A stretch of DNA of 64,000 bases, from IMG/VR virus record IMGVR_UViG_3300028908_000006, positions 1 through 64,000 of that record; one strand, 5' to 3'. This DNA is from a virus. The notes beneath the pieces were generated by a model that worked only from the letters and a program-made list of their open reading frames with translations, searched no databases and was not told where the DNA came from. Made by a program: the position numbers and the translations under genes. Shown piece by piece: positions 1 through 64,000 of this stretch; the first letter of the stretch is position 1, and each line of letters begins with the position of its first letter.

Positions 1-170
1 AACAAATCATATTTTACATTTAAAATTTTAAATTCTCTATTTATTTCTTCTATATCTTTTTTAAAAGATTTTATCTCATTCTTCAAAGATATTATCTCTT
101 CCTTAAGAAGGGATATTTCTCTTTCAATAACTTTTCTAAAATCAGCAATGTCAACCTTCCTTCTCTTCAT
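1..170 (-). CDS. Partial coiled-coil protein
   Basis: The N-terminal 56 residues of a protein whose remainder lies beyond the left edge. The start ATG (168-170) overlaps the stop of the upstream gene as TGATG, so translation is probably coupled. The visible part is rich in Lys, Glu and Ile with a hydrophobic residue every three to four positions, as expected for a coiled coil. No catalytic motif can be seen in the part present and no function can be assigned. Confidence 0.7.
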   Translation of the reverse strand, partial: MKRRKVDIADFRKVIEREISLLKEEIISLKNEIKSFKKDIEEINREFKILNVKYDL

Positions 171-727
171 CACCGTCCCCCGCTAATCCTAAACTTACTA
201 GCTACACTATTAGCAACTTCAAATATTTCGTATTCATCATCAAAGAGTCTTCGTAACGTAACCCTCTTAGCATCAGAAACACCCCTATCGAAAGAAACAT
301 TGATAAATATCCCACTTTTTGGGAATGAATCATCGATTGGTATTCGGACCATTCCAATAGCTGGTGATAGGCTGTTAACGACAACTTTACAACGTGTGCA
401 AACTAGATAACTAGATAATGGAAACAGGATTTCACCACAGCATGGGCACTTTGGGATATGTTTATTTTGCAATACAATATTTTCAGTTACCGTAATTTTA
501 TCTTTTCCTAATAAGCTACAAATCAAAGATTCATCCAACCCTTCTTTATATGGTATAACAATAAGATTGTGTACTAGTATCTTGTCACCAAATGCTGAAA
601 TGTCACGATCATTCATTTGAGACATACTTGCGTTTACCAAAATAACAGGATACTCCTCTGGTAGATGCACCAACTTCATATCCTCATAAAATACAACAAT
701 GGCTACTGAGAAATCTTTATTCTTCAT
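170..727 (-). CDS. Hypothetical protein with zinc-ribbon
   Basis: 185 residues, not recognised. The middle carries two Cys pairs (CPCC near residue 94 and CTRC near residue 111) separated by about 15 residues, a zinc-ribbon arrangement resembling the Cys4 finger of NAD-dependent DNA ligases, although no ligase catalytic domain is present. The flanks look like alternating beta-strands. A GGAGG ribosome site lies six bases before the ATG, and the start overlaps the end of the upstream gene. It is in the same leftward operon as the reductase and recombinase. A nucleic-acid binding role is only a guess from the zinc ribbon. Confidence 0.75.
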   Translation of the reverse strand: MKNKDFSVAIVVFYEDMKLVHLPEEYPVILVNASMSQMNDRDISAFGDKILVHNLIVIPYKEGLDESLICSLLGKDKITVTENIVLQNKHIPKCPCCGEILFPLSSYLVCTRCKVVVNSLSPAIGMVRIPIDDSFPKSGIFINVSFDRGVSDAKRVTLRRLFDDEYEIFEVANSVASKFRISGGR

Positions 728-1115
728 CTTCTTCCTCCGTTTCCAGGTTCCACAAAAAATCTACAAACACTTTTTCTACTTCATTTGGAGACAGTTCTAC
801 AAAAATATCACACAAATTGTCATATTTTACAGACTGTATAATACCTATTTGACGTAGAAAATCAACAAATGTAAAAATGGTTAAAGGGTATTTGTTCAGG
901 ATTGTATCATTTATTACATCGGAGATGAATTTAAACACTTCTTCTCTAAGTTCGTGATACCACAAAATATCATTCACAAGACCATTCCGGAGCCGCTCTG
1001 TTATTTTGTCAAAATCGTATTTTAAAAATGGATGATCCGCACAGGCTTCAGTCTTATACTTTTCTTCCATCCTGGAAACCATCATATTCCAGAGTTTCAA
1101 AATTATGTGTTCCAT
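717..1115 (-). CDS. Hypothetical protein, acidic C-terminus
   Basis: 132 residues, not recognised. The protein looks all-helical and ends in a run of Glu and Asp residues after 'NLE'. An AGGAG site lies a few bases before the ATG. It is the first gene downstream of the repeat array at 1137-1260, so its expression may depend on that array. The last 11 bases overlap the next gene. The acidic tail may suggest a protein-binding or DNA-mimic role, which is speculation. Confidence 0.7.
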   Translation of the reverse strand: MEHIILKLWNMMVSRMEEKYKTEACADHPFLKYDFDKITERLRNGLVNDILWYHELREEVFKFISDVINDTILNKYPLTIFTFVDFLRQIGIIQSVKYDNLCDIFVELSPNEVEKVFVDFLWNLETEEEDEE

Positions 1116-1136
1116 CTTTCTCCTACCAAGACCAGG

Positions 1137-1260
1137 TTATGTCTGATTTTATGTATATCTGCTTTATGCCGTTTTTTATGCCTACATAAGATTTTATGTT
1201 ATGCCAATTTTTATGCCTATGCCAGTTATGTCTGTTTTTATGCCTGTATAAAATTTTATG
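1137..1260. repeat. Tandem 62-bp repeat of TTATG motifs (array A)
   Basis: The gene-free gap between the reductase and the next gene holds ten TTATG motifs, most extended to TTTTATGYCT. Their first bases fall at 1137, 1149, 1164, 1176, 1194, 1199, 1211, 1226, 1238 and 1256. The spacing 12-15-12-18 occurs twice, so the region is two imperfect copies of a 62-base unit (1137-1198 and 1199-1260). Related motifs recur at 10187-10260 on the opposite strand and, in a palindromic form, at 43345-43580. This is most likely a protein-binding array, promoter cluster or recombination site. Confidence 0.7.
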
Positions 1261-1261
1261 C

Positions 1262-3730
1262 TCATTCACAACTCCCGGTGGTGGAGCCACACTCATCGCA
1301 GTAGAAACAGGAACCGCGACGTCTCATCACGGCTCCGCACTTAGTACATAGAATACCATGAGATTCGTCTTCTTCAACTTCTTTTTCTTCCCTGGTAAGG
1401 AATTTCTTTTCAAGGTAGCGAGCAAGATAGTCCAGAATAGAAGAAGCAGAAGGGATCTCTGGATCTCCTGTAAACCCAGATGGATCAAAGCGCATTCCAC
1501 GAAACTTCCTTATGATGGTCTCTAGTGGGACTCCATGTTGGAGCGCTATCGAGAAGAGAACACAAAGCCCATCAAGAAGCCCGGAAAGAGTAGATCCTTC
1601 TTTGGCCACTTGAATAAACACTTCTCCAAGATCACCAGATGGATAGGTGCCGGTGATGACATAGAAGGAAGTGTCTGCTAGACGGGCTTTGTGTATCGTG
1701 GCATTTCTTTCTTTTGGGAGCGGAATACGTTTAGCTGGTTTGGGAGAGATAAGTCTTTTCTGGTTACCAGCATAAAGGGCCTGCACGGCCTTACTTCCAT
1801 CTCGATAGACCGTTACCCCCTTAAGTCCCAGTTTCCAGGCAAGAAGGTAAACATTTTCAATATCTTTCGGTGTTGCTGAGTTTGGTAAGTTTACCGTCTT
1901 TGAGATAGCCCCGGAGAGCCATTTCTGGGCGGCGGCTGAAACTCGCAAGTGTTCTTCAGCAGAGATAACATATTCAGGATTTGATGAGACTGCTACCTTA
2001 AATAATGCTTTAAGAGAAGAAGGAAGCCACTTTGGCGGCTCTCCAGTCTCAGAGAATATCTGGATGGCTTCTCGTGCCGTCCTACCATCAAAATGCTTTA
2101 TAAGCACCATTTCAAAAGCAGGTGTTGGGATAGTAATAGTCTCTCCATCCATGAGTCGCTTCTGGATCGTGTGGGCATAGAACGGTTCAATTCCAAAAGA
2201 TTCAGCTCCCATAATGAAAGAGATGGTTCCTGTGGGTGCCTGGAGAGTTACCTGCTCATTGGCAAACGGTTTCTCCGGATCTATACTATCCCAAACAGAT
2301 AATACCTGCTGGTCAAAGAGATCGTTTGAATCTGAAAAAGTCTCCTTTGCCTGGCCCTTCCAATAAAGGATAAGTTCTTTGTGATCTGGATTGTATCTTT
2401 CATAAGGTTGGAATTCTTCAGCAAGAGCGGCTGAATGTTTGAAAGCAAGACCATGCAGAAGAGCATAAAAACGTTCCACCTGTCGTAGCATCTCAGGAGA
2501 TCCATGAGCTAGTCCAAGATCAAGACAGGCCTTTACGACATTCGTAAACCCGATCCCAATCGCTGCGTATTTCTTCGTCTCCTTTGAGATTCTCTTATCA
2601 GGATAATAGGCATTGTAACAGATAGCTGTCATTGCATAGACGAGCGTCTTTACAACCTTATCAAATGTCTTAAAGTCAAAGTTATTGTTATCATCGTAAA
2701 ACTTTGCTATGTTAATAGAAGCTAAATTACACGAACTAAAGTTATGTCCACAGAATTCTGAGCATGGGTTAGTCGCATTTATTGTATTACTTTTGTCGCA
2801 GTTAAATCTATTAATTGTATCAATAAATACTAATCCTGGATCACCTGTTTTATGAGCCGCCTCTACAGCTCTCATCATTATATCTCTTGCTCGTACTACC
2901 TTGGTAATGTCTTTGTATTTAGAGCCCTGTAAGACCCACTCCTTATCATTTATTACAGCATTCATGAAATCGTCTGAAGCACCAATGGAAATGTTTACTG
3001 ACTGAAAGGCCACTTCTCCAAACGGATCCTTTATAACTTCGTTCTCAAGAAGGACTCTGGCCTTGTTCTCTTCATGGACTTTGCAGGAGATGAAGTCGAA
3101 GATGTCTAGATGGTCTGCATTCAAGATAACAAGCTTTGCGGCCCTTCTAAGCCTCCCACCTGATAAGACTACCTCTGCTCCCGTGGCAGAGAGTTTAAGG
3201 AATGAAACAGGCCCTGAAGCAGATCCACCTGAAGAGAGCGGTTCAAGTTTTGAACGCAAGGGAGAAGTGTTGTAGCCTGATCCTGCTCCAAGTTTGAATA
3301 TGCGGGACTCCAGAGAAAGGATGTCGTAGATGGAGTCAAGGGTGTCTTCTATGGCAAGGACATAGCAGGCAGAGCAGAGTTGCGGGCCAGGAAGTCCCAG
3401 GTTGAAATAGACAGGCGAGTTGAAGGCAAAATACCCATTTAACTGGAAATACATAAGAGCATCGTAGAAGGTTTTTACCTGCTCATCGTTCCACTTATAG
3501 AGCTTTTTGGCCCAGGAAGAGAGTGCACGGGAGACACGATCAAACATCTCAACTACTGATGTCTCTGTCTTCTTAGCGGAGTTACAGAGATAACGGGATG
3601 CTACTATCTTTGCCTGGGTTTCATTCCACCACGATGGAACTTCTATCTCCCTGGTTACAAGATTTCCATTGTTGTCGTAGAATGACACGCTTCTCTTTAC
3701 CAGATGAACTCCATAAAGAGAATCCGGCAT
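1262..3730 (-). CDS. nrdJ: Class II (B12-dependent) ribonucleotide reductase
   Basis: 822 residues. It reduces ribonucleotides to deoxyribonucleotides using adenosylcobalamin to make the thiyl radical, so it needs neither oxygen nor a second radical subunit. Visible hallmarks are the first redox Cys region (QLCSACY, about residue 117), the NPCSE active-site motif with the radical Cys and Glu (about residue 320), and the APTGTIS phosphate-binding loop (about residue 500). A TSCPD-type domain follows, and the C-terminus is a Cys-rich tail with two CxxC pairs and a final CE. The length fits the large NrdJ subfamily. AGGAG lies eight bases before the ATG. It is the distal gene of the operon starting at 5988 and feeds phage DNA synthesis together with ThyX. 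Confidence 0.95.
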   Translation of the reverse strand: MPDSLYGVHLVKRSVSFYDNNGNLVTREIEVPSWWNETQAKIVASRYLCNSAKKTETSVVEMFDRVSRALSSWAKKLYKWNDEQVKTFYDALMYFQLNGYFAFNSPVYFNLGLPGPQLCSACYVLAIEDTLDSIYDILSLESRIFKLGAGSGYNTSPLRSKLEPLSSGGSASGPVSFLKLSATGAEVVLSGGRLRRAAKLVILNADHLDIFDFISCKVHEENKARVLLENEVIKDPFGEVAFQSVNISIGASDDFMNAVINDKEWVLQGSKYKDITKVVRARDIMMRAVEAAHKTGDPGLVFIDTINRFNCDKSNTINATNPCSEFCGHNFSSCNLASINIAKFYDDNNNFDFKTFDKVVKTLVYAMTAICYNAYYPDKRISKETKKYAAIGIGFTNVVKACLDLGLAHGSPEMLRQVERFYALLHGLAFKHSAALAEEFQPYERYNPDHKELILYWKGQAKETFSDSNDLFDQQVLSVWDSIDPEKPFANEQVTLQAPTGTISFIMGAESFGIEPFYAHTIQKRLMDGETITIPTPAFEMVLIKHFDGRTAREAIQIFSETGEPPKWLPSSLKALFKVAVSSNPEYVISAEEHLRVSAAAQKWLSGAISKTVNLPNSATPKDIENVYLLAWKLGLKGVTVYRDGSKAVQALYAGNQKRLISPKPAKRIPLPKERNATIHKARLADTSFYVITGTYPSGDLGEVFIQVAKEGSTLSGLLDGLCVLFSIALQHGVPLETIIRKFRGMRFDPSGFTGDPEIPSASSILDYLARYLEKKFLTREEKEVEEDESHGILCTKCGAVMRRRGSCFYCDECGSTTGSCE

Positions 3731-3741
3731 GGGCGTTCTCC

Positions 3742-4026
3742 TTATTCTGATTTTTTCTCAATAGCTTTTTCAATAGCTGATTTGAGAACTTTTAGGGTCT
3801 CAAGGGATAGTTTATCAAGATAGAAAGAAATGTTCGCTTCTTCGATAAGAAGATCAACTGCAGAAGGCTCCAGTTCAATAGTCACTCTAGGAATCAAGTC
3901 ATCGGAATCCACCTCAATTGCAAGCCGTCTAACACACGGCATTGAATACCCATCTACATCAAATTCCACATCAGGATACTTACCAGAAAACACTCTTTTA
4001 AAACGGATAGTTGGAAATTTAGACAT
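3742..4026 (-). CDS. Hypothetical small protein
   Basis: 94 residues, not recognised. The N-terminal two thirds alternate hydrophobic and charged residues like a beta-rich domain, and the last 25 residues form a Lys/Glu helix. A perfect AAGGAGG lies before the ATG. It sits between the RecA-like gene and the reductase with about 11-base gaps on either side, so it is certainly co-transcribed with them and may be a partner of one of them. Confidence 0.75.
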   Translation of the reverse strand: MSKFPTIRFKRVFSGKYPDVEFDVDGYSMPCVRRLAIEVDSDDLIPRVTIELEPSAVDLLIEEANISFYLDKLSLETLKVLKSAIEKAIEKKSE

Positions 4027-4037
4027 AGCAACCCTCC

Positions 4038-5105
4038 TTATTGTGCTGTGCTATATTGATGAAAGTTGTATTTTTGGGCGTATTCCTCTGCCTTGGTGAT
4101 GAGCCAATCAGGAATGCCAAGGGCAGGGCCGTATTCCTTAAGTATCCTTAGCTCCTTCTCATAGTCTGTATCTATGCGGAAGCGGATCATTTTATCCACT
4201 ATCTCCTTTGGAAGAACTACCGTAGGATGTTCAGCGGCAGAAGGATGCCTAAACTTGTTCTTGTCTCCTACCTGATACTTTCCCCAAACAGCAAGGAAGT
4301 AGGAAAGGCCTGATAGCGGGTGAATTCCTTTCCCGCCCTTATCCAGGTAAAGAACTGTCTTTGATGGTTTGTCTCCTTTAAGCATTCTTGTTTTGTCTGC
4401 CACGGCAAAGAGGAAAAACCCTGGGAGATCAGGGTTTGTTACTTCAGACTCCCTTGTAGCTTGCAAGGCCAACCCACATGTTCGCAGGAATGTTATTCCC
4501 GTCCCACCTGATTTCTTAGGAGTGGAACTCATAGAGTTAGGGTCAAGGTAGAGATGATTGGCTGCAAGAATGAATGAAGATTCAGTCCTGTCTAGATAAG
4601 GCCCTATCTTTCGTAGGTAGTCTTTCACTCCCTTTGCTACCCTTCCCATATCAGCTGAAGTGGAAGTAAGAGACTTCTCATCCTTTACATAGGCCCCAAT
4701 GGAGTCAATGGCTATCATGATGTTAGGCGGCGCATCTGATTCAAATATCTTAAGGGAGTGCTCCATCAGCTGATCTACTGTGGCACACTCATAGGGCGGG
4801 ACATAGATGAATCTCTCAGGGGCTATTCCAAGGGAAAGAAGGTGGGGTTCTTCAAGGGCCCCTTCTCTGTCAAACCAGAGGATAAGATTTTCTGGATTGA
4901 GGTCTAGAAAGACACGGGCGGTGCGTAACATGATGTACGTCTTACCAGTAAGTGACCAACCGTAGAGTTCAGATATTCGGCGGACAGGAAAGCCGCCGCC
5001 AAGGATGAGATCAAGAGAAAGGATACCAGTTGATACCCTGGGGAGTTTCTCTACTTTGGTGGATAGTTTCAGAAGTTTCTTTATTTCCTCAGCTGTCTTC
5101 GCCAT
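4038..5105 (-). CDS. RecA/UvsX-family recombinase
   Basis: 355 residues. The ATP-dependent strand-exchange protein used for recombination-driven replication and repair. The Walker A box GWSLTGKT is at residues 49-56, the Walker B strand IMIAIDS lies near residue 130, and the region after residue 190 (KKSGGTGITFLRT) matches the DNA-binding loop and allosteric core of RecA-type ATPases. The N-terminal short helix plus 'STGILSLDLILGGG' is typical of RecA. It is diverged, closer in feel to phage UvsX than to host RecA, so no symbol is given. The start has AGGAG upstream and overlaps the upstream gene by 17 bases. Confidence 0.88.
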   Translation of the reverse strand: MAKTAEEIKKLLKLSTKVEKLPRVSTGILSLDLILGGGFPVRRISELYGWSLTGKTYIMLRTARVFLDLNPENLILWFDREGALEEPHLLSLGIAPERFIYVPPYECATVDQLMEHSLKIFESDAPPNIMIAIDSIGAYVKDEKSLTSTSADMGRVAKGVKDYLRKIGPYLDRTESSFILAANHLYLDPNSMSSTPKKSGGTGITFLRTCGLALQATRESEVTNPDLPGFFLFAVADKTRMLKGDKPSKTVLYLDKGGKGIHPLSGLSYFLAVWGKYQVGDKNKFRHPSAAEHPTVVLPKEIVDKMIRFRIDTDYEKELRILKEYGPALGIPDWLITKAEEYAQKYNFHQYSTAQ

Positions 5106-5697
5106 ACTTTATCTCCTGAGCTATGTTTTCAATATCAAACCCATACCTGTCTATCAGGTGGGCTATCTTCTGGAATCCAAGATGTGGGAAGGCTTTTTCT
5201 GTTCTGTGGAAGAAGTAGGGATAGAAATAACCTGAGAAAGAAGGAGAGTTGATATAGTAAAGAGTCCCTTCCTGGCTATGGAATTCCTTGATGGATCCTT
5301 TCAAGATAGCAGGGATGATTGTTTGGTAGTTTGCTATGATTGGCTTGTTTATGTATACCTGGTAAGTCTCTCGTATGATGGCCCGGATTGGCTCTTCGAC
5401 ATCTATGATGGAGAAAGAAATAGATTTTCCTGTATTGCCAGAGGCAACAATGGCTGTCATGATGGCCCGTGCTATGGTTGTTGAGACAAGACACACCTTC
5501 TTGTCTATGACACATACATACCGTGTCGTTATCATGGAATTGAAAGATTCAGGAGACACTAGAATGTTGTAGCATACAGGGCACGAAGCCAAATGCCTCA
5601 TAGATGGTGTATTTGTATGTCTCCATAGACACGGTATGAGATGTGTCTCACTCCAGAAGGATTTGATAAGGCTTGAAAGATTACCCTGGTCAAGCAT
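5089..5697 (-). CDS. Hypothetical Cys-containing protein upstream of recombinase
   Basis: 202 residues, not recognised. Near the N-terminus it has C23 and a CPVC pair (about residues 39-42) that could form a zinc site with a neighbouring His; the rest alternates beta-like segments. The ATG follows the Csx3-like gene's stop codon with no spacer, and its 3' end overlaps the recombinase start, so all three are translationally linked. The location suggests a recombination accessory role, but the sequence does not show one. Confidence 0.75.
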   Translation of the reverse strand: MLDQGNLSSLIKSFWSETHLIPCLWRHTNTPSMRHLASCPVCYNILVSPESFNSMITTRYVCVIDKKVCLVSTTIARAIMTAIVASGNTGKSISFSIIDVEEPIRAIIRETYQVYINKPIIANYQTIIPAILKGSIKEFHSQEGTLYYINSPSFSGYFYPYFFHRTEKAFPHLGFQKIAHLIDRYGFDIENIAQEIKYGEDS

Positions 5698-5988
5698 TTA
5701 CCGAATCTCCACTACATCTCCTGGGTTTACTCCACGGATGTGAGACTCAACTACAACCGCTCCATCAAGTCTCGGATCATATACTCCTACCCAAGCACAA
5801 GGATGGTAGTGGTGAATTAGGTAGCCATATAGCCAGATAGGACCACGGCCAGAAAGAACCACGCCCTTAGTGGTCCCAACAGAAGGCGGAGAGATCTTCT
5901 TTAGATCCTGCGGGATGATAGGTTCTTCAGGAAGGGCAAACTCTACAAGAGTGAATCCGTTCTTATCGGTGGTTTTGAACTTTATCAT
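5698..5988 (-). CDS. csx3: Csx3-like cyclic-oligoadenylate (ring) nuclease
   Basis: 96 residues. Csx3 (Crn3) proteins accompany type III CRISPR systems and cleave cyclic tetra-adenylate, the second messenger that switches on CRISPR ancillary nucleases. The core from KGVVLSGRGPIWL (41-53) to GAVVVESH (76-83) matches the Csx3 signature closely, including the YDPRL motif. H59/H60, D71, R73 and H83 correspond to residues important in characterised Csx3 enzymes. The start at 5988 was chosen over an in-frame ATG at 6033 because AGGAG lies seven bases before it, because Csx3 homologues start at the same point, and because the upstream ATG would fall inside the promoter at 6024-6052. In a phage the likely role is to destroy the host's CRISPR alarm signal. 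Confidence 0.9.
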   Translation of the reverse strand: MIKFKTTDKNGFTLVEFALPEEPIIPQDLKKISPPSVGTTKGVVLSGRGPIWLYGYLIHHYHPCAWVGVYDPRLDGAVVVESHIRGVNPGDVVEIR

Positions 5989-6023
5989 GGAAGCTTCTCC
6001 TTTTTTGATGGGCTTGCTCCTTC

Positions 6024-6052
6024 TCTTTACCACGAAGAAAGGGAGATGTCAA
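6024..6052 (-). promoter_or_regulatory. Sigma70-type promoter for the csx3-recA-nrdJ operon
   Basis: On the minus strand a perfect -35 box TTGACA (6047-6052) is followed after 17 bases by TAAAGA (6024-6029). Transcription would begin near 6017, about 30 bases before the Csx3-like start codon, leaving room for its AGGAG site. This placement excludes the in-frame ATG at 6033 as start. Confidence 0.6.
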
Positions 6053-6431
6053 CTGGACAGGTGAATGGAAAGGTTGGCTCAAAAATAAAGTTTTTCTATT
6101 TGTTGGAAAAGTTTGTTGATTCCATTTTTCTTCTTTCCTTTCTTTATCAGGTAAAAAGAATGAAATTTTGGGGATCGTGTCTGTGCCCTGTCTGAAGCAT
6201 CAATGAGACCCAAAACCAGGCCAGAAGAGATGGTATTTAAGTGTCTAATTTGGAATCGTTTTAAGTCTTATTGAAGATGAATTGCAATAGTGAAGGAAAG
6301 GAAAAGGCAAGAAGGCAGGAAATGGTCACAGAAATAGCGTGTTTTGTGGGCTGATCCCTATCTTTGGGCAGACTGGTAGCGTTTAAGGTAAGGAAGTTAT
6401 TTAGAACTTTTTTAGACTGGCTTAAGTTTTA
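6053..6431. other. Gene-free gap upstream of the csx3 operon
   Basis: About 380 bases between the primase-helicase stop and the csx3 promoter. No open frame with a ribosome site is visible on either strand, and no repeat or strong hairpin with a T-run. It is purine-rich on the plus strand around 6290-6330. It probably holds upstream promoter control sites, but nothing specific can be named. Confidence 0.5.
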
Positions 6432-9400
6432 CTAGCCTGACATATTTAGTAGTGCGTAAGCTCTTGGAACTATTACAAGTCCAAGGTATTTCCTTACCTT
6501 GCTTGGTGAATCTGTATCGAAAGCAATGACATCGGTTCCAAGTGGTTTGTATCCCAGAGCTACCAGTATATCTTTTACGATGTTGATTAGCTTTGAGCGT
6601 TCCATTCTAATGATAGCTTCCTTGCTTCCGAGTCTCTTAACGAGCTCCCGCTCTATCTTCTTGAGTTCCTCTTTGTTTCTAATGAACTTTATTCCTGTAA
6701 TGACAGGCTTCATTTCTTTGGTAGTGGGAGTGACGAGCCAGAACTTGTAGTAGGTTCTTCTTTCACCACCTACATACCGCCTGAATGATTCATATTTGAT
6801 TCCAAGCCTTTCCAGGTCTTCCTTGTGAACTTGTAAGAACTTCCCAATAGCCACCCGAGACATCTCTTTTCCGTGTGCTTCAAATAATTGCTCGAGTTTC
6901 TTGGATGACACAAGCACGAAATCACGTTCATCTTTCATGTTCTTGTTTATTATTTTTTCGAGTACTTCATAAGCCTCTGGATCTGAGAACGCTCTAAGAT
7001 CTTCATCTATTTCGAAGCCATCATCCGCTTCATCACACCCTGCTATGATCTCTTTGGCTGTATCCAGGGAGATGTATCTCGTGAGAGAAGTTTCTCCGTT
7101 CTTTTCAACCACCCGCTCAGCTATTAACTGAATCATCTTACATACCACCTTGAACACGGCCATCCTGTCATCCGGATCAACCTTTATCTCAGCCACCTTC
7201 CGACACAACCAGTCCTTATCTGGATCACTTGATCCAACGATCTCTTCTGTCACTTCTATCTCATAATCCGGATTACAATACATCTTTGTTCTTAGCTTGG
7301 CCTTATACTTGACCACGGGATTGTTCAGGGCAACGCTTGCAAGCTCCATGATAGCCCCAACTATCTCGCCGGCCATCTTGCTGGCAATGTAGGCCGGAGA
7401 GATAGAGCCTGCTTCAGCCTTCTTGAGCGTGATATGGACCAGCCTGTTGTTGAAATCCTGAGAATCTTTCCTCCAGACTCCGTAATGGGAAAGAATGATA
7501 GTAGTTCTGTCTGGATCAATTGTAATCTCTTCCACTTCTGAGTTGGTGTAGAGCCTTCTCATGATAACTGTCCCACCAAGAGATTGAGTATTAAGCAGGT
7601 TTATGGTATTCCTTCTTATCTTGTCAACTTCATCCATAATCAGCCCGTTGCTGTTGTGGACGATGGCAAGAAAGTCTCTCTTCTTGCATGAACCACCAAC
7701 GTGAGTGGGGAATCCAAATAGAGTGGTAAACACCCGTCCCATATCTGATTTACCCACACCAGTTGCTCCCTGATAGACGAAGATAGGCTTCTCTACCGAA
7801 GGAAGCCCTGTCATGACCAGGCAACCAGCATGAGCCACCCTTCCCTTTGGAGAGTAGCACCTTGTATTCTCGACAAGAAGCGCAAATCCGTTTCCATCTG
7901 AAACCGGCATGGGAATTCTTCTTCTTTCTTCCTTGTAGAGAAAGTATATGTTGTCCGGAAAGCTCTTCTCGACTCCATCAGGAGTCACCTTGACCACACC
8001 ATCTCTTGTGTAGTAGTAGATGTGGTCCGCTATCTCGAGTTTGTCTGTCTTGCAGATGAAGACATCAGCACTCTCTTCAGCCGCATCTTCAAGAAGGTAT
8101 TCCACATAGACGAGAGAGTTTGGGTTTGGATTGAGATCTATCCCGGACTCAACGATAGCCTTAACCATCATCCCACGAGCTTTCCTGGTATCGAGCTTGA
8201 CTGCTTCGTGAGTATCTTTATCCAGCAAAAAGATCTCTCCAAAAGCCTTAACCACCCGATACTTCTTAATAACAGCTTCAAATAGTTCCTTTACCAGTAT
8301 CTTTCCTTTCTTGCTCCGCTTCTCTTTAACATCCCTGGTGAACTCAACTATGTCAGCTCCTTCTACTTCTTCAAAGGAGACCTTCATCCCTTCCTTGAAA
8401 TGGGAGTCAGGATCAGCACCATCAGGAAGCCTTGCAATCCTTACTTCTATCCCGGCATCAACCAGCTTCTCAGCAGAAGCAATACTTCCATCCCGGCCAG
8501 CCTTGTCTCCATCGAACATGAGAAGGGCTTTCTTTATTCCTTCTCTCTTCAGCAACTCCACTTCTTCTTTGGTAAGCCTTGAAGTGCAGGTAGCAACAAC
8601 ATTCCGATGCCCAATCTCCCGCAACCGCAACATATCAAACGGGCCCTCTACTACGATAAGGAATCCAGCCTTTCTGGCTTCCTCAAGCCCACCATCGTAG
8701 AAACCAAGAAGGAGTTCTTTCTTCCTAAAGAATCTATTGTTTGAGAGACAGACATACTTCTTGTCTCCATCTCCTTCTGGCTTCCGATAACCTATGACTC
8801 CAACTATATTCCCATTCTTGTCATAGAAGGGAAAGATGAGCCGGTCACAGAGACTCTGGTGGGGATAAAGATAAGTCTTGACATCTGTCTCTTTCTTTGT
8901 TACTATCTTGAGAGATATGAGATCAGCTAGGAGCTTTTCTCCGTATCTCTCAATTAGTTTGTTTATTATTTCTTTTATTCTGGTGGCTGGGATGTAGAAA
9001 GTCCCAGCCACTTCTTTTTTGATCCCACGGGAAGCCAAAACTCCCACCTTCTTCTCTTCATCGTTTCCTTTTTCAATAATGCCGCTCATAAGCCTTGCAT
9101 ACTTGTCGTAATTGAGAATCTGCATAGATTTTTCCTCCTTTCTTACTTCTTTCCTGTTTCCTTTCCTGGTCTCTATCCTGGTGTAATCTCCAGCGATCTC
9201 CCTGAGGACTTTCAGGGCCTCCTTGTAGTCACAGGCCCGGAAGTGTTTGATGAACTCAATGGCATCAGCTGCCTTCCCACAACCGAAACAATAAGCCGTA
9301 TGATCTCCTTCCTTCCAGGCAAGGGAAGGCTCGTGGTCGTCATGCATGAAACACACCATCTTATACCACTCGCCTTCCTTCCTGTATTCGACACCAAGAA

Positions 9401-9455
9401 AATCGGCAACTTCAGTAAGTCTTACCTTTTCTTTGATTTCTTTTACGGTTTCCAT
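6432..9455 (-). CDS. Giant primase-helicase (CHC2 - Toprim - AAA+/SF3-like)
   Basis: 1007 residues. It should make RNA primers and unwind DNA at the fork. A DnaG-type CHC2 zinc finger is at C35, H38, C56 and C59. A Toprim domain follows with the catalytic Glu at 270 and DGD at 315-317. A P-loop ATPase lies in the second half with Walker A GATGVGKS (563-570) and Walker B LIMDE (605-609). The ATPase is preceded by a long linker and resembles virus-type (SF3/AAA+) helicases rather than DnaB. The C-terminal 300 residues include a likely winged-helix segment. It starts a leftward transcript with the DUF1599-like gene. The window encodes a second, unrelated primase-helicase at 15235. Confidence 0.88.
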   Translation of the reverse strand: METVKEIKEKVRLTEVADFLGVEYRKEGEWYKMVCFMHDDHEPSLAWKEGDHTAYCFGCGKAADAIEFIKHFRACDYKEALKVLREIAGDYTRIETRKGNRKEVRKEEKSMQILNYDKYARLMSGIIEKGNDEEKKVGVLASRGIKKEVAGTFYIPATRIKEIINKLIERYGEKLLADLISLKIVTKKETDVKTYLYPHQSLCDRLIFPFYDKNGNIVGVIGYRKPEGDGDKKYVCLSNNRFFRKKELLLGFYDGGLEEARKAGFLIVVEGPFDMLRLREIGHRNVVATCTSRLTKEEVELLKREGIKKALLMFDGDKAGRDGSIASAEKLVDAGIEVRIARLPDGADPDSHFKEGMKVSFEEVEGADIVEFTRDVKEKRSKKGKILVKELFEAVIKKYRVVKAFGEIFLLDKDTHEAVKLDTRKARGMMVKAIVESGIDLNPNPNSLVYVEYLLEDAAEESADVFICKTDKLEIADHIYYYTRDGVVKVTPDGVEKSFPDNIYFLYKEERRRIPMPVSDGNGFALLVENTRCYSPKGRVAHAGCLVMTGLPSVEKPIFVYQGATGVGKSDMGRVFTTLFGFPTHVGGSCKKRDFLAIVHNSNGLIMDEVDKIRRNTINLLNTQSLGGTVIMRRLYTNSEVEEITIDPDRTTIILSHYGVWRKDSQDFNNRLVHITLKKAEAGSISPAYIASKMAGEIVGAIMELASVALNNPVVKYKAKLRTKMYCNPDYEIEVTEEIVGSSDPDKDWLCRKVAEIKVDPDDRMAVFKVVCKMIQLIAERVVEKNGETSLTRYISLDTAKEIIAGCDEADDGFEIDEDLRAFSDPEAYEVLEKIINKNMKDERDFVLVSSKKLEQLFEAHGKEMSRVAIGKFLQVHKEDLERLGIKYESFRRYVGGERRTYYKFWLVTPTTKEMKPVITGIKFIRNKEELKKIERELVKRLGSKEAIIRMERSKLINIVKDILVALGYKPLGTDVIAFDTDSPSKVRKYLGLVIVPRAYALLNMSG

Positions 9456-9472
9456 ACGACGGCTCCCTCCTC

Positions 9473-9784
9473 TTACTTGGTTTCTTTCTTTTCTTCCCTG
9501 GCTACCAGTATAGCCAGAAGACAGTAATTTGCCAGATCTAACAGAGTATCCTCAAGTGTTTCTTCTTTCACTTGAGCCTCACCTTTCTTTACCAGATTAC
9601 AGGCCCGACTGAACTTATCAGATATTCTTACCATGATCCCTTGAAGTGGTGTGAGACTAAGTAACTTAGCCTGCTTGAAGTTTCCCAGGTAATCGTCTCC
9701 GGCATAGTCTGCATTCTTGGCATCGTGTATCCTTCCTATCTTTTGAAGAAGACGGTCAAACTCTTCCTTCTTGCTGTAAGGCAT
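9473..9784 (-). CDS. DUF1599-like (Nmad1) protein
   Basis: 103 residues. It resembles the DUF1599/nucleotide-modification-associated family, small all-helical proteins found in phages next to nucleotide or DNA metabolism genes; their exact chemistry is not settled. The supporting stretch runs from HDAKNADYAGDDYLGNF through PLQGIMVRISDKFSR to EDTLLDLANYCLL. The start at 9784 has GGAGG seven bases upstream; earlier in-frame ATGs would overlap the divergent gene and lie upstream of the promoter at 9821-9849. A link to modified bases is possible but nothing else here demands it. Confidence 0.65.
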   Translation of the reverse strand: MPYSKKEEFDRLLQKIGRIHDAKNADYAGDDYLGNFKQAKLLSLTPLQGIMVRISDKFSRACNLVKKGEAQVKEETLEDTLLDLANYCLLAILVAREEKKETK

Positions 9785-9804
9785 CTCCCAACCCTCCATC
9801 TTCC

Positions 9805-9833
9805 TTGACATGGTCTGGATATTATGATACGTT
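9805..9833 (+). promoter_or_regulatory. Rightward promoter of the replication operon
   Basis: A perfect TTGACA (9805-9810), 17-base spacer, and a weak -10 TACGTT (9828-9833). Transcription would begin about 9840, only a few bases before the ATG at 9843, giving a leaderless or nearly leaderless message; in agreement, that gene lacks a clear ribosome site. Confidence 0.5.
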
Positions 9834-9849
9834 ACGGACATCATGTCAA
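9821..9849 (-). promoter_or_regulatory. Leftward promoter overlapping the rightward one
   Basis: On the minus strand TTGACA (9844-9849) is followed after 17 bases by CATAAT (9821-9826), a near-consensus sigma70-type promoter. Transcription would begin near 9814 and reach the DUF1599-like start at 9784. It occupies almost the same bases as the rightward promoter, so RNA polymerase cannot sit on both at once. Confidence 0.65.
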
Positions 9850-10742
9850 GCACGATCATCTTTACAGGTGACTGGCATTTCAAACAGGCGAGCTACCGAA
9901 AGAGAGAACTCCTCGCTTTCTTTTCCTTCCTTGAGAAAAAACATGATCTCCATGATACCTACCTCGTTCTCCTGGGAGACATATTCGATTCAGCTACCGG
10001 CATAGACTGGGAATTCTTTATAACACTATACAAGTTTCTCTCATCGTTCAAAGGAGTTCAGATAGTAGTTGGAAATCATGATTGTGTCCTTCGTGACCAC
10101 TCTCCCAGGGGTCCCATGAAGATGTTGTTCACTCTACCAAACATCACCTACCTGTTCCCATACTGGGACTATTATGCCTCCTCATACATAAAAAAAGGCA
10201 TAAACATACATAAAAATAGACATAAAATACTTGTATGTCATAAAGACATAAAGGACATAAATTTTTATTCAGATGAGGAGTATGCTATTTCACTTGCTGC
10301 ACTCTCTGAGTTCCATCTGGTAATCAATGGCCATCTTCATGTAACGGCCCGTCATGGGAACGTCATCTTACCTGGCCCGCCGTTTCCAACATCATTTTCA
10401 GACACCTGTAAAGGAGGCTATCTTGTATTCGATGGGAAAAATATTGATTTCGTTGAAACGAACGTATCAATCTATCTTACGCATGATAATGACCTCCCGC
10501 TTGATGGATTTCTATCTCCGTATCTTAGAAGGTATGAGATCATCCATGTGAGAACCGATCAGGAGTTCTTGCATAGCAGGGTTGTGTTACATAGTAGGAA
10601 ACGGGAACATCGAGCTACTCCATCAAGCACGGCTTCAGTTCCTGATTTTGATACCGTGCTTGAAATGTCGAATCTCTCCAGTAGAGAGAAGAGGATCTTG
10701 AGGGCTATATATGGTAAAGAAAAAATACGTGCCGGCTATTGA
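9843..10742 (+). CDS. sbcD: SbcD/Mre11-like nuclease
   Basis: 299 residues. The two-metal phosphoesterase subunit of the Mre11-Rad50 (SbcCD) complex, which trims DNA ends and opens hairpins. Motifs in order are D10-x-H12, GD at 45-46, GNHD at 77-80, H133 in ILVCHKD, and GHLH at 163-166, the complete metal-binding set. The C-terminal third is less conserved and should bind the Rad50 partner encoded two genes downstream at 11718. The segment encoding residues about 112-140 is made of CATAAA repeats (array B). The start lacks a good ribosome site, consistent with a leaderless transcript. Confidence 0.9.
   Translation: MSSTIIFTGDWHFKQASYRKRELLAFFSFLEKKHDLHDTYLVLLGDIFDSATGIDWEFFITLYKFLSSFKGVQIVVGNHDCVLRDHSPRGPMKMLFTLPNITYLFPYWDYYASSYIKKGINIHKNRHKILVCHKDIKDINFYSDEEYAISLAALSEFHLVINGHLHVTARHGNVILPGPPFPTSFSDTCKGGYLVFDGKNIDFVETNVSIYLTHDNDLPLDGFLSPYLRRYEIIHVRTDQEFLHSRVVLHSRKREHRATPSSTASVPDFDTVLEMSNLSSREKRILRAIYGKEKIRAGY
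10187..10260. repeat. CATAA repeat cluster inside sbcD (array B)
   Basis: Seven CATAA motifs (minus strand TTATG) start at 10187, 10199, 10209, 10221, 10239, 10247 and 10256, several extended to RGACATAAA. This is the complement of the motif in array A, with 12- and 18-base spacings recurring. The cluster lies in coding sequence and spans the codons of the conserved active-site His motif. Confidence 0.55.
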
Positions 10743-11733
10743 TGCTTACTTTTCAAGACTCCTTGATAAGTCTCCCGATCTATCTCCTGATGAAAGAAGG
10801 AGGCTTGCCTGCTATCTATATGACAACCTTCAAGATCTCATCTCCCTGGTTGACAGTCTCCACAAGATATACGACTTCCCTGAACTTGCTGAATTACAGC
10901 AGCGGGTAAAGAATCGCGAGCTGTCACCAAAGCTTGTAGCTTCTCCTTATTTCGTGAAGGATGTAAAAAGCTTATTGATGAAATATGACATAGATGAGGA
11001 TCTCAAACGCAGGGGAATCCTTCTTTGTGATGAGATCCTGGCCACGGCAGATATTCTCATCATGTATAACCTTCGCCTGGTGAGAAACATACTGACTTCC
11101 ATGTTATACACCTCACCTGAGCGAGCTGATGAGAAGGTAATGTCTGAAGGTATCTGGGCGGCCATCCATGCCATCTATTCTTATAACCCTTACAAGGGAA
11201 CTGAGATGTCCACCTATATTGCCTGGTGGATAAAGTCTATCGTTGGCGAAGTGCTTGATAGGCGGAAATTCTCTCAGGCTGCTCCTGAACCATTCTGGGT
11301 GAGGAAACCGGCCGCTGCCTTTGGTAAGGTCCCCTTCAGGAAGATAATGGCTCTCAAACGTTTCCCAACGGTAGAAGAGCTTGAGAAGATAACCGGGGTC
11401 AACATAACTTCTTTCTTCTCTTCCATGTATGAGAAGACAGACAAGGTATCTCTCTTTGATAGGAACGTGATAGATGAGGAAGTGGAGAAAACGTTACACG
11501 ATGACACAGATGTTGAGATGGAGTTCATTTCTGATGATCTCAGGGAGAAGCTGTATGAATGTCTTGAGATGCTTCCTGAGGATGAAAGAAACATCATCTC
11601 TCTGTATTACGGCCTCAATGGTCCTTCTCTTCCATTGCGTAGTGTGGCTACCAGGATAAAACGTTCTTATGAATACACCAGAAAGAAACTCATCTCTGCC
11701 CAGGAGAAGCTGAAGAGATGTTTGAGCGAGTAA
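10711..11733 (+). CDS. Sigma70-family RNA polymerase sigma factor
   Basis: 340 residues. It would redirect host RNA polymerase to phage promoters. Region 2 is visible around residues 120-180: NLRLVRNIL, then a GIWAAIHAI helix and the STYIAWWIKS core and -10 recognition helix. Region 4 is at residues about 275-335, with LPEDERNIISLYYGL and a final helix-turn-helix rich in Arg and Lys. The long N-terminal 110 residues are not a recognisable region 1. GAGG lies seven bases before the ATG; the gene overlaps sbcD by 32 bases and sbcC by 16. Its position early in the rightward operon fits control of later genes. Confidence 0.85.
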   Translation: MVKKKYVPAIDAYFSRLLDKSPDLSPDERRRLACYLYDNLQDLISLVDSLHKIYDFPELAELQQRVKNRELSPKLVASPYFVKDVKSLLMKYDIDEDLKRRGILLCDEILATADILIMYNLRLVRNILTSMLYTSPERADEKVMSEGIWAAIHAIYSYNPYKGTEMSTYIAWWIKSIVGEVLDRRKFSQAAPEPFWVRKPAAAFGKVPFRKIMALKRFPTVEELEKITGVNITSFFSSMYEKTDKVSLFDRNVIDEEVEKTLHDDTDVEMEFISDDLREKLYECLEMLPEDERNIISLYYGLNGPSLPLRSVATRIKRSYEYTRKKLISAQEKLKRCLSE

Positions 11734-13439
11734 CGATAGATGAAGTGAAACTGAGAAACTTTCGCAAGTATAAAAAATTCTCTCTTTCTATCCCAAAAGG
11801 ACTAATCCTGTTTTATGGGCCGAATGGGAGTGGGAAGTCAACCATCCCCATGGCCATTCAATATCTTCTGTTTGGTAGAGTGGGTGGAATCTCGAAGTCG
11901 GATCTTCTTTTCTGGGGGGCTGATGAAGGAGACGTTCCAGTAGTATCTGCCTTATTTTCAAATGGTGTTTCCATCACTCGTGGCAAGAAATTATCACTTA
12001 CTGAAGATGGGGAGCGAAAGTCTGTAAGGGATCACAAGTTCTTTTCCTTTCTTACCGAGAACACACGTTATTCCTTCCTCACCCCTGAACATTCCACTTT
12101 TGTGGATCTATCTCCAACAGAGAAGCGTAATCTTCTTGTGAAGATCATCCCAGACCTGAAACTCATCTCCACTTCCGTTGATAAGACCGTAAGTTCGATT
12201 TCATCTTTTTTCATCTCGAAGATACGCCAGGAAGAGAACAGAAAAGCCTCTCTTGAGGGAGAGTTGAAAAGCCTCAAATACACCATAGACGAGTTGAAGC
12301 ACTCCATAGAGGAGGCCAGGGCTACGGTATCCTCTCTTGAGGAGAAGGTGAAAAGCCTTGAGGCCCAGAAGATGGCCATCGAGGATGATCTTTCGAACTA
12401 TGATGCTTCACATATAAAGGCTCTTATAGAGGAGGAAAAGAAGCTCACTTCATCTATCGTAGTGGCCAGGGAGAAGATCAGGGCCCTCGAGGATGAGATT
12501 GAGAGGTTACGCAATAAACGGATGCTGATACCAACTCTGAAACAGAAGATTGATTCCCTTCTTCTTGAAACGGAGCAGGTTTCCAGATCAATTGAAACAA
12601 AGGTGTGCTCCTGGTGTGGTTCGAAGCTGAAGATTGAAAATATCGAGAAGCTTGAAAGGGAAGCTGAAAATAGATCAAGGAAGATAGACCAGCTCAGGGA
12701 GCAGATGAAAAAGCTCAATGATGATATTAAGCTTCTTGATGTAAAAGAGGAGCATCTCGAGGAACTCAAGAACTCTATTGACAAGATGACTTCCAGACTG
12801 TCTGAGATTCAGGAATTCCTCTCAGCCTATCGTGACCTTGAGAGGCGGCTTGATAATATAAACGAAGCCATAGAGACGACAAGAAGCGCCCATAATAGGT
12901 TGCTATCAGTCATAAACAAGCAATCTCTCCTTAGAGAGCACAAGAGAAAATATTCTGCCGTCAAGGAGAGGCTAGATAGAACATCCTCCAGGATAGGGGC
13001 CTTTTATGGTTCTCTGAAGAGGTTTGAAAATATCCAGTCTTTTATCAGGGGCTCTCTTGTTGACATATACCTTGACGGTATCTGTGCTTCTCTTACAGAC
13101 GCCACGAACAGGCTCCTATCGGAAACTGAGTTTGAGGTGGCTATCATATCTGATGGCGGCCGTATCAAATTCCTTGTGAACGACCATCCCTTCAATCATT
13201 TCTCGTCTGGAGAGCGACAGCGTATCAGAATAGCCACAACACTCGCTTTCACCATGATGGCTAACCAATCGGGTTTCGTGTTCATAGATGAGGTGTTTGA
13301 CAGCCATCTCGATCCAGATGGGATCGATTTCTTGGCCAGGACAATATCATCGCTTCCGTTTGAGCAGATCGGCATCACTACCCACAATCCCCTTTTGCTT
13401 GATTGTCTATCCCCGGCCGAGGTGATATACTTTGGCTAA
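11718..13439 (+). CDS. sbcC: SbcC/Rad50-like ATPase
   Basis: 573 residues. The SMC-like ATPase partner of the SbcD-like nuclease. Walker A GPNGSGKS lies at 34-41. Two long coiled-coil arms flank a zinc hook CSWC (297-300). The ABC signature SSGERQR (495-501) and Walker B FIDE (about 522-525) complete the head. At 573 residues it is shorter than cellular Rad50 (about 850-1300) because the coils are short, as in T4 gp46. It overlaps the HU-like gene by eight bases. Expected to process ends for recombination-dependent replication with the RecA-like protein. Confidence 0.93.
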   Translation: MFERVTIDEVKLRNFRKYKKFSLSIPKGLILFYGPNGSGKSTIPMAIQYLLFGRVGGISKSDLLFWGADEGDVPVVSALFSNGVSITRGKKLSLTEDGERKSVRDHKFFSFLTENTRYSFLTPEHSTFVDLSPTEKRNLLVKIIPDLKLISTSVDKTVSSISSFFISKIRQEENRKASLEGELKSLKYTIDELKHSIEEARATVSSLEEKVKSLEAQKMAIEDDLSNYDASHIKALIEEEKKLTSSIVVAREKIRALEDEIERLRNKRMLIPTLKQKIDSLLLETEQVSRSIETKVCSWCGSKLKIENIEKLEREAENRSRKIDQLREQMKKLNDDIKLLDVKEEHLEELKNSIDKMTSRLSEIQEFLSAYRDLERRLDNINEAIETTRSAHNRLLSVINKQSLLREHKRKYSAVKERLDRTSSRIGAFYGSLKRFENIQSFIRGSLVDIYLDGICASLTDATNRLLSETEFEVAIISDGGRIKFLVNDHPFNHFSSGERQRIRIATTLAFTMMANQSGFVFIDEVFDSHLDPDGIDFLARTISSLPFEQIGITTHNPLLLDCLSPAEVIYFG

Positions 13440-13668
13440 GGACAGAAACCCAATCAAATATTTCTTGATAGAGAGATTCAATTTCAATCCTGATCTAGCA
13501 GAGACTATTGTAGAGGAGCTTGTGGAATTCATCATAGAGACTGTCATCACCAAAGGTGAAATTACCGTTCCAGGGATTGGTAAGCTTTATATAAGGTCTA
13601 GTAAGATTGCCCACTCTGGCTTGAGAGTAGCGTTCAAACCTGCAAGGAAACTCAAAGATGCCCTGTAA
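13432..13668 (+). CDS. HU/IHF-like DNA-binding protein
   Basis: 78 residues. Small histone-like DNA-bending proteins of this family act as dimers. The signature is GEITVPGIGKLYI (about residues 42-54), followed by a shortened beta-arm and the closing AFKPARKLKDAL, matching the 'PxxxxxxKPGxxLKDAL' end of HU proteins. It is a little shorter than HU (about 90), the arm being reduced. Its start overlaps sbcC and its end overlaps the next gene. Likely roles are genome compaction or assisting replication and recombination. Confidence 0.8.
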   Translation: MAKDRNPIKYFLIERFNFNPDLAETIVEELVEFIIETVITKGEITVPGIGKLYIRSSKIAHSGLRVAFKPARKLKDAL

Positions 13669-14191
13669 AGGTTGTATTGGTGGTGAAATCTGCTTCATGG
13701 ATGGTCCCTGTGAGTTCTTCCTTGAAGAGAAGGAAGATCCCAGGTATAATGAGATCAAGAAACAGGCCAATGAGCTTGCCGAAAATCTTTATCAAATAAT
13801 TACAAAGGAGGTAAATATGTCTCTCTTAGATACCCACATCAACGTTGAGGAACTTTCCGTTTCTCTTGACGATTTGGTCTCTGAAGAGGAGACCACTAAT
13901 GAGGCCCCTGCCCCGGAACCGGCCAAGGAAGAATCCCATTCTACTGATATTGCTTCTCCCCCTGATGAGGTGGTGGAAGAGACTCATGTTGAGGAAGAGG
14001 TAAAAGCTGAAGAGCCGGCTGTTCAGCCCGAATCCAGGAAATGCTCTTGTGGGAATGAGGTGGATGAAACTATCAAGACTGTAATCAATGTCCTCTACAC
14101 CATAAGAGGGGCAGAAGTTTCTTCGTCTACTAAGGCCAAGCTTGCCCAGGTCGCCTGCGAGGCTTTTGCTGAGGTTTTTAGTGACCTATGA
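13658..14191 (+). CDS. Cys-rich acidic protein with internal start
   Basis: 177 residues, not recognised. The first 53 residues hold CKGC, C12 and C18 in a short Cys-rich head. The middle is a low-complexity Glu/Pro/Ala linker, and the C-terminal 45 residues form a compact helical domain preceded by CSCG. An excellent AAAGGAGGT sits just before an in-frame ATG at 13817, so a second product of 124 residues lacking the Cys-rich head is very likely made. Either the long form, the short form or both may be functional. It overlaps its neighbours by 4-11 bases. Confidence 0.7.
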   Translation: MPCKGCIGGEICFMDGPCEFFLEEKEDPRYNEIKKQANELAENLYQIITKEVNMSLLDTHINVEELSVSLDDLVSEEETTNEAPAPEPAKEESHSTDIASPPDEVVEETHVEEEVKAEEPAVQPESRKCSCGNEVDETIKTVINVLYTIRGAEVSSSTKAKLAQVACEAFAEVFSDL

Positions 14192-14451
14192 ACTTCGAAA
14201 AGGCCTTCTTAAGAGCAGTTGCGAATGTGTATAGAGCGAGGGAGTGGAATAAGTTTCTTCCTCGCCTTGATACCTTCGATGAGCGTGAGCGGGTGGTTGT
14301 CGAGATTCCAAAAGGGGTCTGGGAGGTGTTTGAATCGCTTGCTGCTTTCTATGGGGTTCCACCTAATATGCTACTGGTATCTATGGCCTCTGCTGTAGCT
14401 GTGGAGTTTCTCCATCATGTTGAAGAGCTACGAGAGAAATCCGATAGATGA
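14188..14451 (+). CDS. Hypothetical small protein
   Basis: 87 residues, not recognised. The section VVVEIPKGVWEVFESLA followed by a second helix is similar in pattern to a ribbon-helix-helix DNA-binding fold (strand, helix, turn, helix), but the match is weak. It overlaps the previous gene by four bases (ATGA) and the next by 35 bases. Co-transcribed with replication genes. Confidence 0.65.
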   Translation: MNFEKAFLRAVANVYRAREWNKFLPRLDTFDERERVVVEIPKGVWEVFESLAAFYGVPPNMLLVSMASAVAVEFLHHVEELREKSDR

Positions 14452-15250
14452 CATTATCATCCCACTCCACCAGGAGATCTTTGGACGGCCTCTCTTCCTG
14501 TCTCCACCACAAAGAGGCCGCATATTGGTTTTCATTGAAGAGCTTAATCTATCGCTTGAAGAACTTGAGAATTTTTATAGATATGTCTTGGAGTATTACA
14601 AGGATAAGGGATATTATGTTCGCCCCGGCCACCTGTGCTCCAGGAGAATCAAATCTTTTGTGGAGCTGGTCAAGGGTGGCCCAGCAAAGATCATAAACTA
14701 TAAGCTTTATTACCATCCCTTATATAGGAGACGCCCTGCCAGTCTGTCTCCACCCTATGAGGAAACGTTATTCAAGTATCTAAAATTTGCCCGTCATATC
14801 ATGGAGGCTTCCCGTCTCATTTACGTTCCCAAAGCTGGCCTTGTTATGGAGACGGGATTTGTTTTCTATAAACAGGCAGTTGCTGAGACTTCTCATTTTA
14901 GAGATAGCTTCAGAGAGTATTCAGAAGCCTTTTCATACTTCCTGAGCCTGGCTGATAAATTCAGGCATAGAGACACCTCCAGGATATGGAGGTCAAAACC
15001 GTTCTGGAAGATCCTCATCCCGAGGGAATACTTCAATTCTCTGATCGGCTCCCTTACTTATGAAGAGGCCCTTCTTTTTGTTGATATGGCAAGATTCATG
15101 AATCTCACGAAACGCGAAATGAGTGCTGTTTCAGCACTCAGTAGTAAACTTGAGCGCTTTAGAGAGCAGTATGGTGAATATTTGTGGCTCTTACCAAAAC
15201 CAAGGACACGAATAGTGAGGGTGATAAATAGTCTATGCAGGCACCGATAG
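14417..15250 (+). CDS. Hypothetical protein preceding the helicase
   Basis: 277 residues, not recognised. It is Arg/Lys/Tyr-rich and predicted helical, with several basic clusters, compatible with nucleic-acid binding. It lies immediately upstream of, and overlaps by 16 bases, the DnaB-type primase-helicase, a position often occupied in phages by a helicase loader or replication initiator. No P-loop is present, so a DnaC/DnaI-type ATPase loader is excluded. Confidence 0.65.
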   Translation: MLKSYERNPIDDIIIPLHQEIFGRPLFLSPPQRGRILVFIEELNLSLEELENFYRYVLEYYKDKGYYVRPGHLCSRRIKSFVELVKGGPAKIINYKLYYHPLYRRRPASLSPPYEETLFKYLKFARHIMEASRLIYVPKAGLVMETGFVFYKQAVAETSHFRDSFREYSEAFSYFLSLADKFRHRDTSRIWRSKPFWKILIPREYFNSLIGSLTYEEALLFVDMARFMNLTKREMSAVSALSSKLERFREQYGEYLWLLPKPRTRIVRVINSLCRHR

Positions 15251-16947
15251 AATTTGTCCGTGGCCAGAAGTGGCCTTACAAAGTTGACAAGAACGACATC
15301 ATCACTTTCTGTCCGCTCTGTAACACTCAGCAATCTCTCCAGATGAACTTCTTTACTGGCCGCTGGAAGTGCCATTCCTGTAACCAGGAAGGAACTCTCT
15401 ATGACCTCAAGAAGAAGATAGGTTTGATAAATCCGATAACTTCAGTTTCTTCCCTTGAGCCGCTTGATGACTACCATGTAAGAAAGATAGAAGAGGCGCA
15501 CAACCTTCTCATCTCTTCTCCTTCTCTTCTTGAAGAATTGCTTTCCTGGCGCCCCTGGACTATAGAAGCCGTAAAGCATTTCAGGCTCGGCTATACTGAG
15601 GTCCGCTTTGAAGACGGCACCATCAAAAAGTTTCTTACCATTCCTCACTCCTATCAGGGAAAGTTCTACAATGTGAAGTTTCGTTCCTGGCCGGGAGAAC
15701 CAAAAGAGTTCCAGCGTATCCCAAACGCGCCTACTATTCTCTTCAATACTGATGTCTGTCTCTCTTCTGAGACCAACGAAATCATGATTGTTGAAGGGGA
15801 ACTTGATTGCATCACGGCCTGGTGTTGTGGTTATCGAAATGTAGTAGCCACCACGGGCGGAGCGAAATCATCAATTCCATCTCCTTTCCTTGATCTCCTG
15901 GAGCAGTTTGAGAGGGTGGTGATAGCTTTCGATGGTGATGAGGCAGGAAGGGTCGGGGCAAAGAAACTTGCCAGACAATTAGGAATACATCGCTGTTTCC
16001 TGATAGACTTCCCGGATGGCTTCGATCTTACTGATTATGTGAAGGTTTATTCTTGTGAGAAGTTGAAGGAACTATCCCCAACTCCACTCTATCTTTCAGA
16101 TATAGAGAACTTTTCAGCCATTGTTGAACGAATTTCCATTGCTGGGGGAGAAGAAGATCTTCTTTCAACAGGCTTTAAGAACCTAGATGAGATAGTAGGC
16201 GGTTATGCTCCTGATGGGTTTTTGCTCACCATTGCATCTCCGCCAAAATCAGGGAAAACAACCTTCTCCTGCGCCCTGGCTTTAAACTTTGCCCGCAACC
16301 ACGGCCCGGCCCTTATCTATTGTCTTGAGATGAACAAGGAAAAGATTGCTTCTATTATTGTTTCTCAGTTGCTACATTCATCAAGAAAGCCTTCAACGAT
16401 AGAAGCCTCTCTTGTGAAAGAGAATTTTTCTAACCTTCCGCTCTATCATGCCTTCATGGCAAATGCCCAGCCAGAAGTAGTGTATGAAACCATAAGGGAG
16501 GCCTTCTATCGTTTTGGAGTGCGTTTTGTTGTATTTGATAACATTCATTATCTCGTGCGCGGGGTGGACAACAAGGCCTCTGTGCTTGCTGATGTGGTGA
16601 AGAATTTTTCTCTGCTCACAAAGGAGCTTGGCATCACCATCCTACTCATAGCTCAGCCCAGGAAACTTCCGAGGCAGAAAGGCCAACCTACTGAAATGAC
16701 TGCTTCAGATATAGCCTGGACATCTGCTCTTGAATCTGATTCAGATCTCTTGCTCATCATCAACCGGCCACGAATCTACTCCAAGCAGAAAACATTTTCT
16801 CCCTTCTTCAAGGTGATAGCAGAGGCATCCCGTTATGCCCCTGGGGGAGTGGCGTACTTTTTATTGGATGAGTTTTCTGCTACTGTAATCCCGTGTTCAG
16901 ACTTGGTTTCAAAATACTTCACAAAATTTGAGCAAGGAGAGAATTGA
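15235..16947 (+). CDS. Primase-helicase, T7 gp4/Twinkle type
   Basis: 570 residues. It primes and unwinds at the replication fork. A four-Cys zinc ribbon is at C26, C29, C46 and C49. The Toprim domain carries the catalytic Glu at 187 and DGD at 233-235. The RecA-like hexameric helicase domain has Walker A SPPKSGKT (335-342), followed by YCLEMN, a Walker B region FVVFDN and the 'ILLIAQPRK' strand with the conserved Gln. Length and order equal T7 gp4. It overlaps both neighbours. Having this enzyme and the unrelated 1007-residue primase in one phage is unusual. Confidence 0.9.
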   Translation: MQAPIEFVRGQKWPYKVDKNDIITFCPLCNTQQSLQMNFFTGRWKCHSCNQEGTLYDLKKKIGLINPITSVSSLEPLDDYHVRKIEEAHNLLISSPSLLEELLSWRPWTIEAVKHFRLGYTEVRFEDGTIKKFLTIPHSYQGKFYNVKFRSWPGEPKEFQRIPNAPTILFNTDVCLSSETNEIMIVEGELDCITAWCCGYRNVVATTGGAKSSIPSPFLDLLEQFERVVIAFDGDEAGRVGAKKLARQLGIHRCFLIDFPDGFDLTDYVKVYSCEKLKELSPTPLYLSDIENFSAIVERISIAGGEEDLLSTGFKNLDEIVGGYAPDGFLLTIASPPKSGKTTFSCALALNFARNHGPALIYCLEMNKEKIASIIVSQLLHSSRKPSTIEASLVKENFSNLPLYHAFMANAQPEVVYETIREAFYRFGVRFVVFDNIHYLVRGVDNKASVLADVVKNFSLLTKELGITILLIAQPRKLPRQKGQPTEMTASDIAWTSALESDSDLLLIINRPRIYSKQKTFSPFFKVIAEASRYAPGGVAYFLLDEFSATVIPCSDLVSKYFTKFEQGEN

Positions 16948-17912
16948 TGCATCCAAAGATAAGAAGCTTCCTTGGTAAGCGTGCGGCTATCCTTAAGGTA
17001 TCAGGCCAAGCGGCCAGGTTTTCAGGAGATACCATTGAGATTGTTGGGATAGACTTTATTTACAGGCTTAAGGTTCCTGGTGTGAGCATAGTCCCTTCCA
17101 TCTTTATCAACATCCAGGACCTGACATCGGTCCTCTCTATTCTTGGAGAGATTGAAGAAGCAAAGAGAGTGGATCGCAGGCTCCTTCTGAGACAGTCTTT
17201 CATCCAGGCAGAAATACCGGTAATGGAAGGAGATGTAAGCACGACTGTCTCTCAGATAACAGAAGGGGATACCATTTTATTTCCCGATGATTTCTATGAA
17301 TCGCTGGTCTCCCTTTCAAAGATCTTTTCCCTGGCCATGATCTACTTTCCAAGAAAGGACAGAGTGATTGTGCATGATGAAGGGGCCCGCTTCCTGGCCG
17401 TGATAGAGACAGAAGTCCCTGAAGATGTGATAGGCTCTTATGGCACCTGTTCTTCAAGTACTATCTTCATAGATTCTTTTTCTCCATCCTGGCAAGTCAT
17501 CCCTTCTACCTGGCACATCGTCTTAGGCCAGCATGGAGAACGGGAAGATTTTTACTTCATCTTCTCTTCCATGAAAGCGATTGAACTTGAACAGTTTGCT
17601 CCGCTTGCAAACCTTCTAGACGAACTCCTTTCTGAAGAAAGGATAGCCATAAAGACAGAGCCAAAACTTTTTTCAGCATCCTCTTTCCCCATAACCGATG
17701 TTATATTCAGGAATAAAGACATCATCATTTCATCTGACTCCTTCTCTCTTACCTTTGAAGGGGCCCTTTCTTCACCGATTGAAGCAACCATCCTCTCTTC
17801 TTCTTGGCAGGATTTAATTCCAAAGGCGAAGGGATACAGGCTTTTCTATCTCCCTGGCAGAAAGTTTTTGTGTGCTGAATCTGATCGTTTCAAGATCTTC
17901 CTACCTGCATAA
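16944..17912 (+). CDS. Putative clamp-like protein next to polymerase
   Basis: 322 residues. It is beta-rich throughout with three segments of similar rhythm (strand-turn-strand stretches near residues 50-110, 115-160 and 260-320), and ends in FKIFLPA. Together with its place directly before the polymerase, overlapping by one base, this suggests a sliding-clamp or processivity fold. No motif proves it, and a clearer DnaN homologue is encoded at 33248. It could instead be a polymerase accessory or single-strand binding protein. Confidence 0.35.
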   Translation: MMHPKIRSFLGKRAAILKVSGQAARFSGDTIEIVGIDFIYRLKVPGVSIVPSIFINIQDLTSVLSILGEIEEAKRVDRRLLLRQSFIQAEIPVMEGDVSTTVSQITEGDTILFPDDFYESLVSLSKIFSLAMIYFPRKDRVIVHDEGARFLAVIETEVPEDVIGSYGTCSSSTIFIDSFSPSWQVIPSTWHIVLGQHGEREDFYFIFSSMKAIELEQFAPLANLLDELLSEERIAIKTEPKLFSASSFPITDVIFRNKDIIISSDSFSLTFEGALSSPIEATILSSSWQDLIPKAKGYRLFYLPGRKFLCAESDRFKIFLPA

Positions 17913-20353
17913 TGAAGACCATAGATCTTCGCTTTGAAAAGCCAGAGAAGTGTGAGAAGTGTCAGTTTTTTCGGGCAGAGAGTGCCAAGTATGAATTTCC
18001 AGATAATCCAAAACTTGTTATCGTTGGAGAGTCCCTGGGTTATCGAGAAGTCCAGGAAGGGTCTCCATTTGTAGGAAAATCAGGAGCCTTCCTGAACACT
18101 CTTCTTTCCTTCTTTGATCTTACAAGAGACCAGGTTCATGTTACCAATGCTATCAAGTGTTTCCCTGGTGCTGGGAAGAACAAGGAGAAGATCAAGAAGC
18201 CGTCCATCAAGAAGTGCCTCTCCATCTTCCTTTCCCAGGAACTAGAAGAAACCAATCCCACACCGGTTCTTGTCCTTGGAGATCATGCCACCTACGCCAT
18301 CACCTTCTATCTATTTGGGAAAGGAAGAACCATCAAGGAGCTTGATGGGCGTGTAATTCAGAAGGATGGCCGGAAATATGCTTTCATGCGCCATCCTTCT
18401 TTCTATATGCGTCGCTATGGTGAAGGGAAGGCTGAAAAGGAATTTTACAACCATGGAAAGAAACTTCTTAAGGCCCTTTTTTCAGATGGTGCGGGAGACC
18501 TGAACTTTGACGATCCTCCACTCCCATTCACTTATCATGTTGGTGAGAGCCATCTTCTCTCCTTCCTATCTTCTCTTCCAGACAATGAAATCCTCATCTT
18601 TGACATTGAGACCAACGGCCTTCATTTCACCAACAAGGACATGGAGATAACCCTCATTGGTGTTTCAGACACCAGGGGAAACATCTTTGTGAACAAGCCA
18701 AGCAGGAAGATAATTGATGGTCTTTCCAGATTTCGTCTTGTGGCTCACAATGGAAAGTTTGACATCAACTTTATCAGGGCCAAGTATGGTATCAGGCTCA
18801 ATCTTTACTTTGACACCTTGCTTGCTGGTTATGCCATTGACCAGGGAAGAAAAGAGTATTCTCTTGAATCACTTACCTATACCTATGCACCAGACGCTGC
18901 TCTCTGGCGTGGAACTACCAAGTCAAAGAAGAAAGCGTCAACTCTTGATTTCGAGACTCTTGTTGAATACAACGCCATAGATGTCTATGCCACCTATCGG
19001 CTTTACCAGGAACTTTCACCAAAGCTGGAGTCTTCCTTCTTTTTCTGGGAAATTCTCATGCCAGCAACTGATATTTTTGCGGATGTAGAATTTCATGGCG
19101 CTTATGTAGATATTGAGCGTCTGCGATATATTGGAAACCTATGCCTTCACCTTAAATCTGTGGTGGAGAGAGACATCCGTTCTCTTCCTGAAGTTAACCA
19201 GCTTGAAGAAGAAAGAGGGACAAAATACAATCCAAGATCTTCCCAGCACAATCTTTTCATTCTCCAGCAAATAAAGAAACTGCAATATACAGATCCAAGA
19301 ACGAAGAAGACCTATCTTATTCCTTCGTCTAACAAGAAGATCCTGGCCAGGTTTAAGGATGATCGTTTTTGTAGTCTTCTTTTAAAGTATAGGAAGTATC
19401 AGAAGGCGTCCTCAACCTATGCTAAGGGTATAGAGAAGAAACTCATTCCAACCAAGTATCAAAACATCTTTAGAGGCTATCCATCCTTCTTTCTACATAG
19501 GACAGCAACGGGAAGGACTGCTTCAGGATCCCTTTTGACTGATTCTGCTTCCCCCATCACCCGCACGAAAGACGACATTTCTTTCAACTTCCAGAACTTC
19601 CCTCGTGGGAGGCTTATCCGTGGGATGATTATCCCACCGCCAGGATATATCATTGTATCGTTTGACTACTCCACCCTTGAAATGCGTATAGCAGCTGGCA
19701 TAGCCAACGAGCAACACCTAATTAAGGCCTTCATGGAAGGGCTTGATTTCCACACCTATATGGCTTCTCTTACCTTTGATGTGCCCTATGAAGAAGTAAC
19801 CAAAGAACAGCGTCAGCTGGCAAAGACCGTTTCGTTTGGGCTCCTCTATGGTGCATCTCCACTCTTGCTGGTGGAGAATTTTGGAATTTCAGAAGAGAGG
19901 GCTTATGAGATATACGACCGCTATTTTTCATCGGTGCCAAACATAAAAGCCTGGATAGACTCAACGATTGCCTTCATTGAAGAACACCATTATGTAGAAA
20001 CTCCCTTTGGTAGGAGAAGATATTTTTATGACCTTTCAAACAATGCTTACAAGCGTGAAGGTCCAAACATGGTGGTTCAATCTGTAGCCTCGGATCTCAT
20101 GCTCATTACGCTTTCTCTTATCAAGAAGGAACTACTTTCTCTTTCCTGGTGGGAGAGGGAAGTGATCTTCTTCTGTGCCGTCCATGATTCAGCTTCTTTC
20201 TATATCAAGGAAGACCAGGAAGTTATCGAAAAAGCAATTGACATATTCATCGATTGTGCTATGCTTAAGGTAGCAAGGATACCTGAAGTAGCTAGAGTAC
20301 TTTCAGGCTGCCCATTGCTGATAGATTTCAAGGTGGGGAAAAGATGGGAATAG
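17912..20353 (+). CDS. Uracil-DNA glycosylase - family A DNA polymerase fusion
   Basis: 813 residues. The replicative polymerase. The first 190 residues are a family-4-type uracil-DNA glycosylase with all four iron-sulfur cysteines (C14, C17, C83, C102), the PFVGK motif (52-56) and RHPS (161-164). A DnaQ-like proofreading domain follows with FDIET (231-235), a second motif around D285 and YNAID ending at D358. The PolA core has motif A FDYSTLEMR (D586), the O-helix R635, K639, F643, Y647, and motif C VHDS at 758-761. The same fusion is known in SPO1-type phage polymerases. Motif C has Ser where most family A enzymes have Glu. There is no 5' nuclease domain. Confidence 0.93.
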   Translation: MKTIDLRFEKPEKCEKCQFFRAESAKYEFPDNPKLVIVGESLGYREVQEGSPFVGKSGAFLNTLLSFFDLTRDQVHVTNAIKCFPGAGKNKEKIKKPSIKKCLSIFLSQELEETNPTPVLVLGDHATYAITFYLFGKGRTIKELDGRVIQKDGRKYAFMRHPSFYMRRYGEGKAEKEFYNHGKKLLKALFSDGAGDLNFDDPPLPFTYHVGESHLLSFLSSLPDNEILIFDIETNGLHFTNKDMEITLIGVSDTRGNIFVNKPSRKIIDGLSRFRLVAHNGKFDINFIRAKYGIRLNLYFDTLLAGYAIDQGRKEYSLESLTYTYAPDAALWRGTTKSKKKASTLDFETLVEYNAIDVYATYRLYQELSPKLESSFFFWEILMPATDIFADVEFHGAYVDIERLRYIGNLCLHLKSVVERDIRSLPEVNQLEEERGTKYNPRSSQHNLFILQQIKKLQYTDPRTKKTYLIPSSNKKILARFKDDRFCSLLLKYRKYQKASSTYAKGIEKKLIPTKYQNIFRGYPSFFLHRTATGRTASGSLLTDSASPITRTKDDISFNFQNFPRGRLIRGMIIPPPGYIIVSFDYSTLEMRIAAGIANEQHLIKAFMEGLDFHTYMASLTFDVPYEEVTKEQRQLAKTVSFGLLYGASPLLLVENFGISEERAYEIYDRYFSSVPNIKAWIDSTIAFIEEHHYVETPFGRRRYFYDLSNNAYKREGPNMVVQSVASDLMLITLSLIKKELLSLSWWEREVIFFCAVHDSASFYIKEDQEVIEKAIDIFIDCAMLKVARIPEVARVLSGCPLLIDFKVGKRWE

Positions 20354-20928
20354 GTCATATCTGCCCCAAATGTAAGTCAGGAAAGGTTGAAATCAGCCAG
20401 AAGGCATTTACTTGCCTTGAGTGTGGCTTTAGCCTTAATTTCAATACCAGAAAGGAGAGTGATAGTGTGGAAGCCCAGAAGAAACTAAAGAAGACAGACA
20501 TCATTAGAAAGATGATCTCTGAAGGTAAATCCCTTCATGAGATCCAGGCGTGGTTTGATGAGCATTTCAACCTCACGCCACGCCAGCGCCAGTATATCAA
20601 GGAAGCCTACAATGACATCATCTCCCGCGGAAAAACCACTCGCCCAGCCCAGCTCAAACCGAAGATGGAAGTTACTCCTACACCCAAGCAATCTCTTCCT
20701 GAGAAGAAATCTCCTATTGAGTCGGAAATAGAAAGACTCAAGTTTGAATTAGAAGTAGAAAAGATCAAGCAGGAACTTGATTCCCTTCCTATTGGCCTTG
20801 AAAAGGCTGATGTGGTCCTTAAGAGACTTCACCTTTATGTGTCTGTCATGCGGAATATTTTAGACCGCCTGGCAGATGTTTTAGCCACACTTATTCTGAA
20901 GGAGGCTACCAAACATGAAAGCAAATGA
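20344..20928 (+). CDS. Zinc-ribbon and helical-tail protein
   Basis: 194 residues, not recognised. Two CxxC pairs (CPKC near residue 7, CLEC near residue 24) form a short zinc ribbon; residues 40-85 are helical with a possible HTH; a Pro/Lys linker and a coiled-coil C-terminus follow. It starts within the polymerase's last codons and ends inside the next gene. Candidate role: DNA-binding accessory of the replisome, inferred only from fold and neighbours. Confidence 0.65.
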   Translation: MGIGHICPKCKSGKVEISQKAFTCLECGFSLNFNTRKESDSVEAQKKLKKTDIIRKMISEGKSLHEIQAWFDEHFNLTPRQRQYIKEAYNDIISRGKTTRPAQLKPKMEVTPTPKQSLPEKKSPIESEIERLKFELEVEKIKQELDSLPIGLEKADVVLKRLHLYVSVMRNILDRLADVLATLILKEATKHESK

Positions 20929-21397
20929 AGTAAATCCATCCCTTGTATTATCCTGGCTCAAGATTGAGGAAGGGTCTGTTGATGACCTCAAGCGTGACCT
21001 TGCTAAGCAACCCTTGAGAACGGCCCTGGTTCAGGCCAGGGTGGATACTGAAAGGCAGAAATTGGCGGATCTTGAGAATGAACTCCGTATGAAGCAGCTT
21101 GATCTTGACACCTATGTATCGAAAAGAGTTGTGGAGTTTAGGGAGTCCGGCAAGGCAAAGTCTGAAACAGCGGTTACAAACTATAGGAAATTTGATTTGG
21201 AGGCTGATCCAAAGGTAATCAACTATAAAACCAAGATAAATGAACTTCGTAAGGCTGTAGCAGACCAAGAAAACCTTGTTCGATCTTGGGAAGGTCTCAT
21301 GGCTCGTCTGAGGGAAAAGACAATGATTCTTCTTTCCAGGATCAAGCTTGAGATTTATCTAGCAAAGGGTGTAGATTCTATAATGGAAGAAATATAA
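20915..21397 (+). CDS. Coiled-coil protein, possible UvsY-like mediator
   Basis: 160 residues, highly helical. Size, an N-terminal 'W..D' helix, a long heptad region and a C-terminal amphipathic helix are reminiscent of T4 UvsY, which loads recombinase onto gp32-coated DNA. The likeness is architectural, not a clear sequence match. Its position directly before a possible gp32-like protein supports the idea. GGAGG lies before the ATG. Confidence 0.4.
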   Translation: MKANEVNPSLVLSWLKIEEGSVDDLKRDLAKQPLRTALVQARVDTERQKLADLENELRMKQLDLDTYVSKRVVEFRESGKAKSETAVTNYRKFDLEADPKVINYKTKINELRKAVADQENLVRSWEGLMARLREKTMILLSRIKLEIYLAKGVDSIMEEI

Positions 21398-21418
21398 AAA
21401 GATGGAGGTGATTGGTTT

Positions 21419-22255
21419 ATGACTTGGTGGATTAGAAAGGAAAAAGGTGTAGAAGATGTCGATTTAAAAAAGGGGATCGATGCATTGGGCTCTCCTTGCC
21501 TTTGGTATTTTTTCAAGCTTGAGTGCCCGTTATGTCAGAGAGCTGCTGAGCTTTACAGGAAGTATGACATGACTAAAGATGAAAAGGTGAAGCAGAAGGC
21601 CCAATCTGTCTACGCTAAGCGAACTCCCATGGCTTTTGCTATCTTCTCGTCTGAACACGAAGACCTTCAACATCTCAAAAACAAACCTGTGGTGATAGTT
21701 CTTCCTATTGACCATGTAGTGGGAGCGATTTCGAATCGTCTTGTAAGTAAGGAATGGGAAGGCGATCCCACCGATATTGAAAACGGTTACATTGTTACCA
21801 TTTGGCGGAAATACAAGCAGGGAGAGCGATTTGCTAATTGGTATGTCAAGCGTGGTAAGCCCCTGCCACTTACCAAGGAAAAAGTGAAGACACTTTACAA
21901 GAAACTTGCTCTTCCAAATCCCAAGCAGGATAAAGGAGCCTTTTTGAACTGGCTCTATAACAAACATCCAGAGTTGGTAGTGGTTTCCTGGGCGGATATT
22001 CCAGCCGATACAGAGGTAGATCTCAGGATTCTTCCTTGGCCTTGGAAGACTGCAAGTGGCGAATATATACCTGAGAATGAAGTTGACCAGGAAGCTTCTC
22101 CTTTCAAGGTCATGCGCTTCCATTGGCGGCTGGGAGAAGATGTAGTAGGCCGCCTTAAGGAAGCTGAATTTGACATCTCTCGATTCAACCCATCCAAGGA
22201 AGAAGAAGATATTCCACTTAGTAGTGAGTCTGGAGACCTGCTGGATGAAGTCTAG
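21419..22255 (+). CDS. Possible gp32-like single-strand DNA-binding protein
   Basis: 278 residues. The N-terminal part, with CLWYFFKLECPLCQ at about residues 27-40 followed by a helix, then a beta-rich central domain and a disordered acidic Ser/Glu tail, follows the plan of T4 gp32 (zinc-bearing core plus acidic C-terminal protein-interaction tail). Only CPLC and C27 are visible as metal ligands, so a zinc site is uncertain. GGAGGTG lies nine bases upstream. It precedes the clamp loader and overlaps it. Single-strand binding is inferred from layout and tail. Confidence 0.4.
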   Translation: MTWWIRKEKGVEDVDLKKGIDALGSPCLWYFFKLECPLCQRAAELYRKYDMTKDEKVKQKAQSVYAKRTPMAFAIFSSEHEDLQHLKNKPVVIVLPIDHVVGAISNRLVSKEWEGDPTDIENGYIVTIWRKYKQGERFANWYVKRGKPLPLTKEKVKTLYKKLALPNPKQDKGAFLNWLYNKHPELVVVSWADIPADTEVDLRILPWPWKTASGEYIPENEVDQEASPFKVMRFHWRLGEDVVGRLKEAEFDISRFNPSKEEEDIPLSSESGDLLDEV

Positions 22256-23180
22256 ACCAGCACTTGAGTCATTCGTTGGCAACACGCAGGCAGTTGGTCA
22301 CGTGAGAGCGATTATAGAATCAGGCCAGCTGCCTGCTACCACTCTCTTCATTGGTCCTCCCGGAACTGGGAAAACCACCTTGGCTAGAATCCTTGCTTCA
22401 AATTTTGCTCCACCGCAGTCAATAGTTGAACACGACTCTGCCAATCTTTCTGGCGTGGAATATGGAAGGCAGCTTGCCAAGTTAGCAGAGACTCCGCCAT
22501 TTGCGGGGGACTTTCGCGTCTTCATTCTGGATGAAGTTCAGAGAGCCACTCCACACTTCTTTGACGCTCTTCTCAAGCCAATGGAAGAAGCAAGATATGC
22601 CAGGTTTATTCTTTGCACGACGGACTTTTCGTTCCCTTCAAAATTCCCAACCATCTCTTCAAGGGCAGTCAAGATAAAGACTCGAACCCTTACCAAAGAA
22701 GAGACTCGTGTTCTAATTGCCCGTAAACTTGGTAAGAAGAGAGCCACACCACAACTTACTTCCCTTGTCTGGGAGCTTACAGGTGGATCTCCCAGGGACA
22801 TCATTCTTGCCTGTGGTGAGATAGACCGTCTTGGACCGGAGAAGGGCCTGATATATCTTCAGGAGCAGTTCTTTATCAAGAAGGGTGGAAACGTCTCAAA
22901 GTTTGCCCTGGCTCTTCTGTCTTCCAAGACAACAGATGAAGAGCTGGAAAAACTTTTCTACTCCATCCAAGACAAGATTCAGGCGAGGCCTGAGGAGGTT
23001 CGCCTTGTAATCAAACAAAAACTAGAGGAGGCGATAAGAACTAAAACGCTTCCGATTTCAAAACTTTTTTCACTTGCTCCAGCCATTCCTATTCTTGATG
23101 AGCTAACACGAGAATGGTATAGTTACCTTGACGCTGTCAAGGCAATAGTGAAGATAAGGAGAAGTATCTATGGTGGATGA
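22245..23180 (+). CDS. Clamp-loader ATPase (RFC/DnaX-like)
   Basis: 311 residues. An AAA+ ATPase that opens and loads the sliding clamp. Walker A GPPGTGKTT is near residues 38-46, Walker B FILDE near 92-96, sensor 1 around LCTTDFS, and the SSR arginine-finger motif (ISSRAV) near 145. The start at 22245 has GGAG nine bases upstream and overlaps the previous gene's end; the in-frame ATG at 22170 lies well inside that gene and is unlikely. Only one ATPase subunit is seen, as in T4 (gp44); a small clamp-loader partner could be among the neighbours. Confidence 0.85.
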   Translation: MKSRPALESFVGNTQAVGHVRAIIESGQLPATTLFIGPPGTGKTTLARILASNFAPPQSIVEHDSANLSGVEYGRQLAKLAETPPFAGDFRVFILDEVQRATPHFFDALLKPMEEARYARFILCTTDFSFPSKFPTISSRAVKIKTRTLTKEETRVLIARKLGKKRATPQLTSLVWELTGGSPRDIILACGEIDRLGPEKGLIYLQEQFFIKKGGNVSKFALALLSSKTTDEELEKLFYSIQDKIQARPEEVRLVIKQKLEEAIRTKTLPISKLFSLAPAIPILDELTREWYSYLDAVKAIVKIRRSIYGG

Positions 23181-23367
23181 TTTTATTGTAGCCGGTGTAA
23201 CCCATATAGGGGAAGCCATTAAGCGACTGAAGGACGGTGAGACTGTTCTTGTTTCCCCGCCTTACTTGAATCCTCTGGTCTTAAAAGCTGCTGAAGAAGG
23301 GTTGGAATTACAAGTTACAGATGGAGGTATGTTTTATTATGCAGAAGTTAAAAGTGATAGAGATTAA
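23170..23367 (+). CDS. Hypothetical small protein
   Basis: 65 residues, not recognised. An AAGGAG site lies upstream within the clamp-loader end, which it overlaps by 11 bases. The sequence shows a helix (GEAIKRLKDG) followed by two strands. No motif supports a function. Confidence 0.55.
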   Translation: MVDDFIVAGVTHIGEAIKRLKDGETVLVSPPYLNPLVLKAAEEGLELQVTDGGMFYYAEVKSDRD

Positions 23368-23605
23368 GTCCTCTCCCCTTGAAGAGCGCCTCAGAGAGTT
23401 GATCGAAAAGCATAAGGATGAGATAAAGAATATCGAAGCAGACGATATAATCGTATTGTCATTCAACAAGAAGAGTGGTGAGCTGTCGGTTATAGCCGAT
23501 CCTGACGAGTTACCTGTAAGGCATATATGTTCTCGTCTAATGGAGGCCTATCAACATCTGTTTGCAGCCATGGTTGTCAGGGCAGCGGTGGAATCTCTAA
23601 CATGA
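23339..23605 (+). CDS. Hypothetical small protein
   Basis: 88 residues, not recognised. The start at 23339 is preceded by GGAGGT ten bases upstream, better than an ATG at 23321 that would include that site. It is an alpha/beta protein with a Lys/Glu-rich first helix. The end overlaps the next ATG as ATGA. Confidence 0.55.
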   Translation: MQKLKVIEIKSSPLEERLRELIEKHKDEIKNIEADDIIVLSFNKKSGELSVIADPDELPVRHICSRLMEAYQHLFAAMVVRAAVESLT

Positions 23606-24423
23606 GAATCATTTCATCTGATAGACAATTTTACCTTATAAAACGAAACAATAGAGCATTTTACGTTCTCGGGACTGATATATATGATGTAGCCCATGTA
23701 GAACTTCCCTCTTATGATCTATCATGGCATGAAACAGTAATTCACCATAGAAGAGAGATGCCTGTTACTTTGTATGGCCATGAAACAACGATAGGCCATT
23801 TTACGATCCAGGAAAATCTGGAGAACATAAGGCTGTGGGGAGTGATAACCGGGACAGCTGAGCTTACAGAAGGAAAGCAGGGAAAACCAGATGACGGACT
23901 TGCCATTGCATTTGCTGCTTTCATGATGTATTCCTCTCGAAGAACTTTAGCGGCCTCCAAGCACAATAAGGTGCGGGAAGTTGCTGCGGCCTATATTGAT
24001 GAGCCTCCGCAAGAGTTCATGGATTCTATCATGGATCTGACTGTGTCAGCCAGGAAGAAGTTTGTCATCAAGGTCTTTGATTGGCTCCAAGTATTGGGAG
24101 CATTCTCATATAAAAAGAGAAAAATCATAATTACTGTCAGAAACAATATTTACCGCCTCATATTTCAGGCGTTACTATATGACATTGGATCTCAGTTTAC
24201 AATGAAACTCACCAGAGATTATACGAAGTTTGTATTCCCCTGGGGATATGAGATTTCAAAGCTCAGGAAGCCTGATTACAGGCCGAAACTGGAAGTCAAG
24301 ACGACACGATTGAAGGGGACGGAGCCTGTGCTGGATCGCAACCTCCTGATTTACAGAGGGGATTATCTCGGCAACAATATGGTTCTTCGGAGCGGATCTG
24401 GTGAAGAAGTATCCAGCAACTAA
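23602..24423 (+). CDS. Hypothetical protein
   Basis: 273 residues, not recognised. The N-terminal 100 residues look beta-rich; the middle is helical with a 'VSARKKFVIKVFDWLQVLGAF' helical stretch that could be a winged helix; the C-terminus is basic. The start at 23602 overlaps the previous stop (ATGA). The end overlaps the following gene by 23 bases. Confidence 0.6.
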   Translation: MRIISSDRQFYLIKRNNRAFYVLGTDIYDVAHVELPSYDLSWHETVIHHRREMPVTLYGHETTIGHFTIQENLENIRLWGVITGTAELTEGKQGKPDDGLAIAFAAFMMYSSRRTLAASKHNKVREVAAAYIDEPPQEFMDSIMDLTVSARKKFVIKVFDWLQVLGAFSYKKRKIIITVRNNIYRLIFQALLYDIGSQFTMKLTRDYTKFVFPWGYEISKLRKPDYRPKLEVKTTRLKGTEPVLDRNLLIYRGDYLGNNMVLRSGSGEEVSSN

Positions 24424-24781
24424 GGAAGGGATTGAGCAATTCCTTGACGATCTGGTCACAAGAGAGATAGCTATACTTATTGAAGGTGAAGGATCATATA
24501 GAGCAATTATTTCTTTTTTAGACAAGATGGATATTAAGTGGGCTTCTGGAAGTAATATTGATGATCCTTCCCGCAATTACCAATTATGGATACCTATTGT
24601 TGGTCGTAGATTTCTTCTCTTTATCTATGCTGGTGAAAAAGGATTTAGGGCCTTGGTAGGCGGTCTCGAAAGAAGCGAAGACTACTTTGGAGTGGAAGAA
24701 TTCATGGCAAAATTCGAAGATATAGACTACAAGCCTGTCCGTAGCGAATATGATGGACTTATAGAAAAGTTTCTCCTATGA
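24401..24781 (+). CDS. Tandem paralogue family member 1
   Basis: 126 residues, function unknown. The GTG start has GGAG eight bases upstream. Core pattern: a strand (IAILIE), a turn with an aromatic residue starting a helix, then 'IKWASGSNIDD'. The same pattern is in the next gene as 'IKTVSGTSIED'. The extreme C-terminus is EKFLL, matching the hydrophobic tails of members 2, 3 and 4. The family lies between clamp-loader and nucleotide genes. Confidence 0.6.
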   Translation: MKKYPATKEGIEQFLDDLVTREIAILIEGEGSYRAIISFLDKMDIKWASGSNIDDPSRNYQLWIPIVGRRFLLFIYAGEKGFRALVGGLERSEDYFGVEEFMAKFEDIDYKPVRSEYDGLIEKFLL

Positions 24782-24794
24782 TAATATCCGTCCC

Positions 24795-25193
24795 ATGGAT
24801 AAGAAGGGTTTGAAACATCTTATTAAGCACCTTGCCAAGATTCATGGCGGCGAATACGTTGTATCGGTTAAAAATAAAGGCCAGTTTGACAGATTAAAGG
24901 AAATTTTAAGTGGCACCGGGATTAAAACCGTCTCTGGAACTAGTATTGAAGATCTTGATTATTTCGCTCTATATAAATATTTTAGCCAGTTCTATCCTAC
25001 TCTTTTTCATTTGAAGAAAACACTTTACATTCATTTCGCCCTTAATAGGGGCAAAGACGAAATTGAAGTGTCACTATCATGCTTATCTCTTAATCATGTT
25101 GATTTGTCAGTTTTCATACAGACAATAGGACAACTTGGAACCTACCCATCTGAGCAACTAGGTGATAATGTTATTGAGACACTATTTCTATGA
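24795..25193 (+). CDS. Tandem paralogue family member 2
   Basis: 132 residues, function unknown. It shares with the preceding gene the strand-helix unit and the GIKxxSGxxIxD motif (residues about 44-56), and ends in ETLFL. No strong ribosome site is seen before the ATG at 24795. It overlaps the nuclease gene start as ATGA. Confidence 0.55.
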   Translation: MDKKGLKHLIKHLAKIHGGEYVVSVKNKGQFDRLKEILSGTGIKTVSGTSIEDLDYFALYKYFSQFYPTLFHLKKTLYIHFALNRGKDEIEVSLSCLSLNHVDLSVFIQTIGQLGTYPSEQLGDNVIETLFL

Positions 25194-25552
25194 AGACAAG
25201 ATCTTGTAAAGCCAAAGGAAGAAGACTTCAGAACAAGATTGCAAAAGAGCTTGCCGAGTTGTTTGGCCTGGAGCTTGGCAAAGAAAAGGACATCTGGCCC
25301 AGGGTGATGGGAGAGGATGGACCAGATATAGCCCTAGCCAAGCATATAAGGGAGATTATTCCGCTTTCTATCGAATGCAAGAACCAGGAGAAGTGGAATG
25401 TCCATTCTTTTGTGGAGCAGGCTAAAAAACAAGCCTACCCAAACACAGAATGGGTTGTTATAATGAGTAGGAACTACCAGCGGGAACCTTTTGTAGTGGT
25501 ATCTTGGAAGTTTTTTAAATTCCTTCTCAAAAAGGCTTATGGCAATAAGTAA
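25190..25552 (+). CDS. PD-(D/E)XK nuclease, Holliday-resolvase-like
   Basis: 120 residues. The PD-(D/E)XK core is seen as GPDIAL (about residues 44-49) and IECKNQ (about 62-67), with an N-terminal basic helix (KGRRLQNKIAKELAELFG) carrying the expected Glu. Length and layout fit archaeal-type Hjc or phage junction resolvases and similar single-domain nucleases. It would resolve recombination intermediates made by the RecA-like system. Its last codons (FFKFLLKKAYGNK) are duplicated as DNA before member 4 of the neighbouring family. Confidence 0.65.
   Translation: MKTRSCKAKGRRLQNKIAKELAELFGLELGKEKDIWPRVMGEDGPDIALAKHIREIIPLSIECKNQEKWNVHSFVEQAKKQAYPNTEWVVIMSRNYQREPFVVVSWKFFKFLLKKAYGNK
25511..25544 (+). 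repeat. Duplicated gene junction, copy 1
   Basis: About 33 bases spanning the end of the nuclease gene and the start of paralogue 3. The same sequence with few changes occurs at 26083-26115 before paralogue 4. The copy proves that the paralogue was duplicated together with the tail of the nuclease gene. Confidence 0.75.
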
Positions 25553-26075
25553 AGAGAGAGCAAAAGAGCTTGCAGGCCGGTTTGTGCAGGTGGTGCAAGA
25601 GCATGAATTTCCAGCAACTGACGAATTTTTTGAGATATTTCCCAGTTTTAAACACGATTCAAGAGCGCCGTCAATCTTTCCCGTGAAGGTATCTACCTTG
25701 GAAGAGCACGGTCTCTTTGTAGCTTTAGTAAAACGCTTGGTTGCTGATCGTAAACCATTTAGTTACGATTTTGGGTATAGATCTTACTTAATACGTAGTT
25801 TACTAGAAGAGTTGCCTTACTATCTTATTTTTGTTCATGTCCATACTCCAGAGGAAGGATATGCTATCAGAACATCTTCTTCTTGGGTAGGCCGGTTCTT
25901 TTGTGCAGAGGATATTATAACTCTGCTTGAAGATCAAGAGTTTGATCCTAAACTGCTTGTCGCTAGGGTATCTATAACCAAGGTAGGGAATAAGCAGAAT
26001 GAAGAGATACATCCCAATGAGGAGAAGTCAGTTGTATGTAACGACTATACCGTAATAAAGACAATCTTCCTATAG
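25539..26075 (+). CDS. Tandem paralogue family member 3
   Basis: 178 residues, function unknown. It is clearly paralogous to the next gene: both contain FPATxEF, FPxF, SRxPxIFPV, EEH and RTSxxWxGRxF in the same order. A variable hydrophilic linker leads to the C-terminal KTIFL. It lacks any recognised catalytic motif. Only an AAGG site precedes the ATG, which overlaps the nuclease gene. Confidence 0.6.
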   Translation: MAISKERAKELAGRFVQVVQEHEFPATDEFFEIFPSFKHDSRAPSIFPVKVSTLEEHGLFVALVKRLVADRKPFSYDFGYRSYLIRSLLEELPYYLIFVHVHTPEEGYAIRTSSSWVGRFFCAEDIITLLEDQEFDPKLLVARVSITKVGNKQNEEIHPNEEKSVVCNDYTVIKTIFL

Positions 26076-26082
26076 TAAGGAA

Positions 26083-26115
26083 TTTTTAAATTTTTTCTCA
26101 AGAAGGCTTATGGCA
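26083..26115 (+). repeat. Duplicated gene junction, copy 2
   Basis: The second copy of the 25511-25544 segment. Here the nuclease-derived part is no longer coding and serves as the 35-base spacer between paralogues 3 and 4, ending in the shared start context 'GGCTTATGGCA'. Confidence 0.75.
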
Positions 26116-26637
26116 GATAAAATAACCATGTATGAGATCACTAGAAGGTTTGAAAGGCTCCTGCGGGAGTATGGGTTTCCTGCAACCTCAGAATTCCTGG
26201 ATCTGTTTCCAGGGTTTCGGGCCGCTTCAAGATATCCTTTGATCTTTCCTGTGCGGATTTCCAATGAAGAAGAGCACGCTTTCTTCTTTTCTTTGTTTAA
26301 GGCGTTGGTAAATAACGGCATAATTATAACGCATGATATTGGAGCTAAGCTATTCTCTTCAAATCCGCCAGAGAGCACGCCTTACTGCCTGTTTTTTATC
26401 AATGTCGTAACGCTTAAGGACGCTTTTACAGTTCGGACCTCTACTTTCTGGTGGGGCCGGACTTTTCAAGCCAGCGAAGTGATGGAAATCCTTGCTAGTG
26501 ACGATTTTATGCCAAGCTCTTTGGTCGCTACGACGCCTATAGGGAATGAAGCACCTAAGGGGGATACAAAAACCATTAAGGAAGATAAGATTGATGGCTA
26601 CGATGAAAATGCTGTTGTAAGGAGTATTTTCTTGTGA
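26110..26637 (+). CDS. Tandem paralogue family member 4
   Basis: 175 residues, function unknown, paralogous to the preceding gene along its whole length (see shared motifs there). The linker before the tail is Lys/Asp-rich, and the C-terminus is RSIFL. The identical start context shows a recent tandem duplication, but the proteins have diverged strongly, suggesting selection for different targets. Confidence 0.6.
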   Translation: MADKITMYEITRRFERLLREYGFPATSEFLDLFPGFRAASRYPLIFPVRISNEEEHAFFFSLFKALVNNGIIITHDIGAKLFSSNPPESTPYCLFFINVVTLKDAFTVRTSTFWWGRTFQASEVMEILASDDFMPSSLVATTPIGNEAPKGDTKTIKEDKIDGYDENAVVRSIFL

Positions 26638-26960
26638 TGGTAGATTTAGAGAAATGTCTTGCTGACTTTTTCTTTATTGTTTTTGATAAAAAACTTTCTT
26701 GTGTAATTAAAATTCAGACTCAAGAAGAATACGGTGACTTTGTCAAGTTTCTTGAGCCAATTAAAGCAGTTGGGTTTATTGGAAATTATAGTATCACGGA
26801 TAATAAGTCTTGCGGCTTTCCTACAGCCCTAAAACTTTTTATAGATTTTAATCCTGGGCGGATGAAATTAAATGTCGTTCCAACGCAGGAAGTCTGTGAT
26901 GCTATTTCCATCTCCGCTTTTTTTGAAAAAGTTACAGATGTTCTGAAGTTAGAGCTATGA
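26637..26960 (+). CDS. Tandem paralogue family member 5 (no tail)
   Basis: 107 residues, function unknown. The strand-helix unit (CVIKIQTQEEYGDFVKFL) matches that of the other four members, and the following 'NYSITD' parallels 'SNIDD/TSIED'. It ends in LKLEL and lacks the xxIFL tail. The ATG overlaps the previous stop (TGATG); a GTG three bases earlier is also possible. Confidence 0.5.
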   Translation: MVDLEKCLADFFFIVFDKKLSCVIKIQTQEEYGDFVKFLEPIKAVGFIGNYSITDNKSCGFPTALKLFIDFNPGRMKLNVVPTQEVCDAISISAFFEKVTDVLKLEL

Positions 26961-27265
26961 ATCTTTCTTACCGCATGGTCTATAAGGGAACCACTTATCT
27001 CCGCTATGGTTATATCGTAGTGGGCTCATCTTTTCTTGAGAAACGGCCAGAACTTCTTTTTGAAGCCTTCTCGAAAATAAAGTTCTTGCCCACCAAGGTA
27101 GTTCATGATATTATAGAGCAGAAACTTACCTACTACGGTCTGTCACCACATTTTGATTTTATCAAGGTTGGAGAGAAGGCACCGCAGTATGAGATCTTTA
27201 TTTCTCCTGCTTCCTTCCTTGGAAGCAAGGAGACAATTGTAAAAGTAGTCAAGAAAGGAGAATAG
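26957..27265 (+). CDS. Hypothetical small protein
   Basis: 102 residues, not recognised. It has an alternating beta/alpha pattern with basic residues; it may be a distant relative of the preceding cluster, but shared motifs are not visible. The start overlaps the previous stop (ATGA). Confidence 0.55.
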   Translation: MNLSYRMVYKGTTYLRYGYIVVGSSFLEKRPELLFEAFSKIKFLPTKVVHDIIEQKLTYYGLSPHFDFIKVGEKAPQYEIFISPASFLGSKETIVKVVKKGE

Positions 27266-27268
27266 CCT

Positions 27269-27817
27269 ATGGTTGAACTATCTCCACAACAACTAGCCTA
27301 TGATCTTACAGAGTCTCTCTTCACCAAGAATATTATCATAAGGGACTGTGAGGTTATCCTACGTGGTGGAGAGAAATCAAACTTCTATATTGACTTCAAG
27401 TCCTCTGCTATGACTTCTCCTGAGATATTGAACGCTATAAACTATGAGCTACACAAACAGCTCACAACGATGTTCTTCCAAAGACCCATCCAGCTGGTAG
27501 GAAAAGGGCTTTCTGGTGCCATCATGGTAACCTCACTTCTTTCTTTTGCCCCCTATATATTTAAGGGTATAATAATCCGTCCTGAAGTAAAATCTCATGG
27601 CTATGTCTCCCAAATAGTAGGCGACATAAATCCAACCGCACCCATTGTTATTTTGGATGATGTTGTGACTACGGGCGGGACTATCAAGGAAATTGCTTCC
27701 TTCCTGCCAAGGAAGCCAGACTGCGCTTTCGTTCTTGTAAGAAGGAATAGTATTGACCATGTGGAAGGAGTACCTGTCTATTCTCTCTTTGAAGTTAAGG
27801 AACTTGACACGAACTAG
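27269..27817 (+). CDS. pyrE: Orotate phosphoribosyltransferase-like
   Basis: 182 residues. PyrE joins orotate to phosphoribosyl pyrophosphate to make orotidylate in pyrimidine synthesis. The PRPP-binding motif VILDDVVTTGGT lies near residues 126-137, the substrate loop region GGEKSNFYIDFK near 32-43, and a KSHGY loop like that of PyrE is present. The usual length is about 200. GGAG precedes the ATG. It is directly upstream of thyX, so the two probably boost pyrimidine deoxynucleotides. A related phosphoribosyltransferase of other specificity cannot be excluded. Confidence 0.8.
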   Translation: MVELSPQQLAYDLTESLFTKNIIIRDCEVILRGGEKSNFYIDFKSSAMTSPEILNAINYELHKQLTTMFFQRPIQLVGKGLSGAIMVTSLLSFAPYIFKGIIIRPEVKSHGYVSQIVGDINPTAPIVILDDVVTTGGTIKEIASFLPRKPDCAFVLVRRNSIDHVEGVPVYSLFEVKELDTN

Positions 27818-27831
27818 AAGGAGGTTCCTCA

Positions 27832-28737
27832 ATGCCATCTCTCAAAGACTTTCTAGAAGAGTCCAGAGCAGGTGTTGATGTTTCAATGTTTTATCCAAAC
27901 GACAACTTCATTCTCTCGGCCCTTGGTGCCCGTGTTTGTTACTCGGACACCAATGATTTCTGTGTCCTTTATGCTGATCCCAGGGTGTCTGATCTTGGTG
28001 AAAGGAAGGCTTTCCTTGAGAGACTTCGTAAGGCAGGTCATTTCTCTGTCTTTGCTCATTCTCCTGTGGAATTTATGACGGTTGATCCACAACCCTATAG
28101 GAAGTTATATAAAGCGTTCATATATCGAAACGAGGTCTGTCTCAATGGCAGGCATTTGGTCGAGCTTACAGGAAAGCTCAACTTCTTTGAAGAAGATCCA
28201 AGAATAGACGGGTTCTTCTTCGCTGATCTTGAGTCTGGATTCGCCTTTAAGGCTTCCTCCCTGGCGGAACTCTCTCCATATACGGAAAAGGCTGATTCCT
28301 ATCTTGTAGGTATTCCTATTCCTGGTATCTTTAACTGGCTTTCTGTTACAGCGTTTGGAATTTCAAGAGTTACATCCCATCAATGGGTAAGGCACACTTG
28401 GCAAAATTTTAGCCAGCGCTCCCACCGCTATACTGCTGTTGATGGGTTTGTAATACCGCCTTCTTTTGATAAGCTCAGGTTCAGGGATATTCCGGGAAGA
28501 TTGTTTGTTGAAAACATCTACACGGAAACGGCCACGGCGTATCAGATTGCTGTCAATCAGGGAATTCCAAAGGAAGATGCCAGGTATTTAATTCCCAACG
28601 GAGCAAGGACTACTTTGATGTCTTCAGGGCCGTATTTTGTCTGGGAAGACTTTGTAGCAAAGCGGGCTGTGAAGGGTGCTCAATGGGAGATTAGGAGAGT
28701 GGCTGAAGCAATCTGTAGGTTTCTTTCTTTCATCTAA
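27832..28737 (+). CDS. thyX: Flavin-dependent thymidylate synthase
   Basis: 301 residues. ThyX makes dTMP from dUMP with methylenetetrahydrofolate and FAD. The signature appears as RHTWQNFSQRS, that is RHTx7S instead of the canonical RHRx7S. It is followed by HRY, and later by IPNGARTTL and QWEIRRVAEAI, all typical of ThyX. It is longer than most family members (about 220-250) because of an N-terminal and a central insertion. AAGGAGG lies upstream of the ATG. It works with NrdJ to supply the phage with dTTP. Confidence 0.9.
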   Translation: MPSLKDFLEESRAGVDVSMFYPNDNFILSALGARVCYSDTNDFCVLYADPRVSDLGERKAFLERLRKAGHFSVFAHSPVEFMTVDPQPYRKLYKAFIYRNEVCLNGRHLVELTGKLNFFEEDPRIDGFFFADLESGFAFKASSLAELSPYTEKADSYLVGIPIPGIFNWLSVTAFGISRVTSHQWVRHTWQNFSQRSHRYTAVDGFVIPPSFDKLRFRDIPGRLFVENIYTETATAYQIAVNQGIPKEDARYLIPNGARTTLMSSGPYFVWEDFVAKRAVKGAQWEIRRVAEAICRFLSFI

Positions 28738-28751
28738 AGGAGGGTCTAAAA

Positions 28752-29411
28752 ATGACAATACAGGAGCTGGTAGAAGAACAGATTGCTCCCTGGGAGTATA
28801 GTTTTGCTGGCGAGCCCAAGAACATCTTCTCTATTCCAGAACCAACTAAAAACTTTAGCCGTGAATGGTTCAAGGCCCTTGAAAAGCCAGGCCAAAACTG
28901 GTGGTTGGAATTTTCTGATGACACATTTCCTGATGGGTGGGAAGATAAAATGCTTGTTGTTCTTGACAAAGCAGGTTTCAAGCCAAGAAAGAAAAGCAGT
29001 CTCAAACATTTTTTCCTCATTTTCCTGAAAAGAATGAGTGCCACTATATCAATCGCCATGCCAGTAAGCTACCTCTACTATATAGCTACTGGAAAATCCA
29101 TCTTTTCTATGAGATATATGCTTGAGCTTGATAACTTCCTTGCTTGGTGGAAGGAAATACGCAACAGGCCAGCGGATGAAACTCTTGTTGAGCCGCTATC
29201 CAAGCTTTCGCTTTACATAGCCATTATCTTCGCCAAGGCGATAGACCTCCGCTTCCTTTCACGGGATCGTTGGATCTTCAAAGGGCTAATCTATGTCAGC
29301 CGTAATCGCGGAGCTGAAACGCTTCTTCCTGAATTTGGTGCTTGTGATCCTTACTTTCCCTATATCCTTGAACTTTTGGAATATAGAAAAAGACTTGACA
29401 TCCATTTGTAG
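28752..29411 (+). CDS. Hypothetical protein, possibly membrane-associated
   Basis: 219 residues, not recognised. It is Trp- and aromatic-rich. A hydrophobic stretch (ATISIAMPVSYLYYIA) near residue 100 and another near residue 155 could be membrane-associated but are short and flanked by few charges. AAAGGAGGG precedes the ATG. The last codons contain the -35 box of the promoter at 29395. It closes the rightward replication operon. Confidence 0.55.
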   Translation: MTIQELVEEQIAPWEYSFAGEPKNIFSIPEPTKNFSREWFKALEKPGQNWWLEFSDDTFPDGWEDKMLVVLDKAGFKPRKKSSLKHFFLIFLKRMSATISIAMPVSYLYYIATGKSIFSMRYMLELDNFLAWWKEIRNRPADETLVEPLSKLSLYIAIIFAKAIDLRFLSRDRWIFKGLIYVSRNRGAETLLPEFGACDPYFPYILELLEYRKRLDIHL

Positions 29412-29423
29412 GTTGGTTATATT
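29395..29423 (+). promoter_or_regulatory. Strong sigma70-type promoter for a short transcript
   Basis: A perfect TTGACA (29395-29400), a 17-base spacer and TATATT (29418-29423), the best consensus promoter in the window. No open frame with a ribosome site follows before the terminator at 29601, so it seems to drive a noncoding RNA starting near 29430. Confidence 0.75.
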
Positions 29424-29478
29424 GAAAAGTGAGGGGTAGCGGGCGGCCTTGGTGAGAGGTCACTACAATCAAGGCTAC

Positions 29479-29504
29479 GGGAGAGGGCTCTAGAGCCCTC
29501 TCCC
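29479..29504. repeat. Perfect 26-base palindrome
   Basis: Thirteen-base perfect inverted repeat without spacer, from GGGAGAGGGC to its complement, inside the predicted noncoding RNA. There is no T-run directly after it, so it is not a standard terminator; as RNA it would form a very stable hairpin with the innermost pairs opened into a small loop, and as DNA it could bind a dimeric protein. Confidence 0.8.
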
Positions 29505-29516
29505 ACTTAATGGGGT

Positions 29517-29570
29517 TTAGTTTTTCTTGGGAAAAAAGAGAAGAGCTAAGGCAATGATTATAAATTTCAT
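29517..29570 (-). CDS. 17-residue hydrophobic peptide candidate
   Basis: An ATG at 29570 on the minus strand has an ideal AGGAGG five bases upstream and opens a 17-residue frame, MKFIIIALALLFFPKKN: two charged ends around an 11-residue hydrophobic core. It might be a tiny membrane peptide or toxin. No promoter is visible for it, and its ribosome site may instead exist because the opposite RNA carries a functional anti-Shine-Dalgarno sequence. Confidence 0.35.
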   Translation of the reverse strand: MKFIIIALALLFFPKKN

Positions 29571-29600
29571 ATAAACCTCCTGATAGGTTTTAGTTTTGAA

Positions 29601-29637
29601 GGGAAGCTGGCACTCAGCTTCCCTTTTTTATTTTTTT
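29601..29637 (+). terminator. Intrinsic terminator
   Basis: A nine-base stem GGGAAGCTG / CAGCTTCCC with loop GCACT, followed by a run of T broken by one A (29624-29637). It ends the noncoding RNA and any readthrough from thyX. Confidence 0.9.
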
Positions 29638-29651
29638 AACAATTGGTTGAT

Positions 29652-29945
29652 ATGGCCAAGAAATATGTTGATCGAAAACACAAGCTATATGTCTATACCG
29701 GTGGAAAGTATCTAAGGCAAGAGCTTTCTTCTGCCCGTGGATGTAAGGCTTACCGTGTGAAAACAATTGACCCGCAGACGAAACTTCTTGTCTGTGTTAC
29801 CAGCAAGAAGGGAAAGCGTGGTGGGAAAACAAAGGCAGTTGCTATCCTTCGGTCGCCAAATAAAGATCTAAGGCGTTACAACAAGCGTGGCAGAAAGTAT
29901 TTGAAGAGAGCCCTTAAGAAGGCCAGGAAACTTCTCAAAAACTAA
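29652..29945 (+). CDS. Small very basic protein
   Basis: 97 residues, extremely rich in Lys and Arg (for example KRALKKARKLLKN at the C-terminus). No family is recognised; the charge suggests nucleic-acid binding or condensation. The ATG at 29652 was chosen over a TTG at 29643; no strong ribosome site is visible. It lies after a terminator, so it must be expressed by readthrough or from an unseen promoter. Its stop codon overlaps that of the convergent helicase gene. Confidence 0.55.
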   Translation: MAKKYVDRKHKLYVYTGGKYLRQELSSARGCKAYRVKTIDPQTKLLVCVTSKKGKRGGKTKAVAILRSPNKDLRRYNKRGRKYLKRALKKARKLLKN

Positions 29946-31459
29946 CCAACGGCAATCTTAGCGAGTTCCTTCCTTAATACCCTAGCCGTAACCCTTCCTT
30001 TACTCTTGGCTGTCTTTAAGATTCTATCATCCATCAGCCCCTTAGTAAGGAAGAAATCTACATACACCTTCCTGGTCTGTCCTATCCGGTTAACCCGCCC
30101 CACAGCCTGTTCTATGCTTGCTGGAGTCCAGTCATATTCCACGAACACGACCCGCCTAGCATTCTGAAGATTGAGAGCAAACTCTCCTTTCTGTATCTGT
30201 ATCACAATAACATCTATCTTTCCATTCTGGAATTGATCAATCACAGCATCAGCAAGTTTGTCTCTTATCCTTCCAGTAAAGGCTTCAACCTTTATTCCTT
30301 TTTTATGGAGCCCTTCAACTATTCTTCCTATGGTCTCTAAGAACTTAGCGAACACCACAACCTGATCTCCATTTTTTACTACATACTTCTCTATCGTCTC
30401 TATAGCTTTCTCTATCTTTGGAGACTCAAACCTTTCTACTATATCTCTTTCATAGACCAGGAAGCCAGAGCTCACCTGTTGAAGTTTCATGATCGTGTTC
30501 TTGATCTCAATAAGGGTTCCGTTTCTTTCCACAATTTCTGAAGAGATGTCTCTGGCCAGGTCTACCTGCTTATCCGTGGGATTGACGTATATTTTATTGA
30601 ACACAACATTTTCTTGCTCTTTCTCTTCCTTTGGAACTTTTATTGTGTTCTCATCTACTATAGCTTGGATTTCAGCAAGCCTTTGTGGTCTTGGCTCATA
30701 TTTGACATAATTCTTCCCTTCTATCTTGATGAAGTATCGGTTGAGGAAGTGCCACCAAGACATCCTAAAGGCCCAGGGATTTATCACAGACAGCTGGAAG
30801 AAAAGATCGTTTGGCTGATTTCTGATTGGGGTTCCTGTCATCAAGATTCTGTAGCGAGCAGTCTTCATTATCTCAGCTACCACAGCTGCTCTAACCGAAT
30901 ATGGGTTTTTTATCAGATGAGCTTCATCACAGACGATCATATCTACATTTCTATACTCTGGCCGAATAAGATCAGCCAGATCTCCTTCTTGGTGGAAATA
31001 AAGACCATCGTAATTTGTGACTATGATCTTATCTCCAAACCAGGATTCTGGAATATCGAAGAATTTCTTTAGCTCAGCTATCATCTGCGTAATTCCTGCC
31101 TTTGGGACTACTATCAACGCTTTTCTTATCTTTCCTGTAATGAGCCTTCTTATGACTACATATCCGGCCATGTATGTCTTACCACGCCCAACTTCACCAA
31201 AGAGAAAGGCTCTTCTGAATGAGAGCAGGATCTTTATAGGCAGCTCCTGGTGTGGCTTTGGTGGATATTTACAGAATGAGAGATCAAGCGGCCTTTCATC
31301 TTTCAGCAGCCCTTGATTAAACAACTTACAAACCTTCTTATATTTTTGGCACTCGTTATAGAGAGCTTTTATGTCTTCTATCTTCTCACCACGTATAAAA
31401 TTGCTGGCGTGCTTCATTGAAAATATGAGTGGAAATTCTTTCTTTACACGCTTCTTCAT
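29942..31459 (-). CDS. Snf2-family DNA helicase/translocase
   Basis: 505 residues. An SF2 ATPase of the Swi2/Snf2 group that translocates on duplex DNA to remodel protein-DNA complexes or branch structures. Walker A GEVGRGKT is at 88-95, the DEAH box is followed by LIKNP, motif III is LMTGTPIRN, and motif VI is AVGRVNRIGQTRKV. The start at 31459 has AGGAGAGG directly upstream; an earlier in-frame ATG at 31537 lies inside the previous gene. In phages such proteins may displace host proteins from DNA or assist replication fork repair. Confidence 0.88.
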   Translation of the reverse strand: MKKRVKKEFPLIFSMKHASNFIRGEKIEDIKALYNECQKYKKVCKLFNQGLLKDERPLDLSFCKYPPKPHQELPIKILLSFRRAFLFGEVGRGKTYMAGYVVIRRLITGKIRKALIVVPKAGITQMIAELKKFFDIPESWFGDKIIVTNYDGLYFHQEGDLADLIRPEYRNVDMIVCDEAHLIKNPYSVRAAVVAEIMKTARYRILMTGTPIRNQPNDLFFQLSVINPWAFRMSWWHFLNRYFIKIEGKNYVKYEPRPQRLAEIQAIVDENTIKVPKEEKEQENVVFNKIYVNPTDKQVDLARDISSEIVERNGTLIEIKNTIMKLQQVSSGFLVYERDIVERFESPKIEKAIETIEKYVVKNGDQVVVFAKFLETIGRIVEGLHKKGIKVEAFTGRIRDKLADAVIDQFQNGKIDVIVIQIQKGEFALNLQNARRVVFVEYDWTPASIEQAVGRVNRIGQTRKVYVDFFLTKGLMDDRILKTAKSKGRVTARVLRKELAKIAVG

Positions 31460-31469
31460 TCTACCTCTC

Positions 31470-32015
31470 CTAGATCTTGTAGAAACTTGATCTGATAGCG
31501 TATGCACAAATATTTTTAAGTGCTTCTTGCACGTCACTTATTTTCCATAAGACTGAAAGGCAGCATATAAACATACCACTATCAGTAATGACAATATAAG
31601 CTTTCTCTATTCCTGGCTTGCCATATCTATCAGGAAGCATCAGCATATTTACAGTCCCTATCTGTTTTGGCTCCAGTCCGTAATCAATTATATGATCTAT
31701 CATAATCTCGTGTATAAACTTCTCATCTTCGTAGAAATCTTCTATTGTGGTCAAAATCTCACCACGATACAGTATCGGAAAATCGAACCACAACCCCAAT
31801 GTCCCGCATCCCTCTATGTATCTTTCATTGATTTTATAATGTGTATCACAGAAAAGTATGTAACAATCTTTTTCTTTTATTAGCACCATATCTGGCCTTG
31901 TTTTTTGTGTTTCAATATCAGGAATACGGCCTTCTCTTATAATAATGTATGCCGGATGAAGGAATGGCTCCTTCGCTGGTATGGTAAAGAACTTTTTATC
32001 GTATTCAAGTATCAT
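31470..32015 (-). CDS. Hypothetical protein
   Basis: 181 residues, not recognised. It is mostly beta-like in the first two thirds with a conserved-looking 'TRPDMVLIKEKDCYILFCD' core that hints at a nuclease-like alpha/beta fold, and a helical end. The start overlaps the previous stop (ATGA), indicating translational coupling. First of the long leftward block of small genes downstream of the clamp. Confidence 0.6.
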   Translation of the reverse strand: MILEYDKKFFTIPAKEPFLHPAYIIIREGRIPDIETQKTRPDMVLIKEKDCYILFCDTHYKINERYIEGCGTLGLWFDFPILYRGEILTTIEDFYEDEKFIHEIMIDHIIDYGLEPKQIGTVNMLMLPDRYGKPGIEKAYIVITDSGMFICCLSVLWKISDVQEALKNICAYAIRSSFYKI

Positions 32016-32368
32016 AATGCCTTCTTTATTACCTTTATATACGGTGTTTCTTCATAGTATCCCAGTTCATCTAGAGGCACCTCAGCTATCTTCGCTATTG
32101 CTTTCAGATCACCAACCTTTACGCCCACAACTTTAAGAAATAAGTCCCATCCTAGCTTCCTATATACGACTGTGGTTATTGGCCTGAAATTTGTCTTGCA
32201 TTTCTTCACAACTTCAATATCACCTAAGTCAACATCTCCCTCTATATTTAGGAACAACTCTTCTATCTTCTTCTTTTCATCTCTGAGTTTTTTTAGCTCA
32301 GTATTCAAAAATTTGATCTTGTTTTCAATTTCAAGGTATCTTTCAGCCTTTTTCTTTAAATTGTCCAT
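32012..32368 (-). CDS. Coiled-coil N-terminus protein
   Basis: 118 residues, not recognised. The first 40 residues form a Lys/Glu coiled coil; the remainder is a small alpha/beta domain. AGGAGGTAAAG precedes the ATG. Confidence 0.65.
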   Translation of the reverse strand: MDNLKKKAERYLEIENKIKFLNTELKKLRDEKKKIEELFLNIEGDVDLGDIEVVKKCKTNFRPITTVVYRKLGWDLFLKVVGVKVGDLKAIAKIAEVPLDELGYYEETPYIKVIKKAL

Positions 32369-32372
32369 AGCT

Positions 32373-32606
32373 TTACCTCCTCTTTTTTGGTTTTACACAA
32401 ACTCTGTAACCTTCACCAATCTTATCTCCTTTTATCGGATATACGATCCACTCGTGGCGCCCAACACGCTCCATCCATATCCCTTGGCTCTTCTTTAATG
32501 CTCCGGCCCTTTTTAGGGCCTTCTTTACAGCCTGTATATAGTCCCTTGCATATACAACTTCCACAACAGTATCATTTCTGTATTTGGCTTCAACTTTTAC
32601 CAGCAC
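32373..32606 (-). CDS. Small basic protein
   Basis: 77 residues, not recognised. The GTG start has AGGAGG nine bases upstream. 'YARDYIQAVKKALKRAGALK' is a basic helix, with a beta-hairpin after it and a KKRR end. Overlaps the upstream zinc-ribbon gene by 17 bases. Confidence 0.6.
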   Translation of the reverse strand: MLVKVEAKYRNDTVVEVVYARDYIQAVKKALKRAGALKKSQGIWMERVGRHEWIVYPIKGDKIGEGYRVCVKPKKRR

Positions 32607-32826
32607 AGTATGTTACCTCCTCAAATCGGATTATATTTTTATTTGAAGTCCATGGAATACAATGTCGCTTCCCACAGGTCTTGCATTCAAACGGGCGCAA
32701 TACAGCTCCTGATCTAGCCCTGAATGGTCTTCCAACAACGGTTCCAATATGCTCTCCATTTAACTTGCTACGTCCCCAACTGATAACAGCCCTTACCATT
32801 TGTCCTTCTTTTGGATAGGCTTTCAT
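32590..32826 (-). CDS. Small zinc-ribbon-like protein
   Basis: 78 residues, not recognised. CKTCGKRHC (about residues 48-56) plus a C-terminal Cys give a possible zinc site after an SH3-like beta section (GTVVGRPF). Strong AAGGAGG site. Confidence 0.6.
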   Translation of the reverse strand: MKAYPKEGQMVRAVISWGRSKLNGEHIGTVVGRPFRARSGAVLRPFECKTCGKRHCIPWTSNKNIIRFEEVTYCAGKS

Positions 32827-32845
32827 AGCCCTACCTCCTTTCCTT

Positions 32846-33244
32846 TTAGTTTTCGCTTACATCAATCTCTATGGCTTTGGTCATCTTGTTCTCTATGGAA
32901 GCTATTACAACAATATCTACCAATGCAGACTTATAAAGGAAGAGTGTCTTATAGTTTTCCTTTATCCTTTCCACCAGCTCTTCTAGCTCTCCTATATCCC
33001 TTGGATAGAAGAGATACCCGCCAGCCTGAGCCACATAATCGCAAATATCCTTAAACATTTTTGTTTCTGCATTGTTTACGGCTGTATATGCAGTTATGGC
33101 AAGCGATCTTGCTAGCTCTTCTGGAGACATTGTCTGTATCAGCACCAAGGCGTCTATAGGCTTATCTTCAAGGAGACACTTAAGAAACATCCTTATCTTG
33201 GCTGTTTCTTCATATCTTTGAATCTGGTCTTGTTGCTTAAGCAT
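32846..33244 (-). CDS. Clamp-flanking paralogue A
   Basis: 132 residues, function unknown. All-helical. The segment GGYLFYPRDIGELEELVERI aligns with GGQFWFPRDMGDLDRLAKEI in the gene on the other side of dnaN (34476-34910), and the preceding helices also match. GGAGG lies eight bases upstream, within the end of dnaN. Confidence 0.65.
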   Translation of the reverse strand: MLKQQDQIQRYEETAKIRMFLKCLLEDKPIDALVLIQTMSPEELARSLAITAYTAVNNAETKMFKDICDYVAQAGGYLFYPRDIGELEELVERIKENYKTLFLYKSALVDIVVIASIENKMTKAIEIDVSEN

Positions 33245-33247
33245 GGG

Positions 33248-34462
33248 TTACACCTCCGCTCCACAGAATGTGCATTTTCCTTCCTTTATTACCGTCTCAT
33301 ATCCGCAATTCTTGCACTTATGCAGGTCTCCTTTGATGAGACCTTTCAGATATGAGATATAGGAAGTCTTTGAAGGCTTCCTTCTCGTCTTCTGTTTCTT
33401 GGGAACCATCAGCTTTTCAGGCGGGAGCCAGCCTACCTTCTGTTCTAATCTCCAATCAGAAAGTTCTGTATTTGTGTAAGGCATAAGAAGTCCCTTGAAA
33501 TATGGCTTTCCATAGACCTGAACCCCTATCTGTTCTTCCTTTCCCTTTACATGGAATACAACATTTTCGATTTCTTTATCATTGAAAATCCTTATAAGTA
33601 GGCGTGGATTTACTGCTAAAGGATATTTTCCATGATGGTCTGTATGGATTCCATCTTCATCAAGGTATACGACTGGGTTATATGTTTGTGTTTTTACTAT
33701 TGTTTTTAGCTTGTTTACAAGTTCTCTGGTTACTGTTACATTGACGCTATATGCAAATGTTTCAGGAATGACACATTCATATTGTGGAAAATCATAACCT
33801 ACATTAAAATACAGATAATTATTTATGTTAATTGTGTTTTCTGCGTATGAATATCTAAATACAAACTCTTCATCACTACTGTTTATCAGCGCCTTAACCA
33901 AGTAATGAGGTATGGTGAACGGTTCATTTACCGTGAATGTATATGTTGTATCTTCTAACCCAAGAATATGTCCATCCGTAGCTACTACACGCAATTTACC
34001 ATCAACTTCATCAAATAATATCTCATCTAACCTTCTACCTAATACTATTCCGTCATAGTAATTCATAATGTATCTCAGGTTTCTCTTTACAAATCCTTTT
34101 GGAAATGTAAGAATCTTATCCCAATCAATAGGTTGTTCGCATTCCTCAATGTGAGGTTTCCTTGAATGGATCGTAATTCCGTTAATCAAAAACCTACCTT
34201 CGTCTTTATTGTAGTGGAAAGCATTCTCTTCAAGAATAACATCCTTGAGCTTATTGAATTCTATTTCAACATCAAAAACATCTCCGCTGTATGGAACTTC
34301 CTTGATAAAGAAGACGTTGTAACATCTGGCCATAAACTTAAGGCTCTTTCCATTGGCCTTAAGTCTTACATACCTGTGTTGTGTGTATGCTTCCTTCATG
34401 ATAGGTTTCAGAGGGTTAACAATATTTTCCTTGATCCATTTGCCGGAAATCTTTTGTACCAT
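33248..34462 (-). CDS. dnaN: DnaN-like sliding clamp with zinc-ribbon tail
   Basis: 404 residues. The beta-clamp that tethers the polymerase to DNA. The DnaN hallmark 'RVVATDGHILGLE' lies near residue 157 (typically 'FVATDGHRLA'), with FPQYECVIP near residue 228, and a LLMPYT element near residue 330 where DnaN ends 'MPMR'. Beyond the normal clamp end there are about 60 more residues: a basic linker and a zinc ribbon (CKNC and CTFC) not found in cellular DnaN. The start at 34462 has AAAGGAGGTAAAG upstream; an in-frame ATG at 34501 does not. Flanked on both sides by paralogous helical genes. Confidence 0.75.
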   Translation of the reverse strand: MVQKISGKWIKENIVNPLKPIMKEAYTQHRYVRLKANGKSLKFMARCYNVFFIKEVPYSGDVFDVEIEFNKLKDVILEENAFHYNKDEGRFLINGITIHSRKPHIEECEQPIDWDKILTFPKGFVKRNLRYIMNYYDGIVLGRRLDEILFDEVDGKLRVVATDGHILGLEDTTYTFTVNEPFTIPHYLVKALINSSDEEFVFRYSYAENTININNYLYFNVGYDFPQYECVIPETFAYSVNVTVTRELVNKLKTIVKTQTYNPVVYLDEDGIHTDHHGKYPLAVNPRLLIRIFNDKEIENVVFHVKGKEEQIGVQVYGKPYFKGLLMPYTNTELSDWRLEQKVGWLPPEKLMVPKKQKTRRKPSKTSYISYLKGLIKGDLHKCKNCGYETVIKEGKCTFCGAEV

Positions 34463-34475
34463 AACTTTACCTCCT

Positions 34476-34910
34476 TTAGTGTTTTGTTTCCTTGGTCTCA
34501 AGAATCTCCATTCCAGTTATGGCTTCTATGATCTTTCCTTCTATCCTTTCAAGAACTTCCATATTTCCTTCTATCTCTTTTGCCAGCCTATCAAGATCAC
34601 CCATATCCCGTGGAAACCAGAACTGGCCTCCTATCTCTTTGGCTATTTCTGAAAAAATCCCACCTTCACCACTCATGGCTAGTGCTATCGCACCTATTTC
34701 AGCTATATACCTGTCATCCATCTCTTCCACAATATCAATAGCTTCCGAATATTGGCGATTATATACAGCCACAACTATCTCTGCTAACATTCTCGTTGAT
34801 TCCGGAAATTTTTTAATGATTTCTCCATATTCCATGTTTCTATTCCTCCGTTGAAACCACTCATGAATATCTTCTCTTGAAGAGTCTTCTAAAATTTCAT
34901 AATCACCCAC
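34476..34910 (-). CDS. Clamp-flanking paralogue B
   Basis: 144 residues, function unknown, paralogue of the gene at 32846. GTG start with AAAGGAGG upstream. Residues about 95-120 hold the shared GGxxxFPRDxGxL motif. The conserved FPRD turn between helices is the only feature that might mark an interaction site. Confidence 0.65.
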   Translation of the reverse strand: MGDYEILEDSSREDIHEWFQRRNRNMEYGEIIKKFPESTRMLAEIVVAVYNRQYSEAIDIVEEMDDRYIAEIGAIALAMSGEGGIFSEIAKEIGGQFWFPRDMGDLDRLAKEIEGNMEVLERIEGKIIEAITGMEILETKETKH

Positions 34911-34928
34911 AACATTACCTCCTTTCTT

Positions 34929-35345
34929 TTAAAGCTTGATTTGGGCAATACTGTCTATTCCACCATATACTTGTTCTGCGTGTGTCTTTGCAGTTTCTAT
35001 TGCTTCTTCAGGAGTATCGCTCCCAAAGATATAACGCCCACGCGATCTTCCTTCTTTAAGAACTTCATATGCCCATGTTTCATTATCTACTCGCCATAAA
35101 ACTATAATTTCGCCGCCATTTGTGGTGATTATATACAGCTTTAATTTTCTATAATACAGACCATCTTTTATGAGGTTCTCGACTTCTTTTTTAAGACCTT
35201 CCTTAGCAGTCTTTTCCTTATGTGAATATTCATAAATCTCGTCAAATTCTGGATGATCTATCGAGGCCATATATAACTCGCCATACTTTGGATCATATTG
35301 TTTCTTAATGACTCCTTTAATAACTGTAAACCTCTTTTCCTTCAT
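34929..35345 (-). CDS. Hypothetical protein
   Basis: 138 residues, not recognised. It is an alpha/beta protein with several strands (LKLYIITTNGGEIIVLWRV) and a final helix 'TPEEAIETAKTHAEQVY'. AAAAGGAGG site. No catalytic motif seen. Confidence 0.65.
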   Translation of the reverse strand: MKEKRFTVIKGVIKKQYDPKYGELYMASIDHPEFDEIYEYSHKEKTAKEGLKKEVENLIKDGLYYRKLKLYIITTNGGEIIVLWRVDNETWAYEVLKEGRSRGRYIFGSDTPEEAIETAKTHAEQVYGGIDSIAQIKL

Positions 35346-35410
35346 TTCTCCTCCTTTTTACATTTCACATAAATGTTTTTCTTATCAAGCAGTATTATTG
35401 AGAATGATTA

Positions 35411-35653
35411 TCATTTGTCATTATGGTCTTCTGGGTCCCACAATGGGACCAATTTCCCGTTTCGTATGAAATAATATTTCCCATCCTTAACAATCACTAT
35501 TCTTGTTCCGTGGTATCTCATTAGTCTTGATACTTTTTTTATATCAACTTCTATTCCAGATACTAGTGCAGTTCTTGCTCTATGCATTATATAGCAGTAA
35601 CTTGCTATCAAGAATAATATTGATAATACAATAACTACTATACTAGTTTTCAT
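35411..35653 (-). CDS. Single-pass membrane protein
   Basis: 80 residues. Residues 4-24 (SIVVIVLSILFLIASYCYIM) form one membrane segment, followed by basic residues, so the C-terminal 55-residue soluble part is probably cytoplasmic. No function recognised; small early membrane proteins of phages often alter host envelope functions. GGAGGATAAAG precedes the ATG. Confidence 0.65.
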   Translation of the reverse strand: MKTSIVVIVLSILFLIASYCYIMHRARTALVSGIEVDIKKVSRLMRYHGTRIVIVKDGKYYFIRNGKLVPLWDPEDHNDK

Positions 35654-35924
35654 CTTTATCCTCCAATAACTTCATCAATTCAGCCATATTTCTAGCTTTT
35701 TCGTATTTCTCAATATTTTTTCTATCTATTCTAGCAATAATTTTGAAATCTCTCCTTTTCATGTATGTGGGCTTGAAGAGATATATAAGGAATCCTTTAT
35801 GTTCGCACCACCAACAACCTCTTCCTCTGCATATACAGCATTCTACTATGAACGCTCTATTGGATCTTGTGAGCTTCTCAAGTCTTTCAATATCTCTTAG
35901 TATTTTTTGATCTGGATGTGGCAC
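35643..35924 (-). CDS. DnaJ-type Cys-finger protein
   Basis: 93 residues. CCICRGRGCWWCEHKG (about residues 29-44) resembles a DnaJ zinc-finger repeat (CxxCxGxG with a second CxxC), the rest being basic and helical. GTG start with GGAGG upstream. No J-domain. Could bind zinc and a nucleic acid or protein partner. Confidence 0.6.
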   Translation of the reverse strand: MPHPDQKILRDIERLEKLTRSNRAFIVECCICRGRGCWWCEHKGFLIYLFKPTYMKRRDFKIIARIDRKNIEKYEKARNMAELMKLLEDKDEN

Positions 35925-35944
35925 GTAACAATCCCTCCTTTTTC

Positions 35945-36610
35945 TTAAGTTTTCTCAAAAACATCAATAAAGACTATACATCCGTCTTTTCGCTTTACGT
36001 ATTTTACTATGAACCACGGGCAGTCCATAATTATCATATATTTATTTCTTTTGTTTATCACTTTATTACCCATATTTATCTGCTGTATCACGCATCTTGG
36101 AGAGAATTCCGCTAGAATTCTCTCTTTCCACTTTTCTATGAACCTCTGTGTAAAGTAATATCTATCGTTGTATTTGAAACCAAGTATAGTCTTTTTATTT
36201 ATCTGAATCTTTCCGGCGCTATCACTCGTTTTTCTATAGATGTCTTCCCAAGATTTCTCTCCTTCATCTATGTCTGTCTTGGCTATGTCACATAACTTCT
36301 CAAGAAATCCAGTATGTTGCCCTATCGCTATATCTGAAATATAAAAACCAGCATATTTTGGGCGTTTAAATCCGTATTTAACTAGGAATTTATGCCATGC
36401 GTTATATATGAACCCAGGTAATGCCTTATCACCATATTTTAAACCTTCACTGGCGGCCTCAAGGGCAATGCAATAGCCCTCGTGCCGCCAGTCCTGGATT
36501 AACCCTCTCTCTCGCAGGCGTGGCCAGACGTGGAAGAATCGTTGTTTCCAGATTCTGAAAACCACGCCTGCGAGGCCATTTACAGGCTCGGAGAGGGCGT
36601 AGTGCTTCAT
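35945..36610 (-). CDS. Hypothetical protein
   Basis: 221 residues, not recognised. The N-terminal half is helical, 'WPRLRERGLIQDWRHEGYCIALEAA' resembling the pattern of sigma region 2 helices only loosely; the C-terminal half is beta-like. The ATG follows the upstream stop codon directly and has GGGGAG upstream. Confidence 0.55.
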   Translation of the reverse strand: MKHYALSEPVNGLAGVVFRIWKQRFFHVWPRLRERGLIQDWRHEGYCIALEAASEGLKYGDKALPGFIYNAWHKFLVKYGFKRPKYAGFYISDIAIGQHTGFLEKLCDIAKTDIDEGEKSWEDIYRKTSDSAGKIQINKKTILGFKYNDRYYFTQRFIEKWKERILAEFSPRCVIQQINMGNKVINKRNKYMIIMDCPWFIVKYVKRKDGCIVFIDVFEKT

Positions 36611-37372
36611 CTATTTACTCTCCCCTTCTTTCCTCATGGAGAGAACCGGATATATAAAGATTCTATCTTCAATCCCGGCTACTGGTGGTCCATCTGGAGG
36701 CCGGGATACGAACGCACCTTCATATCTGTTCACAAAGATGCGCATATATGTATAATCAGGGTTGAACTGGAGCATCCTGACCCGGAAGCGCTTGATTGGT
36801 TCTCCACTTTTTCGTGGAAACTCGTACATGAATCCGTAAGAAGAGAGGAGTTGTTTCTTCAGCCAGTTTTCTTCATGATAAACCTGAAGCTTTTGGTTGA
36901 TGGCCCTAGCAAGCTCCAGGGCCAGCTGATCACGGGTGCGAGCGATGGATAGAGTGATTACCTCCATACCGTTTGAATCTAGTATCTGTTCTCCAAGAGG
37001 GCTGGAGAACTTAAGGATGCCTGCTTCTTTTATTTCATCCAAGTGGTCGCAAATCCACCATATCACATATTCTGCAATTGTGAGTGGCATATCATTTATT
37101 GGGAGGCCGCCATCATACCACCTACGCAGGTGGTTAATATCTTCGATCTTTAGTTTATCAGGTACTCCACCACGGCAAAGCTCATCTATATCCGCTTTAT
37201 CTAGCGGTATTTCAAACTTCCATGTATCATCTTCCTGGATATCAAAATATTCTGAGATATAAGAGTGAGAGTCTGGGTTTTCTCCTTCGATAATGGCTAT
37301 CTCACGCTCTTCAGCAAGGAGAGCATATACATGACCGCCCTTGTCTACGGAGAAACTAAAGAATTGACACAT
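36611..37372 (-). CDS. Conserved phage protein with MCQFFSF start
   Basis: 253 residues. The opening MCQFFSFSVDKGGHVY followed by a 'NPDSHSYI' motif (about residue 33) is seen at the start of a family of uncharacterised phage proteins. The initial Met-Cys might act as an N-terminal nucleophile after Met removal, as in class II amidotransferase-like folds, but this is conjecture. The C-terminal part is not recognised. AAAAGGAGG site. Confidence 0.55.
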   Translation of the reverse strand: MCQFFSFSVDKGGHVYALLAEEREIAIIEGENPDSHSYISEYFDIQEDDTWKFEIPLDKADIDELCRGGVPDKLKIEDINHLRRWYDGGLPINDMPLTIAEYVIWWICDHLDEIKEAGILKFSSPLGEQILDSNGMEVITLSIARTRDQLALELARAINQKLQVYHEENWLKKQLLSSYGFMYEFPRKSGEPIKRFRVRMLQFNPDYTYMRIFVNRYEGAFVSRPPDGPPVAGIEDRIFIYPVLSMRKEGESK

Positions 37373-37395
37373 AACCTTTACCTCCTTTTTTAGTT

Positions 37396-37824
37396 TTAAT
37401 AAATTTCTACAGCTTCCAATGGAAGCCTATGTCCTTCCGCATTGTATGCGGAAGTTATACAACCGCCACATATAATTACTATCCCACAACACCCAGCGAA
37501 GTCCAAATATCCAAGATCTTGTTTGCTTGGCAAAATATGAGGGCATGGGTGCTTATGGACGATTATGAAATGAGTTGATGGGAAATCGTTGAAATGTATG
37601 GCAGTATCGTCTGAGCTTGTAATTTGTTCTGGAACTGCTATCTCGTCTCCTATGAATGTTTTGGTATTTGTGTCTATATGACCAAGAATGAAGAAGACCC
37701 ACTCGTTATCTTTTCCATATTCATTTTCCATTGCATCTGCTATCTCCAGCATTCTAGCTGGAAGTTTATATTTCTTTATCCCTTTTTTATCTTCAAGGAT
37801 TTTTTTGAGATCAAGGCTGGTCAC
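37396..37824 (-). CDS. JAB/MPN-domain putative metalloprotease
   Basis: About 142 residues from a GTG at 37824. JAB/JAMM enzymes are zinc isopeptidases that remove ubiquitin-like proteins or process tail proteins. The zinc triad is visible as HKHP (H90, H92) and D103 in PSKQD, with a catalytic Glu candidate in EWVFFILG (E41). In-frame upstream ATG at 37902 lies inside the previous gene. It is isolated among small early genes, not near tail genes, so a tail-assembly role as in lambda gpK is less likely than an activity on host factors. Start choice is uncertain. Confidence 0.6.
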   Translation of the reverse strand: MTSLDLKKILEDKKGIKKYKLPARMLEIADAMENEYGKDNEWVFFILGHIDTNTKTFIGDEIAVPEQITSSDDTAIHFNDFPSTHFIIVHKHPCPHILPSKQDLGYLDFAGCCGIVIICGGCITSAYNAEGHRLPLEAVEIY

Positions 37825-38128
37825 TATCACCGCCAACGATTTCAAAATTTTCCATATCGTAGTAGTCCCACAGGGCGTTATCTGGATTGTCAGGCTCTCC
37901 ATCCCAACAGGCTTTGAAGTCTCCTATCAACTCTGCATTATTTGGGACGCCCAAGTATTCAGCAAAGTCTTTTTTTGCTATCACCATTGCCTTACATTTG
38001 TAGCAATGTTCATATCTTGTTATACAATTGTGTGGTTCCCAATCAGATAGTCTGTACACTTTACTACCATCAAGTAAATCATAGCTATTTTTTACTTTTT
38101 CCCTCTCTATGGTTTCAGTTTTCTGCAT
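37811..38128 (-). CDS. Hypothetical protein with CxxC
   Basis: 105 residues, not recognised. HCYKCKAMVI near residue 42 is a single CxxC knuckle; the C-terminus is acidic. AAAAGGAGGTG site. Overlaps the JAB gene start. Confidence 0.6.
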   Translation of the reverse strand: MQKTETIEREKVKNSYDLLDGSKVYRLSDWEPHNCITRYEHCYKCKAMVIAKKDFAEYLGVPNNAELIGDFKACWDGEPDNPDNALWDYYDMENFEIVGGDSDQP

Positions 38129-38130
38129 AT

Positions 38131-38592
38131 CTACACCTCCTTTTTATACGCTTCAATCATTTTTTCTAGAACTTTAATACTATTCTCAGCATCTTCGTTA
38201 CTACTTTTAATAGTATCTACCAATGCTTCCATAAATTCAGGAAGCATTTTGGCTGCTTCTCTATATATCTTTGGCGTGCCAGTATATAACCTGCAGTTGT
38301 AATCGTTCATATAATACCAAACATCATTTGGTGGTCTATCTCCTGTAATTATATAATCATATACATCAACTACCCACGCGAATACTGGTCCGTATGACCA
38401 CCTTGGATTATGCCCCAAAACATCTCTATACCACATTAGTCTTTTGTATCTAAACGAGTTGTATGGGATATGTTTACCAATAATGTCGGCTATCTCATCC
38501 ATCAGTTCTCCGATTCTCCGGAGAGACGAATTATAGCGCTCTCCAAGAGCGCGGATATTTTCTAGAATGGTTTTTTGGTGTTTGTTTTTCAT
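38131..38592 (-). CDS. Hypothetical helical protein
   Basis: 153 residues, not recognised; helical, Tyr/Trp-rich middle section. AAAGGAGGTAG site. Confidence 0.6.
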   Translation of the reverse strand: MKNKHQKTILENIRALGERYNSSLRRIGELMDEIADIIGKHIPYNSFRYKRLMWYRDVLGHNPRWSYGPVFAWVVDVYDYIITGDRPPNDVWYYMNDYNCRLYTGTPKIYREAAKMLPEFMEALVDTIKSSNEDAENSIKVLEKMIEAYKKEV

Positions 38593-38606
38593 AGCCTCTA
38601 CCTCCT

Positions 38607-39248
38607 TTAACTGTAGAAACTACATTGTTTTTCGCCTGTTATGCGCCACTTATTGTATAGCTCATGTAAGTATTCAATCACACCTTCTGTAAAATGCTCC
38701 ATTATTTTGTTAACTGCCTTGGCGTAGATCAAGTTTAGTTTATCAATTATTTGTTGTATAATCTCATCATCGTCTGGCGGAGGTACTGGAGGTGGAGGCC
38801 CTATCGTGCTTGATATAGATGGGGTGATGATCTCTACTACAACTGGATATTTTTCTTTATATTCTCTTAACTTTTCCAAGTATTTTCTTCTATCTGAAGA
38901 CATATCATAATGCTTTCCATGATAGTAATATTCTGAATAATACCAGCCAGATTTATGAACTTTACCGTTCTCGTCCATTGCTACTATATATTTCAGTCTA
39001 CCACTAGCAAATAAGATATTGTTTCTACCATTTTTATTGAGTTTATTTAAGCATTCGTAAAGAATTTCGTCTATTTCTTCGAGAACTTCTTCATCAATGA
39101 ACTCTTCATCTACTGTTTTGGCAATCCAGTTTACTGTGTCTGATATTAAGCATAATTCCAATTCATCGAAATCTTCATCAATGTTGTTTATAGTCCTGCT
39201 GAGCGATTCTACCGCACTTATAACCATTTTTTCTTTATTGTTGTCCAT
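38607..39248 (-). CDS. Hypothetical two-domain protein with Pro linker
   Basis: 213 residues, not recognised. An acidic helical N-terminal half, a PPPPVPPPDDD linker near residue 165, and a helical C-terminal segment. Start at 39248 chosen because GGAGG lies nine bases upstream; in-frame ATGs at 39266 and 39254 are too close to or before that site. Confidence 0.6.
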   Translation of the reverse strand: MDNNKEKMVISAVESLSRTINNIDEDFDELELCLISDTVNWIAKTVDEEFIDEEVLEEIDEILYECLNKLNKNGRNNILFASGRLKYIVAMDENGKVHKSGWYYSEYYYHGKHYDMSSDRRKYLEKLREYKEKYPVVVEIITPSISSTIGPPPPVPPPDDDEIIQQIIDKLNLIYAKAVNKIMEHFTEGVIEYLHELYNKWRITGEKQCSFYS

Positions 39249-39269
39249 CACCATGCCTCCTTTCATATT

Positions 39270-39755
39270 CTAATAACCCAAATCTTCAATGTATTCTTCA
39301 AGTCTTTGCCTATCTTCTTGTCTCCAGCTATTCAAGATTTCTCCGACAATCTTATCAAGGCTATACGCTTCTCTATATGCGCCGCCTACCTTGCATATTA
39401 GTTTTGTACATTTAAGAAGATCATGCACAAATTCTTGACTATAGCTTGATAACCCACCTATCCCAAAATTATAATCCAGCCAGAATAAGAACTTATCCGG
39501 ATCTTTTGGCGGTGTATCTTTTATAAGCCATTCAGGATAGATCCTTATGGTTCTTGTATCATTATATATTTCTATAACATATCCTCTATCCTTGGCTATT
39601 TCTACGGCTTCATCTCTATTTTCAAATATAGCTTCATATTTATCGGCTTCCTGTTTTATTGTTTGATATTCCGGAATATCTGCCTGCTCCATATAGGTGA
39701 TTACTTTTTCTATGAGTTCGTTTATAAGCTTTTCTAAAGCTTTCTTGTTTTCCAT
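39270..39755 (-). CDS. Hypothetical protein
   Basis: 161 residues, not recognised. The ATG at 39755 has AAGGAGGA seven bases upstream. The reading frame stays open upstream to 39932 with coding-like sequence but no start with a ribosome site; an unusual upstream start cannot be excluded. A 'KDRGYVIEIYNDTRTIRIYPEWL' hairpin is notable, nothing else. Confidence 0.55.
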   Translation of the reverse strand: MENKKALEKLINELIEKVITYMEQADIPEYQTIKQEADKYEAIFENRDEAVEIAKDRGYVIEIYNDTRTIRIYPEWLIKDTPPKDPDKFLFWLDYNFGIGGLSSYSQEFVHDLLKCTKLICKVGGAYREAYSLDKIVGEILNSWRQEDRQRLEEYIEDLGY

Positions 39756-39808
39756 AATCTCTTCCTCCTTAGAATAAATAGATTTCAATCTCTGTGATAT
39801 TAAGTAAC

Positions 39809-39868
39809 CTATGACCGAACCAAGGAAGAGCCTTCTTTCTTCATCATTGGTATCATTGAAAGGTTCAT
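39809..39868 (-). CDS. 19-residue peptide candidate
   Basis: An ATG (39866-39868) lies eight bases after AGGAGG at the end of the preceding gene and opens a 19-codon frame ending in KKEGSSLVRS. It may be a real micro-protein or the ribosome site may serve an unidentified start in the longer open frame here. Confidence 0.25.
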   Translation of the reverse strand: MNLSMIPMMKKEGSSLVRS

Positions 39869-40123
39869 TTAAGCCCTCCTTATTCTCAGGAGTGCGTCCA
39901 TATAAGATCGGCGTATTTCCTCCCACTCGCATATTTTCTCAATATCTTCATCTCGCATATTGACAAACGCATAGTGATCTTCTTTTATGAAAGTTTCTAT
40001 CACTTCTTTTGCTAAGTCCATAGCGTATATGGCTGTATCTATAACTTGCTCAGCGGCAAGCCTTCTATCAGCGCCTTTTGTGCGTATAGCAATATCTGCA
40101 AGGCTTTTAAGGACCTCTTTCAT
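39869..40123 (-). CDS. Hypothetical small helical protein
   Basis: 84 residues, not recognised; helical with acidic and basic patches (ADRRLAAEQVIDTAIYAMDLAKEV). AAAGGAGAG upstream; ATG overlaps the previous stop (ATGA). Confidence 0.6.
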   Translation of the reverse strand: MKEVLKSLADIAIRTKGADRRLAAEQVIDTAIYAMDLAKEVIETFIKEDHYAFVNMRDEDIEKICEWEEIRRSYMDALLRIRRA

Positions 40124-40236
40124 TGTCCACTCTCCTTTCCCTGATTTTCTTGCAGTCCCCGAGAATATCCCAGAGACTCCAGGAAAACCAGAGATTTTTC
40201 TATAGCTGTATCTGGCCGCATATAGGGCTCGTTCAT
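40120..40236 (-). CDS. 38-residue protein in coupled chain
   Basis: 38 residues, not recognised. Both its start and its stop overlap neighbouring genes as ATGA, making it a link of a translationally coupled chain, which is the main evidence that it is expressed. Its 3' end contains the AAAGGAGAG site of the next gene. Confidence 0.5.
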   Translation of the reverse strand: MNEPYMRPDTAIEKSLVFLESLGYSRGLQENQGKESGQ

Positions 40237-40385
40237 TTATTTTTCCTTATTTCAGCTAAACATTTTTCGCATATTCCATGGCTTATTCCAAGAACACCGT
40301 GTCCGGGCTTTATGCCCAGGAATATTCCACACTTTATGCAAAAACGGAATATAACCTTATCTCGCAACAAGTCTCTTATTGGCAT
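40233..40385 (-). CDS. 50-residue zinc-finger protein
   Basis: 50 residues. CIKC and CEKC pairs, 23 residues apart, make a compact zinc ribbon or treble clef with basic flanks. Too short for further assignment; potential nucleic-acid or host RNA polymerase binder. Confidence 0.6.
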   Translation of the reverse strand: MPIRDLLRDKVIFRFCIKCGIFLGIKPGHGVLGISHGICEKCLAEIRKNK

Positions 40386-40388
40386 ATT

Positions 40389-40523
40389 CTAGTCTCCACT
40401 ATCGTCAAATAAATCTATATTATTTTCTACGATATATGAGATTATTGCTCTTTCTATAGTCTCAATTATGAAACGTTTCTTATTAGCTATGAATTTTACA
40501 ATACAGATCAATATATCAAACAT
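40389..40523 (-). CDS. 44-residue protein in coupled chain
   Basis: 44 residues, MFDILICIVKF at the start then helical with an acidic end. Its ATG overlaps the stop of the upstream gene as TAATG. Possibly membrane-associated at the N-terminus, but the hydrophobic run is short. Confidence 0.5.
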   Translation of the reverse strand: MFDILICIVKFIANKKRFIIETIERAIISYIVENNIDLFDDSGD

Positions 40524-40906
40524 TATCTCAGGTCCCCTCTAATAATATCTTGAATTCTATAGAAGAAACTCTTCTTATACTCGCAGGCATTGTTATATTG
40601 CTCGATAATCAGAGTCCTAATTGCCTTTATGGTTTCGATATCGGCTAGGATAGAAATAGTATCGGTGGGCAGGTTATTGGCTGGAACATATTTACTTTTC
40701 TTGGGACTATAGCGTCTGAATATAATCTTCTTTCTATTGGGATCATATTTAATTTCTATATCGTTGAACGCGCTTGATATTTCTTGAGACAATATGTCGC
40801 TATCAAGGACTATTGTCTGGTTTATGCCAATATTATCACGGATATCTTGTGCTAAGGCCGCATAGGCGGCCTTAATATCGCTAAAAGACAAGATCGTGTT
40901 TTTCAT
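40523..40906 (-). CDS. Hypothetical protein
   Basis: 127 residues, not recognised. The start at 40906 follows AAAGGAGG. An in-frame ATG at 40939 lies in the terminator hairpin region. The protein has a helical N-terminus, a basic beta-hairpin (RKKIIFRRYSPKKSKYV) and helical end. It is the first gene after two terminators, so its level is probably set by readthrough. Confidence 0.6.
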   Translation of the reverse strand: MKNTILSFSDIKAAYAALAQDIRDNIGINQTIVLDSDILSQEISSAFNDIEIKYDPNRKKIIFRRYSPKKSKYVPANNLPTDTISILADIETIKAIRTLIIEQYNNACEYKKSFFYRIQDIIRGDLR

Positions 40907-40941
40907 AGGTTTTTCCTCCTTTTTTTGTTTTTTGACCAAAG

Positions 40942-40980
40942 AAAAACCCCTACAGGCCCGATTATGAGCCTATAGGGGTT
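40942..40980 (-). terminator. Second of two tandem terminators
   Basis: On the minus strand an AACCCCTA-type stem (40945-40980, two-arm hairpin of about 12 pairs with one mismatch) is followed by TTTTTC. It lies directly before the ribosome site of the 40906 gene. Confidence 0.75.
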
Positions 40981-40986
40981 ATAAGA

Positions 40987-41020
40987 CAAAAAAAGGGAGA
41001 CTCCTTAGTAGGAGTCTCCC
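40987..41020 (-). terminator. First of two tandem terminators
   Basis: Perfect ten-base stem GGGAGACTCC / GGAGTCTCCC with a six-base loop (40995-41020), followed on the minus strand by TTTTTTTG. Lies just after the stop of the gene at 41028. Confidence 0.9.
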
Positions 41021-41027
41021 CTAGGCG

Positions 41028-41348
41028 TTACTTAGAAGTAAGGTCGGCGAGAAGGAAACCGTGCCTTCTTGGTTTAGGCTCGCGTACAAAAGCTTTCGGT
41101 AGTGTTACGTTACCAGAGAAGAAATCGTCGCGTTGGTAACCGTACTCAGCAAGCTTGCCGAGTACAACGTCGCGGACATAAAAACCGAGACTAGCCAGTT
41201 CTTTTTTCATAAACTGGCGGATCATCTTTTTACCGGCGAAACTGAGCCTTAAAAACTTCTCAAACTCAACGACGGCGAGATTGCCGTCTACCTTAAACCA
41301 GAACTTGGTTCCATCTTTACTTTGTTCCTGTTTCTTTTGTTCTGCCAT
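41028..41348 (-). CDS. Hypothetical basic protein, own transcription unit
   Basis: 106 residues, not recognised. Basic, with a beta-strand N-terminal half and helices 'KKMIRQFMKKELASLGFYVRD'. AAAGGAGG site. It stands alone between a large gene-free region and two strong terminators, the hallmark of a highly expressed single-gene unit. Codons are enriched in C- and G-ending forms compared with the AT-rich neighbours. Confidence 0.65.
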   Translation of the reverse strand: MAEQKKQEQSKDGTKFWFKVDGNLAVVEFEKFLRLSFAGKKMIRQFMKKELASLGFYVRDVVLGKLAEYGYQRDDFFSGNVTLPKAFVREPKPRRHGFLLADLTSK

Positions 41349-41665
41349 CTTCTTACCTCCTTTATCTTTTTTCTCTTCCTAAGTAACTTGATTTAAGCGT
41401 CAAAAATTTGACACCTTGAAAATTTTTCTTCGATGCAAGGGTAACTTACAAAAACAAGAACAAAAAACGCAATGCGCAAGAACCAAAACAAACTTTAGTC
41501 AATTATACAAGCAAAGCAATTAAATCTCTCACGCAGACTGTAAAATTAAACTTTTTTCTTGAAATTTCTTGCCAAACGAAAAAGTTTCGCTTAGTGATTT
41601 AGACTAAGTCTCAGTAGTGAATGCAACGTAAAGAATAAGAATGAAGGAAAAGTGCTACTGGTAGG
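41349..41665. other. Upstream control region with inverted repeat
   Basis: Gene-free, AT-rich. It contains a 14-base inverted repeat GTCAAA-AA-TTTGAC at 41399-41412, a minus-strand TATAAT at 41502-41507 without a good -35 box, and AGTCTCAGTAG at 41607-41617, which is repeated at 42407-42417. These are plausible operator and promoter parts for the 41028 gene. Confidence 0.45.
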
Positions 41666-41696
41666 CAAAAAAAAGAAAAGGGCCTAAGCGGCCCCA
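41666..41696 (-). terminator. Intrinsic terminator
   Basis: On the minus strand GGGGCC-GCTTA-GGCCC followed by TTTTCTTTTTTTT. Ends the transcript of the 41733 gene. A second stem, TTAGCCAG / CTGGCTAA, overlaps the gene's last codons. Confidence 0.75.
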
Positions 41697-41732
41697 AAGG
41701 AAAAAGAAGAAAAGAGAACCTAGTTAGCCAGC

Positions 41733-42182
41733 CTAGACCTTACAGCCCAGACTGGCTAATTTCTTTTCTACTAGCGAGACCTTCTTGGTCTCGCCCTTCT
41801 TCTTATACTCACGCAGGAGATCTCTAAGATAGATCTCTTGCGCAAGCGTGCTCATGTGGGAAAGGCTTTTATCTATGTAGGCCTTGCCGGTGCCGGCTTG
41901 GGAAAGAATAACTCCAAGCTGCTCAAAAACTTGTCGGCACGCTTGTTTCTCTTTCCATGCTGACAAGTCGCGGTAGCTATCCTCCAAGAATGTTTGATAT
42001 ATCTCTAAAGACTTCTTGACAAAAAAAGGCAAACGCTTTCGGTGCCGCTTGCCTCTTGCGTGTTCCGCAAGGCTTTCTTCAAGGCTTTGCGGAAGATTAA
42101 AACCGTTGTCAATCAGGGTGACGTCCTTTTCGATGTTGTCGTCTTGGTTCCAAGGATACAAGCTTCTTTCAAACTCTCTCAT
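41733..42182 (-). CDS. Hypothetical protein, first gene of leftward block
   Basis: 149 residues, not recognised; strongly helical and charged (EHARGKRHRKRLPFFVKK is a basic cluster). Start at 42182 with GGGAGG seven bases upstream; the in-frame ATG at 42251 lies in the promoter. Transcribed from the promoter at 42223-42251 and followed by its own terminator. Confidence 0.6.
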   Translation of the reverse strand: MREFERSLYPWNQDDNIEKDVTLIDNGFNLPQSLEESLAEHARGKRHRKRLPFFVKKSLEIYQTFLEDSYRDLSAWKEKQACRQVFEQLGVILSQAGTGKAYIDKSLSHMSTLAQEIYLRDLLREYKKKGETKKVSLVEKKLASLGCKV

Positions 42183-42222
42183 AGTCTCTTCCTCCCTATT
42201 TTTGGTTTTATCCTTTATTTCC

Positions 42223-42251
42223 TTTCTATCTCTCCTCATCGTCTTTGTCAA
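42223..42251 (-). promoter_or_regulatory. Sigma70-type promoter, leftward
   Basis: Minus-strand TTGACA (42246-42251), 17-base spacer, TAGAAA (42223-42228). Transcription would start near 42216, 34 bases before the ATG of the 42182 gene. Confidence 0.65.
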
Positions 42252-43344
42252 GTTAAAACTTTACTCATTTCCCCTCGTTACAATCGAAACTTATGCCACA
42301 TGCATCCTATCATCCTAGCCATCTTAGCCACACCACCACAACGACAAAAAGCGTACTTACAAAACACCACTATTATCCTTCCCTACCAAACAAGCAAGTG
42401 AGAATGAGTCTCAGTAGCTAGTTAAGTGTGTTGGTCCTTAGTTACTTAGAGACGTAGAAGGCAAGAAGCGCACCCAAAAGAAAGAGAGACAAGCTACAAA
42501 ACAGGCCAGACAAGAAGGAAGTGTGTAGCTGCTAGTGAATCTGAGATACAGTAGAGGCAAGGCGTTTTTGTGGGAGTGGCGAATTTTTCTGGGAGAAGGG
42601 GAGGGGCGTGTCTGGGCCATAGCTCCATACAAGTATTTACAAGTATTTTATGCAGGTATATTTTATCCTGTAACTGTATCCTACAATCACATAATAATCC
42701 CTTTATATATTGTATAGATGGTATCCTGGATGTAAAACAGTTTTATTGTGGTTTGGCGTGTGGGAAATCTCTTGTCTCTGTGGTGTGGGTGATGGTTTGG
42801 GAGTAATTTTTCTGGGGCAGGGGTAGGGGGGATGTTTTTTAGAATAGTTTTAATTTCATTGTGGTGGCGTGGTGTTGATAGGCTATTATTTCTGGTTATC
42901 TGTTGTTATTGGTTATTATTTGCTGTTATGGCGGATTATTGGTAGCGGAGCTGGTTTGGGGGTGGTTAGTGGTGTGGGAGAGGGTTGTGAATGGTAATTT
43001 GGCTGAAAGTGTTGATAGAGTAGGGAAAGAATAGAATTTGTCATTTGAATTCTCCTAGGGGGAAAGTAAAGGGAGAGGGCTGGAATTTTGTGCAGTATAG
43101 TGCGTGGAGTGCTCAAAATTTCTTTCGAAATCTATTGTTTTCTGCTTGGTGGCTATGGGTGTGATTTCACGATGGTCCATTTTTCTGCTAGGGATTGGAA
43201 TAAGCTGGAACCATTGATAGCCAACGGATTGCTGGAAATGTAGTAAAATGAATGGCGATTCAGTTATGATCTGCTTGGGTAGATAAGATAACAAACAAGA
43301 GATGGTTAGTCTATACCTGGGTATTCTTGGTAGTGGTATATCCT
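42252..43344. other. Gene-free G/T-skewed divergence region
   Basis: About 1.1 kb between the leftward and rightward blocks without a convincing gene. From about 42550 the plus strand is strikingly rich in G and T. It contains AGTCTCAGTAG (42407-42417), two copies of AATTTTTCTGGG followed by G-runs (near 42582 and 42803), and a four-run G-quadruplex motif at 42591-42616. The strand bias and location suggest a replication origin or a major regulatory region. Confidence 0.5.
42591..42616 (+). other. G-quadruplex motif
   Basis: Four G-runs (3, 4, 4 and 3) separated by loops of 4, 1 and 7 bases, satisfying the usual G3+N1-7 rule. A second G-rich site at 42814-42831 has runs of 4, 4 and 6 with two-base loops and a fourth GGG about 12 bases earlier. 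Confidence 0.6.
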
Positions 43345-43580
43345 TATGGGCATAATTATGCCCATAGAGGAAATGGTCATTTTTATGCACATAAAACCAT
43401 GACCAACAATATGGGCAATAATATGCCCATAAGCTATGTAGGTATTTTTATGGATGCTTTTATGCCCATAATCCGTATGGGTAATATTATGCCCATAAAG
43501 TTAATGGCCGTAAAAATGCCCATACTTGACAAGGGGTATAATTATGGGTATTTTAAGGTATGGGCATAAAAATGGTCATA
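43345..43580. repeat. ATGGGCATAA palindromic repeat array (array C)
   Basis: About ten copies of TATGGGCATAA or its complement in 235 bases. It includes a perfect 22-base palindrome at 43345-43366, a near-palindrome at 43410-43431, and a cluster at 43461-43496. Array C overlaps the promoter at 43526-43554, with motifs both upstream and just downstream, so it is well placed to act as operators. The TTATGCC core is the same as in arrays A and B. Confidence 0.75.
43526..43554 (+). promoter_or_regulatory. Sigma70-type promoter within array C
   Basis: TTGACA (43526-43531), 17-base spacer, TATTTT (43549-43554); transcription would begin near 43561, about 47 bases before the ATG at 43608. Repeat motifs cover the spacer and start site. 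Confidence 0.65.
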
Positions 43581-43607
43581 GATACCACATAAAAGGAGGG
43601 TCTGTTT

Positions 43608-43898
43608 ATGAAACCATACAAGGTATTGATTGATGAGAATCTGGTTCGGTTGGTTCCAAGAAGGAAGCTGAGTGAGTGGGTGCGGGAAGGGCTACTCTGG
43701 CGGATTGGTGTGGCTTATGGGATTTCTGATTTTGGGAAACTGCTCGAGATGGTGGAAAGTGATGCTGCGTTTCAGGGAGTGCCTGAAGAGTTGCGGGCCA
43801 GGCTTTGTGTTTTAGCCACTAAGCTCTTGCTCAAGAAGTATGGTGCTGATAAACTTATGTCTATGCTTGGAATCGAAAAGGAGGTAAGCCATGATTAA
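43608..43898 (+). CDS. Hypothetical protein, first gene of rightward block
   Basis: 96 residues, not recognised; helical and basic at the N-terminus (LVRLVPRRKLSEWVREGLL). AAAGGAGGG precedes the ATG. As the first gene behind the operator-like array it could be the autoregulator that binds it, which is an inference from position only. Confidence 0.6.
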   Translation: MKPYKVLIDENLVRLVPRRKLSEWVREGLLWRIGVAYGISDFGKLLEMVESDAAFQGVPEELRARLCVLATKLLLKKYGADKLMSMLGIEKEVSHD

Positions 43899-44316
43899 GC
43901 CTGGAGACCTGGTTGTTTTTGATGGTTACTATTATGACAATAAGGAAAAGAAGGTTGGGGCCTATCTTGGAGAAGCTACGGTATCTGGTACAGAATCTCC
44001 CAAGTATCATGTCGTGGTTCCACTCTCAGGTTTTGTAGAAGAGAAAGACCTTTCAAAAGTCCTTGTTGAAAAGAAAGTGGATTTAAATACCTGCAAAAAG
44101 CTCAACGATAGAGAAGTGTATTACCGTACTTTGTTAGTTCCAGAGATCTGGCCGATTGACGATTTTGATGTCCAGATTCGTGTAAGAGTTTATGGCACGG
44201 TAAATATTCCTCTGGAAAGAGCCCATGAGTTACCTTCTTTGGATCTTCTTGCTGATGTCTGTGAGCTTAAGGTCTTGGTCAAAGACAAACTTACTTCTCA
44301 AGGCCAAGAGAGCTAG
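43891..44316 (+). CDS. Hypothetical beta-rich protein
   Basis: 141 residues, not recognised; an SH3-like opening (KPGDLVVFDGYYYD) followed by strands. AAAAGGAGG lies upstream of the ATG, which overlaps the previous gene by eight bases. Confidence 0.6.
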   Translation: MIKPGDLVVFDGYYYDNKEKKVGAYLGEATVSGTESPKYHVVVPLSGFVEEKDLSKVLVEKKVDLNTCKKLNDREVYYRTLLVPEIWPIDDFDVQIRVRVYGTVNIPLERAHELPSLDLLADVCELKVLVKDKLTSQGQES

Positions 44317-44334
44317 TGATTGGAGGTGGCCAAA

Positions 44335-44433
44335 ATGAAACCCAATGAGTGGTTTGAAAGAAAACTTTCCGAGGCCCGTGAAACTATAGAAAACAAAACA
44401 GAAAAAGTTAAAGAAAAAAATGGAGGTGAATAA
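44335..44433 (+). CDS. 32-residue peptide
   Basis: 32 residues, MKPNEWFERKLSEA then a Lys/Glu helix. GGAGGTGG lies upstream and its stop overlaps the next start (TAATG), both signs of real translation. Function unknown. Confidence 0.5.
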   Translation: MKPNEWFERKLSEARETIENKTEKVKEKNGGE

Positions 44434-44804
44434 TGGAAAAGTTTGTAAGCTACAAATGGTTTGGTGGGAAAGTATCAGGCACCAGGGATTGGGAGCTTGA
44501 AACGTTTATGGGAGCAGTCCCATTCATGGGGACGACATCGTTTGATTCTGGTTTTGAGACAATACAGATAGATTTCCCTGTATCCATGTTGATTCATGTT
44601 AAGCTCGAATTCGGATGTCTCGTGTTCGTTTTCAAAGACAAACTTCAGTTCCTGTATGCAGAAACAGAAAACAGCAGGACCACCGTGCGATCCATGATGG
44701 TGTTCAATAAGATAACAGTCCCGGTTGTAAGGGATATTAAAGGCCTCGAAAAAGAATTGTCTTCTCTTGGGATACAGTTTGTTGGGAGGATAAAAGATGG
44801 CTAG
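44433..44804 (+). CDS. Hypothetical beta-rich protein
   Basis: 123 residues, not recognised. Several strands with aromatic residues (LIHVKLEFGCLVFVFKD) and a short C-terminal helix. ATGGAGGTGAA gives the ribosome site. Overlaps the next gene by eight bases. Confidence 0.6.
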   Translation: MEKFVSYKWFGGKVSGTRDWELETFMGAVPFMGTTSFDSGFETIQIDFPVSMLIHVKLEFGCLVFVFKDKLQFLYAETENSRTTVRSMMVFNKITVPVVRDIKGLEKELSSLGIQFVGRIKDG

Positions 44805-44970
44805 TCTCAAGGATCTCCCATGTCGTGTATGTGGGGAGGAGGTAAAAGTTGACCGTAAGGCAATTTCTGTGATATGTGGTTCTTGCTCACAAAAGCTTGT
44901 CAATTATATCAGGCGCAAAGAGGAAGAAGCCCTTGAAAAACAAAAAAGGAAAAGGAGATCCGCCAGATGA
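44797..44970 (+). CDS. 57-residue zinc-finger protein
   Basis: 57 residues. CRVC and CGSC pairs 15 residues apart form a zinc ribbon; the C-terminus is a basic helix (EKQKRKRRSAR). GGGAGG lies before the ATG. Both ends overlap neighbouring genes. Likely a nucleic-acid or RNA polymerase binder. Confidence 0.65.
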   Translation: MASLKDLPCRVCGEEVKVDRKAISVICGSCSQKLVNYIRRKEEEALEKQKRKRRSAR

Positions 44971-45194
44971 CCATCCAGGAGATCAAGAAGCTTCTGTGGC
45001 AGGCTACCAGAGAGAAATTCCTGATGTCAGGGAAGACGTATGAGGAGATAGCCAGAGAGATGGGTGTTACTAGACAATGGGTATGGCAGGTCATCGGCCC
45101 TCACTTCAAGGAAAATATCTTGCTTGAAACCCTGGATGAGTTTGCATCCCATTTTGGGATCAAATGTAATTACAAAATTGAAATGGAGGGGTGA
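44967..45194 (+). CDS. HTH DNA-binding protein
   Basis: 75 residues. A helix-turn-helix is clear in TYEEIAREMGVTRQWVWQVI (about residues 24-43), of the XRE-like or resolvase-like type, with short flanking helices. Candidate regulator of the early region, for example of repeat array C. The ATG overlaps the previous stop region. Confidence 0.7.
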   Translation: MTIQEIKKLLWQATREKFLMSGKTYEEIAREMGVTRQWVWQVIGPHFKENILLETLDEFASHFGIKCNYKIEMEG

Positions 45195-45196
45195 GA

Positions 45197-45535
45197 ATGA
45201 GAAGTGTTATGCTTGCTTTGTTATTTATGGTATTGTGTATCGGTCAAGGATTCTGTGGTCCGTATTGTGAGATTGTGGGTGACTTTGTAACAAACGCATA
45301 CCGTATGGGCTACAACACGAATAGAGACTGTGCTCGTTTTGGGGAGTTCTTTTACAGAAGCTTGAGGAGAGCGTCTATTGAGGATGCGGCTTATTTTTCT
45401 GACCTTGCAAGCAAGGCCTGTGCAATGGGCCGGCTCGATAGGATAGCTGGCCGTGGTTCCAGGGAAGACTACGTTAGGATGGTCGTTGTTGATAGATGCA
45501 ATATGATCGAAGCAGCCAAGAACAAGAAGAAATAA
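45197..45535 (+). CDS. Exported protein with signal peptide
   Basis: 112 residues. The start at 45197 has GGAGGGG upstream (a GTG at 45191 is also in frame). Residues 3-18 (SVMLALLFMVLCIGQG) form a signal peptide h-region with a likely cleavage near GFC-G. The mature part is helical with four to five Cys, suggesting disulfides outside the cytoplasm. A role in superinfection exclusion or envelope modification is possible; nothing proves it. Confidence 0.65.
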   Translation: MRSVMLALLFMVLCIGQGFCGPYCEIVGDFVTNAYRMGYNTNRDCARFGEFFYRSLRRASIEDAAYFSDLASKACAMGRLDRIAGRGSREDYVRMVVVDRCNMIEAAKNKKK

Positions 45536-45536
45536 C

Positions 45537-45565
45537 TTGACATTTGTTTTGCTGGTTATTATTCT
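45537..45565 (+). promoter_or_regulatory. Sigma70-type promoter
   Basis: TTGACA (45537-45542), 17-base spacer, TATTCT (45560-45565); start near 45572, 25 bases before the ATG at 45597. It begins immediately after the previous stop codon. Confidence 0.6.
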
Positions 45566-45596
45566 TTGTAGAAAAACACGAGAAGGAGGTTTGGTT

Positions 45597-45827
45597 ATGG
45601 GTAGGAAGAGGTCTCGTAACATCACCAAGGATGATGTCAGGTTTGTTTACGAAAACTATGGCAGGATGACCCATCGCCAGATGGCTGAGCAGCTTGGTAT
45701 CTCCTACTATCAGGTGGCCAGGATTGTTAATAGTTTGCGGCAAAAAGGAGTCGACCTTCCCACACTCAGGGCGTCCAGGAACCCAATAGATGAGTTTGTG
45801 GCCGAGTTGAAGTCTGAGCAGATGTAA
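45597..45827 (+). CDS. HTH DNA-binding protein
   Basis: 76 residues. HRQMAEQLGISYYQVARIVNSL is a clear helix-turn-helix. Start at 45597 follows AAGGAGG; an earlier in-frame start would overlap the promoter. It has its own promoter and terminator, so it is a monocistronic regulator unit. Confidence 0.75.
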   Translation: MGRKRSRNITKDDVRFVYENYGRMTHRQMAEQLGISYYQVARIVNSLRQKGVDLPTLRASRNPIDEFVAELKSEQM

Positions 45828-45853
45828 TCCTGGTGAGGTTGAAGGGATGTGGA

Positions 45854-45886
45854 AAGGCCCGGGGCATCTCTTCCCGGGCCTTTTTT
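45854..45886 (+). terminator. Intrinsic terminator
   Basis: An eight-base stem GGCCCGGG / CCCGGGCC with a nine-base loop and a TTTTTTG tail. Located between convergent genes; the minus side has only a short T-run. Confidence 0.9.
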
Positions 45887-45888
45887 GT

Positions 45889-46194
45889 TTATGCTTTTCC
45901 CGGTTTGATGATTGGCTTTGATTCGATTACAAGCCCGCTGGTGATCTTGACGTATTCCTTTACAAGCTCCTTGTTTATATCTGGTTCTCTCACAATAGCT
46001 GTCACATGATCTTTGTTCACCTTGATGGTTGTATTTTGTTCTGCTCCAACTATAAAACTCTGAAATGCAATCCCAATCCTCCCATCCGGTGTTGGTTGCA
46101 AGAAGATGGACATGGGTTGTTTGAGCTTATAAATATCACCCTCTGTCCTGCCAATAACTGTCTCCCCTGAAATAAGCCTTAGCAAAACAAACAT
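45889..46194 (-). CDS. Sm-like (Lsm) phage protein
   Basis: 101 residues. The pattern RLISGETVIGRTEG, then KLKQPMSIFLQP, then a long strand pair and NKDHVTAIVREP, fits a family of small Sm-like proteins known from T4-type cyanophages. Sm proteins form rings that bind RNA. Start at 46194 overlaps the previous stop (TGATG) with AAGGAGG upstream. The assignment rests on pattern only. An RNA-binding ring would be interesting beside the predicted noncoding RNA. Confidence 0.5.
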   Translation of the reverse strand: MFVLLRLISGETVIGRTEGDIYKLKQPMSIFLQPTPDGRIGIAFQSFIVGAEQNTTIKVNKDHVTAIVREPDINKELVKEYVKITSGLVIESKPIIKPGKA

Positions 46195-46799
46195 CAAAAC
46201 CTCCTTGTATCTAATTTGAATTGTATTGTAAAGTTACCTGAAAACAGGTTATAGATGACGTTTACAATGCTATCGGTAATGTGTTTTCTCTTGTAGTCTA
46301 TCAAGAACGGGTATTCATCTGCTATCTTTCTGACGAAATCGTCAAATGTGATGTCTGAAACGAGTTTATTGCCTGTATGCTCCAGAAGCAAGCAGGATCT
46401 GATGAATCCGAATCCAAGCCCAATGAGGGGCCCGTATCCAGGATTTCTGGCCTCTTCTTCAGACTCAAATACAATCTCTATCGTAAGCAATGACCACAAG
46501 GCGCTATTGTGTAGATGAGTGCTTTCGTGGTCTATGTAAAAATCATAGGAAGCAAAGGCGTCCCTGGCCATCATTCTCAGAATATCGAGGGTTGCCTCAT
46601 CATCCCTGTAACTCATTACTTTCTTTTCATCCACTCGAATTTCTATCATCTTGTTTTCCTCATAGTGTCGATGACTGGTTGCCACGTATATTATTTGAGA
46701 AAATTCCCTTTCATTGTTTAAATCAAGTCTTGATCCAACATAAAGCCTGTTATTTACCTTACTTACTATTTCTGAGACTTTGTTCTGTATAGGAGTCAT
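46194..46799 (-). CDS. Hypothetical protein
   Basis: 201 residues, not recognised. Alpha/beta with an acidic EEEAR stretch and a glycine-rich GYGPLIGLGFGF segment. AGGAGG lies upstream. Transcribed together with the tRNA-Thr gene just upstream on the same strand. Confidence 0.6.
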   Translation of the reverse strand: MTPIQNKVSEIVSKVNNRLYVGSRLDLNNEREFSQIIYVATSHRHYEENKMIEIRVDEKKVMSYRDDEATLDILRMMARDAFASYDFYIDHESTHLHNSALWSLLTIEIVFESEEEARNPGYGPLIGLGFGFIRSCLLLEHTGNKLVSDITFDDFVRKIADEYPFLIDYKRKHITDSIVNVIYNLFSGNFTIQFKLDTRRF

Positions 46800-46825
46800 T
46801 TGGAAACCTCCTTTGTCCCGATCGT

Positions 46826-46902
46826 TGGAGCCGGTGGAGGGACTCGAACCCTCAACCTATGGATTACAAATCCATTGCTCTACCAAATTGAGCTACACCG
46901 GC
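46826..46902 (-). tRNA. tRNA-Thr (TGT)
   Basis: Cloverleaf on the minus strand: acceptor GCCGGTG / CACCGGC, D-arm with GGTAG, anticodon stem ATGGA / TCCAT around TGT (codon ACA), T-arm GAGGG / CCCTC with GGTTCGAGTCC. The discriminator is followed by an encoded CCA (46826-46828). Confidence 0.95.
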
Positions 46903-46931
46903 TTTTCAAACGCTGAATAACATTTTATAAT
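46903..46931 (+). promoter_or_regulatory. Promoter for speD
   Basis: TTTTCA (46903-46908), 17-base spacer, perfect TATAAT (46926-46931). Start near 46938, 18 bases before the ATG. The -35 box abuts the 5' end of the divergent tRNA gene. Confidence 0.6.
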
Positions 46932-46955
46932 CCAATCAAAAACGGAGGTGATCTT

Positions 46956-47318
46956 ATGGTGCGTGGCGAAACAATAACAGTATCAGCCATTGGATGTTCT
47001 TATTTTCCTCTCACTTCCATCGATGTCATCAAAAACTTCCTTATTAACACAGTTAAACTGCTTGGTATGACTCCTGTAGATGACACTCTCACCATAAGAA
47101 CCTTTCCAACCCTTGATGGTAGAGGAGACTATGGTATCTCTGGATTTTTGATTTTAACAGAATCCCACATCTCTGTCCATACATGGCCCCAGGAAAAATT
47201 CATCAGGGTAGAGTTCTCGTCCTGTAAACCTCAGGATGAAAGTGAAAAGATCATAGAATCGTGCATAGAGGCTACATTCATCCCGGATTCCATGAAAACC
47301 ATGAAATTGAGATGGTGA
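46956..47318 (+). CDS. speD: S-adenosylmethionine decarboxylase-like protein
   Basis: 120 residues. SpeD is a self-cleaving pyruvoyl enzyme of spermidine synthesis. ESHISVHTWPQ is the family core: the cleavage Ser is S70, the processing His H75 and the proton donor Cys C90, with the same spacing (5 and 20) as in the Thermotoga maritima enzyme. The N-terminal 55 residues are diverged. Relatives of SpeD with arginine or ornithine decarboxylase activity are known, so the substrate is open. GGAGGTGA precedes the ATG. Single gene with its own promoter; no spermidine synthase in the window. Confidence 0.8.
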   Translation: MVRGETITVSAIGCSYFPLTSIDVIKNFLINTVKLLGMTPVDDTLTIRTFPTLDGRGDYGISGFLILTESHISVHTWPQEKFIRVEFSSCKPQDESEKIIESCIEATFIPDSMKTMKLRW

Positions 47319-47319
47319 C

Positions 47320-47496
47320 TCAATCGTCATTATTCAGAAACTCTCTCTGTAAGAACTTTTCATGGCGTTCAAGGGCTGTAATGAATTTCTTGTTTCTTTT
47401 GAGATGTTGTATCTTGACATGAGACCGATGTCCTAGTAAATTGAAGAGGTAACGAGGAAGCTTCTTTTTTGATCTTGGGCTCCTGTATTTAGGCAT
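47320..47496 (-). CDS. 58-residue basic protein candidate
   Basis: 58 residues from an ATG at 47496, very basic (MPKYRSPRSKKKLPRYLFN). It fills the space between speD and the next plus-strand gene exactly, but lacks a clear ribosome site and overlaps a plus-strand promoter candidate. Uncertain. Confidence 0.35.
   Translation of the reverse strand: MPKYRSPRSKKKLPRYLFNLLGHRSHVKIQHLKRNKKFITALERHEKFLQREFLNNDD
47414..47442 (+). promoter_or_regulatory. Promoter candidate for the 47528 gene
   Basis: TTGACA (47414-47419), 17-base spacer, TAAATT (47437-47442); start near 47449, about 80 bases before the ATG. Confidence 0.45.
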
Positions 47497-47527
47497 CACA
47501 AAAAATGAGTTAGCATAGGAGGATTCG

Positions 47528-47992
47528 ATGCAGCAGGATGTTTCTATCATTGAAAGGTTCAATTTTTCTGGGAGTGACATCCCAAAGACGTTCATGGATC
47601 TTGAGAAGTGTATCGGCAAGAGCTATGAGAATGAGAGGGAACGTGCACTTGTCTCCATTGTTTTGACTGTAAGTTTTTCAGTTGCATCCAACAAGCACCC
47701 ATCTTTCATCCTCATGAAGGGGCTCCTCTCAAAGGATGGCGTGACCTACACCTACAATGATATTGCCTGGCGTATCTATGATTTTTTGACGAAATGTATC
47801 TCTTATCTTCGGAAAAGAGAATATGAGCGTTATGTCGTTTCCATCATACAGGAGCTTCTTGCCCTTGATGACATGGATTTCCAGCAGCTGATTAGCGTAG
47901 CTCAGTTGCTGGGGGCAATTAAGGAAGACCTCAACATCAATGATAAGATGGATTTGAATAGGGTCTTTACTGAAAACAAGAAACCAATCTAA
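47528..47992 (+). CDS. Hypothetical protein
   Basis: 154 residues, not recognised; helical with a central 'YNDIAWRIYDFLTKCISYLRKREYERYV' segment. AGGAGG five bases before the ATG. Located directly before a tRNA. Confidence 0.6.
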   Translation: MQQDVSIIERFNFSGSDIPKTFMDLEKCIGKSYENERERALVSIVLTVSFSVASNKHPSFILMKGLLSKDGVTYTYNDIAWRIYDFLTKCISYLRKREYERYVVSIIQELLALDDMDFQQLISVAQLLGAIKEDLNINDKMDLNRVFTENKKPI

Positions 47993-48005
47993 TCTATTCT
48001 CGTGT

Positions 48006-48079
48006 GGGCCTGTAGCTCAGCTGGTTAGAGCCACCGGCTCATAACCGGTAGGTCCCTGGTTCAAGTCCAGGCAGGCCCA
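48006..48079 (+). tRNA. tRNA with CAT anticodon (Met elongator or Ile2)
   Basis: Acceptor GGGCCTG / CAGGCCC, D-arm GCTC...GAGC, anticodon stem CCGG / CCGG around CTCATAA, T-arm CCTGG / CCAGG with GGTTCAAGTCC. The G1-C72 pair excludes an initiator. CAT could read ATG, or ATA if the host modifies C34 to lysidine. CCA is not encoded. Confidence 0.95.
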
Positions 48080-48080
48080 C

Positions 48081-48899
48081 TCAAGTCAAAAACCTTACAT
48101 TAGCATCTAAATTATCACCACGTCTGAAGAATTCGATAGCCACCGTCCCTGTCACGTTTGGTGGGTAACCGGCCTTTTCTTCATAATCACTTGCATCTGA
48201 TCTTGATTTTCTGAAACCAGCTATCCTTATCAACCAGCGTGTTTTTTCAATAAGAGATGTGCCGTTGAGGTTAAGAGAAACTACCCTTTCAGGGGCGGCC
48301 ATCATATCGTGGGCATGGCCGGCTATGTATATGTCAGCATCAAAATTTTTACTCATGAGGGATAATCTGTTGAGTTTGTTGCCTTTGTATAACCCACCTC
48401 CGAAGCCGTGGCTCAGATAAAGGCTTGCTGAAAATCTGCTTTTCTTTCCAAAGAAGAGCTTTACAAGGGCCTCGTATGGATATGAGTTTTGTTTTATTCC
48501 CAGACGTTCCGCTATTATAGCTACTATATCAACCCCGACAGTTTTCCTGTATTTGTCATCATGGTTTCCACTTAACATCAGAAGCAGCTTGTCCTTTATA
48601 GGGGAGAACTCCTCTACGATGAGATCTATGGTGGCTGTAATTATATCCCCTGCTCTGTTCTTGAGATAGCGATTCAATAACTTGCCATCATATCTGCGGT
48701 CCCCAGGGGGGATGAACTCTCCCATATCACCAAGACAGATCCAGTAACAGGATGGTGTCTCTTTGATGAATGTCTTTACCCTCTCCCAGGATTGATGGTC
48801 GTGGGCTATACTGCCAAAGTGAGTGTCTGATACAGGCACTATGGTTATAGGCTTGGTGGTGGTTGGCGTTTCTGGTATCCTTATCTGAAAGCAATCCAT
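48081..48899 (-). CDS. Calcineurin-like metallophosphoesterase
   Basis: 272 residues. The full metal-binding set is visible: SDTHFG (D24, H26), GDMGEF, SGNHDD, LSHGFG and AGHAHD. Target unknown: a nuclease, nucleotide or protein phosphatase are all possible. It is on the opposite strand from the flanking structural genes and separate from sbcD, to which it is only distantly related. No clear ribosome site stands before the ATG. Confidence 0.85.
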   Translation of the reverse strand: MDCFQIRIPETPTTTKPITIVPVSDTHFGSIAHDHQSWERVKTFIKETPSCYWICLGDMGEFIPPGDRRYDGKLLNRYLKNRAGDIITATIDLIVEEFSPIKDKLLLMLSGNHDDKYRKTVGVDIVAIIAERLGIKQNSYPYEALVKLFFGKKSRFSASLYLSHGFGGGLYKGNKLNRLSLMSKNFDADIYIAGHAHDMMAAPERVVSLNLNGTSLIEKTRWLIRIAGFRKSRSDASDYEEKAGYPPNVTGTVAIEFFRRGDNLDANVRFLT

Positions 48900-48911
48900 T
48901 TGTGAGGGGGA

Positions 48912-49196
48912 ATGTTAGTGAAGGAGAAGATACTTTCCTTGATACCAAAGGAAAAGCAAGGAGCTATTGTTGGTGATGAATTGTTTTTCGAATGCCCCAA
49001 TCCTGAACATGATGATGAAAACTATACGAACTGTTCTATAAACTTGAAAACAGGCCTGTATTATTGCTTTGTGTGTGGAGAGAAAGGCAACTTGAAGAAA
49101 CTAAGTCGCATTTACAAATCGTCATCTAACAATATGGAGTATGATCCATTCAAGCCCGCTAAACAGGGCGTCAAACGAAGCTGGAGAATATGGTGA
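48912..49196 (+). CDS. Stand-alone CHC2-type primase zinc finger
   Basis: 94 residues. CPNPEH...C...CFVCGEKGNLKKL (about residues 28-66) is the zinc-binding domain that DnaG-type primases use to recognise template, here without polymerase or helicase domains. It is the third such finger in the window. A GAGGGGG site favours either ATG 48912 or GTG 48918. It heads the packaging and structural operon, so it may have been recruited for DNA packaging or regulation. Confidence 0.65.
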   Translation: MLVKEKILSLIPKEKQGAIVGDELFFECPNPEHDDENYTNCSINLKTGLYYCFVCGEKGNLKKLSRIYKSSSNNMEYDPFKPAKQGVKRSWRIW

Positions 49197-50656
49197 GTGA
49201 TCCCAGAATCGAAGTAAGTGACGTAGCCCACCCATACCACACCAGTAACGTGTCTTTGTGGCGTGAGTGCCACCTCGCTTTTAGAGGTGGTAAGGAGTTT
49301 ATAGAGTATGTGATCTCACGCCATCAGCTTGAACTTGATGATGATTTTTACATCCGTAAAAAGAGAGCCTTCTACCTGAATTTCGTGAAACGGATCGTAA
49401 ATACGATGACGGACATCATTTTCGATAATATGATAGTCCGTCCAACGATTGATAAATACAAAGTTTTAAAACCTTTTTACAAGAAAGCGTCTTTCTATGG
49501 CGAATCGTATGAGACCTTCATAAGGAGAGTTTCAAAACTCTCCTCTGTTTTTGGTTGGGTAGTGGTGGCCGTTGATTTCTTCGGGACAAAGGTACCCACT
49601 CTTGCTGATGTTGAAAATGGTGTTGCATACCCGCGTTTGAGGCTCTTCACTCCCCTTGAATTTGTTGATTGGCAGAGAAATGGTGATGGGTTCAAGTATG
49701 GGGTGGTGAAGAGAGAGGTCTATGTGAAGGAAGATCCTGACAATCCGTTTTCTGAGACAAAGAACATAGATGAATATATCCTTTATACCGATAAAGAAGT
49801 CGTTGTAATCAGAGAGGATGTAATTTCAGCACGTTACAAGCATAACCTCGGATTCGCTCCTTTGATCCTGGTAAATGATTCCACAGTTGACGAGTTTGGG
49901 TTCTCTGAACCCCTCATCAAGGATGCCTCTCGAATAGCGGCCACAATAGTAAACTGGTCGTCTGTTCTTGATGAGGTCTTTTCAAGACAGACATTGTCCC
50001 AGCTTGTCTATCCCAATGAAGGGTCAATTGAAGAGGAAGCAGCAAGGCTCCTGGATCGTAGCAACATCCAGGGCCAGATCTCAAACCTGGATGATCTGGC
50101 TAACTTCGAGAAACTAGTGTTGAAGAAGATAGGGACGGCCAAAGTATTTACATATCCGGCAAATGCCGGCCACCCTCCACAATATATCTCACCACCGGCT
50201 TCTGATATGAGGATTGGCTGGGAGATAATAATGCAGCTTGCCCAGGTGATGTTCTTCCTTGTTGGTCTTGGTAGTGTGAGAGAAGATATTTATACAGCAT
50301 CTTCCAAGGCCAGAGAGTCTGCTCTTTCTTTGATGAAGTCATACCTTAAGGATAAGGCAAACAATCTTCAAACAGCAGAAGAGAATATTCTTCAAACATT
50401 CTTTGCCTATATGCCGCCAAGCATTTGCCCTGCATCTATTGAAGTTAAGTATCCAGCCGAGATAGATCCTGGTCCTTATATTGATTTCTTTAACGCTACT
50501 GTTCAGTCTCTCATTAAACCGAACATATCAACGGAATTCAACAAGGCAATTCTTAAGAAGCTCGTAGATAAGTGCCCATACTTGACAGATGAAGAGAAGA
50601 GTGTTATAAAAGACGAAATAGATGCTTCTTCTGGCATATTCAACATTCCAAAATAA
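49190..50656 (+). CDS. Portal protein
   Basis: 488 residues. Forms the twelve-subunit channel for DNA entry and the head-tail joint. Evidence: a helical N-terminus with RKKRAFYLNFVKRIVNTMTDIIF typical of SPP1/DUF4055-type portals, a beta-rich wing region, a central 'GFSEPLIKDASRIA' helix, and a C-terminal stem and crown region. Length is standard. It sits before scaffold, terminase and capsid genes. Overlaps the previous gene by seven bases. Confidence 0.8.
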   Translation: MVSDPRIEVSDVAHPYHTSNVSLWRECHLAFRGGKEFIEYVISRHQLELDDDFYIRKKRAFYLNFVKRIVNTMTDIIFDNMIVRPTIDKYKVLKPFYKKASFYGESYETFIRRVSKLSSVFGWVVVAVDFFGTKVPTLADVENGVAYPRLRLFTPLEFVDWQRNGDGFKYGVVKREVYVKEDPDNPFSETKNIDEYILYTDKEVVVIREDVISARYKHNLGFAPLILVNDSTVDEFGFSEPLIKDASRIAATIVNWSSVLDEVFSRQTLSQLVYPNEGSIEEEAARLLDRSNIQGQISNLDDLANFEKLVLKKIGTAKVFTYPANAGHPPQYISPPASDMRIGWEIIMQLAQVMFFLVGLGSVREDIYTASSKARESALSLMKSYLKDKANNLQTAEENILQTFFAYMPPSICPASIEVKYPAEIDPGPYIDFFNATVQSLIKPNISTEFNKAILKKLVDKCPYLTDEEKSVIKDEIDASSGIFNIPK

Positions 50657-50690
50657 AGAGCCAAATAAATCCTAATAAAGGAGGTTTTGT

Positions 50691-51572
50691 ATGCCTGATA
50701 AGGACAAGGATAAAGATGTGCAGAAAGATGTCCATGATGGACAACAGCCAAACGTGAATGACGATGATGGTCGTTCAACGACTGATGCCGTTAAGAAAGG
50801 TATTGACGACATAAAGAAACAGGCTGCATCTACCAATGATCCTGAAGTGTTGAAGATCCTGCTGGACAAAATAACCTCTCTTGAAGAGCGTTTGTTGGAG
50901 TTACAACGACAGGAGGCTGAGAGGAAGGAACGAGAGGAGCAGGAAATACTGAAGCGTATGTCTGAGACTGAGAGGTTACGTTATGAGCTTGAGAAGAAGG
51001 AAAAGGAAATTGAGAAGGTTAAGAAGGAGCTTGAGGAGAGCCTTGGGAAGAAAGCGAGGGAGCTTGAAGAGCGTCTCAAGAAATATGAAGAGGATCGCAA
51101 AAAGCTTGCTGAAGCAGCGGCCAGGGCAAAAGCATTAGAGGCCGCTTCAAGATTTGGAGCATACAATCCTGAGCAGGTTTATCTCCTTATCAAGGACAAT
51201 CTTGTGGCTGGAGAAGACGGAAGCGTATTTGTAAGAGTGCGTGATGGTGAGCAATTCAAGCAGGTTCCTGTGGATGAGTATCTTAAAGAATTTCTTGCCC
51301 GTCCAGAAAACAAGAACCTCCTCAAAACCAATGCTGCTATTGGGGACAGGGATATAAGGCCCGAGGAAGGGGTAAAGACTTCCGCCCCATCTGCTGAAGG
51401 ACTCACTCCAGAGGTCGAGAAATTCTGGCGTGGTCTGTCTGAGCGTCAAAAGGAAAACATCATGAACAAAGCTATGATTATGAAGCGGCCGTGGCAGGAA
51501 CTGGCTCACCTGGAGTATATCAAATATACAAAGGCCAAACAATACAAGGAAAAATATATGAAGCGATCTTAA
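50691..51572 (+). CDS. Scaffolding protein
   Basis: 293 residues. Capsid assembly chaperone. It has a charged disordered start (PDKDKDKDVQK), a long Lys/Glu coiled coil from about residue 60 to 150, a small domain with GAYNPEQVYLLIKDNLV, and a basic helical C-terminus (KQYKEKYMKRS) of the type that binds coat protein. AAAGGAGG upstream. Confidence 0.8.
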   Translation: MPDKDKDKDVQKDVHDGQQPNVNDDDGRSTTDAVKKGIDDIKKQAASTNDPEVLKILLDKITSLEERLLELQRQEAERKEREEQEILKRMSETERLRYELEKKEKEIEKVKKELEESLGKKARELEERLKKYEEDRKKLAEAAARAKALEAASRFGAYNPEQVYLLIKDNLVAGEDGSVFVRVRDGEQFKQVPVDEYLKEFLARPENKNLLKTNAAIGDRDIRPEEGVKTSAPSAEGLTPEVEKFWRGLSERQKENIMNKAMIMKRPWQELAHLEYIKYTKAKQYKEKYMKRS

Positions 51573-51601
51573 CTCCTGATTCAGAAATGACGAGTCAGGA
51601 G
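51573..51601 (+). promoter_or_regulatory. Hairpin masking the next ribosome site
   Basis: CTCCTGA (51573-51579) pairs with TCAGGAG (51595-51601), covering the AGGAGG site of the 51612 gene. Similar hairpins precede the capsid and tail tube genes. Confidence 0.5.
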
Positions 51602-51611
51602 GGAAGCTATT

Positions 51612-51857
51612 ATGGCCAGAAAGAAGTCCAAGTTTAGAGTCCAGGAAGCTATCAAGCGTCCTGGTCGTGTTAGGAGCTACATCAAGAGACTTTATGGTGA
51701 CAGGGCATTTACCAAGCAGGGCACGATCAAGCAGGAGTATCTCATGCGTGCCATTGAACGTGTCAAGAATTCCAGAATGCCTAAGGAAAAGAAGAAGTCG
51801 TTACTTTCTGCACTAAATCTGGCAAGGAATCTCAAGTCTTGGGCAAAGAAGAGATAA
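51612..51857 (+). CDS. Small basic protein in packaging cluster
   Basis: 81 residues, not recognised; Lys/Arg-rich and helical (MARKKSKFRVQEAIKRPGRVR). Probably DNA-binding. Possibly a packaging or head protein. Its ribosome site is in a hairpin. Confidence 0.65.
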   Translation: MARKKSKFRVQEAIKRPGRVRSYIKRLYGDRAFTKQGTIKQEYLMRAIERVKNSRMPKEKKKSLLSALNLARNLKSWAKKR

Positions 51858-52276
51858 ACGAAATTGTCGAGCTTTCAGAGGTTATAGAAGAGGCTCAGGA
51901 TGATATGGTTGACATTCCTGAGCCTCTTCATGCTGGTGAAATAACAGATCCCCATGAGATTGAAGAGAAGCTGGCTGAACTTCCGGAGGAGCTAAAAACC
52001 CATGCTGCTCAGGGGATATTGAAGAAGATTGATGAGGGGCTTGAGTGGGCTGAGAGAGGAGTGAGACAGTTCTTCAATACCTCTCCGAAGAGAGCTGTAG
52101 AGTTCCAGCAAAACTACATTTCATTCCTGGAACTTAAAGCCAAAATCCTGAAACTCATCTCTGATACCGGTAGCACGAAACAACAGGCTGTTAGTGCACA
52201 ACAGAATAACATCATTGTAGATCCTGAATCGGCAAAGGAACTTGTTAACAAGCTGGTAAAGAAGCTCTATGAATAA
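51839..52276 (+). CDS. Putative small terminase subunit
   Basis: 145 residues from a TTG at 51839. Acidic N-terminus, helical core (GLEWAERGVRQFFNTSPKRAVEFQQNY) and a short tail. Its place directly before, and overlapping, the large terminase by eight bases fits TerS. No HTH is visible, so assignment is positional. AAGGA precedes the TTG. Confidence 0.5.
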   Translation: MGKEEINEIVELSEVIEEAQDDMVDIPEPLHAGEITDPHEIEEKLAELPEELKTHAAQGILKKIDEGLEWAERGVRQFFNTSPKRAVEFQQNYISFLELKAKILKLISDTGSTKQQAVSAQQNNIIVDPESAKELVNKLVKKLYE

Positions 52277-53849
52277 CATTGATGTCTCAAGTCTTTCAGA
52301 CAATGAAAGGAAACTTCTCGGATATGCTTGTTCACTTGATTTCAAGGCTTTTATAGCCGTCTGTCTGAGAGACCAACTCAACTATCCTTTTTCGCCCTTC
52401 CATGATTTCATTTGTGACCTTATAACCCATAAGCTTGGGAGCAGGATGCGATATGTGGTAGCAGCTCCCCGTGGATTTGGAAAGAGCTCCATCATAACGG
52501 AAGCTGCTGCCTTATGGCTTATCTGTCGTAGAGAATACATTTCTCTGTCCGATAGAGATCCAAGGAATAAAAACTACATCATAGTGATTTCAGACACCAT
52601 AGATCAGGCCGTGGAGCACCTGGCAAACGTAAAAGAGTTGCTTGTGAACAATGATACGATACGGATGTTGTTTCCAAATGCTTCTGGTGAGGGGCGGGTA
52701 TGGAAATCAGACATGATTGTTTCAAGATCCGGGGTTGTGGTGAGATCTCTTGGAACGACATCCAAGATAAGAGGACGGAGATTTGGGTTTGCAAGGCCGG
52801 ATCTTGTCCTTGCGGATGATATAGAGAATCTTGAAATGGTGCAATCTGAATCTATGAGGAACTATCTCTATGAGTGGTTCACGCGTGACGTGTTGAAAGC
52901 AGTTGATCCGGAACGCTCAGATGTCATCGTGGTTGGAACGATAATATCCAAGAATGCTTTACTATACAAGTTGTTTCACTCTGAAGAATTTGCAGGGTGG
53001 GATGGTAGGAAGTTCAAAGCCATTATTTCCTGGCCAAAGAGGATGGATCTGTGGGATGCCTTTGGTGAGATCATAAAAGATCGCAGAGATCCGAATAGAT
53101 TCCAGAAAGCTATGGAATTTTATGAAGCGCACAAAGAGGAGATGGACGAGGGTGCTGAGATACTATGGCCTCAGAGATTTACTCTTGTTGACCACATGAC
53201 AGAGTTCTATCTCGAAGGCAAAAAAACGTTCATGCTGGAAAGACAGAATGAGGTTGTGGAAGATGTAGATCGTGTCTTTGAGATTGATAAATACTACTAT
53301 TATCAGGATGAGGAGCTGGAAGAAATACCAAAATCAAGACTCCTTTTCTATATGTATGTAGATCCAGCCACGGGCAAGAAGAAAGGCAGATCACGAAAAC
53401 AATCAACTGATATGTTTGCCTGTGTGGTGATAGCAAAGGACATTGGAACGAACGTGTATTATCTGATAGATTACTACGCTGATATTATATCACCCAACAG
53501 GCAATTCGCTGTAATAAAGAAATTCATAAACACATATCCGATATACAGGTTCTTCGTGGAATCAAATACAAGCCAGTTCTACTACTACGAGTCGTTGAGA
53601 GATTGGTTGTTGAGGTCCGGGATACATCGCCCGATACCGAGACCTCATGTGAACAAGGAAAACAAAGAAAGAAGGATTGAGGCTCTGGCACCGTATCTTG
53701 AGAACTGGACATTGAGACTGTCTCCAAACCACAGACAGATGATAAGGGATCTTGAGGATTATCCGGCAGTAGAATACGATGACCTTCTTGATTGCCTTTC
53801 ATCCTGTTTCTTCAATGCATACAAACAAAGGAGATTGGTTATTGCCTGA
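52269..53849 (+). CDS. terL: Terminase large subunit
   Basis: 526 residues. The ATPase-nuclease motor that packages DNA. Walker A-like APRGFGKSS (66-74), Walker B LVLADDIE (near 180), coupling motif VVGT, and an RNase H-like nuclease with YVDPATG (first Asp, near 368), ESN (near 432) and DDLLDCL near the C-terminus (third acidic site). All catalytic elements are present. Confidence 0.93.
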   Translation: MNNIDVSSLSDNERKLLGYACSLDFKAFIAVCLRDQLNYPFSPFHDFICDLITHKLGSRMRYVVAAPRGFGKSSIITEAAALWLICRREYISLSDRDPRNKNYIIVISDTIDQAVEHLANVKELLVNNDTIRMLFPNASGEGRVWKSDMIVSRSGVVVRSLGTTSKIRGRRFGFARPDLVLADDIENLEMVQSESMRNYLYEWFTRDVLKAVDPERSDVIVVGTIISKNALLYKLFHSEEFAGWDGRKFKAIISWPKRMDLWDAFGEIIKDRRDPNRFQKAMEFYEAHKEEMDEGAEILWPQRFTLVDHMTEFYLEGKKTFMLERQNEVVEDVDRVFEIDKYYYYQDEELEEIPKSRLLFYMYVDPATGKKKGRSRKQSTDMFACVVIAKDIGTNVYYLIDYYADIISPNRQFAVIKKFINTYPIYRFFVESNTSQFYYYESLRDWLLRSGIHRPIPRPHVNKENKERRIEALAPYLENWTLRLSPNHRQMIRDLEDYPAVEYDDLLDCLSSCFFNAYKQRRLVIA

Positions 53850-54436
53850 TGTTTACCATAGCTGTCAAGCAAAGAAATCCCATCACAAAAGAACCAGCTC
53901 TATGGTTTTATTCACCAAGATGTTCTCTATGTTGCCGTGATTGCATAGTTCCGTTCAAGACGCAGACAGATTACACGAAACTCGATATTGTGCCTGTCAC
54001 AGAGAGATACAGGAACGAAATATCAAGTCTCGTTCTCTATCTTGGTAACATGACACAGAAGCCACATATCATTATAAAATATCTAAACGTGTTCAAATCT
54101 AGGTGGCCTGGGCTGAAACGCTACATTGCCTTCGCTGTCCCAAGCCTTGGTTATCTCTGGAAGTATTTCACCTACAATCTTGCTGATGGGCTTATATTTG
54201 ATCTCCATGCCCCGGCAGTAGTGCCAAGATCAGGGAAGCCTCCCCTCATGAAAGAAACCTGCTGCAATGAAAGACAGTTTATCCAAGCTCTCATTTTGTT
54301 GAGAGCGCTTGAAACGGACCCAAAGTCACCTCCTCATGTAATACGGGTGATGTTTGATCCCAGAAGATACAAGGCTAACCATGTTAAGGAATGGATGGGC
54401 TGGCTTAAAAATACATTTCCATTGGAGATGCCGTGA
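53849..54436 (+). CDS. Putative radical-SAM-like protein
   Basis: 195 residues. PRCSLCCRDC near residue 24 contains C-x3-C-x2-C, the iron-sulfur motif of radical SAM enzymes, and DGLIFDLHAP near residue 115 is similar to the strand 'DGxxxDxKxP' of activating enzymes. The barrel would be short, as in NrdG-type or QueE-type proteins. A structural zinc site is the main alternative. Start at 53849 overlaps the terminase stop (TGATG). Confidence 0.45.
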   Translation: MFTIAVKQRNPITKEPALWFYSPRCSLCCRDCIVPFKTQTDYTKLDIVPVTERYRNEISSLVLYLGNMTQKPHIIIKYLNVFKSRWPGLKRYIAFAVPSLGYLWKYFTYNLADGLIFDLHAPAVVPRSGKPPLMKETCCNERQFIQALILLRALETDPKSPPHVIRVMFDPRRYKANHVKEWMGWLKNTFPLEMP

Positions 54437-54690
54437 AGGATAATATCATTTCCCTTTCAGAAAAGAGGAAAGAGAAAAAGGAGTTTGAAAAGGTTGTTCT
54501 TTCTGGTATCTGGGAAGCTATCTTCCAGAACATCCTGAAAGTGATTGAAAAAGATCCAGACGCAGTCTCATTCGTTCTCATCACCTGGGACAAGAACTCA
54601 AACACGATAGACTGTCAGGCACACTCAGAGGGACCAGCTGATGTCCTGGTGATGATTGAGAAGGTGAAACACTACTTGATGGAAGACTAG
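54433..54690 (+). CDS. Hypothetical small protein
   Basis: 85 residues, GTG start overlapping the previous stop. Helix followed by a strand pair (SFVLITWDKNSNTIDCQAH). Not recognised. Confidence 0.6.
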   Translation: MKDNIISLSEKRKEKKEFEKVVLSGIWEAIFQNILKVIEKDPDAVSFVLITWDKNSNTIDCQAHSEGPADVLVMIEKVKHYLMED

Positions 54691-54696
54691 TTTACT

Positions 54697-55227
54697 TTAG
54701 GTTATTCCAAGTTTTTCTACAAACCAGGGAATATTTGGGATTACTTCTTCCGGATGCATCTCTTCCATTTTCTTCCTCAGGCTTAAAATAATATCTTCTC
54801 TTGCAAACCTGAACGTCTCTAAATCATCCAAAAACCTCAGAAGCCCAAGATAGCAGAAATCTGCAGGAAGGGGTGCCTTTGGGGAGATGAATCCATGCGG
54901 ATAAGTCTGTTTTATTTCTTTGTTTTTGATGGTGGTGATGTGGTAGAATAATTCGCTGCGCCATTGAACAAAATAAGGAACTCTGATAACTCGCATTCCA
55001 TATTCTCTTAGAAGGCTTGATTTACTCTTATCGTTGAGAATCACTTTTGCCTTCGTGTAATGTAACGGACCATCGAACTCTACGACAGTATCAAGGTCTG
55101 GGATATAAATATCTGGAATAACTACTCTTCCAGCAACCTTTATCCTTTTGTTTCTTTCAATTTTTAATTCACATTCTCTTTTTAAGTATCTGTATAACCT
55201 TTCTTCCGTTAGAAACTTTTCTCTCAT
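54697..55227 (-). CDS. EDxHD/Vsr-like (DUF559-type) endonuclease
   Basis: 176 residues. VVEFDGPLHY followed by ND and a Lys helix, then YGMRVIRVPYF, matches the Vsr/DUF559 nuclease fold and the E-D-x-H-D metal site of EDxHD homing endonucleases. It is transcribed against the structural operon, between terminase-linked genes and the capsid gene, the typical setting of a free-standing homing endonuclease. A minus frame continues upstream to 56067 but only as antisense of the capsid gene. Start at 55227 lacks a strong ribosome site. Confidence 0.65.
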   Translation of the reverse strand: MREKFLTEERLYRYLKRECELKIERNKRIKVAGRVVIPDIYIPDLDTVVEFDGPLHYTKAKVILNDKSKSSLLREYGMRVIRVPYFVQWRSELFYHITTIKNKEIKQTYPHGFISPKAPLPADFCYLGLLRFLDDLETFRFAREDIILSLRKKMEEMHPEEVIPNIPWFVEKLGIT

Positions 55228-55276
55228 AGCGATGTATCTACCACAGAAGCTTGTTGTAGTCAAGATTAAAAATTTT

Positions 55277-55323
55277 AGCCTAACTACTTCCTCCCAAAAT
55301 AACAAGGATAGGAGGAAGTAGTT
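55277..55323 (+). promoter_or_regulatory. Capsid leader: shared 22-mer and RBS-masking hairpin
   Basis: AACTACTTCCTCC (55282-55294) pairs perfectly over 13 bases with GGAGGAAGTAGTT (55311-55323), which ends right at the ATG and contains the ribosome site. The first 22 bases (55277-55298) recur exactly at 58751-58772 before the tail tube gene. Confidence 0.8.
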
Positions 55324-56331
55324 ATGCCCTACGATATTACAACCTTTAAAGAGTATATAGAGAAAGAGGCGTATTCGATCTTCTTCGACTCGCTTCCTGC
55401 CCCGGACCAGCCTTACTATCAGTTCGTTGAGGTGGATGAGGATACCGGTAAGATTCTCCACCAGACAGATTCTCTTGCTTACTCCGGGACTCTTGATACC
55501 TGGGAAGAGGGAGACACCCTCACTTATGAAGAGCCTCAGTTCGGTTATCCGGTGTATGGCCGAGTGAGGTTCTTCAGGAAGGGACGTAAGCTTACCTGGC
55601 ATCAGCAGCAGATTCAGTCCCTCGCGGACCAGCTTCTGGCTCAGGTGCGTGATTGGGCCTGGGCTTATACCAGGACTAAGAATGAGTGGATTCGCCGGAT
55701 GATCGAGGAAGGCGCTTTGACGGCTGGTTCTGCAGTATTCAACCAGTCCATTGCTGGTTCCGATCCCTGGACAGACCCAACTGGTAACTTTATCTATGAT
55801 AACAAGCCTTTCTTTGCCAATGACCTGTCTGGGACGGGTGGAAGCGACAATCGTCACCCTCTCAAGACAGATCCTACTAAGCTTTATGAGAACTATGCGG
55901 CTCTTCCGCTTACTTATGATAATTTGCTCACGGTTTACAACAAGATGGTCCAGAACAATGTTGACGACTGGGGCCGTAAGATAGAGGTGCGACCTGATAT
56001 TCTCCTGGTGCCAACTGCTCTTGAAGTAACTGCTCGTCAGCTGGTGGAAGCCGACTTCGCGCCTCATGATGATACCACTCCATCCAAGCCTAACCCGTTC
56101 AAGAATGTGCTTCGGGTAGTGGTATGGCCTGAGCTTCAGGTAAGTGATGGGTGGTGTTTGATCGATTCCAAGATGAAGGGAATCGTGGTGCTTGAGAATC
56201 CGGCTGACGTTGACATCAACGTTTGGATTGATGAGAAGGAGCGGGCGCTTTACTGTGACATCGTGTGTAAGTTTGGTGCCTATGTAAGGAACTGGCGTCC
56301 GTTCTTTGGTTGTAACTATCCTCAGAGCTAA
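55324..56331 (+). CDS. Major capsid protein
   Basis: 335 residues. HK97-fold-type coat protein inferred from position after scaffold and terminase, from size, and from features such as an N-terminal arm, Trp/Tyr-rich beta segments, 'VPTALEVTARQLVEADF' typical of the spine helix and domain A of phage coats, and a C-terminal 'VCKFGAYVRNWRPFFGC' strand pair. No protease domain is fused. The G/C-ending codon choice marks it as highly expressed. Its leader hairpin masks the ribosome site. Confidence 0.8.
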   Translation: MPYDITTFKEYIEKEAYSIFFDSLPAPDQPYYQFVEVDEDTGKILHQTDSLAYSGTLDTWEEGDTLTYEEPQFGYPVYGRVRFFRKGRKLTWHQQQIQSLADQLLAQVRDWAWAYTRTKNEWIRRMIEEGALTAGSAVFNQSIAGSDPWTDPTGNFIYDNKPFFANDLSGTGGSDNRHPLKTDPTKLYENYAALPLTYDNLLTVYNKMVQNNVDDWGRKIEVRPDILLVPTALEVTARQLVEADFAPHDDTTPSKPNPFKNVLRVVVWPELQVSDGWCLIDSKMKGIVVLENPADVDINVWIDEKERALYCDIVCKFGAYVRNWRPFFGCNYPQS

Positions 56332-56399
56332 TCCCTGAGATTATAGGGGTGGCGCTGGGCTTCCGTCTCATGGTGGGTGCCTGGCGCTGCCCTTCATCA

Positions 56400-56420
56400 T
56401 ATTATCATAGGAGGATAATA
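56400..56420 (+). promoter_or_regulatory. Hairpin presenting ribosome site in its loop
   Basis: TATTATC (56400-56406) pairs with GATAATA (56414-56420); the loop is ATAGGAG, part of the AGGAGG site of the gene at 56423. Upstream, 56350-56392 holds a twice-repeated TGGCGCTG. Confidence 0.5.
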
Positions 56421-56422
56421 AA

Positions 56423-56584
56423 ATGCCAAGGGGCAAGCGAAGTGAACCAAAGTTTAAGGACTTTGATGTCTTTACTAAGGAAGTTGCTGAGGCTGTTAGA
56501 GAAGGCCGTGTGTTGAAAATCAAAAATGGCTGGAGAGTGTTCTATGGCGAAGAAAAAGGGAAGAAAGAAGAAGAAAAAGTGTAA
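56423..56584 (+). CDS. 53-residue basic head-region protein
   Basis: 53 residues, MPRGKRSEPKF start, a helix and a Lys/Glu tail. AGGAGG upstream. Co-transcribed with capsid; perhaps a minor head or decoration peptide. Not recognised. Confidence 0.6.
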   Translation: MPRGKRSEPKFKDFDVFTKEVAEAVREGRVLKIKNGWRVFYGEEKGKKEEEKV

Positions 56585-56597
56585 AAAGAAGAAGTGA
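56544..56597 (+). CDS. 17-residue polylysine peptide
   Basis: In a different frame over the end of the previous gene, an ATG with GGAG eight bases upstream opens MAKKKGRKKKKKCKKKK (13 basic residues and one Cys). It may be a protamine-like DNA-binding peptide, or an accident of the A-rich overlap. Confidence 0.35.
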   Translation: MAKKKGRKKKKKCKKKK

Positions 56598-56603
56598 TGA
56601 AAG

Positions 56604-57575
56604 ATGTTAATTTCTACACCATGCCATCCAAAGGCAAATTCCTATGTTTCGTATGAGGAACTTGAAGACGCCCTCTCTGTTTTTGATTGGTGGGAAGCTT
56701 TAACACCAAAACGGAAAGAAAACGCCGCCATATTAGCCGCAAGTGCTATAGACGCCGTCCCGTATATTGGGAGGAAGCTCCTTTTAGGACAAAGGCTTCA
56801 GTTTCCAAGAGCAGACCATCCTGTTCTAAAAATAGAGGGAAACATACTTCTGCTTGTGGAAAACTATGAAGGTGTTGGGGCAGAAGTAACAGAGCCTTCT
56901 ACGAGCTTTTCATTTGATATAGACATCTTCCCAACCTCTCTCACTATCAAGTATAAGATAGGCGGGAATGATTATTCTGTTGGTATGGATGACGATGGAA
57001 GCATAAATGATTCCTACGTCTCGGGGTATTGTGATCGCAACCGTGGCCGTGTCGAATTGACATTCACGGTCTCTCCTGATGTTGGGTCTTCGATTACATA
57101 TAGCGGTGATGGTTACCATAGAAAGAAGGTGAAACACGAGACTCTTGAGGCCGATCCTGAAAATGTCATGGAAGGGTTCATGAACACCGGGGCCGTTAGA
57201 TGTGTTGGAGATGACTTTGACATCATTTCAAGTATCACGGCATCACACCCCAGGAGTGGTATTCTGGAATTTGAGAACCTCATCCCTGGGCTACCTGATA
57301 CAGAGACGCATTTTTACATAATTGCACCAATACATGAAGACATAAAGATTGCTCAGCTCATTCAGACTGCTCATATAATAAACCCAACCGGGGTATTTCC
57401 AGTTGAGGGTATCAGGATAAGGAAGATAGCCGATACTATGGTTTCATTTTCAGATCGTATTCTTGGTTATTCTCGCTATGTAAGAATGGCCTCCAGGTAT
57501 GGGCTTCACCCTGCTGCTTTCACCAGATTGATACCTTATTCAATATACGGAAAGGCTGAAGTGGGTGTCGCATGA
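56604..57575 (+). CDS. Head-tail connector (adaptor) protein with extra domain
   Basis: 323 residues. The first 70 residues (YVSYEELEDAL, KENAAILAASAIDAVPYIG, LQFPR) have the pattern of gp6/DnaT-like phage adaptors that extend the portal. A roughly 250-residue, mostly beta domain follows that is not part of normal adaptors and might decorate the neck. No strong ribosome site. Confidence 0.65.
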   Translation: MLISTPCHPKANSYVSYEELEDALSVFDWWEALTPKRKENAAILAASAIDAVPYIGRKLLLGQRLQFPRADHPVLKIEGNILLLVENYEGVGAEVTEPSTSFSFDIDIFPTSLTIKYKIGGNDYSVGMDDDGSINDSYVSGYCDRNRGRVELTFTVSPDVGSSITYSGDGYHRKKVKHETLEADPENVMEGFMNTGAVRCVGDDFDIISSITASHPRSGILEFENLIPGLPDTETHFYIIAPIHEDIKIAQLIQTAHIINPTGVFPVEGIRIRKIADTMVSFSDRILGYSRYVRMASRYGLHPAAFTRLIPYSIYGKAEVGVA

Positions 57576-57937
57576 TCTCTCATATAAGCGATGACATTCT
57601 CGCCGGAGCATACAATAATTTTGTCGATATAATACTTGTCAAACGTGATGAATATCACAATGAAGAATCCGTGCAGGTTGCTCAGGATGTTCCGGCAAGG
57701 ATCATAAAAGAGTCCAGGTATGTAAGAACCTACCGCAGGGACAAAGGGATAGCTGAGACTCACGCTTTAATGTATGAGGTAATGATACGGATAGACGAAA
57801 CATCGCGCCATATACTGACCAAGATAAGAAAAGGAGATATAATAGTTTTCAATAACAAAGAACATTGTGTTATCGATTCGACAATACTATACTCTCTTTC
57901 AGGAAGAGAGGAATATGTCAGGATCATAGTAGCATGA
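57572..57937 (+). CDS. Putative head-closure (stopper) protein
   Basis: 121 residues. A small beta-barrel-like protein (VDIILVKRDEYHN, RYVRTYRRDKG, IRKGDIIVFNNKEHCVID) placed after the adaptor, as for head-closure proteins. Overlaps both neighbours as ATGA-type junctions. Confidence 0.55.
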   Translation: MISHISDDILAGAYNNFVDIILVKRDEYHNEESVQVAQDVPARIIKESRYVRTYRRDKGIAETHALMYEVMIRIDETSRHILTKIRKGDIIVFNNKEHCVIDSTILYSLSGREEYVRIIVA

Positions 57938-58344
57938 TAGTGGAATGTCTCCTGGAAAAACTAAAAACATTGCCAGATACACATTCAGCAATAGTGGCCT
58001 GGGGAGATAAACTGAAACCAGGCGAAACGTTGTTTGCTTACAGGGAAGGGGATGAAGAGCATGATTGTGTCTGGATTAGGGCTGATACAGCCTACTCCCC
58101 AGATATGACAGATTCAGGGATGTTTGATACGAGAGTATCTTTGTTTGCAAGAAGTTTCAATCTTCAGAAGGGAAAGAAGTTTATCGAGGCCATAATAAGT
58201 GACTGGGATGGAAGAGAAATGGTATGTGGAGACTATGTGTTTTTGGTTCGTGCTGAATCTGTTGAGGCGTATGCCTTCCTGCTGGATGCACTTGGAAGGA
58301 CTACCTGGACGATAACGTTCTATATAGAGGGTCGTCGTGCATAA
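57934..58344 (+). CDS. Putative minor tail/neck protein
   Basis: 136 residues from an ATG overlapping the previous stop. Alpha/beta; in the position of an HK97 gp10-like or tail completion protein. Not recognised by motif. Confidence 0.5.
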   Translation: MIVECLLEKLKTLPDTHSAIVAWGDKLKPGETLFAYREGDEEHDCVWIRADTAYSPDMTDSGMFDTRVSLFARSFNLQKGKKFIEAIISDWDGREMVCGDYVFLVRAESVEAYAFLLDALGRTTWTITFYIEGRRA

Positions 58345-58738
58345 GGTTATTGAGTATGTAAAAACAAAGCTTGAGACTTGTGTGGTTCCAGAGTTCCCTG
58401 GGACTACGATTTACACGTATGCTCCACAGGCAATGAAGTATGAAAGGCCATTTATAGGTATCCAGTATAAGGGCCACACCAATTCTACTATCATGAGGAC
58501 CATAGGACGGGTTCCAATAGAACATACTATTGATCTTGTTATAGGCGCGAAGGAGACATCACCATCCTCATCTGAGGATTGGTTTGTATCAGTTATAAGC
58601 AAGGTGAAGGATTGTTTCAGGCCGTGGGTGATAGAGAATGATCTCATGCCTATCTCCACAACATCCATGGTGGAAGACGACAACTATTCACGCCTGAAAG
58701 ATAGCGCCACCATCACGATACGCATACTCGAAATATAA
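58337..58738 (+). CDS. Putative tail terminator protein
   Basis: 133 residues, GTG start. An opening helix (KVIEYVKTKLE), a strand set and final 'SATITIRILEI' strand follow the pattern of tail terminators, and it directly precedes the tail tube gene. Confidence 0.55.
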   Translation: MHKVIEYVKTKLETCVVPEFPGTTIYTYAPQAMKYERPFIGIQYKGHTNSTIMRTIGRVPIEHTIDLVIGAKETSPSSSEDWFVSVISKVKDCFRPWVIENDLMPISTTSMVEDDNYSRLKDSATITIRILEI

Positions 58739-58750
58739 GCCAAAATAACA

Positions 58751-58793
58751 AGCCTAACTACTTCCTCCCAAACAAAATAGATGAGGGAGGAAG
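58751..58793 (+). promoter_or_regulatory. Tail-tube leader: shared 22-mer and RBS-masking hairpin
   Basis: 58751-58772 is identical to the capsid leader 22-mer. CTTCCTCCC (58761-58769) pairs with GGGAGGAAG (58785-58793), again hiding the ribosome site of the following ATG (58797). Confidence 0.8.
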
Positions 58794-58796
58794 ACT

Positions 58797-59780
58797 ATGC
58801 CACAGGTAACAGGCTCGTTCGGTAGAGTAGTAATAGACACTGAACAGACATATAAGACTGAAAAAACAACGAAGGCTGGATGGATTATACCATTCACTAC
58901 GTGTTCTCTCGGTAAGGATCAGAACCTGCTTGAGAGTAACACCATCTCTGCTTCTCGTAACCCACAACAGCCCGGTCTCGGGCAGATAAACGTATCCGGC
59001 GACCTGAGTGTTGAGCTTGGTGGAGCGGCCCACACTCGCCTTCTCTACCTGGCTCTTGGTGGTTACTCTGTAACCGGGACAGGGCCTTACACCCACACCA
59101 TCAAGGTTGGGTCGTCTATCCCATCCTTTATTACAGAGGTTCGTTTCTCTGATGGTGATGCTTTCACTCGTTATGCGAAATATGATGGTTGTAAGATCAA
59201 TCAATGGTCATTTGCTGTCAGGACTGATGCCTTTGTAGAGAGCACCTTCTCCATCATAGGATCTGAAGAGGTATTCGGCAGCACGGCTTACCAGGCTGAT
59301 ACAGATCTTGAAGATCCCGGCCTGAAGCCATTTACGAACTACAATGCTACTCTCTATCTTGGTGGTAGTGCGGTGGCCTTCATTACCGAGATTTCGTTTA
59401 CTGTTACCAATAACTTGGATGAAAATACATTTGCTATTGGGTCTGGCTCTGCCAGGACTTCGTTGCCAGAAGGCCGGGTGGCGGTCAATGGTAGCTTTAC
59501 TGCCCAGTTCGTAGAAGATGTTGAGACCTACATAAACATAGCTCAGAATTCTGATGAAACTCAGATTCAGATAGATCTTCAGCGTGGGACTGGTGATGGG
59601 ACCGATGGTAATGAGAAGATTTCCATTCTGTTTCCTGAAGTGAAGCTGCAACCGCCCCGTAAGGAAATCCCTGGGCCTCAGGGAGTATTCCTTACGTTTA
59701 ATTTCATTGCTTATGCTGATGATACTGATTCTGCTATACAGGTCACTTGTAACAACAGCATAGCTGATCTGTCCATCTAA
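58797..59780 (+). CDS. Major tail tube protein
   Basis: 327 residues, almost entirely beta-strands with Gly/Ser/Thr-rich turns (for example ISASRNPQQPGLGQINVSGDLSVEL), the pattern of siphovirus tail tube proteins. It is located between the tail terminator and the tail chaperones. Codon use is as biased as in the capsid gene. Two similar halves may reflect an internal tube-domain pair. Confidence 0.75.
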   Translation: MPQVTGSFGRVVIDTEQTYKTEKTTKAGWIIPFTTCSLGKDQNLLESNTISASRNPQQPGLGQINVSGDLSVELGGAAHTRLLYLALGGYSVTGTGPYTHTIKVGSSIPSFITEVRFSDGDAFTRYAKYDGCKINQWSFAVRTDAFVESTFSIIGSEEVFGSTAYQADTDLEDPGLKPFTNYNATLYLGGSAVAFITEISFTVTNNLDENTFAIGSGSARTSLPEGRVAVNGSFTAQFVEDVETYINIAQNSDETQIQIDLQRGTGDGTDGNEKISILFPEVKLQPPRKEIPGPQGVFLTFNFIAYADDTDSAIQVTCNNSIADLSI

Positions 59781-59795
59781 GCTTAGAACGAGTGG

Positions 59796-59872
59796 CGGGG
59801 AGTGGCGCAGTCAAGTAGCGCATCTGCCTTGGGAGCAGAAGGTCGGCGGTTCAAATCCGCCCTCCCCGACCA
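59796..59872 (+). tRNA. tRNA-Pro (TGG)
   Basis: Acceptor CGGGGAG / CTCCCCG with the C1-G72 pair typical of tRNA-Pro, D-arm GCGC / GCGC, anticodon TGG (codon CCA) in a CTGC / GCAG-closed loop, T-arm GGCGG / CCGCC with GGTTCAAATCC, and an encoded CCA (59870-59872). It lies inside the tail operon. Confidence 0.95.
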
Positions 59873-59911
59873 CTATCTAAACCAAAACACAAAAAAGGAG
59901 GTTTGTTTTAG

Positions 59912-60151
59912 ATGGCCACAACTTACAAGCCGAAGCACTACAAGGATGAGATTAAGGTAAGGAGGCTTTTGTGGAAGGAGGTGACAAAACTCCGTAAGCT
60001 CGAGGAAGATGCAAAGGACAATTTTGAAGTCATGCGTATTGTAATGGAATGTGTGGTTGAACCAAAAGAAGCGATTGATGAACTCGATGTCAAGGAGGTA
60101 AAGAACATAGTTGATTACGCATGGGGACTCATAGACGATTTGACAACCTAA
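59912..60151 (+). CDS. Putative tail assembly chaperone
   Basis: 79 residues, helical and acidic/basic mixed, located between tail tube and tape measure, as for gpG-type chaperones. AAGGAGG lies in the loop of a small hairpin formed by 59875-59881 and 59907-59913. Its end overlaps the next gene in the -1 frame. Confidence 0.6.
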   Translation: MATTYKPKHYKDEIKVRRLLWKEVTKLRKLEEDAKDNFEVMRIVMECVVEPKEAIDELDVKEVKNIVDYAWGLIDDLTT

Positions 60152-60564
60152 CGAAGTATTGCGAATGGTATTTTTCAAGAGACCAGGAATACTGCTCTCA
60201 TTGTAAGAAGATCCACAAAGACAGCCCGCCATGTGATAACTGTAAGTGGGGGGAAAAGGCAGCCCCCCACTTATCTCCATTCGAGCGAGAAGTCTTCGAC
60301 ATCTACCTGATGATTTCAAATCAGGTGAGGACATCTTTCGGTGGTGTCGTTGGGCTTGACTACAATGTCCTTTTCAGTTTGTTTGACATCCTTGGAATAG
60401 ATATGGATGACAGACTGATGTATTTCAATGGAATAAGGGTAATAGAATCATATTATCTAAAGTCACTTGACGACAAGAGAAGGAAGATGGAAAGGCAGGT
60501 TACACAGGCAGATAGTAACACTACCAAACAACTAATACCAAAATCAATCTCTGGTAAGAGATAA
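60121..60564 (+). CDS. Putative second tail chaperone with zinc knuckle
   Basis: 147 residues. CSHC and CDNC pairs at about residues 25 and 38 form a zinc site, then a helical region. It begins in the -1 frame relative to the previous gene, with a 31-base overlap. This resembles the G/GT arrangement made by ribosomal frameshifting, but no classical slippery heptamer is visible, so independent initiation at 60121 is equally possible. Confidence 0.55.
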   Translation: MGTHRRFDNLTKYCEWYFSRDQEYCSHCKKIHKDSPPCDNCKWGEKAAPHLSPFEREVFDIYLMISNQVRTSFGGVVGLDYNVLFSLFDILGIDMDDRLMYFNGIRVIESYYLKSLDDKRRKMERQVTQADSNTTKQLIPKSISGKR

Positions 60565-60589
60565 TTTTCTGTTTAACAGATAGATACAC

Positions 60590-61030
60590 ATGAGGCTCCA
60601 TCACCCATCTATGCTGAAAAACATCATTCATGAAAAAGTATGCAATAGCATGACAAAGAAGCTTGAAGTGTTTATTGATAAGCTCCATAGTGAAGTCCAG
60701 CGCAGGACAAGATTCTCATTCCAGAGATGGAAAAAGGAATTTCATTTTTCAGGAAGCAATATAAGGGCTGCCGTGTATCTTCCGTTTGATACTGGAAACT
60801 CTGCTTCGAAGGTGAGATACACGGCGAACTTATACAACAACCCGTATTTTGAGGCGAAGTTTCCAGGAAAGATCCACCAGCCGTTACAGGAAGCCCTTGA
60901 GTCTCTTGGTATCAGGTGTGAACCGGCACGTGGGACTCCGATAAAGCCAACACCGTGGAAGGAAGGCGCTCCAAATCTTGGAGTGAGGATAAATATTCAT
61001 GATTTTGTAAGGATTCTTGAGGGGATGTAA
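60590..61030 (+). CDS. Hypothetical tail protein
   Basis: 146 residues, not recognised. Basic, His-rich start, with a central 'NIRAAVYLPFDTGNSASKVRYTANLY' segment. Directly before the tape measure gene; no strong ribosome site. Confidence 0.55.
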   Translation: MRLHHPSMLKNIIHEKVCNSMTKKLEVFIDKLHSEVQRRTRFSFQRWKKEFHFSGSNIRAAVYLPFDTGNSASKVRYTANLYNNPYFEAKFPGKIHQPLQEALESLGIRCEPARGTPIKPTPWKEGAPNLGVRINIHDFVRILEGM

Positions 61031-64000
61031 ATGGCCAGAGATACCGTAAGGACGGAAGTAGAGGTCCAGATAAACCCTCTAATTGATGGTCTCAATGACC
61101 TCATAAGGGCCCTTGAGATCTATAAGCAGGATATTCCTCGTGGTCTTGATGCATTCACACGGGCCCAGGAGCAGTTTGCTACCTCTCTGGAGAAGGCCAG
61201 CAAAGCGCAGCGTTCTGCTGCTGGAATGCTGATAAACCAGGTGAAGCGTGATGTAAACTCCGTCCTTAGGGAATTCGATAAACTGAAGGTAAAAGCCGGC
61301 CTGATTGCAAAGGAGCTATCGGATATTGCTCCAAAAATTGGCGGGGAGCAAGCAAAGGAGCTTGCCAGAGAACTCTCTATTGTTGAGAAGCAGGTCAAAA
61401 ATATTGCAAACGATTTTTCAACTGTTCTTCCGAAGGCTCTGAAAGAGAATCGCCAGATACTCACGACTCAGTTCACAACCGATCTCAGGAAGATAAGCAG
61501 AGAGTTTGATAACATCGTCAAGAAAGCTCGCCAACTAGCTGCTGAGAATGAAAGAGCCGAGCGAGCTGAGAGAAGGAGACTTATAGAGACTGAAAGGATA
61601 CGCGCTCGTTATCAAGACAGAGTATCACGCATAAGAACAGGCGAGGAATTCAGGAAGACAGCACGAGAAATATCCTCTGTAAGAAGGAATGTCCAGGCCC
61701 TGGGCAGGGAGATAGAGAAGGAAGCTTCCAGGCTTGATACTCTCAATAAGAAGATGATGGCTGGGGCACGGAGCCTTGAACAATTCGAGGCCCGTGTCGC
61801 AGCTAGAATGAAACAGCAGGAAAAACTCTATGCCATTCGTGGACGTGAGCTCTCTCTCATAGCAGAGAGAATGCGCACCTATCCATTTCAGGCCCATGAG
61901 CTTGCTCGACCAGCAGAGCAAGTAATAACATCGATGTGGATTGCCGGGCCAAGACAGACACTCAAGACGTGGTGGGCTGAGGCCGGTAAGATCGCAGAGA
62001 AAGAAGGGCGAAGGCAGGCCGGTGTCTTCATCCAATCCTTTGGGCAGTTCTTCAAACAAAACTTTGCAAGAGCATTTGGGGCCTGGTTGGGTGCCGCCAT
62101 TACAACCTTCCCAATCGCTTATGGTGTTATTTCTACAATTGGGGAGCTGAACCGGCAATATAACGTGCTGGTTGATGTCTCTCGTTATGTCCAGTCAGCA
62201 ACGGTTGGTGTGGCCGGGACGTTTGCTGATCTCTCCGGGATAATGAAGAACATCATATCCCTCTCTGTCAAAACAGGAAAGAGCTTCGAGGAAGTTGGTA
62301 AGGCTCTCTGGGAAATGAAATCTGCTGGTTTTGGTATGAGGGAAGCTCTTGCTGGGACAGAAGTGGCATTGAAACTCACCATGTTAGCTGGTGGCGGCAT
62401 AGACATAGGTAAGGCCACAAGAATAGTGGCTGGTATGTATAGATTGTTCAAAGATCAGTTTGCTGGGATCGCTGATGAAACGGAACGCTTCAAAAATATG
62501 TTTGGTGAAGTGGTCTATGTCCTTAACTCCAGCCAGATAGCATTAGACGAACTATTGAGATCATTTGAATACTTTGGTGCTACTGCCAAAGCAACAGGAA
62601 TGCCTCTTGAGCAGATGCTGGGCTATCTATCTGTGCTATCTGATGAGAGACTTCCAGGGGTAGGTAGGGCGGCCAGGCAGGCTGCGAACCAGATAGCCCA
62701 GGCCATTCCAATGATAGCAGCCAGGTATGGGATCGTTCTTGACTCATCTAAAAGCCTGGCTTCTGAAATGAACAAGGTGTTCGAAGCACTCAATGCCAGG
62801 ATAAAAGATGGGACGCTATCCCTTGAGGAATTTTCAGTCTGGATGAAAGAAGCCGGAGTGAGAGGCGGACCTGCTATCATAGCGCTCGCACGTAACTGGG
62901 ACAAGGTGAAGAGGACAATTGAATTGTTGAAAGACTCTCAGAAATCTCTCGCAATGGATTTCGATGAGTTCTTCGAAACCGTTGCTGAGATAAGAATGTC
63001 AACTTTTGAGATGCAATGGAACCGCCTCAAGAACGCCATCTTCGGTGTTACAGCAGAAGGGATACATCCTCTCAAGAACGAGATGGCCGATCTGTTCAAG
63101 ATAATGGCTGATGGATTTGAGACTTTATGGAAAGCTCTTGATAATACAAGTCTTGCCCTTGATGCCTTACTTGCAAGTGCCGGCGCCTTCATTGGAGCTC
63201 GAGTTGGTGCCGCCACAGGTGCAATGTTTGGTGGTCCGCTTGGAGCAATGATAGGCGGATCACTTGGTCTTGGTGCCGGTATAGGGCTTGGTAAGTTCCA
63301 GCATTGGTCTGAAGAACAGATCCAGAAACAAATAATAGGATTCACGTATGATGATCTGTCGAAAGCCATAAACAATCTCTTTGCCCCAGAACGTTTCGTG
63401 CCGCTCATAGAGGACGCTCTTTCAAATGTCAAGAAGAGCATGGACACCGTGGATGCCGCTTTTGGAGACGATCTCATAGAATCGTCATTTTCGTATGACG
63501 AAGCAAGCGTGAAGGCGGCAGCTGAGAGGATAGCAAGAGCATTCAACGCCCAGTTCGTGCTGGCTATATCAAGTTCTAATCTGAAAGACGAAATAAGTAA
63601 GAAGCTTAGTGAATCGTTCAGGATTGATCCAGATGTCATAGCCAATATGATACAGTCCGGGGCCACGACAGAGGAGATATGGAAGTATATAAACGATAGG
63701 TTACTTGAGGCCGCTGAAGCTGCTGGTGTAACTGAAGAACAGTTGCGATCTCTCACGACAACTTTAAAGGAAGGTTATACAGAGACAAAGAGATATGCCG
63801 ACAATCTGAAATATTTTGCTGAGACCCTTGTCTTGGCTTCCACAGGAAAGAAAGGGCTTGAAAACGCTGCCATTGGCATAAATGAGAATTACAAATCCCT
63901 TCTTGTTACTCTTGGGCGTCTGTCAGATAAGCTTTATGAAATAAAACAAATAGAAGCAAGAATTGCTGCCGGGGAATCTGGTGATGAATTGGCCCGGCAA
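61031..64000 (+). CDS. Tape measure protein (partial)
   Basis: At least 990 residues, open to the right edge. It sets tail length and is ejected with DNA. The N-terminal 300 residues are coiled coil. A TP901-type core follows, with GKSFEEVGKALWEMKSAG (near residue 415) and LDELLRSFEYFGATAKATGM (near 505). A Gly/Ala-rich hydrophobic segment lies near residue 720 (GAFIGARVGAATGAMFGG). At about 0.15 nm per residue the tail would be at least 150 nm long. Confidence 0.88.
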   Translation, partial: MARDTVRTEVEVQINPLIDGLNDLIRALEIYKQDIPRGLDAFTRAQEQFATSLEKASKAQRSAAGMLINQVKRDVNSVLREFDKLKVKAGLIAKELSDIAPKIGGEQAKELARELSIVEKQVKNIANDFSTVLPKALKENRQILTTQFTTDLRKISREFDNIVKKARQLAAENERAERAERRRLIETERIRARYQDRVSRIRTGEEFRKTAREISSVRRNVQALGREIEKEASRLDTLNKKMMAGARSLEQFEARVAARMKQQEKLYAIRGRELSLIAERMRTYPFQAHELARPAEQVITSMWIAGPRQTLKTWWAEAGKIAEKEGRRQAGVFIQSFGQFFKQNFARAFGAWLGAAITTFPIAYGVISTIGELNRQYNVLVDVSRYVQSATVGVAGTFADLSGIMKNIISLSVKTGKSFEEVGKALWEMKSAGFGMREALAGTEVALKLTMLAGGGIDIGKATRIVAGMYRLFKDQFAGIADETERFKNMFGEVVYVLNSSQIALDELLRSFEYFGATAKATGMPLEQMLGYLSVLSDERLPGVGRAARQAANQIAQAIPMIAARYGIVLDSSKSLASEMNKVFEALNARIKDGTLSLEEFSVWMKEAGVRGGPAIIALARNWDKVKRTIELLKDSQKSLAMDFDEFFETVAEIRMSTFEMQWNRLKNAIFGVTAEGIHPLKNEMADLFKIMADGFETLWKALDNTSLALDALLASAGAFIGARVGAATGAMFGGPLGAMIGGSLGLGAGIGLGKFQHWSEEQIQKQIIGFTYDDLSKAINNLFAPERFVPLIEDALSNVKKSMDTVDAAFGDDLIESSFSYDEASVKAAAERIARAFNAQFVLAISSSNLKDEISKKLSESFRIDPDVIANMIQSGATTEEIWKYINDRLLEAAEAAGVTEEQLRSLTTTLKEGYTETKRYADNLKYFAETLVLASTGKKGLENAAIGINENYKSLLVTLGRLSDKLYEIKQIEARIAAGESGDELARQ

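What the first reader, a model, noticed from the sequence alone, without database searches (positions are those of the whole stretch)
5698..6052. Phage-encoded Csx3: candidate silencer of type III CRISPR signalling
Seen: a 96-residue protein matching Csx3 across its length, with the SGRGPIWL, YDPRL and VVVESH motifs and the His/Asp/Arg/His residues kept, under its own TTGACA promoter and at the head of the recombinase-reductase operon. Known: Csx3 (Crn3) cleaves cyclic tetra-adenylate made by type III CRISPR complexes; the described viral ring nuclease, AcrIII-1, is an unrelated family (DUF1874). Inference: this phage carries Csx3 as an anti-CRISPR, a different protein solution to the same problem. 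It lacks fused partner domains and any CRISPR neighbours.
Basis: partly seen in the sequence, partly recalled or inferred. Interest (0 to 1): 0.9.

Follow-up and report, generated by a model that had tools for sequence, protein, structure and literature searches.

The report
Phage-borne Csx3/Crn3 ring nuclease
A bacterial virus carries an intact copy of a CRISPR-associated enzyme (Csx3/Crn3) that in cells destroys the alarm molecule of type III CRISPR immunity, and about eighteen other virus sequences carry one too, so viruses have probably turned the cell's own off-switch into a way of silencing its defence.

Summary
Window 5698-5988 (-) encodes a 96-aa Csx3/Crn3: Pfam 119 bits (cut-off 21), NCBI equivalog model 112 bits (cut-off 55), 53-58% identical to A. 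fulgidus Csx3, all studied cA4-binding and catalytic residues kept. An AlphaFold model (pLDDT 96) fits the cA4-bound Csx3 structure at TM 0.91. The 90.3-kb record closes on itself (127-bp end repeat) and has terminase, portal and tail genes; no Cas10, RAMP or CRISPR array was found. csx3 has the phage's codon use and leads a tight operon with a recombinase and a ribonucleotide reductase.

It is not alone: 18 IMG/VR contigs (16 if near-copies merge) plus a phage-like Pyramidobacter element carry Csx3 without RAMP genes. None was found in 50,697 GenBank phages or among viral predicted structures; a published survey of 28,114 phages lists other ring nucleases but not Crn3.

Best reading: a viral cA4 ring nuclease, hence a type III anti-CRISPR; function is inferred. 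New variant of a known kind.

The parts
5698..5988 (-). csx3/crn3-like gene, 96 aa (stop codon 5698-5700)
   Evidence: PF09620 8.6e-35; TIGR02579 equivalog 112 bits vs 55.4; AfCsx3 fold TM 0.90-0.91
5997..6002 (-). Shine-Dalgarno AAGGAG, 8 nt before the ATG
   Evidence: sequence
6047..6052 (-). TTGACA, a -35-like hexamer; no consensus -10 follows (TAAAGA at 6029-6024)
   Evidence: weak
5089..5697 (-). next gene of the operon, 202 aa, unknown function; its ATG directly follows the csx3 TAA
   Evidence: no family above cut-off
4038..5105 (-). UvsX/RecA-like recombinase, overlaps the previous gene by 17 nt
   Evidence: phrog_97 2.6e-34; PF00154 6.1e-10
3742..4026 (-). 94-aa protein of unknown function, 11 nt after the recombinase
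   Evidence: no family
1262..3730 (-). B12-dependent ribonucleotide reductase (NrdJ-like)
   Evidence: TIGR02504 463 bits vs cut-off 400
6432..9455 (-). primase-like protein (CHC2 + Toprim), upstream of csx3 on the same strand
49190..50656 (+). portal protein (shows the record is a tailed phage)
   Evidence: phrog_145 1.3e-36
50691..51572 (+). head scaffolding protein
   Evidence: phrog_206 8.8e-11
52269..53849 (+). terminase large subunit
   Evidence: phrog_38 2.3e-84
58797..59780 (+). minor tail protein
   Evidence: phrog_290 2e-56
1..127 (.). 127-bp direct repeat shared with the far end of the 90,338-bp record: the assembly closes on itself

Best explanation
A tailed phage carries a catalytically intact Crn3/Csx3 as an anti-defence gene. 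When a host type III CRISPR complex senses phage RNA and makes cyclic tetra-adenylate (cA4), Csx3 dimers would stack head to tail around cA4 and cut it, using the D71/R73 face of one dimer and the H59/H62/H83 face of the next. cA4-activated effectors would then not switch on and infection goes on. Shown here: family, fold, kept active-site residues, phage genome, operon position, no CRISPR genes or array found, independent viral relatives. Inferred: cA4 cleavage, dimer stacking, expression in time, and benefit against type III immunity.
For: Equivalog-level family match and fold match to the cA4-bound AfCsx3 crystal structure 6yud, TM 0.91, rmsd 1.1 A. Every AfCsx3 residue reported to bind or cut cA4 is kept; the H57, H60, D69 and H80 equivalents are invariant in 13 aligned sequences, 12 of them viral. 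Homologous cellular Csx3 cleaves cA4 and partly rescues plasmids from cA4-driven immunity in E. coli (PMC7371418). Phage nature: terminase, portal, scaffold, tail, own replication genes, closed ends. No Cas10, RAMP or CRISPR array in the record, whereas the closest cellular locus has Cas10 and RAMPs. Long residence in the phage: GC3 0.42 vs phage mean 0.417, mid-rank codon score. Recurrence: 18 other IMG/VR contigs and a phage-like Pyramidobacter element with GC from 0.29 to 0.63, mostly sharing nothing but csx3; tree support forces at least two changes between virus and cell. Purifying selection on one viral pair, dN/dS 0.20.
Against: The host is unknown, so whether it has a cA4-signalling type III system is unknown. 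Crn3 was absent from a published survey of 28,114 phage genomes (PMC12409355) and from 50,697 GenBank phages here, so it is rare. AfCsx3 turns over slowly and cooperatively (0.075 per min at 70 C, PMC7371418), which is poorly suited to a fast viral antagonist unless much protein is made. MmCsx3 relieved immunity only partly compared with AcrIII-1 (PMC7371418).
Confidence: 0.76

Rival explanations
1. Counter-defence, but against another cyclic-nucleotide alarm (CBASS cA3 or a related messenger) or with a changed ring-size preference.
For: Phages do encode enzymes and sponges against several such signals; Crn4b cleaves cA3 as well as cA4 (PMC12830947). The window protein differs from AfCsx3 at nearly half of its residues.
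Against: [quoted passage not shown]
Confidence: 0.08
2. A binder (sponge) of cA4 rather than a useful turnover enzyme: it sequesters cA4 in stacked dimers.
For: Turnover of AfCsx3 is slow and an inactive variant forms cA4-bound filaments (PMC7371418); [quoted passage not shown]
Against: The catalytic D69/R71/H57/H60/H80 set is intact here and the histidines and aspartate are invariant in the aligned viral set; a pure sponge need not keep them.
Confidence: 0.06
3. A phage RNA-processing factor: Mn2+-dependent deadenylase, the activity first reported for AfCsx3, used on host or phage RNA.
For: AfCsx3 was first described as an RNA deadenylase (reported in PMC7371418); the gene shares an operon with recombination and nucleotide-metabolism genes.
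Against: The later work assigns the family to cA4; unrelated phages put the gene in differing surroundings, e.g. beside lysogeny-control genes.
Confidence: 0.05
4. Passenger or artefact: a stray piece of a host type III locus caught in a phage or in a misassembly.
For: Closest relatives sit in cellular type III loci.
Against: Closed record with the gene joined base-to-base (TAA/ATG) to a phage operon, phage-like codon use, no RAMP or Cas10 gene, and recurrence in unrelated virus contigs.
Confidence: 0.03

Closest known systems
Crn3/Csx3 of type III CRISPR loci (A. fulgidus AF1864, PDB 6yud/3wzi)
   Same: 53-58% identity, same fold, all reported cA4-binding and catalytic residues
   Different: encoded by a phage, alone, without Cas10, RAMPs, array, AAA or membrane partner
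Crn3 of a Saprospiraceae type III locus (L004)
   Same: 53-56% identity, with a near-identical core LSGRGPIWLYGYLIHHYHPC
   Different: sits downstream of Cas10 and RAMP genes; has K in place of R73
AcrIII-1 / Crn2 viral ring nuclease (DUF1874, PF08960)
   Same: viral, destroys cA4
   Different: unrelated fold; PF08960 absent from this phage and the other records tested
AcrIII-2 (viral SAVED ring nuclease)
   Same: cellular CRISPR cA4-handling domain taken over by a virus; subunits sandwich cA4 head to tail (PMC12751052)
   Different: SAVED domain, not Csx3
Crn4b, Csx16 and Csx20 in phages
   Same: ring-nuclease families already reported in phage genomes (PMC12830947, PMC12409355)
   Different: other families; Crn3 is not among those reported
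Virus-only Csx3 group of L007, L016, L018, L019, L020 (found here)
   Same: Csx3 domain (four of the five scored against NCBIfam, all four above its equivalog cut-off), H/H/D/R/H kept
   Different: a separate, well-supported lineage with an IEGRAPIWRYG..HG signature; the window belongs to the SGRGPIWL group

Membership tests
Crn3/Csx3 protein family | curated profile cut-offs (PF09620, TIGR02579 equivalog) | tested here: met
   119 vs 21 bits; 112 vs 55.4 bits
Crn3/Csx3 protein family | Csx3 fold | tested here: met
   AlphaFold pLDDT 96.3; AfCsx3 entries at TM 0.90-0.91
Crn3/Csx3 protein family | catalytic and cA4-contact residues (H57, H60, D69, R71, H80, S44, G45, R46, I49, I22) | tested here: met
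   all ten identical (roles)
Crn3/Csx3 protein family | Mn2+-dependent cleavage of cA4 to linear di-adenylate | not testable with these tools
   needs purified protein
Crn3/Csx3 protein family | dimer-of-dimers active site spanning two dimers | not testable with these tools
   only a monomer was modelled; residues of both faces are kept
Crn3 as a CRISPR-associated (Cas) gene | located in a type III CRISPR-Cas locus | tested here: not met
   no RAMP or Cas10 in the record, no CRISPR-like array; the same array script does flag cellular csx3 loci L005, L006, L028, L029, L034
Viral ring nuclease anti-CRISPR (functional class) | encoded by a virus | tested here: met
   terminase, portal, scaffold, tail genes in a closed 90.3-kb record
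Viral ring nuclease anti-CRISPR (functional class) | ring nuclease activity and inhibition of a type III system | not testable with these tools
   inferred from homology only
AcrIII-1 (DUF1874) | PF08960 domain | tested here: not met
   no match in the record
AcrIII-2 (SAVED) | SAVED domain | tested here: not met
   Pfam names only Csx3, and the significant fold matches are only Csx3 and Cat1

The most novel reading that the evidence does not exclude
Crn3/Csx3 is a recurrent viral anti-CRISPR, moved between cells and unrelated tailed phages more than once, including a virus-only lineage and virus-specific fusions (Nudix-like, and an unknown N-terminal domain); viral use might also explain why Crn3 is fast in its chemical step for a cellular off-switch.
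Probability: 0.6. Interest if true: 0.75.

Novelty: new variant of a known kind. Interest (0 to 1): 0.64.

Why it matters
It would add Crn3 to the enzyme families that viruses use to erase the cA4 signal. In the open literature searched, Crn3 is known only from cellular type III loci, and it is missing from the published list of phage ring nucleases. The authors of the Crn3 work asked why the enzyme cleaves so fast when it serves defence rather than viral offence (PMC7371418); viral versions make that question testable by comparing rates and cooperativity of viral and cellular forms. It also points to a practical gap: surveys of GenBank phages miss it, while metagenomic viruses carry it.

Tried and rejected
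Single-sequence scans for viral relatives found nothing until an alignment was used. No match among GenBank phages for either viral Csx3 type or in the viral structure library. Close relatives of this phage were sought through its recombinase: only 21-25% identical matches, so no presence/absence comparison was possible. Misassembly rejected (codon use, operon joins, closed record). A phage-borne CRISPR system rejected. The promoter claim was not confirmed. The tree cannot place the window's Csx3 within its group: most inner branches are weak with about 100 columns, and the cellular sample is small. dN/dS for the window itself could not be estimated because synonymous sites are saturated. Literature searches gave no report of phage-encoded Csx3/Crn3, but the library lacks most subscription papers.

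Full report
What is there. The minus strand of the window at 5698-5988 encodes a 96-residue protein with a good ribosome-binding site (AAGGAG at 6002-5997). It scores 119 bits against Pfam Cas_csx3 (cut-off 21), 112 bits against NCBI's equivalog model for 'CRISPR-associated ring nuclease Crn3/Csx3' (cut-off 55.4), and matches several PADLOC Csx3 models. The best solved relatives are the A. fulgidus Csx3 entries, including the cA4 complex 6yud. PHROGs has no family for it.

Active site. In AfCsx3 the cA4 contacts are I22, S44, G45, R46, I49 and R71, with D69 essential on one face and H60, H80 and conserved H57 on the other (PMC7371418). The window protein keeps all ten: I24, S46, G47, R48, I51, R73, D71, H62, H83, H59. 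Among 13 aligned sequences, 12 of them viral, H59, H62, D71 and H83 are invariant; R73 is K in the cellular L004 and in viral L017. AlphaFold2 with this alignment gives pLDDT 96.3, and Foldseek returns AfCsx3 entries at TM 0.90-0.91 and rmsd 1.0-1.2 A. The next match is Cat1, a cA4-binding CRISPR effector, which also matches the C-terminal half weakly by sequence.

Setting. The window is part of a 90,338-bp IMG/VR virus record whose two ends share an exact 127-bp direct repeat, so the assembly closes on itself. It carries terminase, portal, scaffold, head-tail adaptor and minor tail proteins and its own polymerase, primase/helicase, clamp loader, SbcCD-like proteins and a UvsX-like recombinase. 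No RAMP, no Cas10, no AcrIII-1 family protein and no array-like repeats were found. csx3 abuts the next gene (TAA immediately followed by ATG), which overlaps the recombinase gene by 17 nt; 11-nt gaps lead on to a 94-aa gene and a B12-dependent ribonucleotide reductase. Its third-position GC (0.42) equals the phage mean (0.417) and its codon score is mid-rank among ORFs of like length. A primase gene on the same strand lies 443 nt upstream. The proposed promoter has a perfect -35 hexamer but no consensus -10.

Relatives. One-sequence scans found none in viral contigs, but alignment queries, and a query with the Pyramidobacter protein, gave 18 distinct IMG/VR contigs, two of which (L014, L053) are near-copies of others. 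A plasmid-database search gave an 18-kb Pyramidobacter record in which crn3 stands alone, a few genes after a LexA-type repressor, with an integrase, Rha, a holin and DUF2815/polymerase genes, i.e. a phage-like element. Terminase matches are present on 11 of the 18 contigs, some weak or with stops inside. None of the 18 has a RAMP gene, and none of the 11 contigs tested has Cas10. Apart from csx3, the flanks of the window and of the first 12 contigs share little with one another (some replication genes, and the near-duplicates), and GC runs from 0.29 to 0.63. The same array script that is silent on viral loci flags five loci with cellular csx3. In the tree, five viral sequences (L007, L016, L018, L019, L020) form a supported virus-only group, L017 groups with Bacteroidota sequences, and the window lies unresolved in the SGRGPIWL group with AfCsx3, cyanobacterial and Saprospirales proteins; starred branches force at least two virus/cell changes. 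One close viral pair (L007/L018) has dN/dS 0.20.

How it most likely works. From the established action of Crn3, two dimers would sandwich cA4 and cut it to linear di-adenylate, draining the signal that arms Csx1/Csm6-type effectors. For a phage the plausible benefit is to survive type III immunity. The homologous MmCsx3 gave partial relief in E. coli (PMC7371418). Everything beyond sequence, fold and context is inference, and the slow, cooperative turnover of AfCsx3 is a real reservation: the phage form may be faster, made in quantity, or act partly as a sponge.

What is known. Open literature lists phage ring nucleases as AcrIII-1 in 36 genomes, Csx20 in four and Csx16 in two of 28,114 phages searched also with Crn3 profiles (PMC12409355), Crn4b in 11 phages (PMC12830947), and AcrIII-2 (PMC12751052). 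Csx15 was not seen in phages (PMC13148439). No paper found reports viral Crn3. Our own tblastn of 50,697 GenBank phages is negative and no viral predicted structure in the library has the fold. The finding is therefore a new variant of a known kind: a viral ring nuclease drawn from a family not previously recorded in viruses as far as could be searched, found again in several unrelated viruses.

Verdict. Observation confirmed; interpretation plausible and strengthened, function unproven. Confidence that the protein is Crn3-type with an intact site: about 0.97; that it sits in a phage genome: about 0.95; that its main role is to remove cA4 from type III signalling: about 0.76.

Noticed in passing
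L009:9464-10309 (+): In one phage contig Csx3 lies in a single open frame behind a Nudix-like N-terminal region (RAVEEELGI box; PF00293 E 0.0056, below the cut-off), a possible Nudix-Csx3 fusion. L014 is a near-copy with the frame broken inside csx3.
   Followed up: partly
L052:5515-6258 and L053:5515-6258 (+): Another viral Csx3, of the virus-only type by sequence, continues one open frame with an N-terminal region of about 160 aa of unknown kind.
   Followed up: no
L007:6996-7505 and L018:864-1361: A gene of unknown function (165-169 aa, 67% identical) directly follows csx3 in both of these closely related viral elements.
   Followed up: no
L037:69-1007 (-): In a genome of the same order as the Saprospiraceae MAG, a predicted membrane protein is fused to Csx3; in L004 a similar membrane protein gene directly precedes csx3.
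   Followed up: no
L046 around 6001-6171: A Csx3 homologue on a viral contig that lacks the H60 equivalent (HILLNP), perhaps a binder or a decayed copy.
   Followed up: no
L003:9585-9652 and 9767-9834: Two imperfect copies (85%) of a 68-nt sequence 182 nt apart in the phage record beyond the window.
   Followed up: no
window 10711-11733 (+): Protein matching phage RNA polymerase sigma factor families (phrog_351, 5.6e-15), so the phage may control transcription with its own sigma factor, which could explain the missing consensus -10.
   Followed up: no
window 46826-46902, 48006-48080, 59796-59872: Three tRNA genes: Thr(tgt), Met(cat), Pro(tgg).
   Followed up: no
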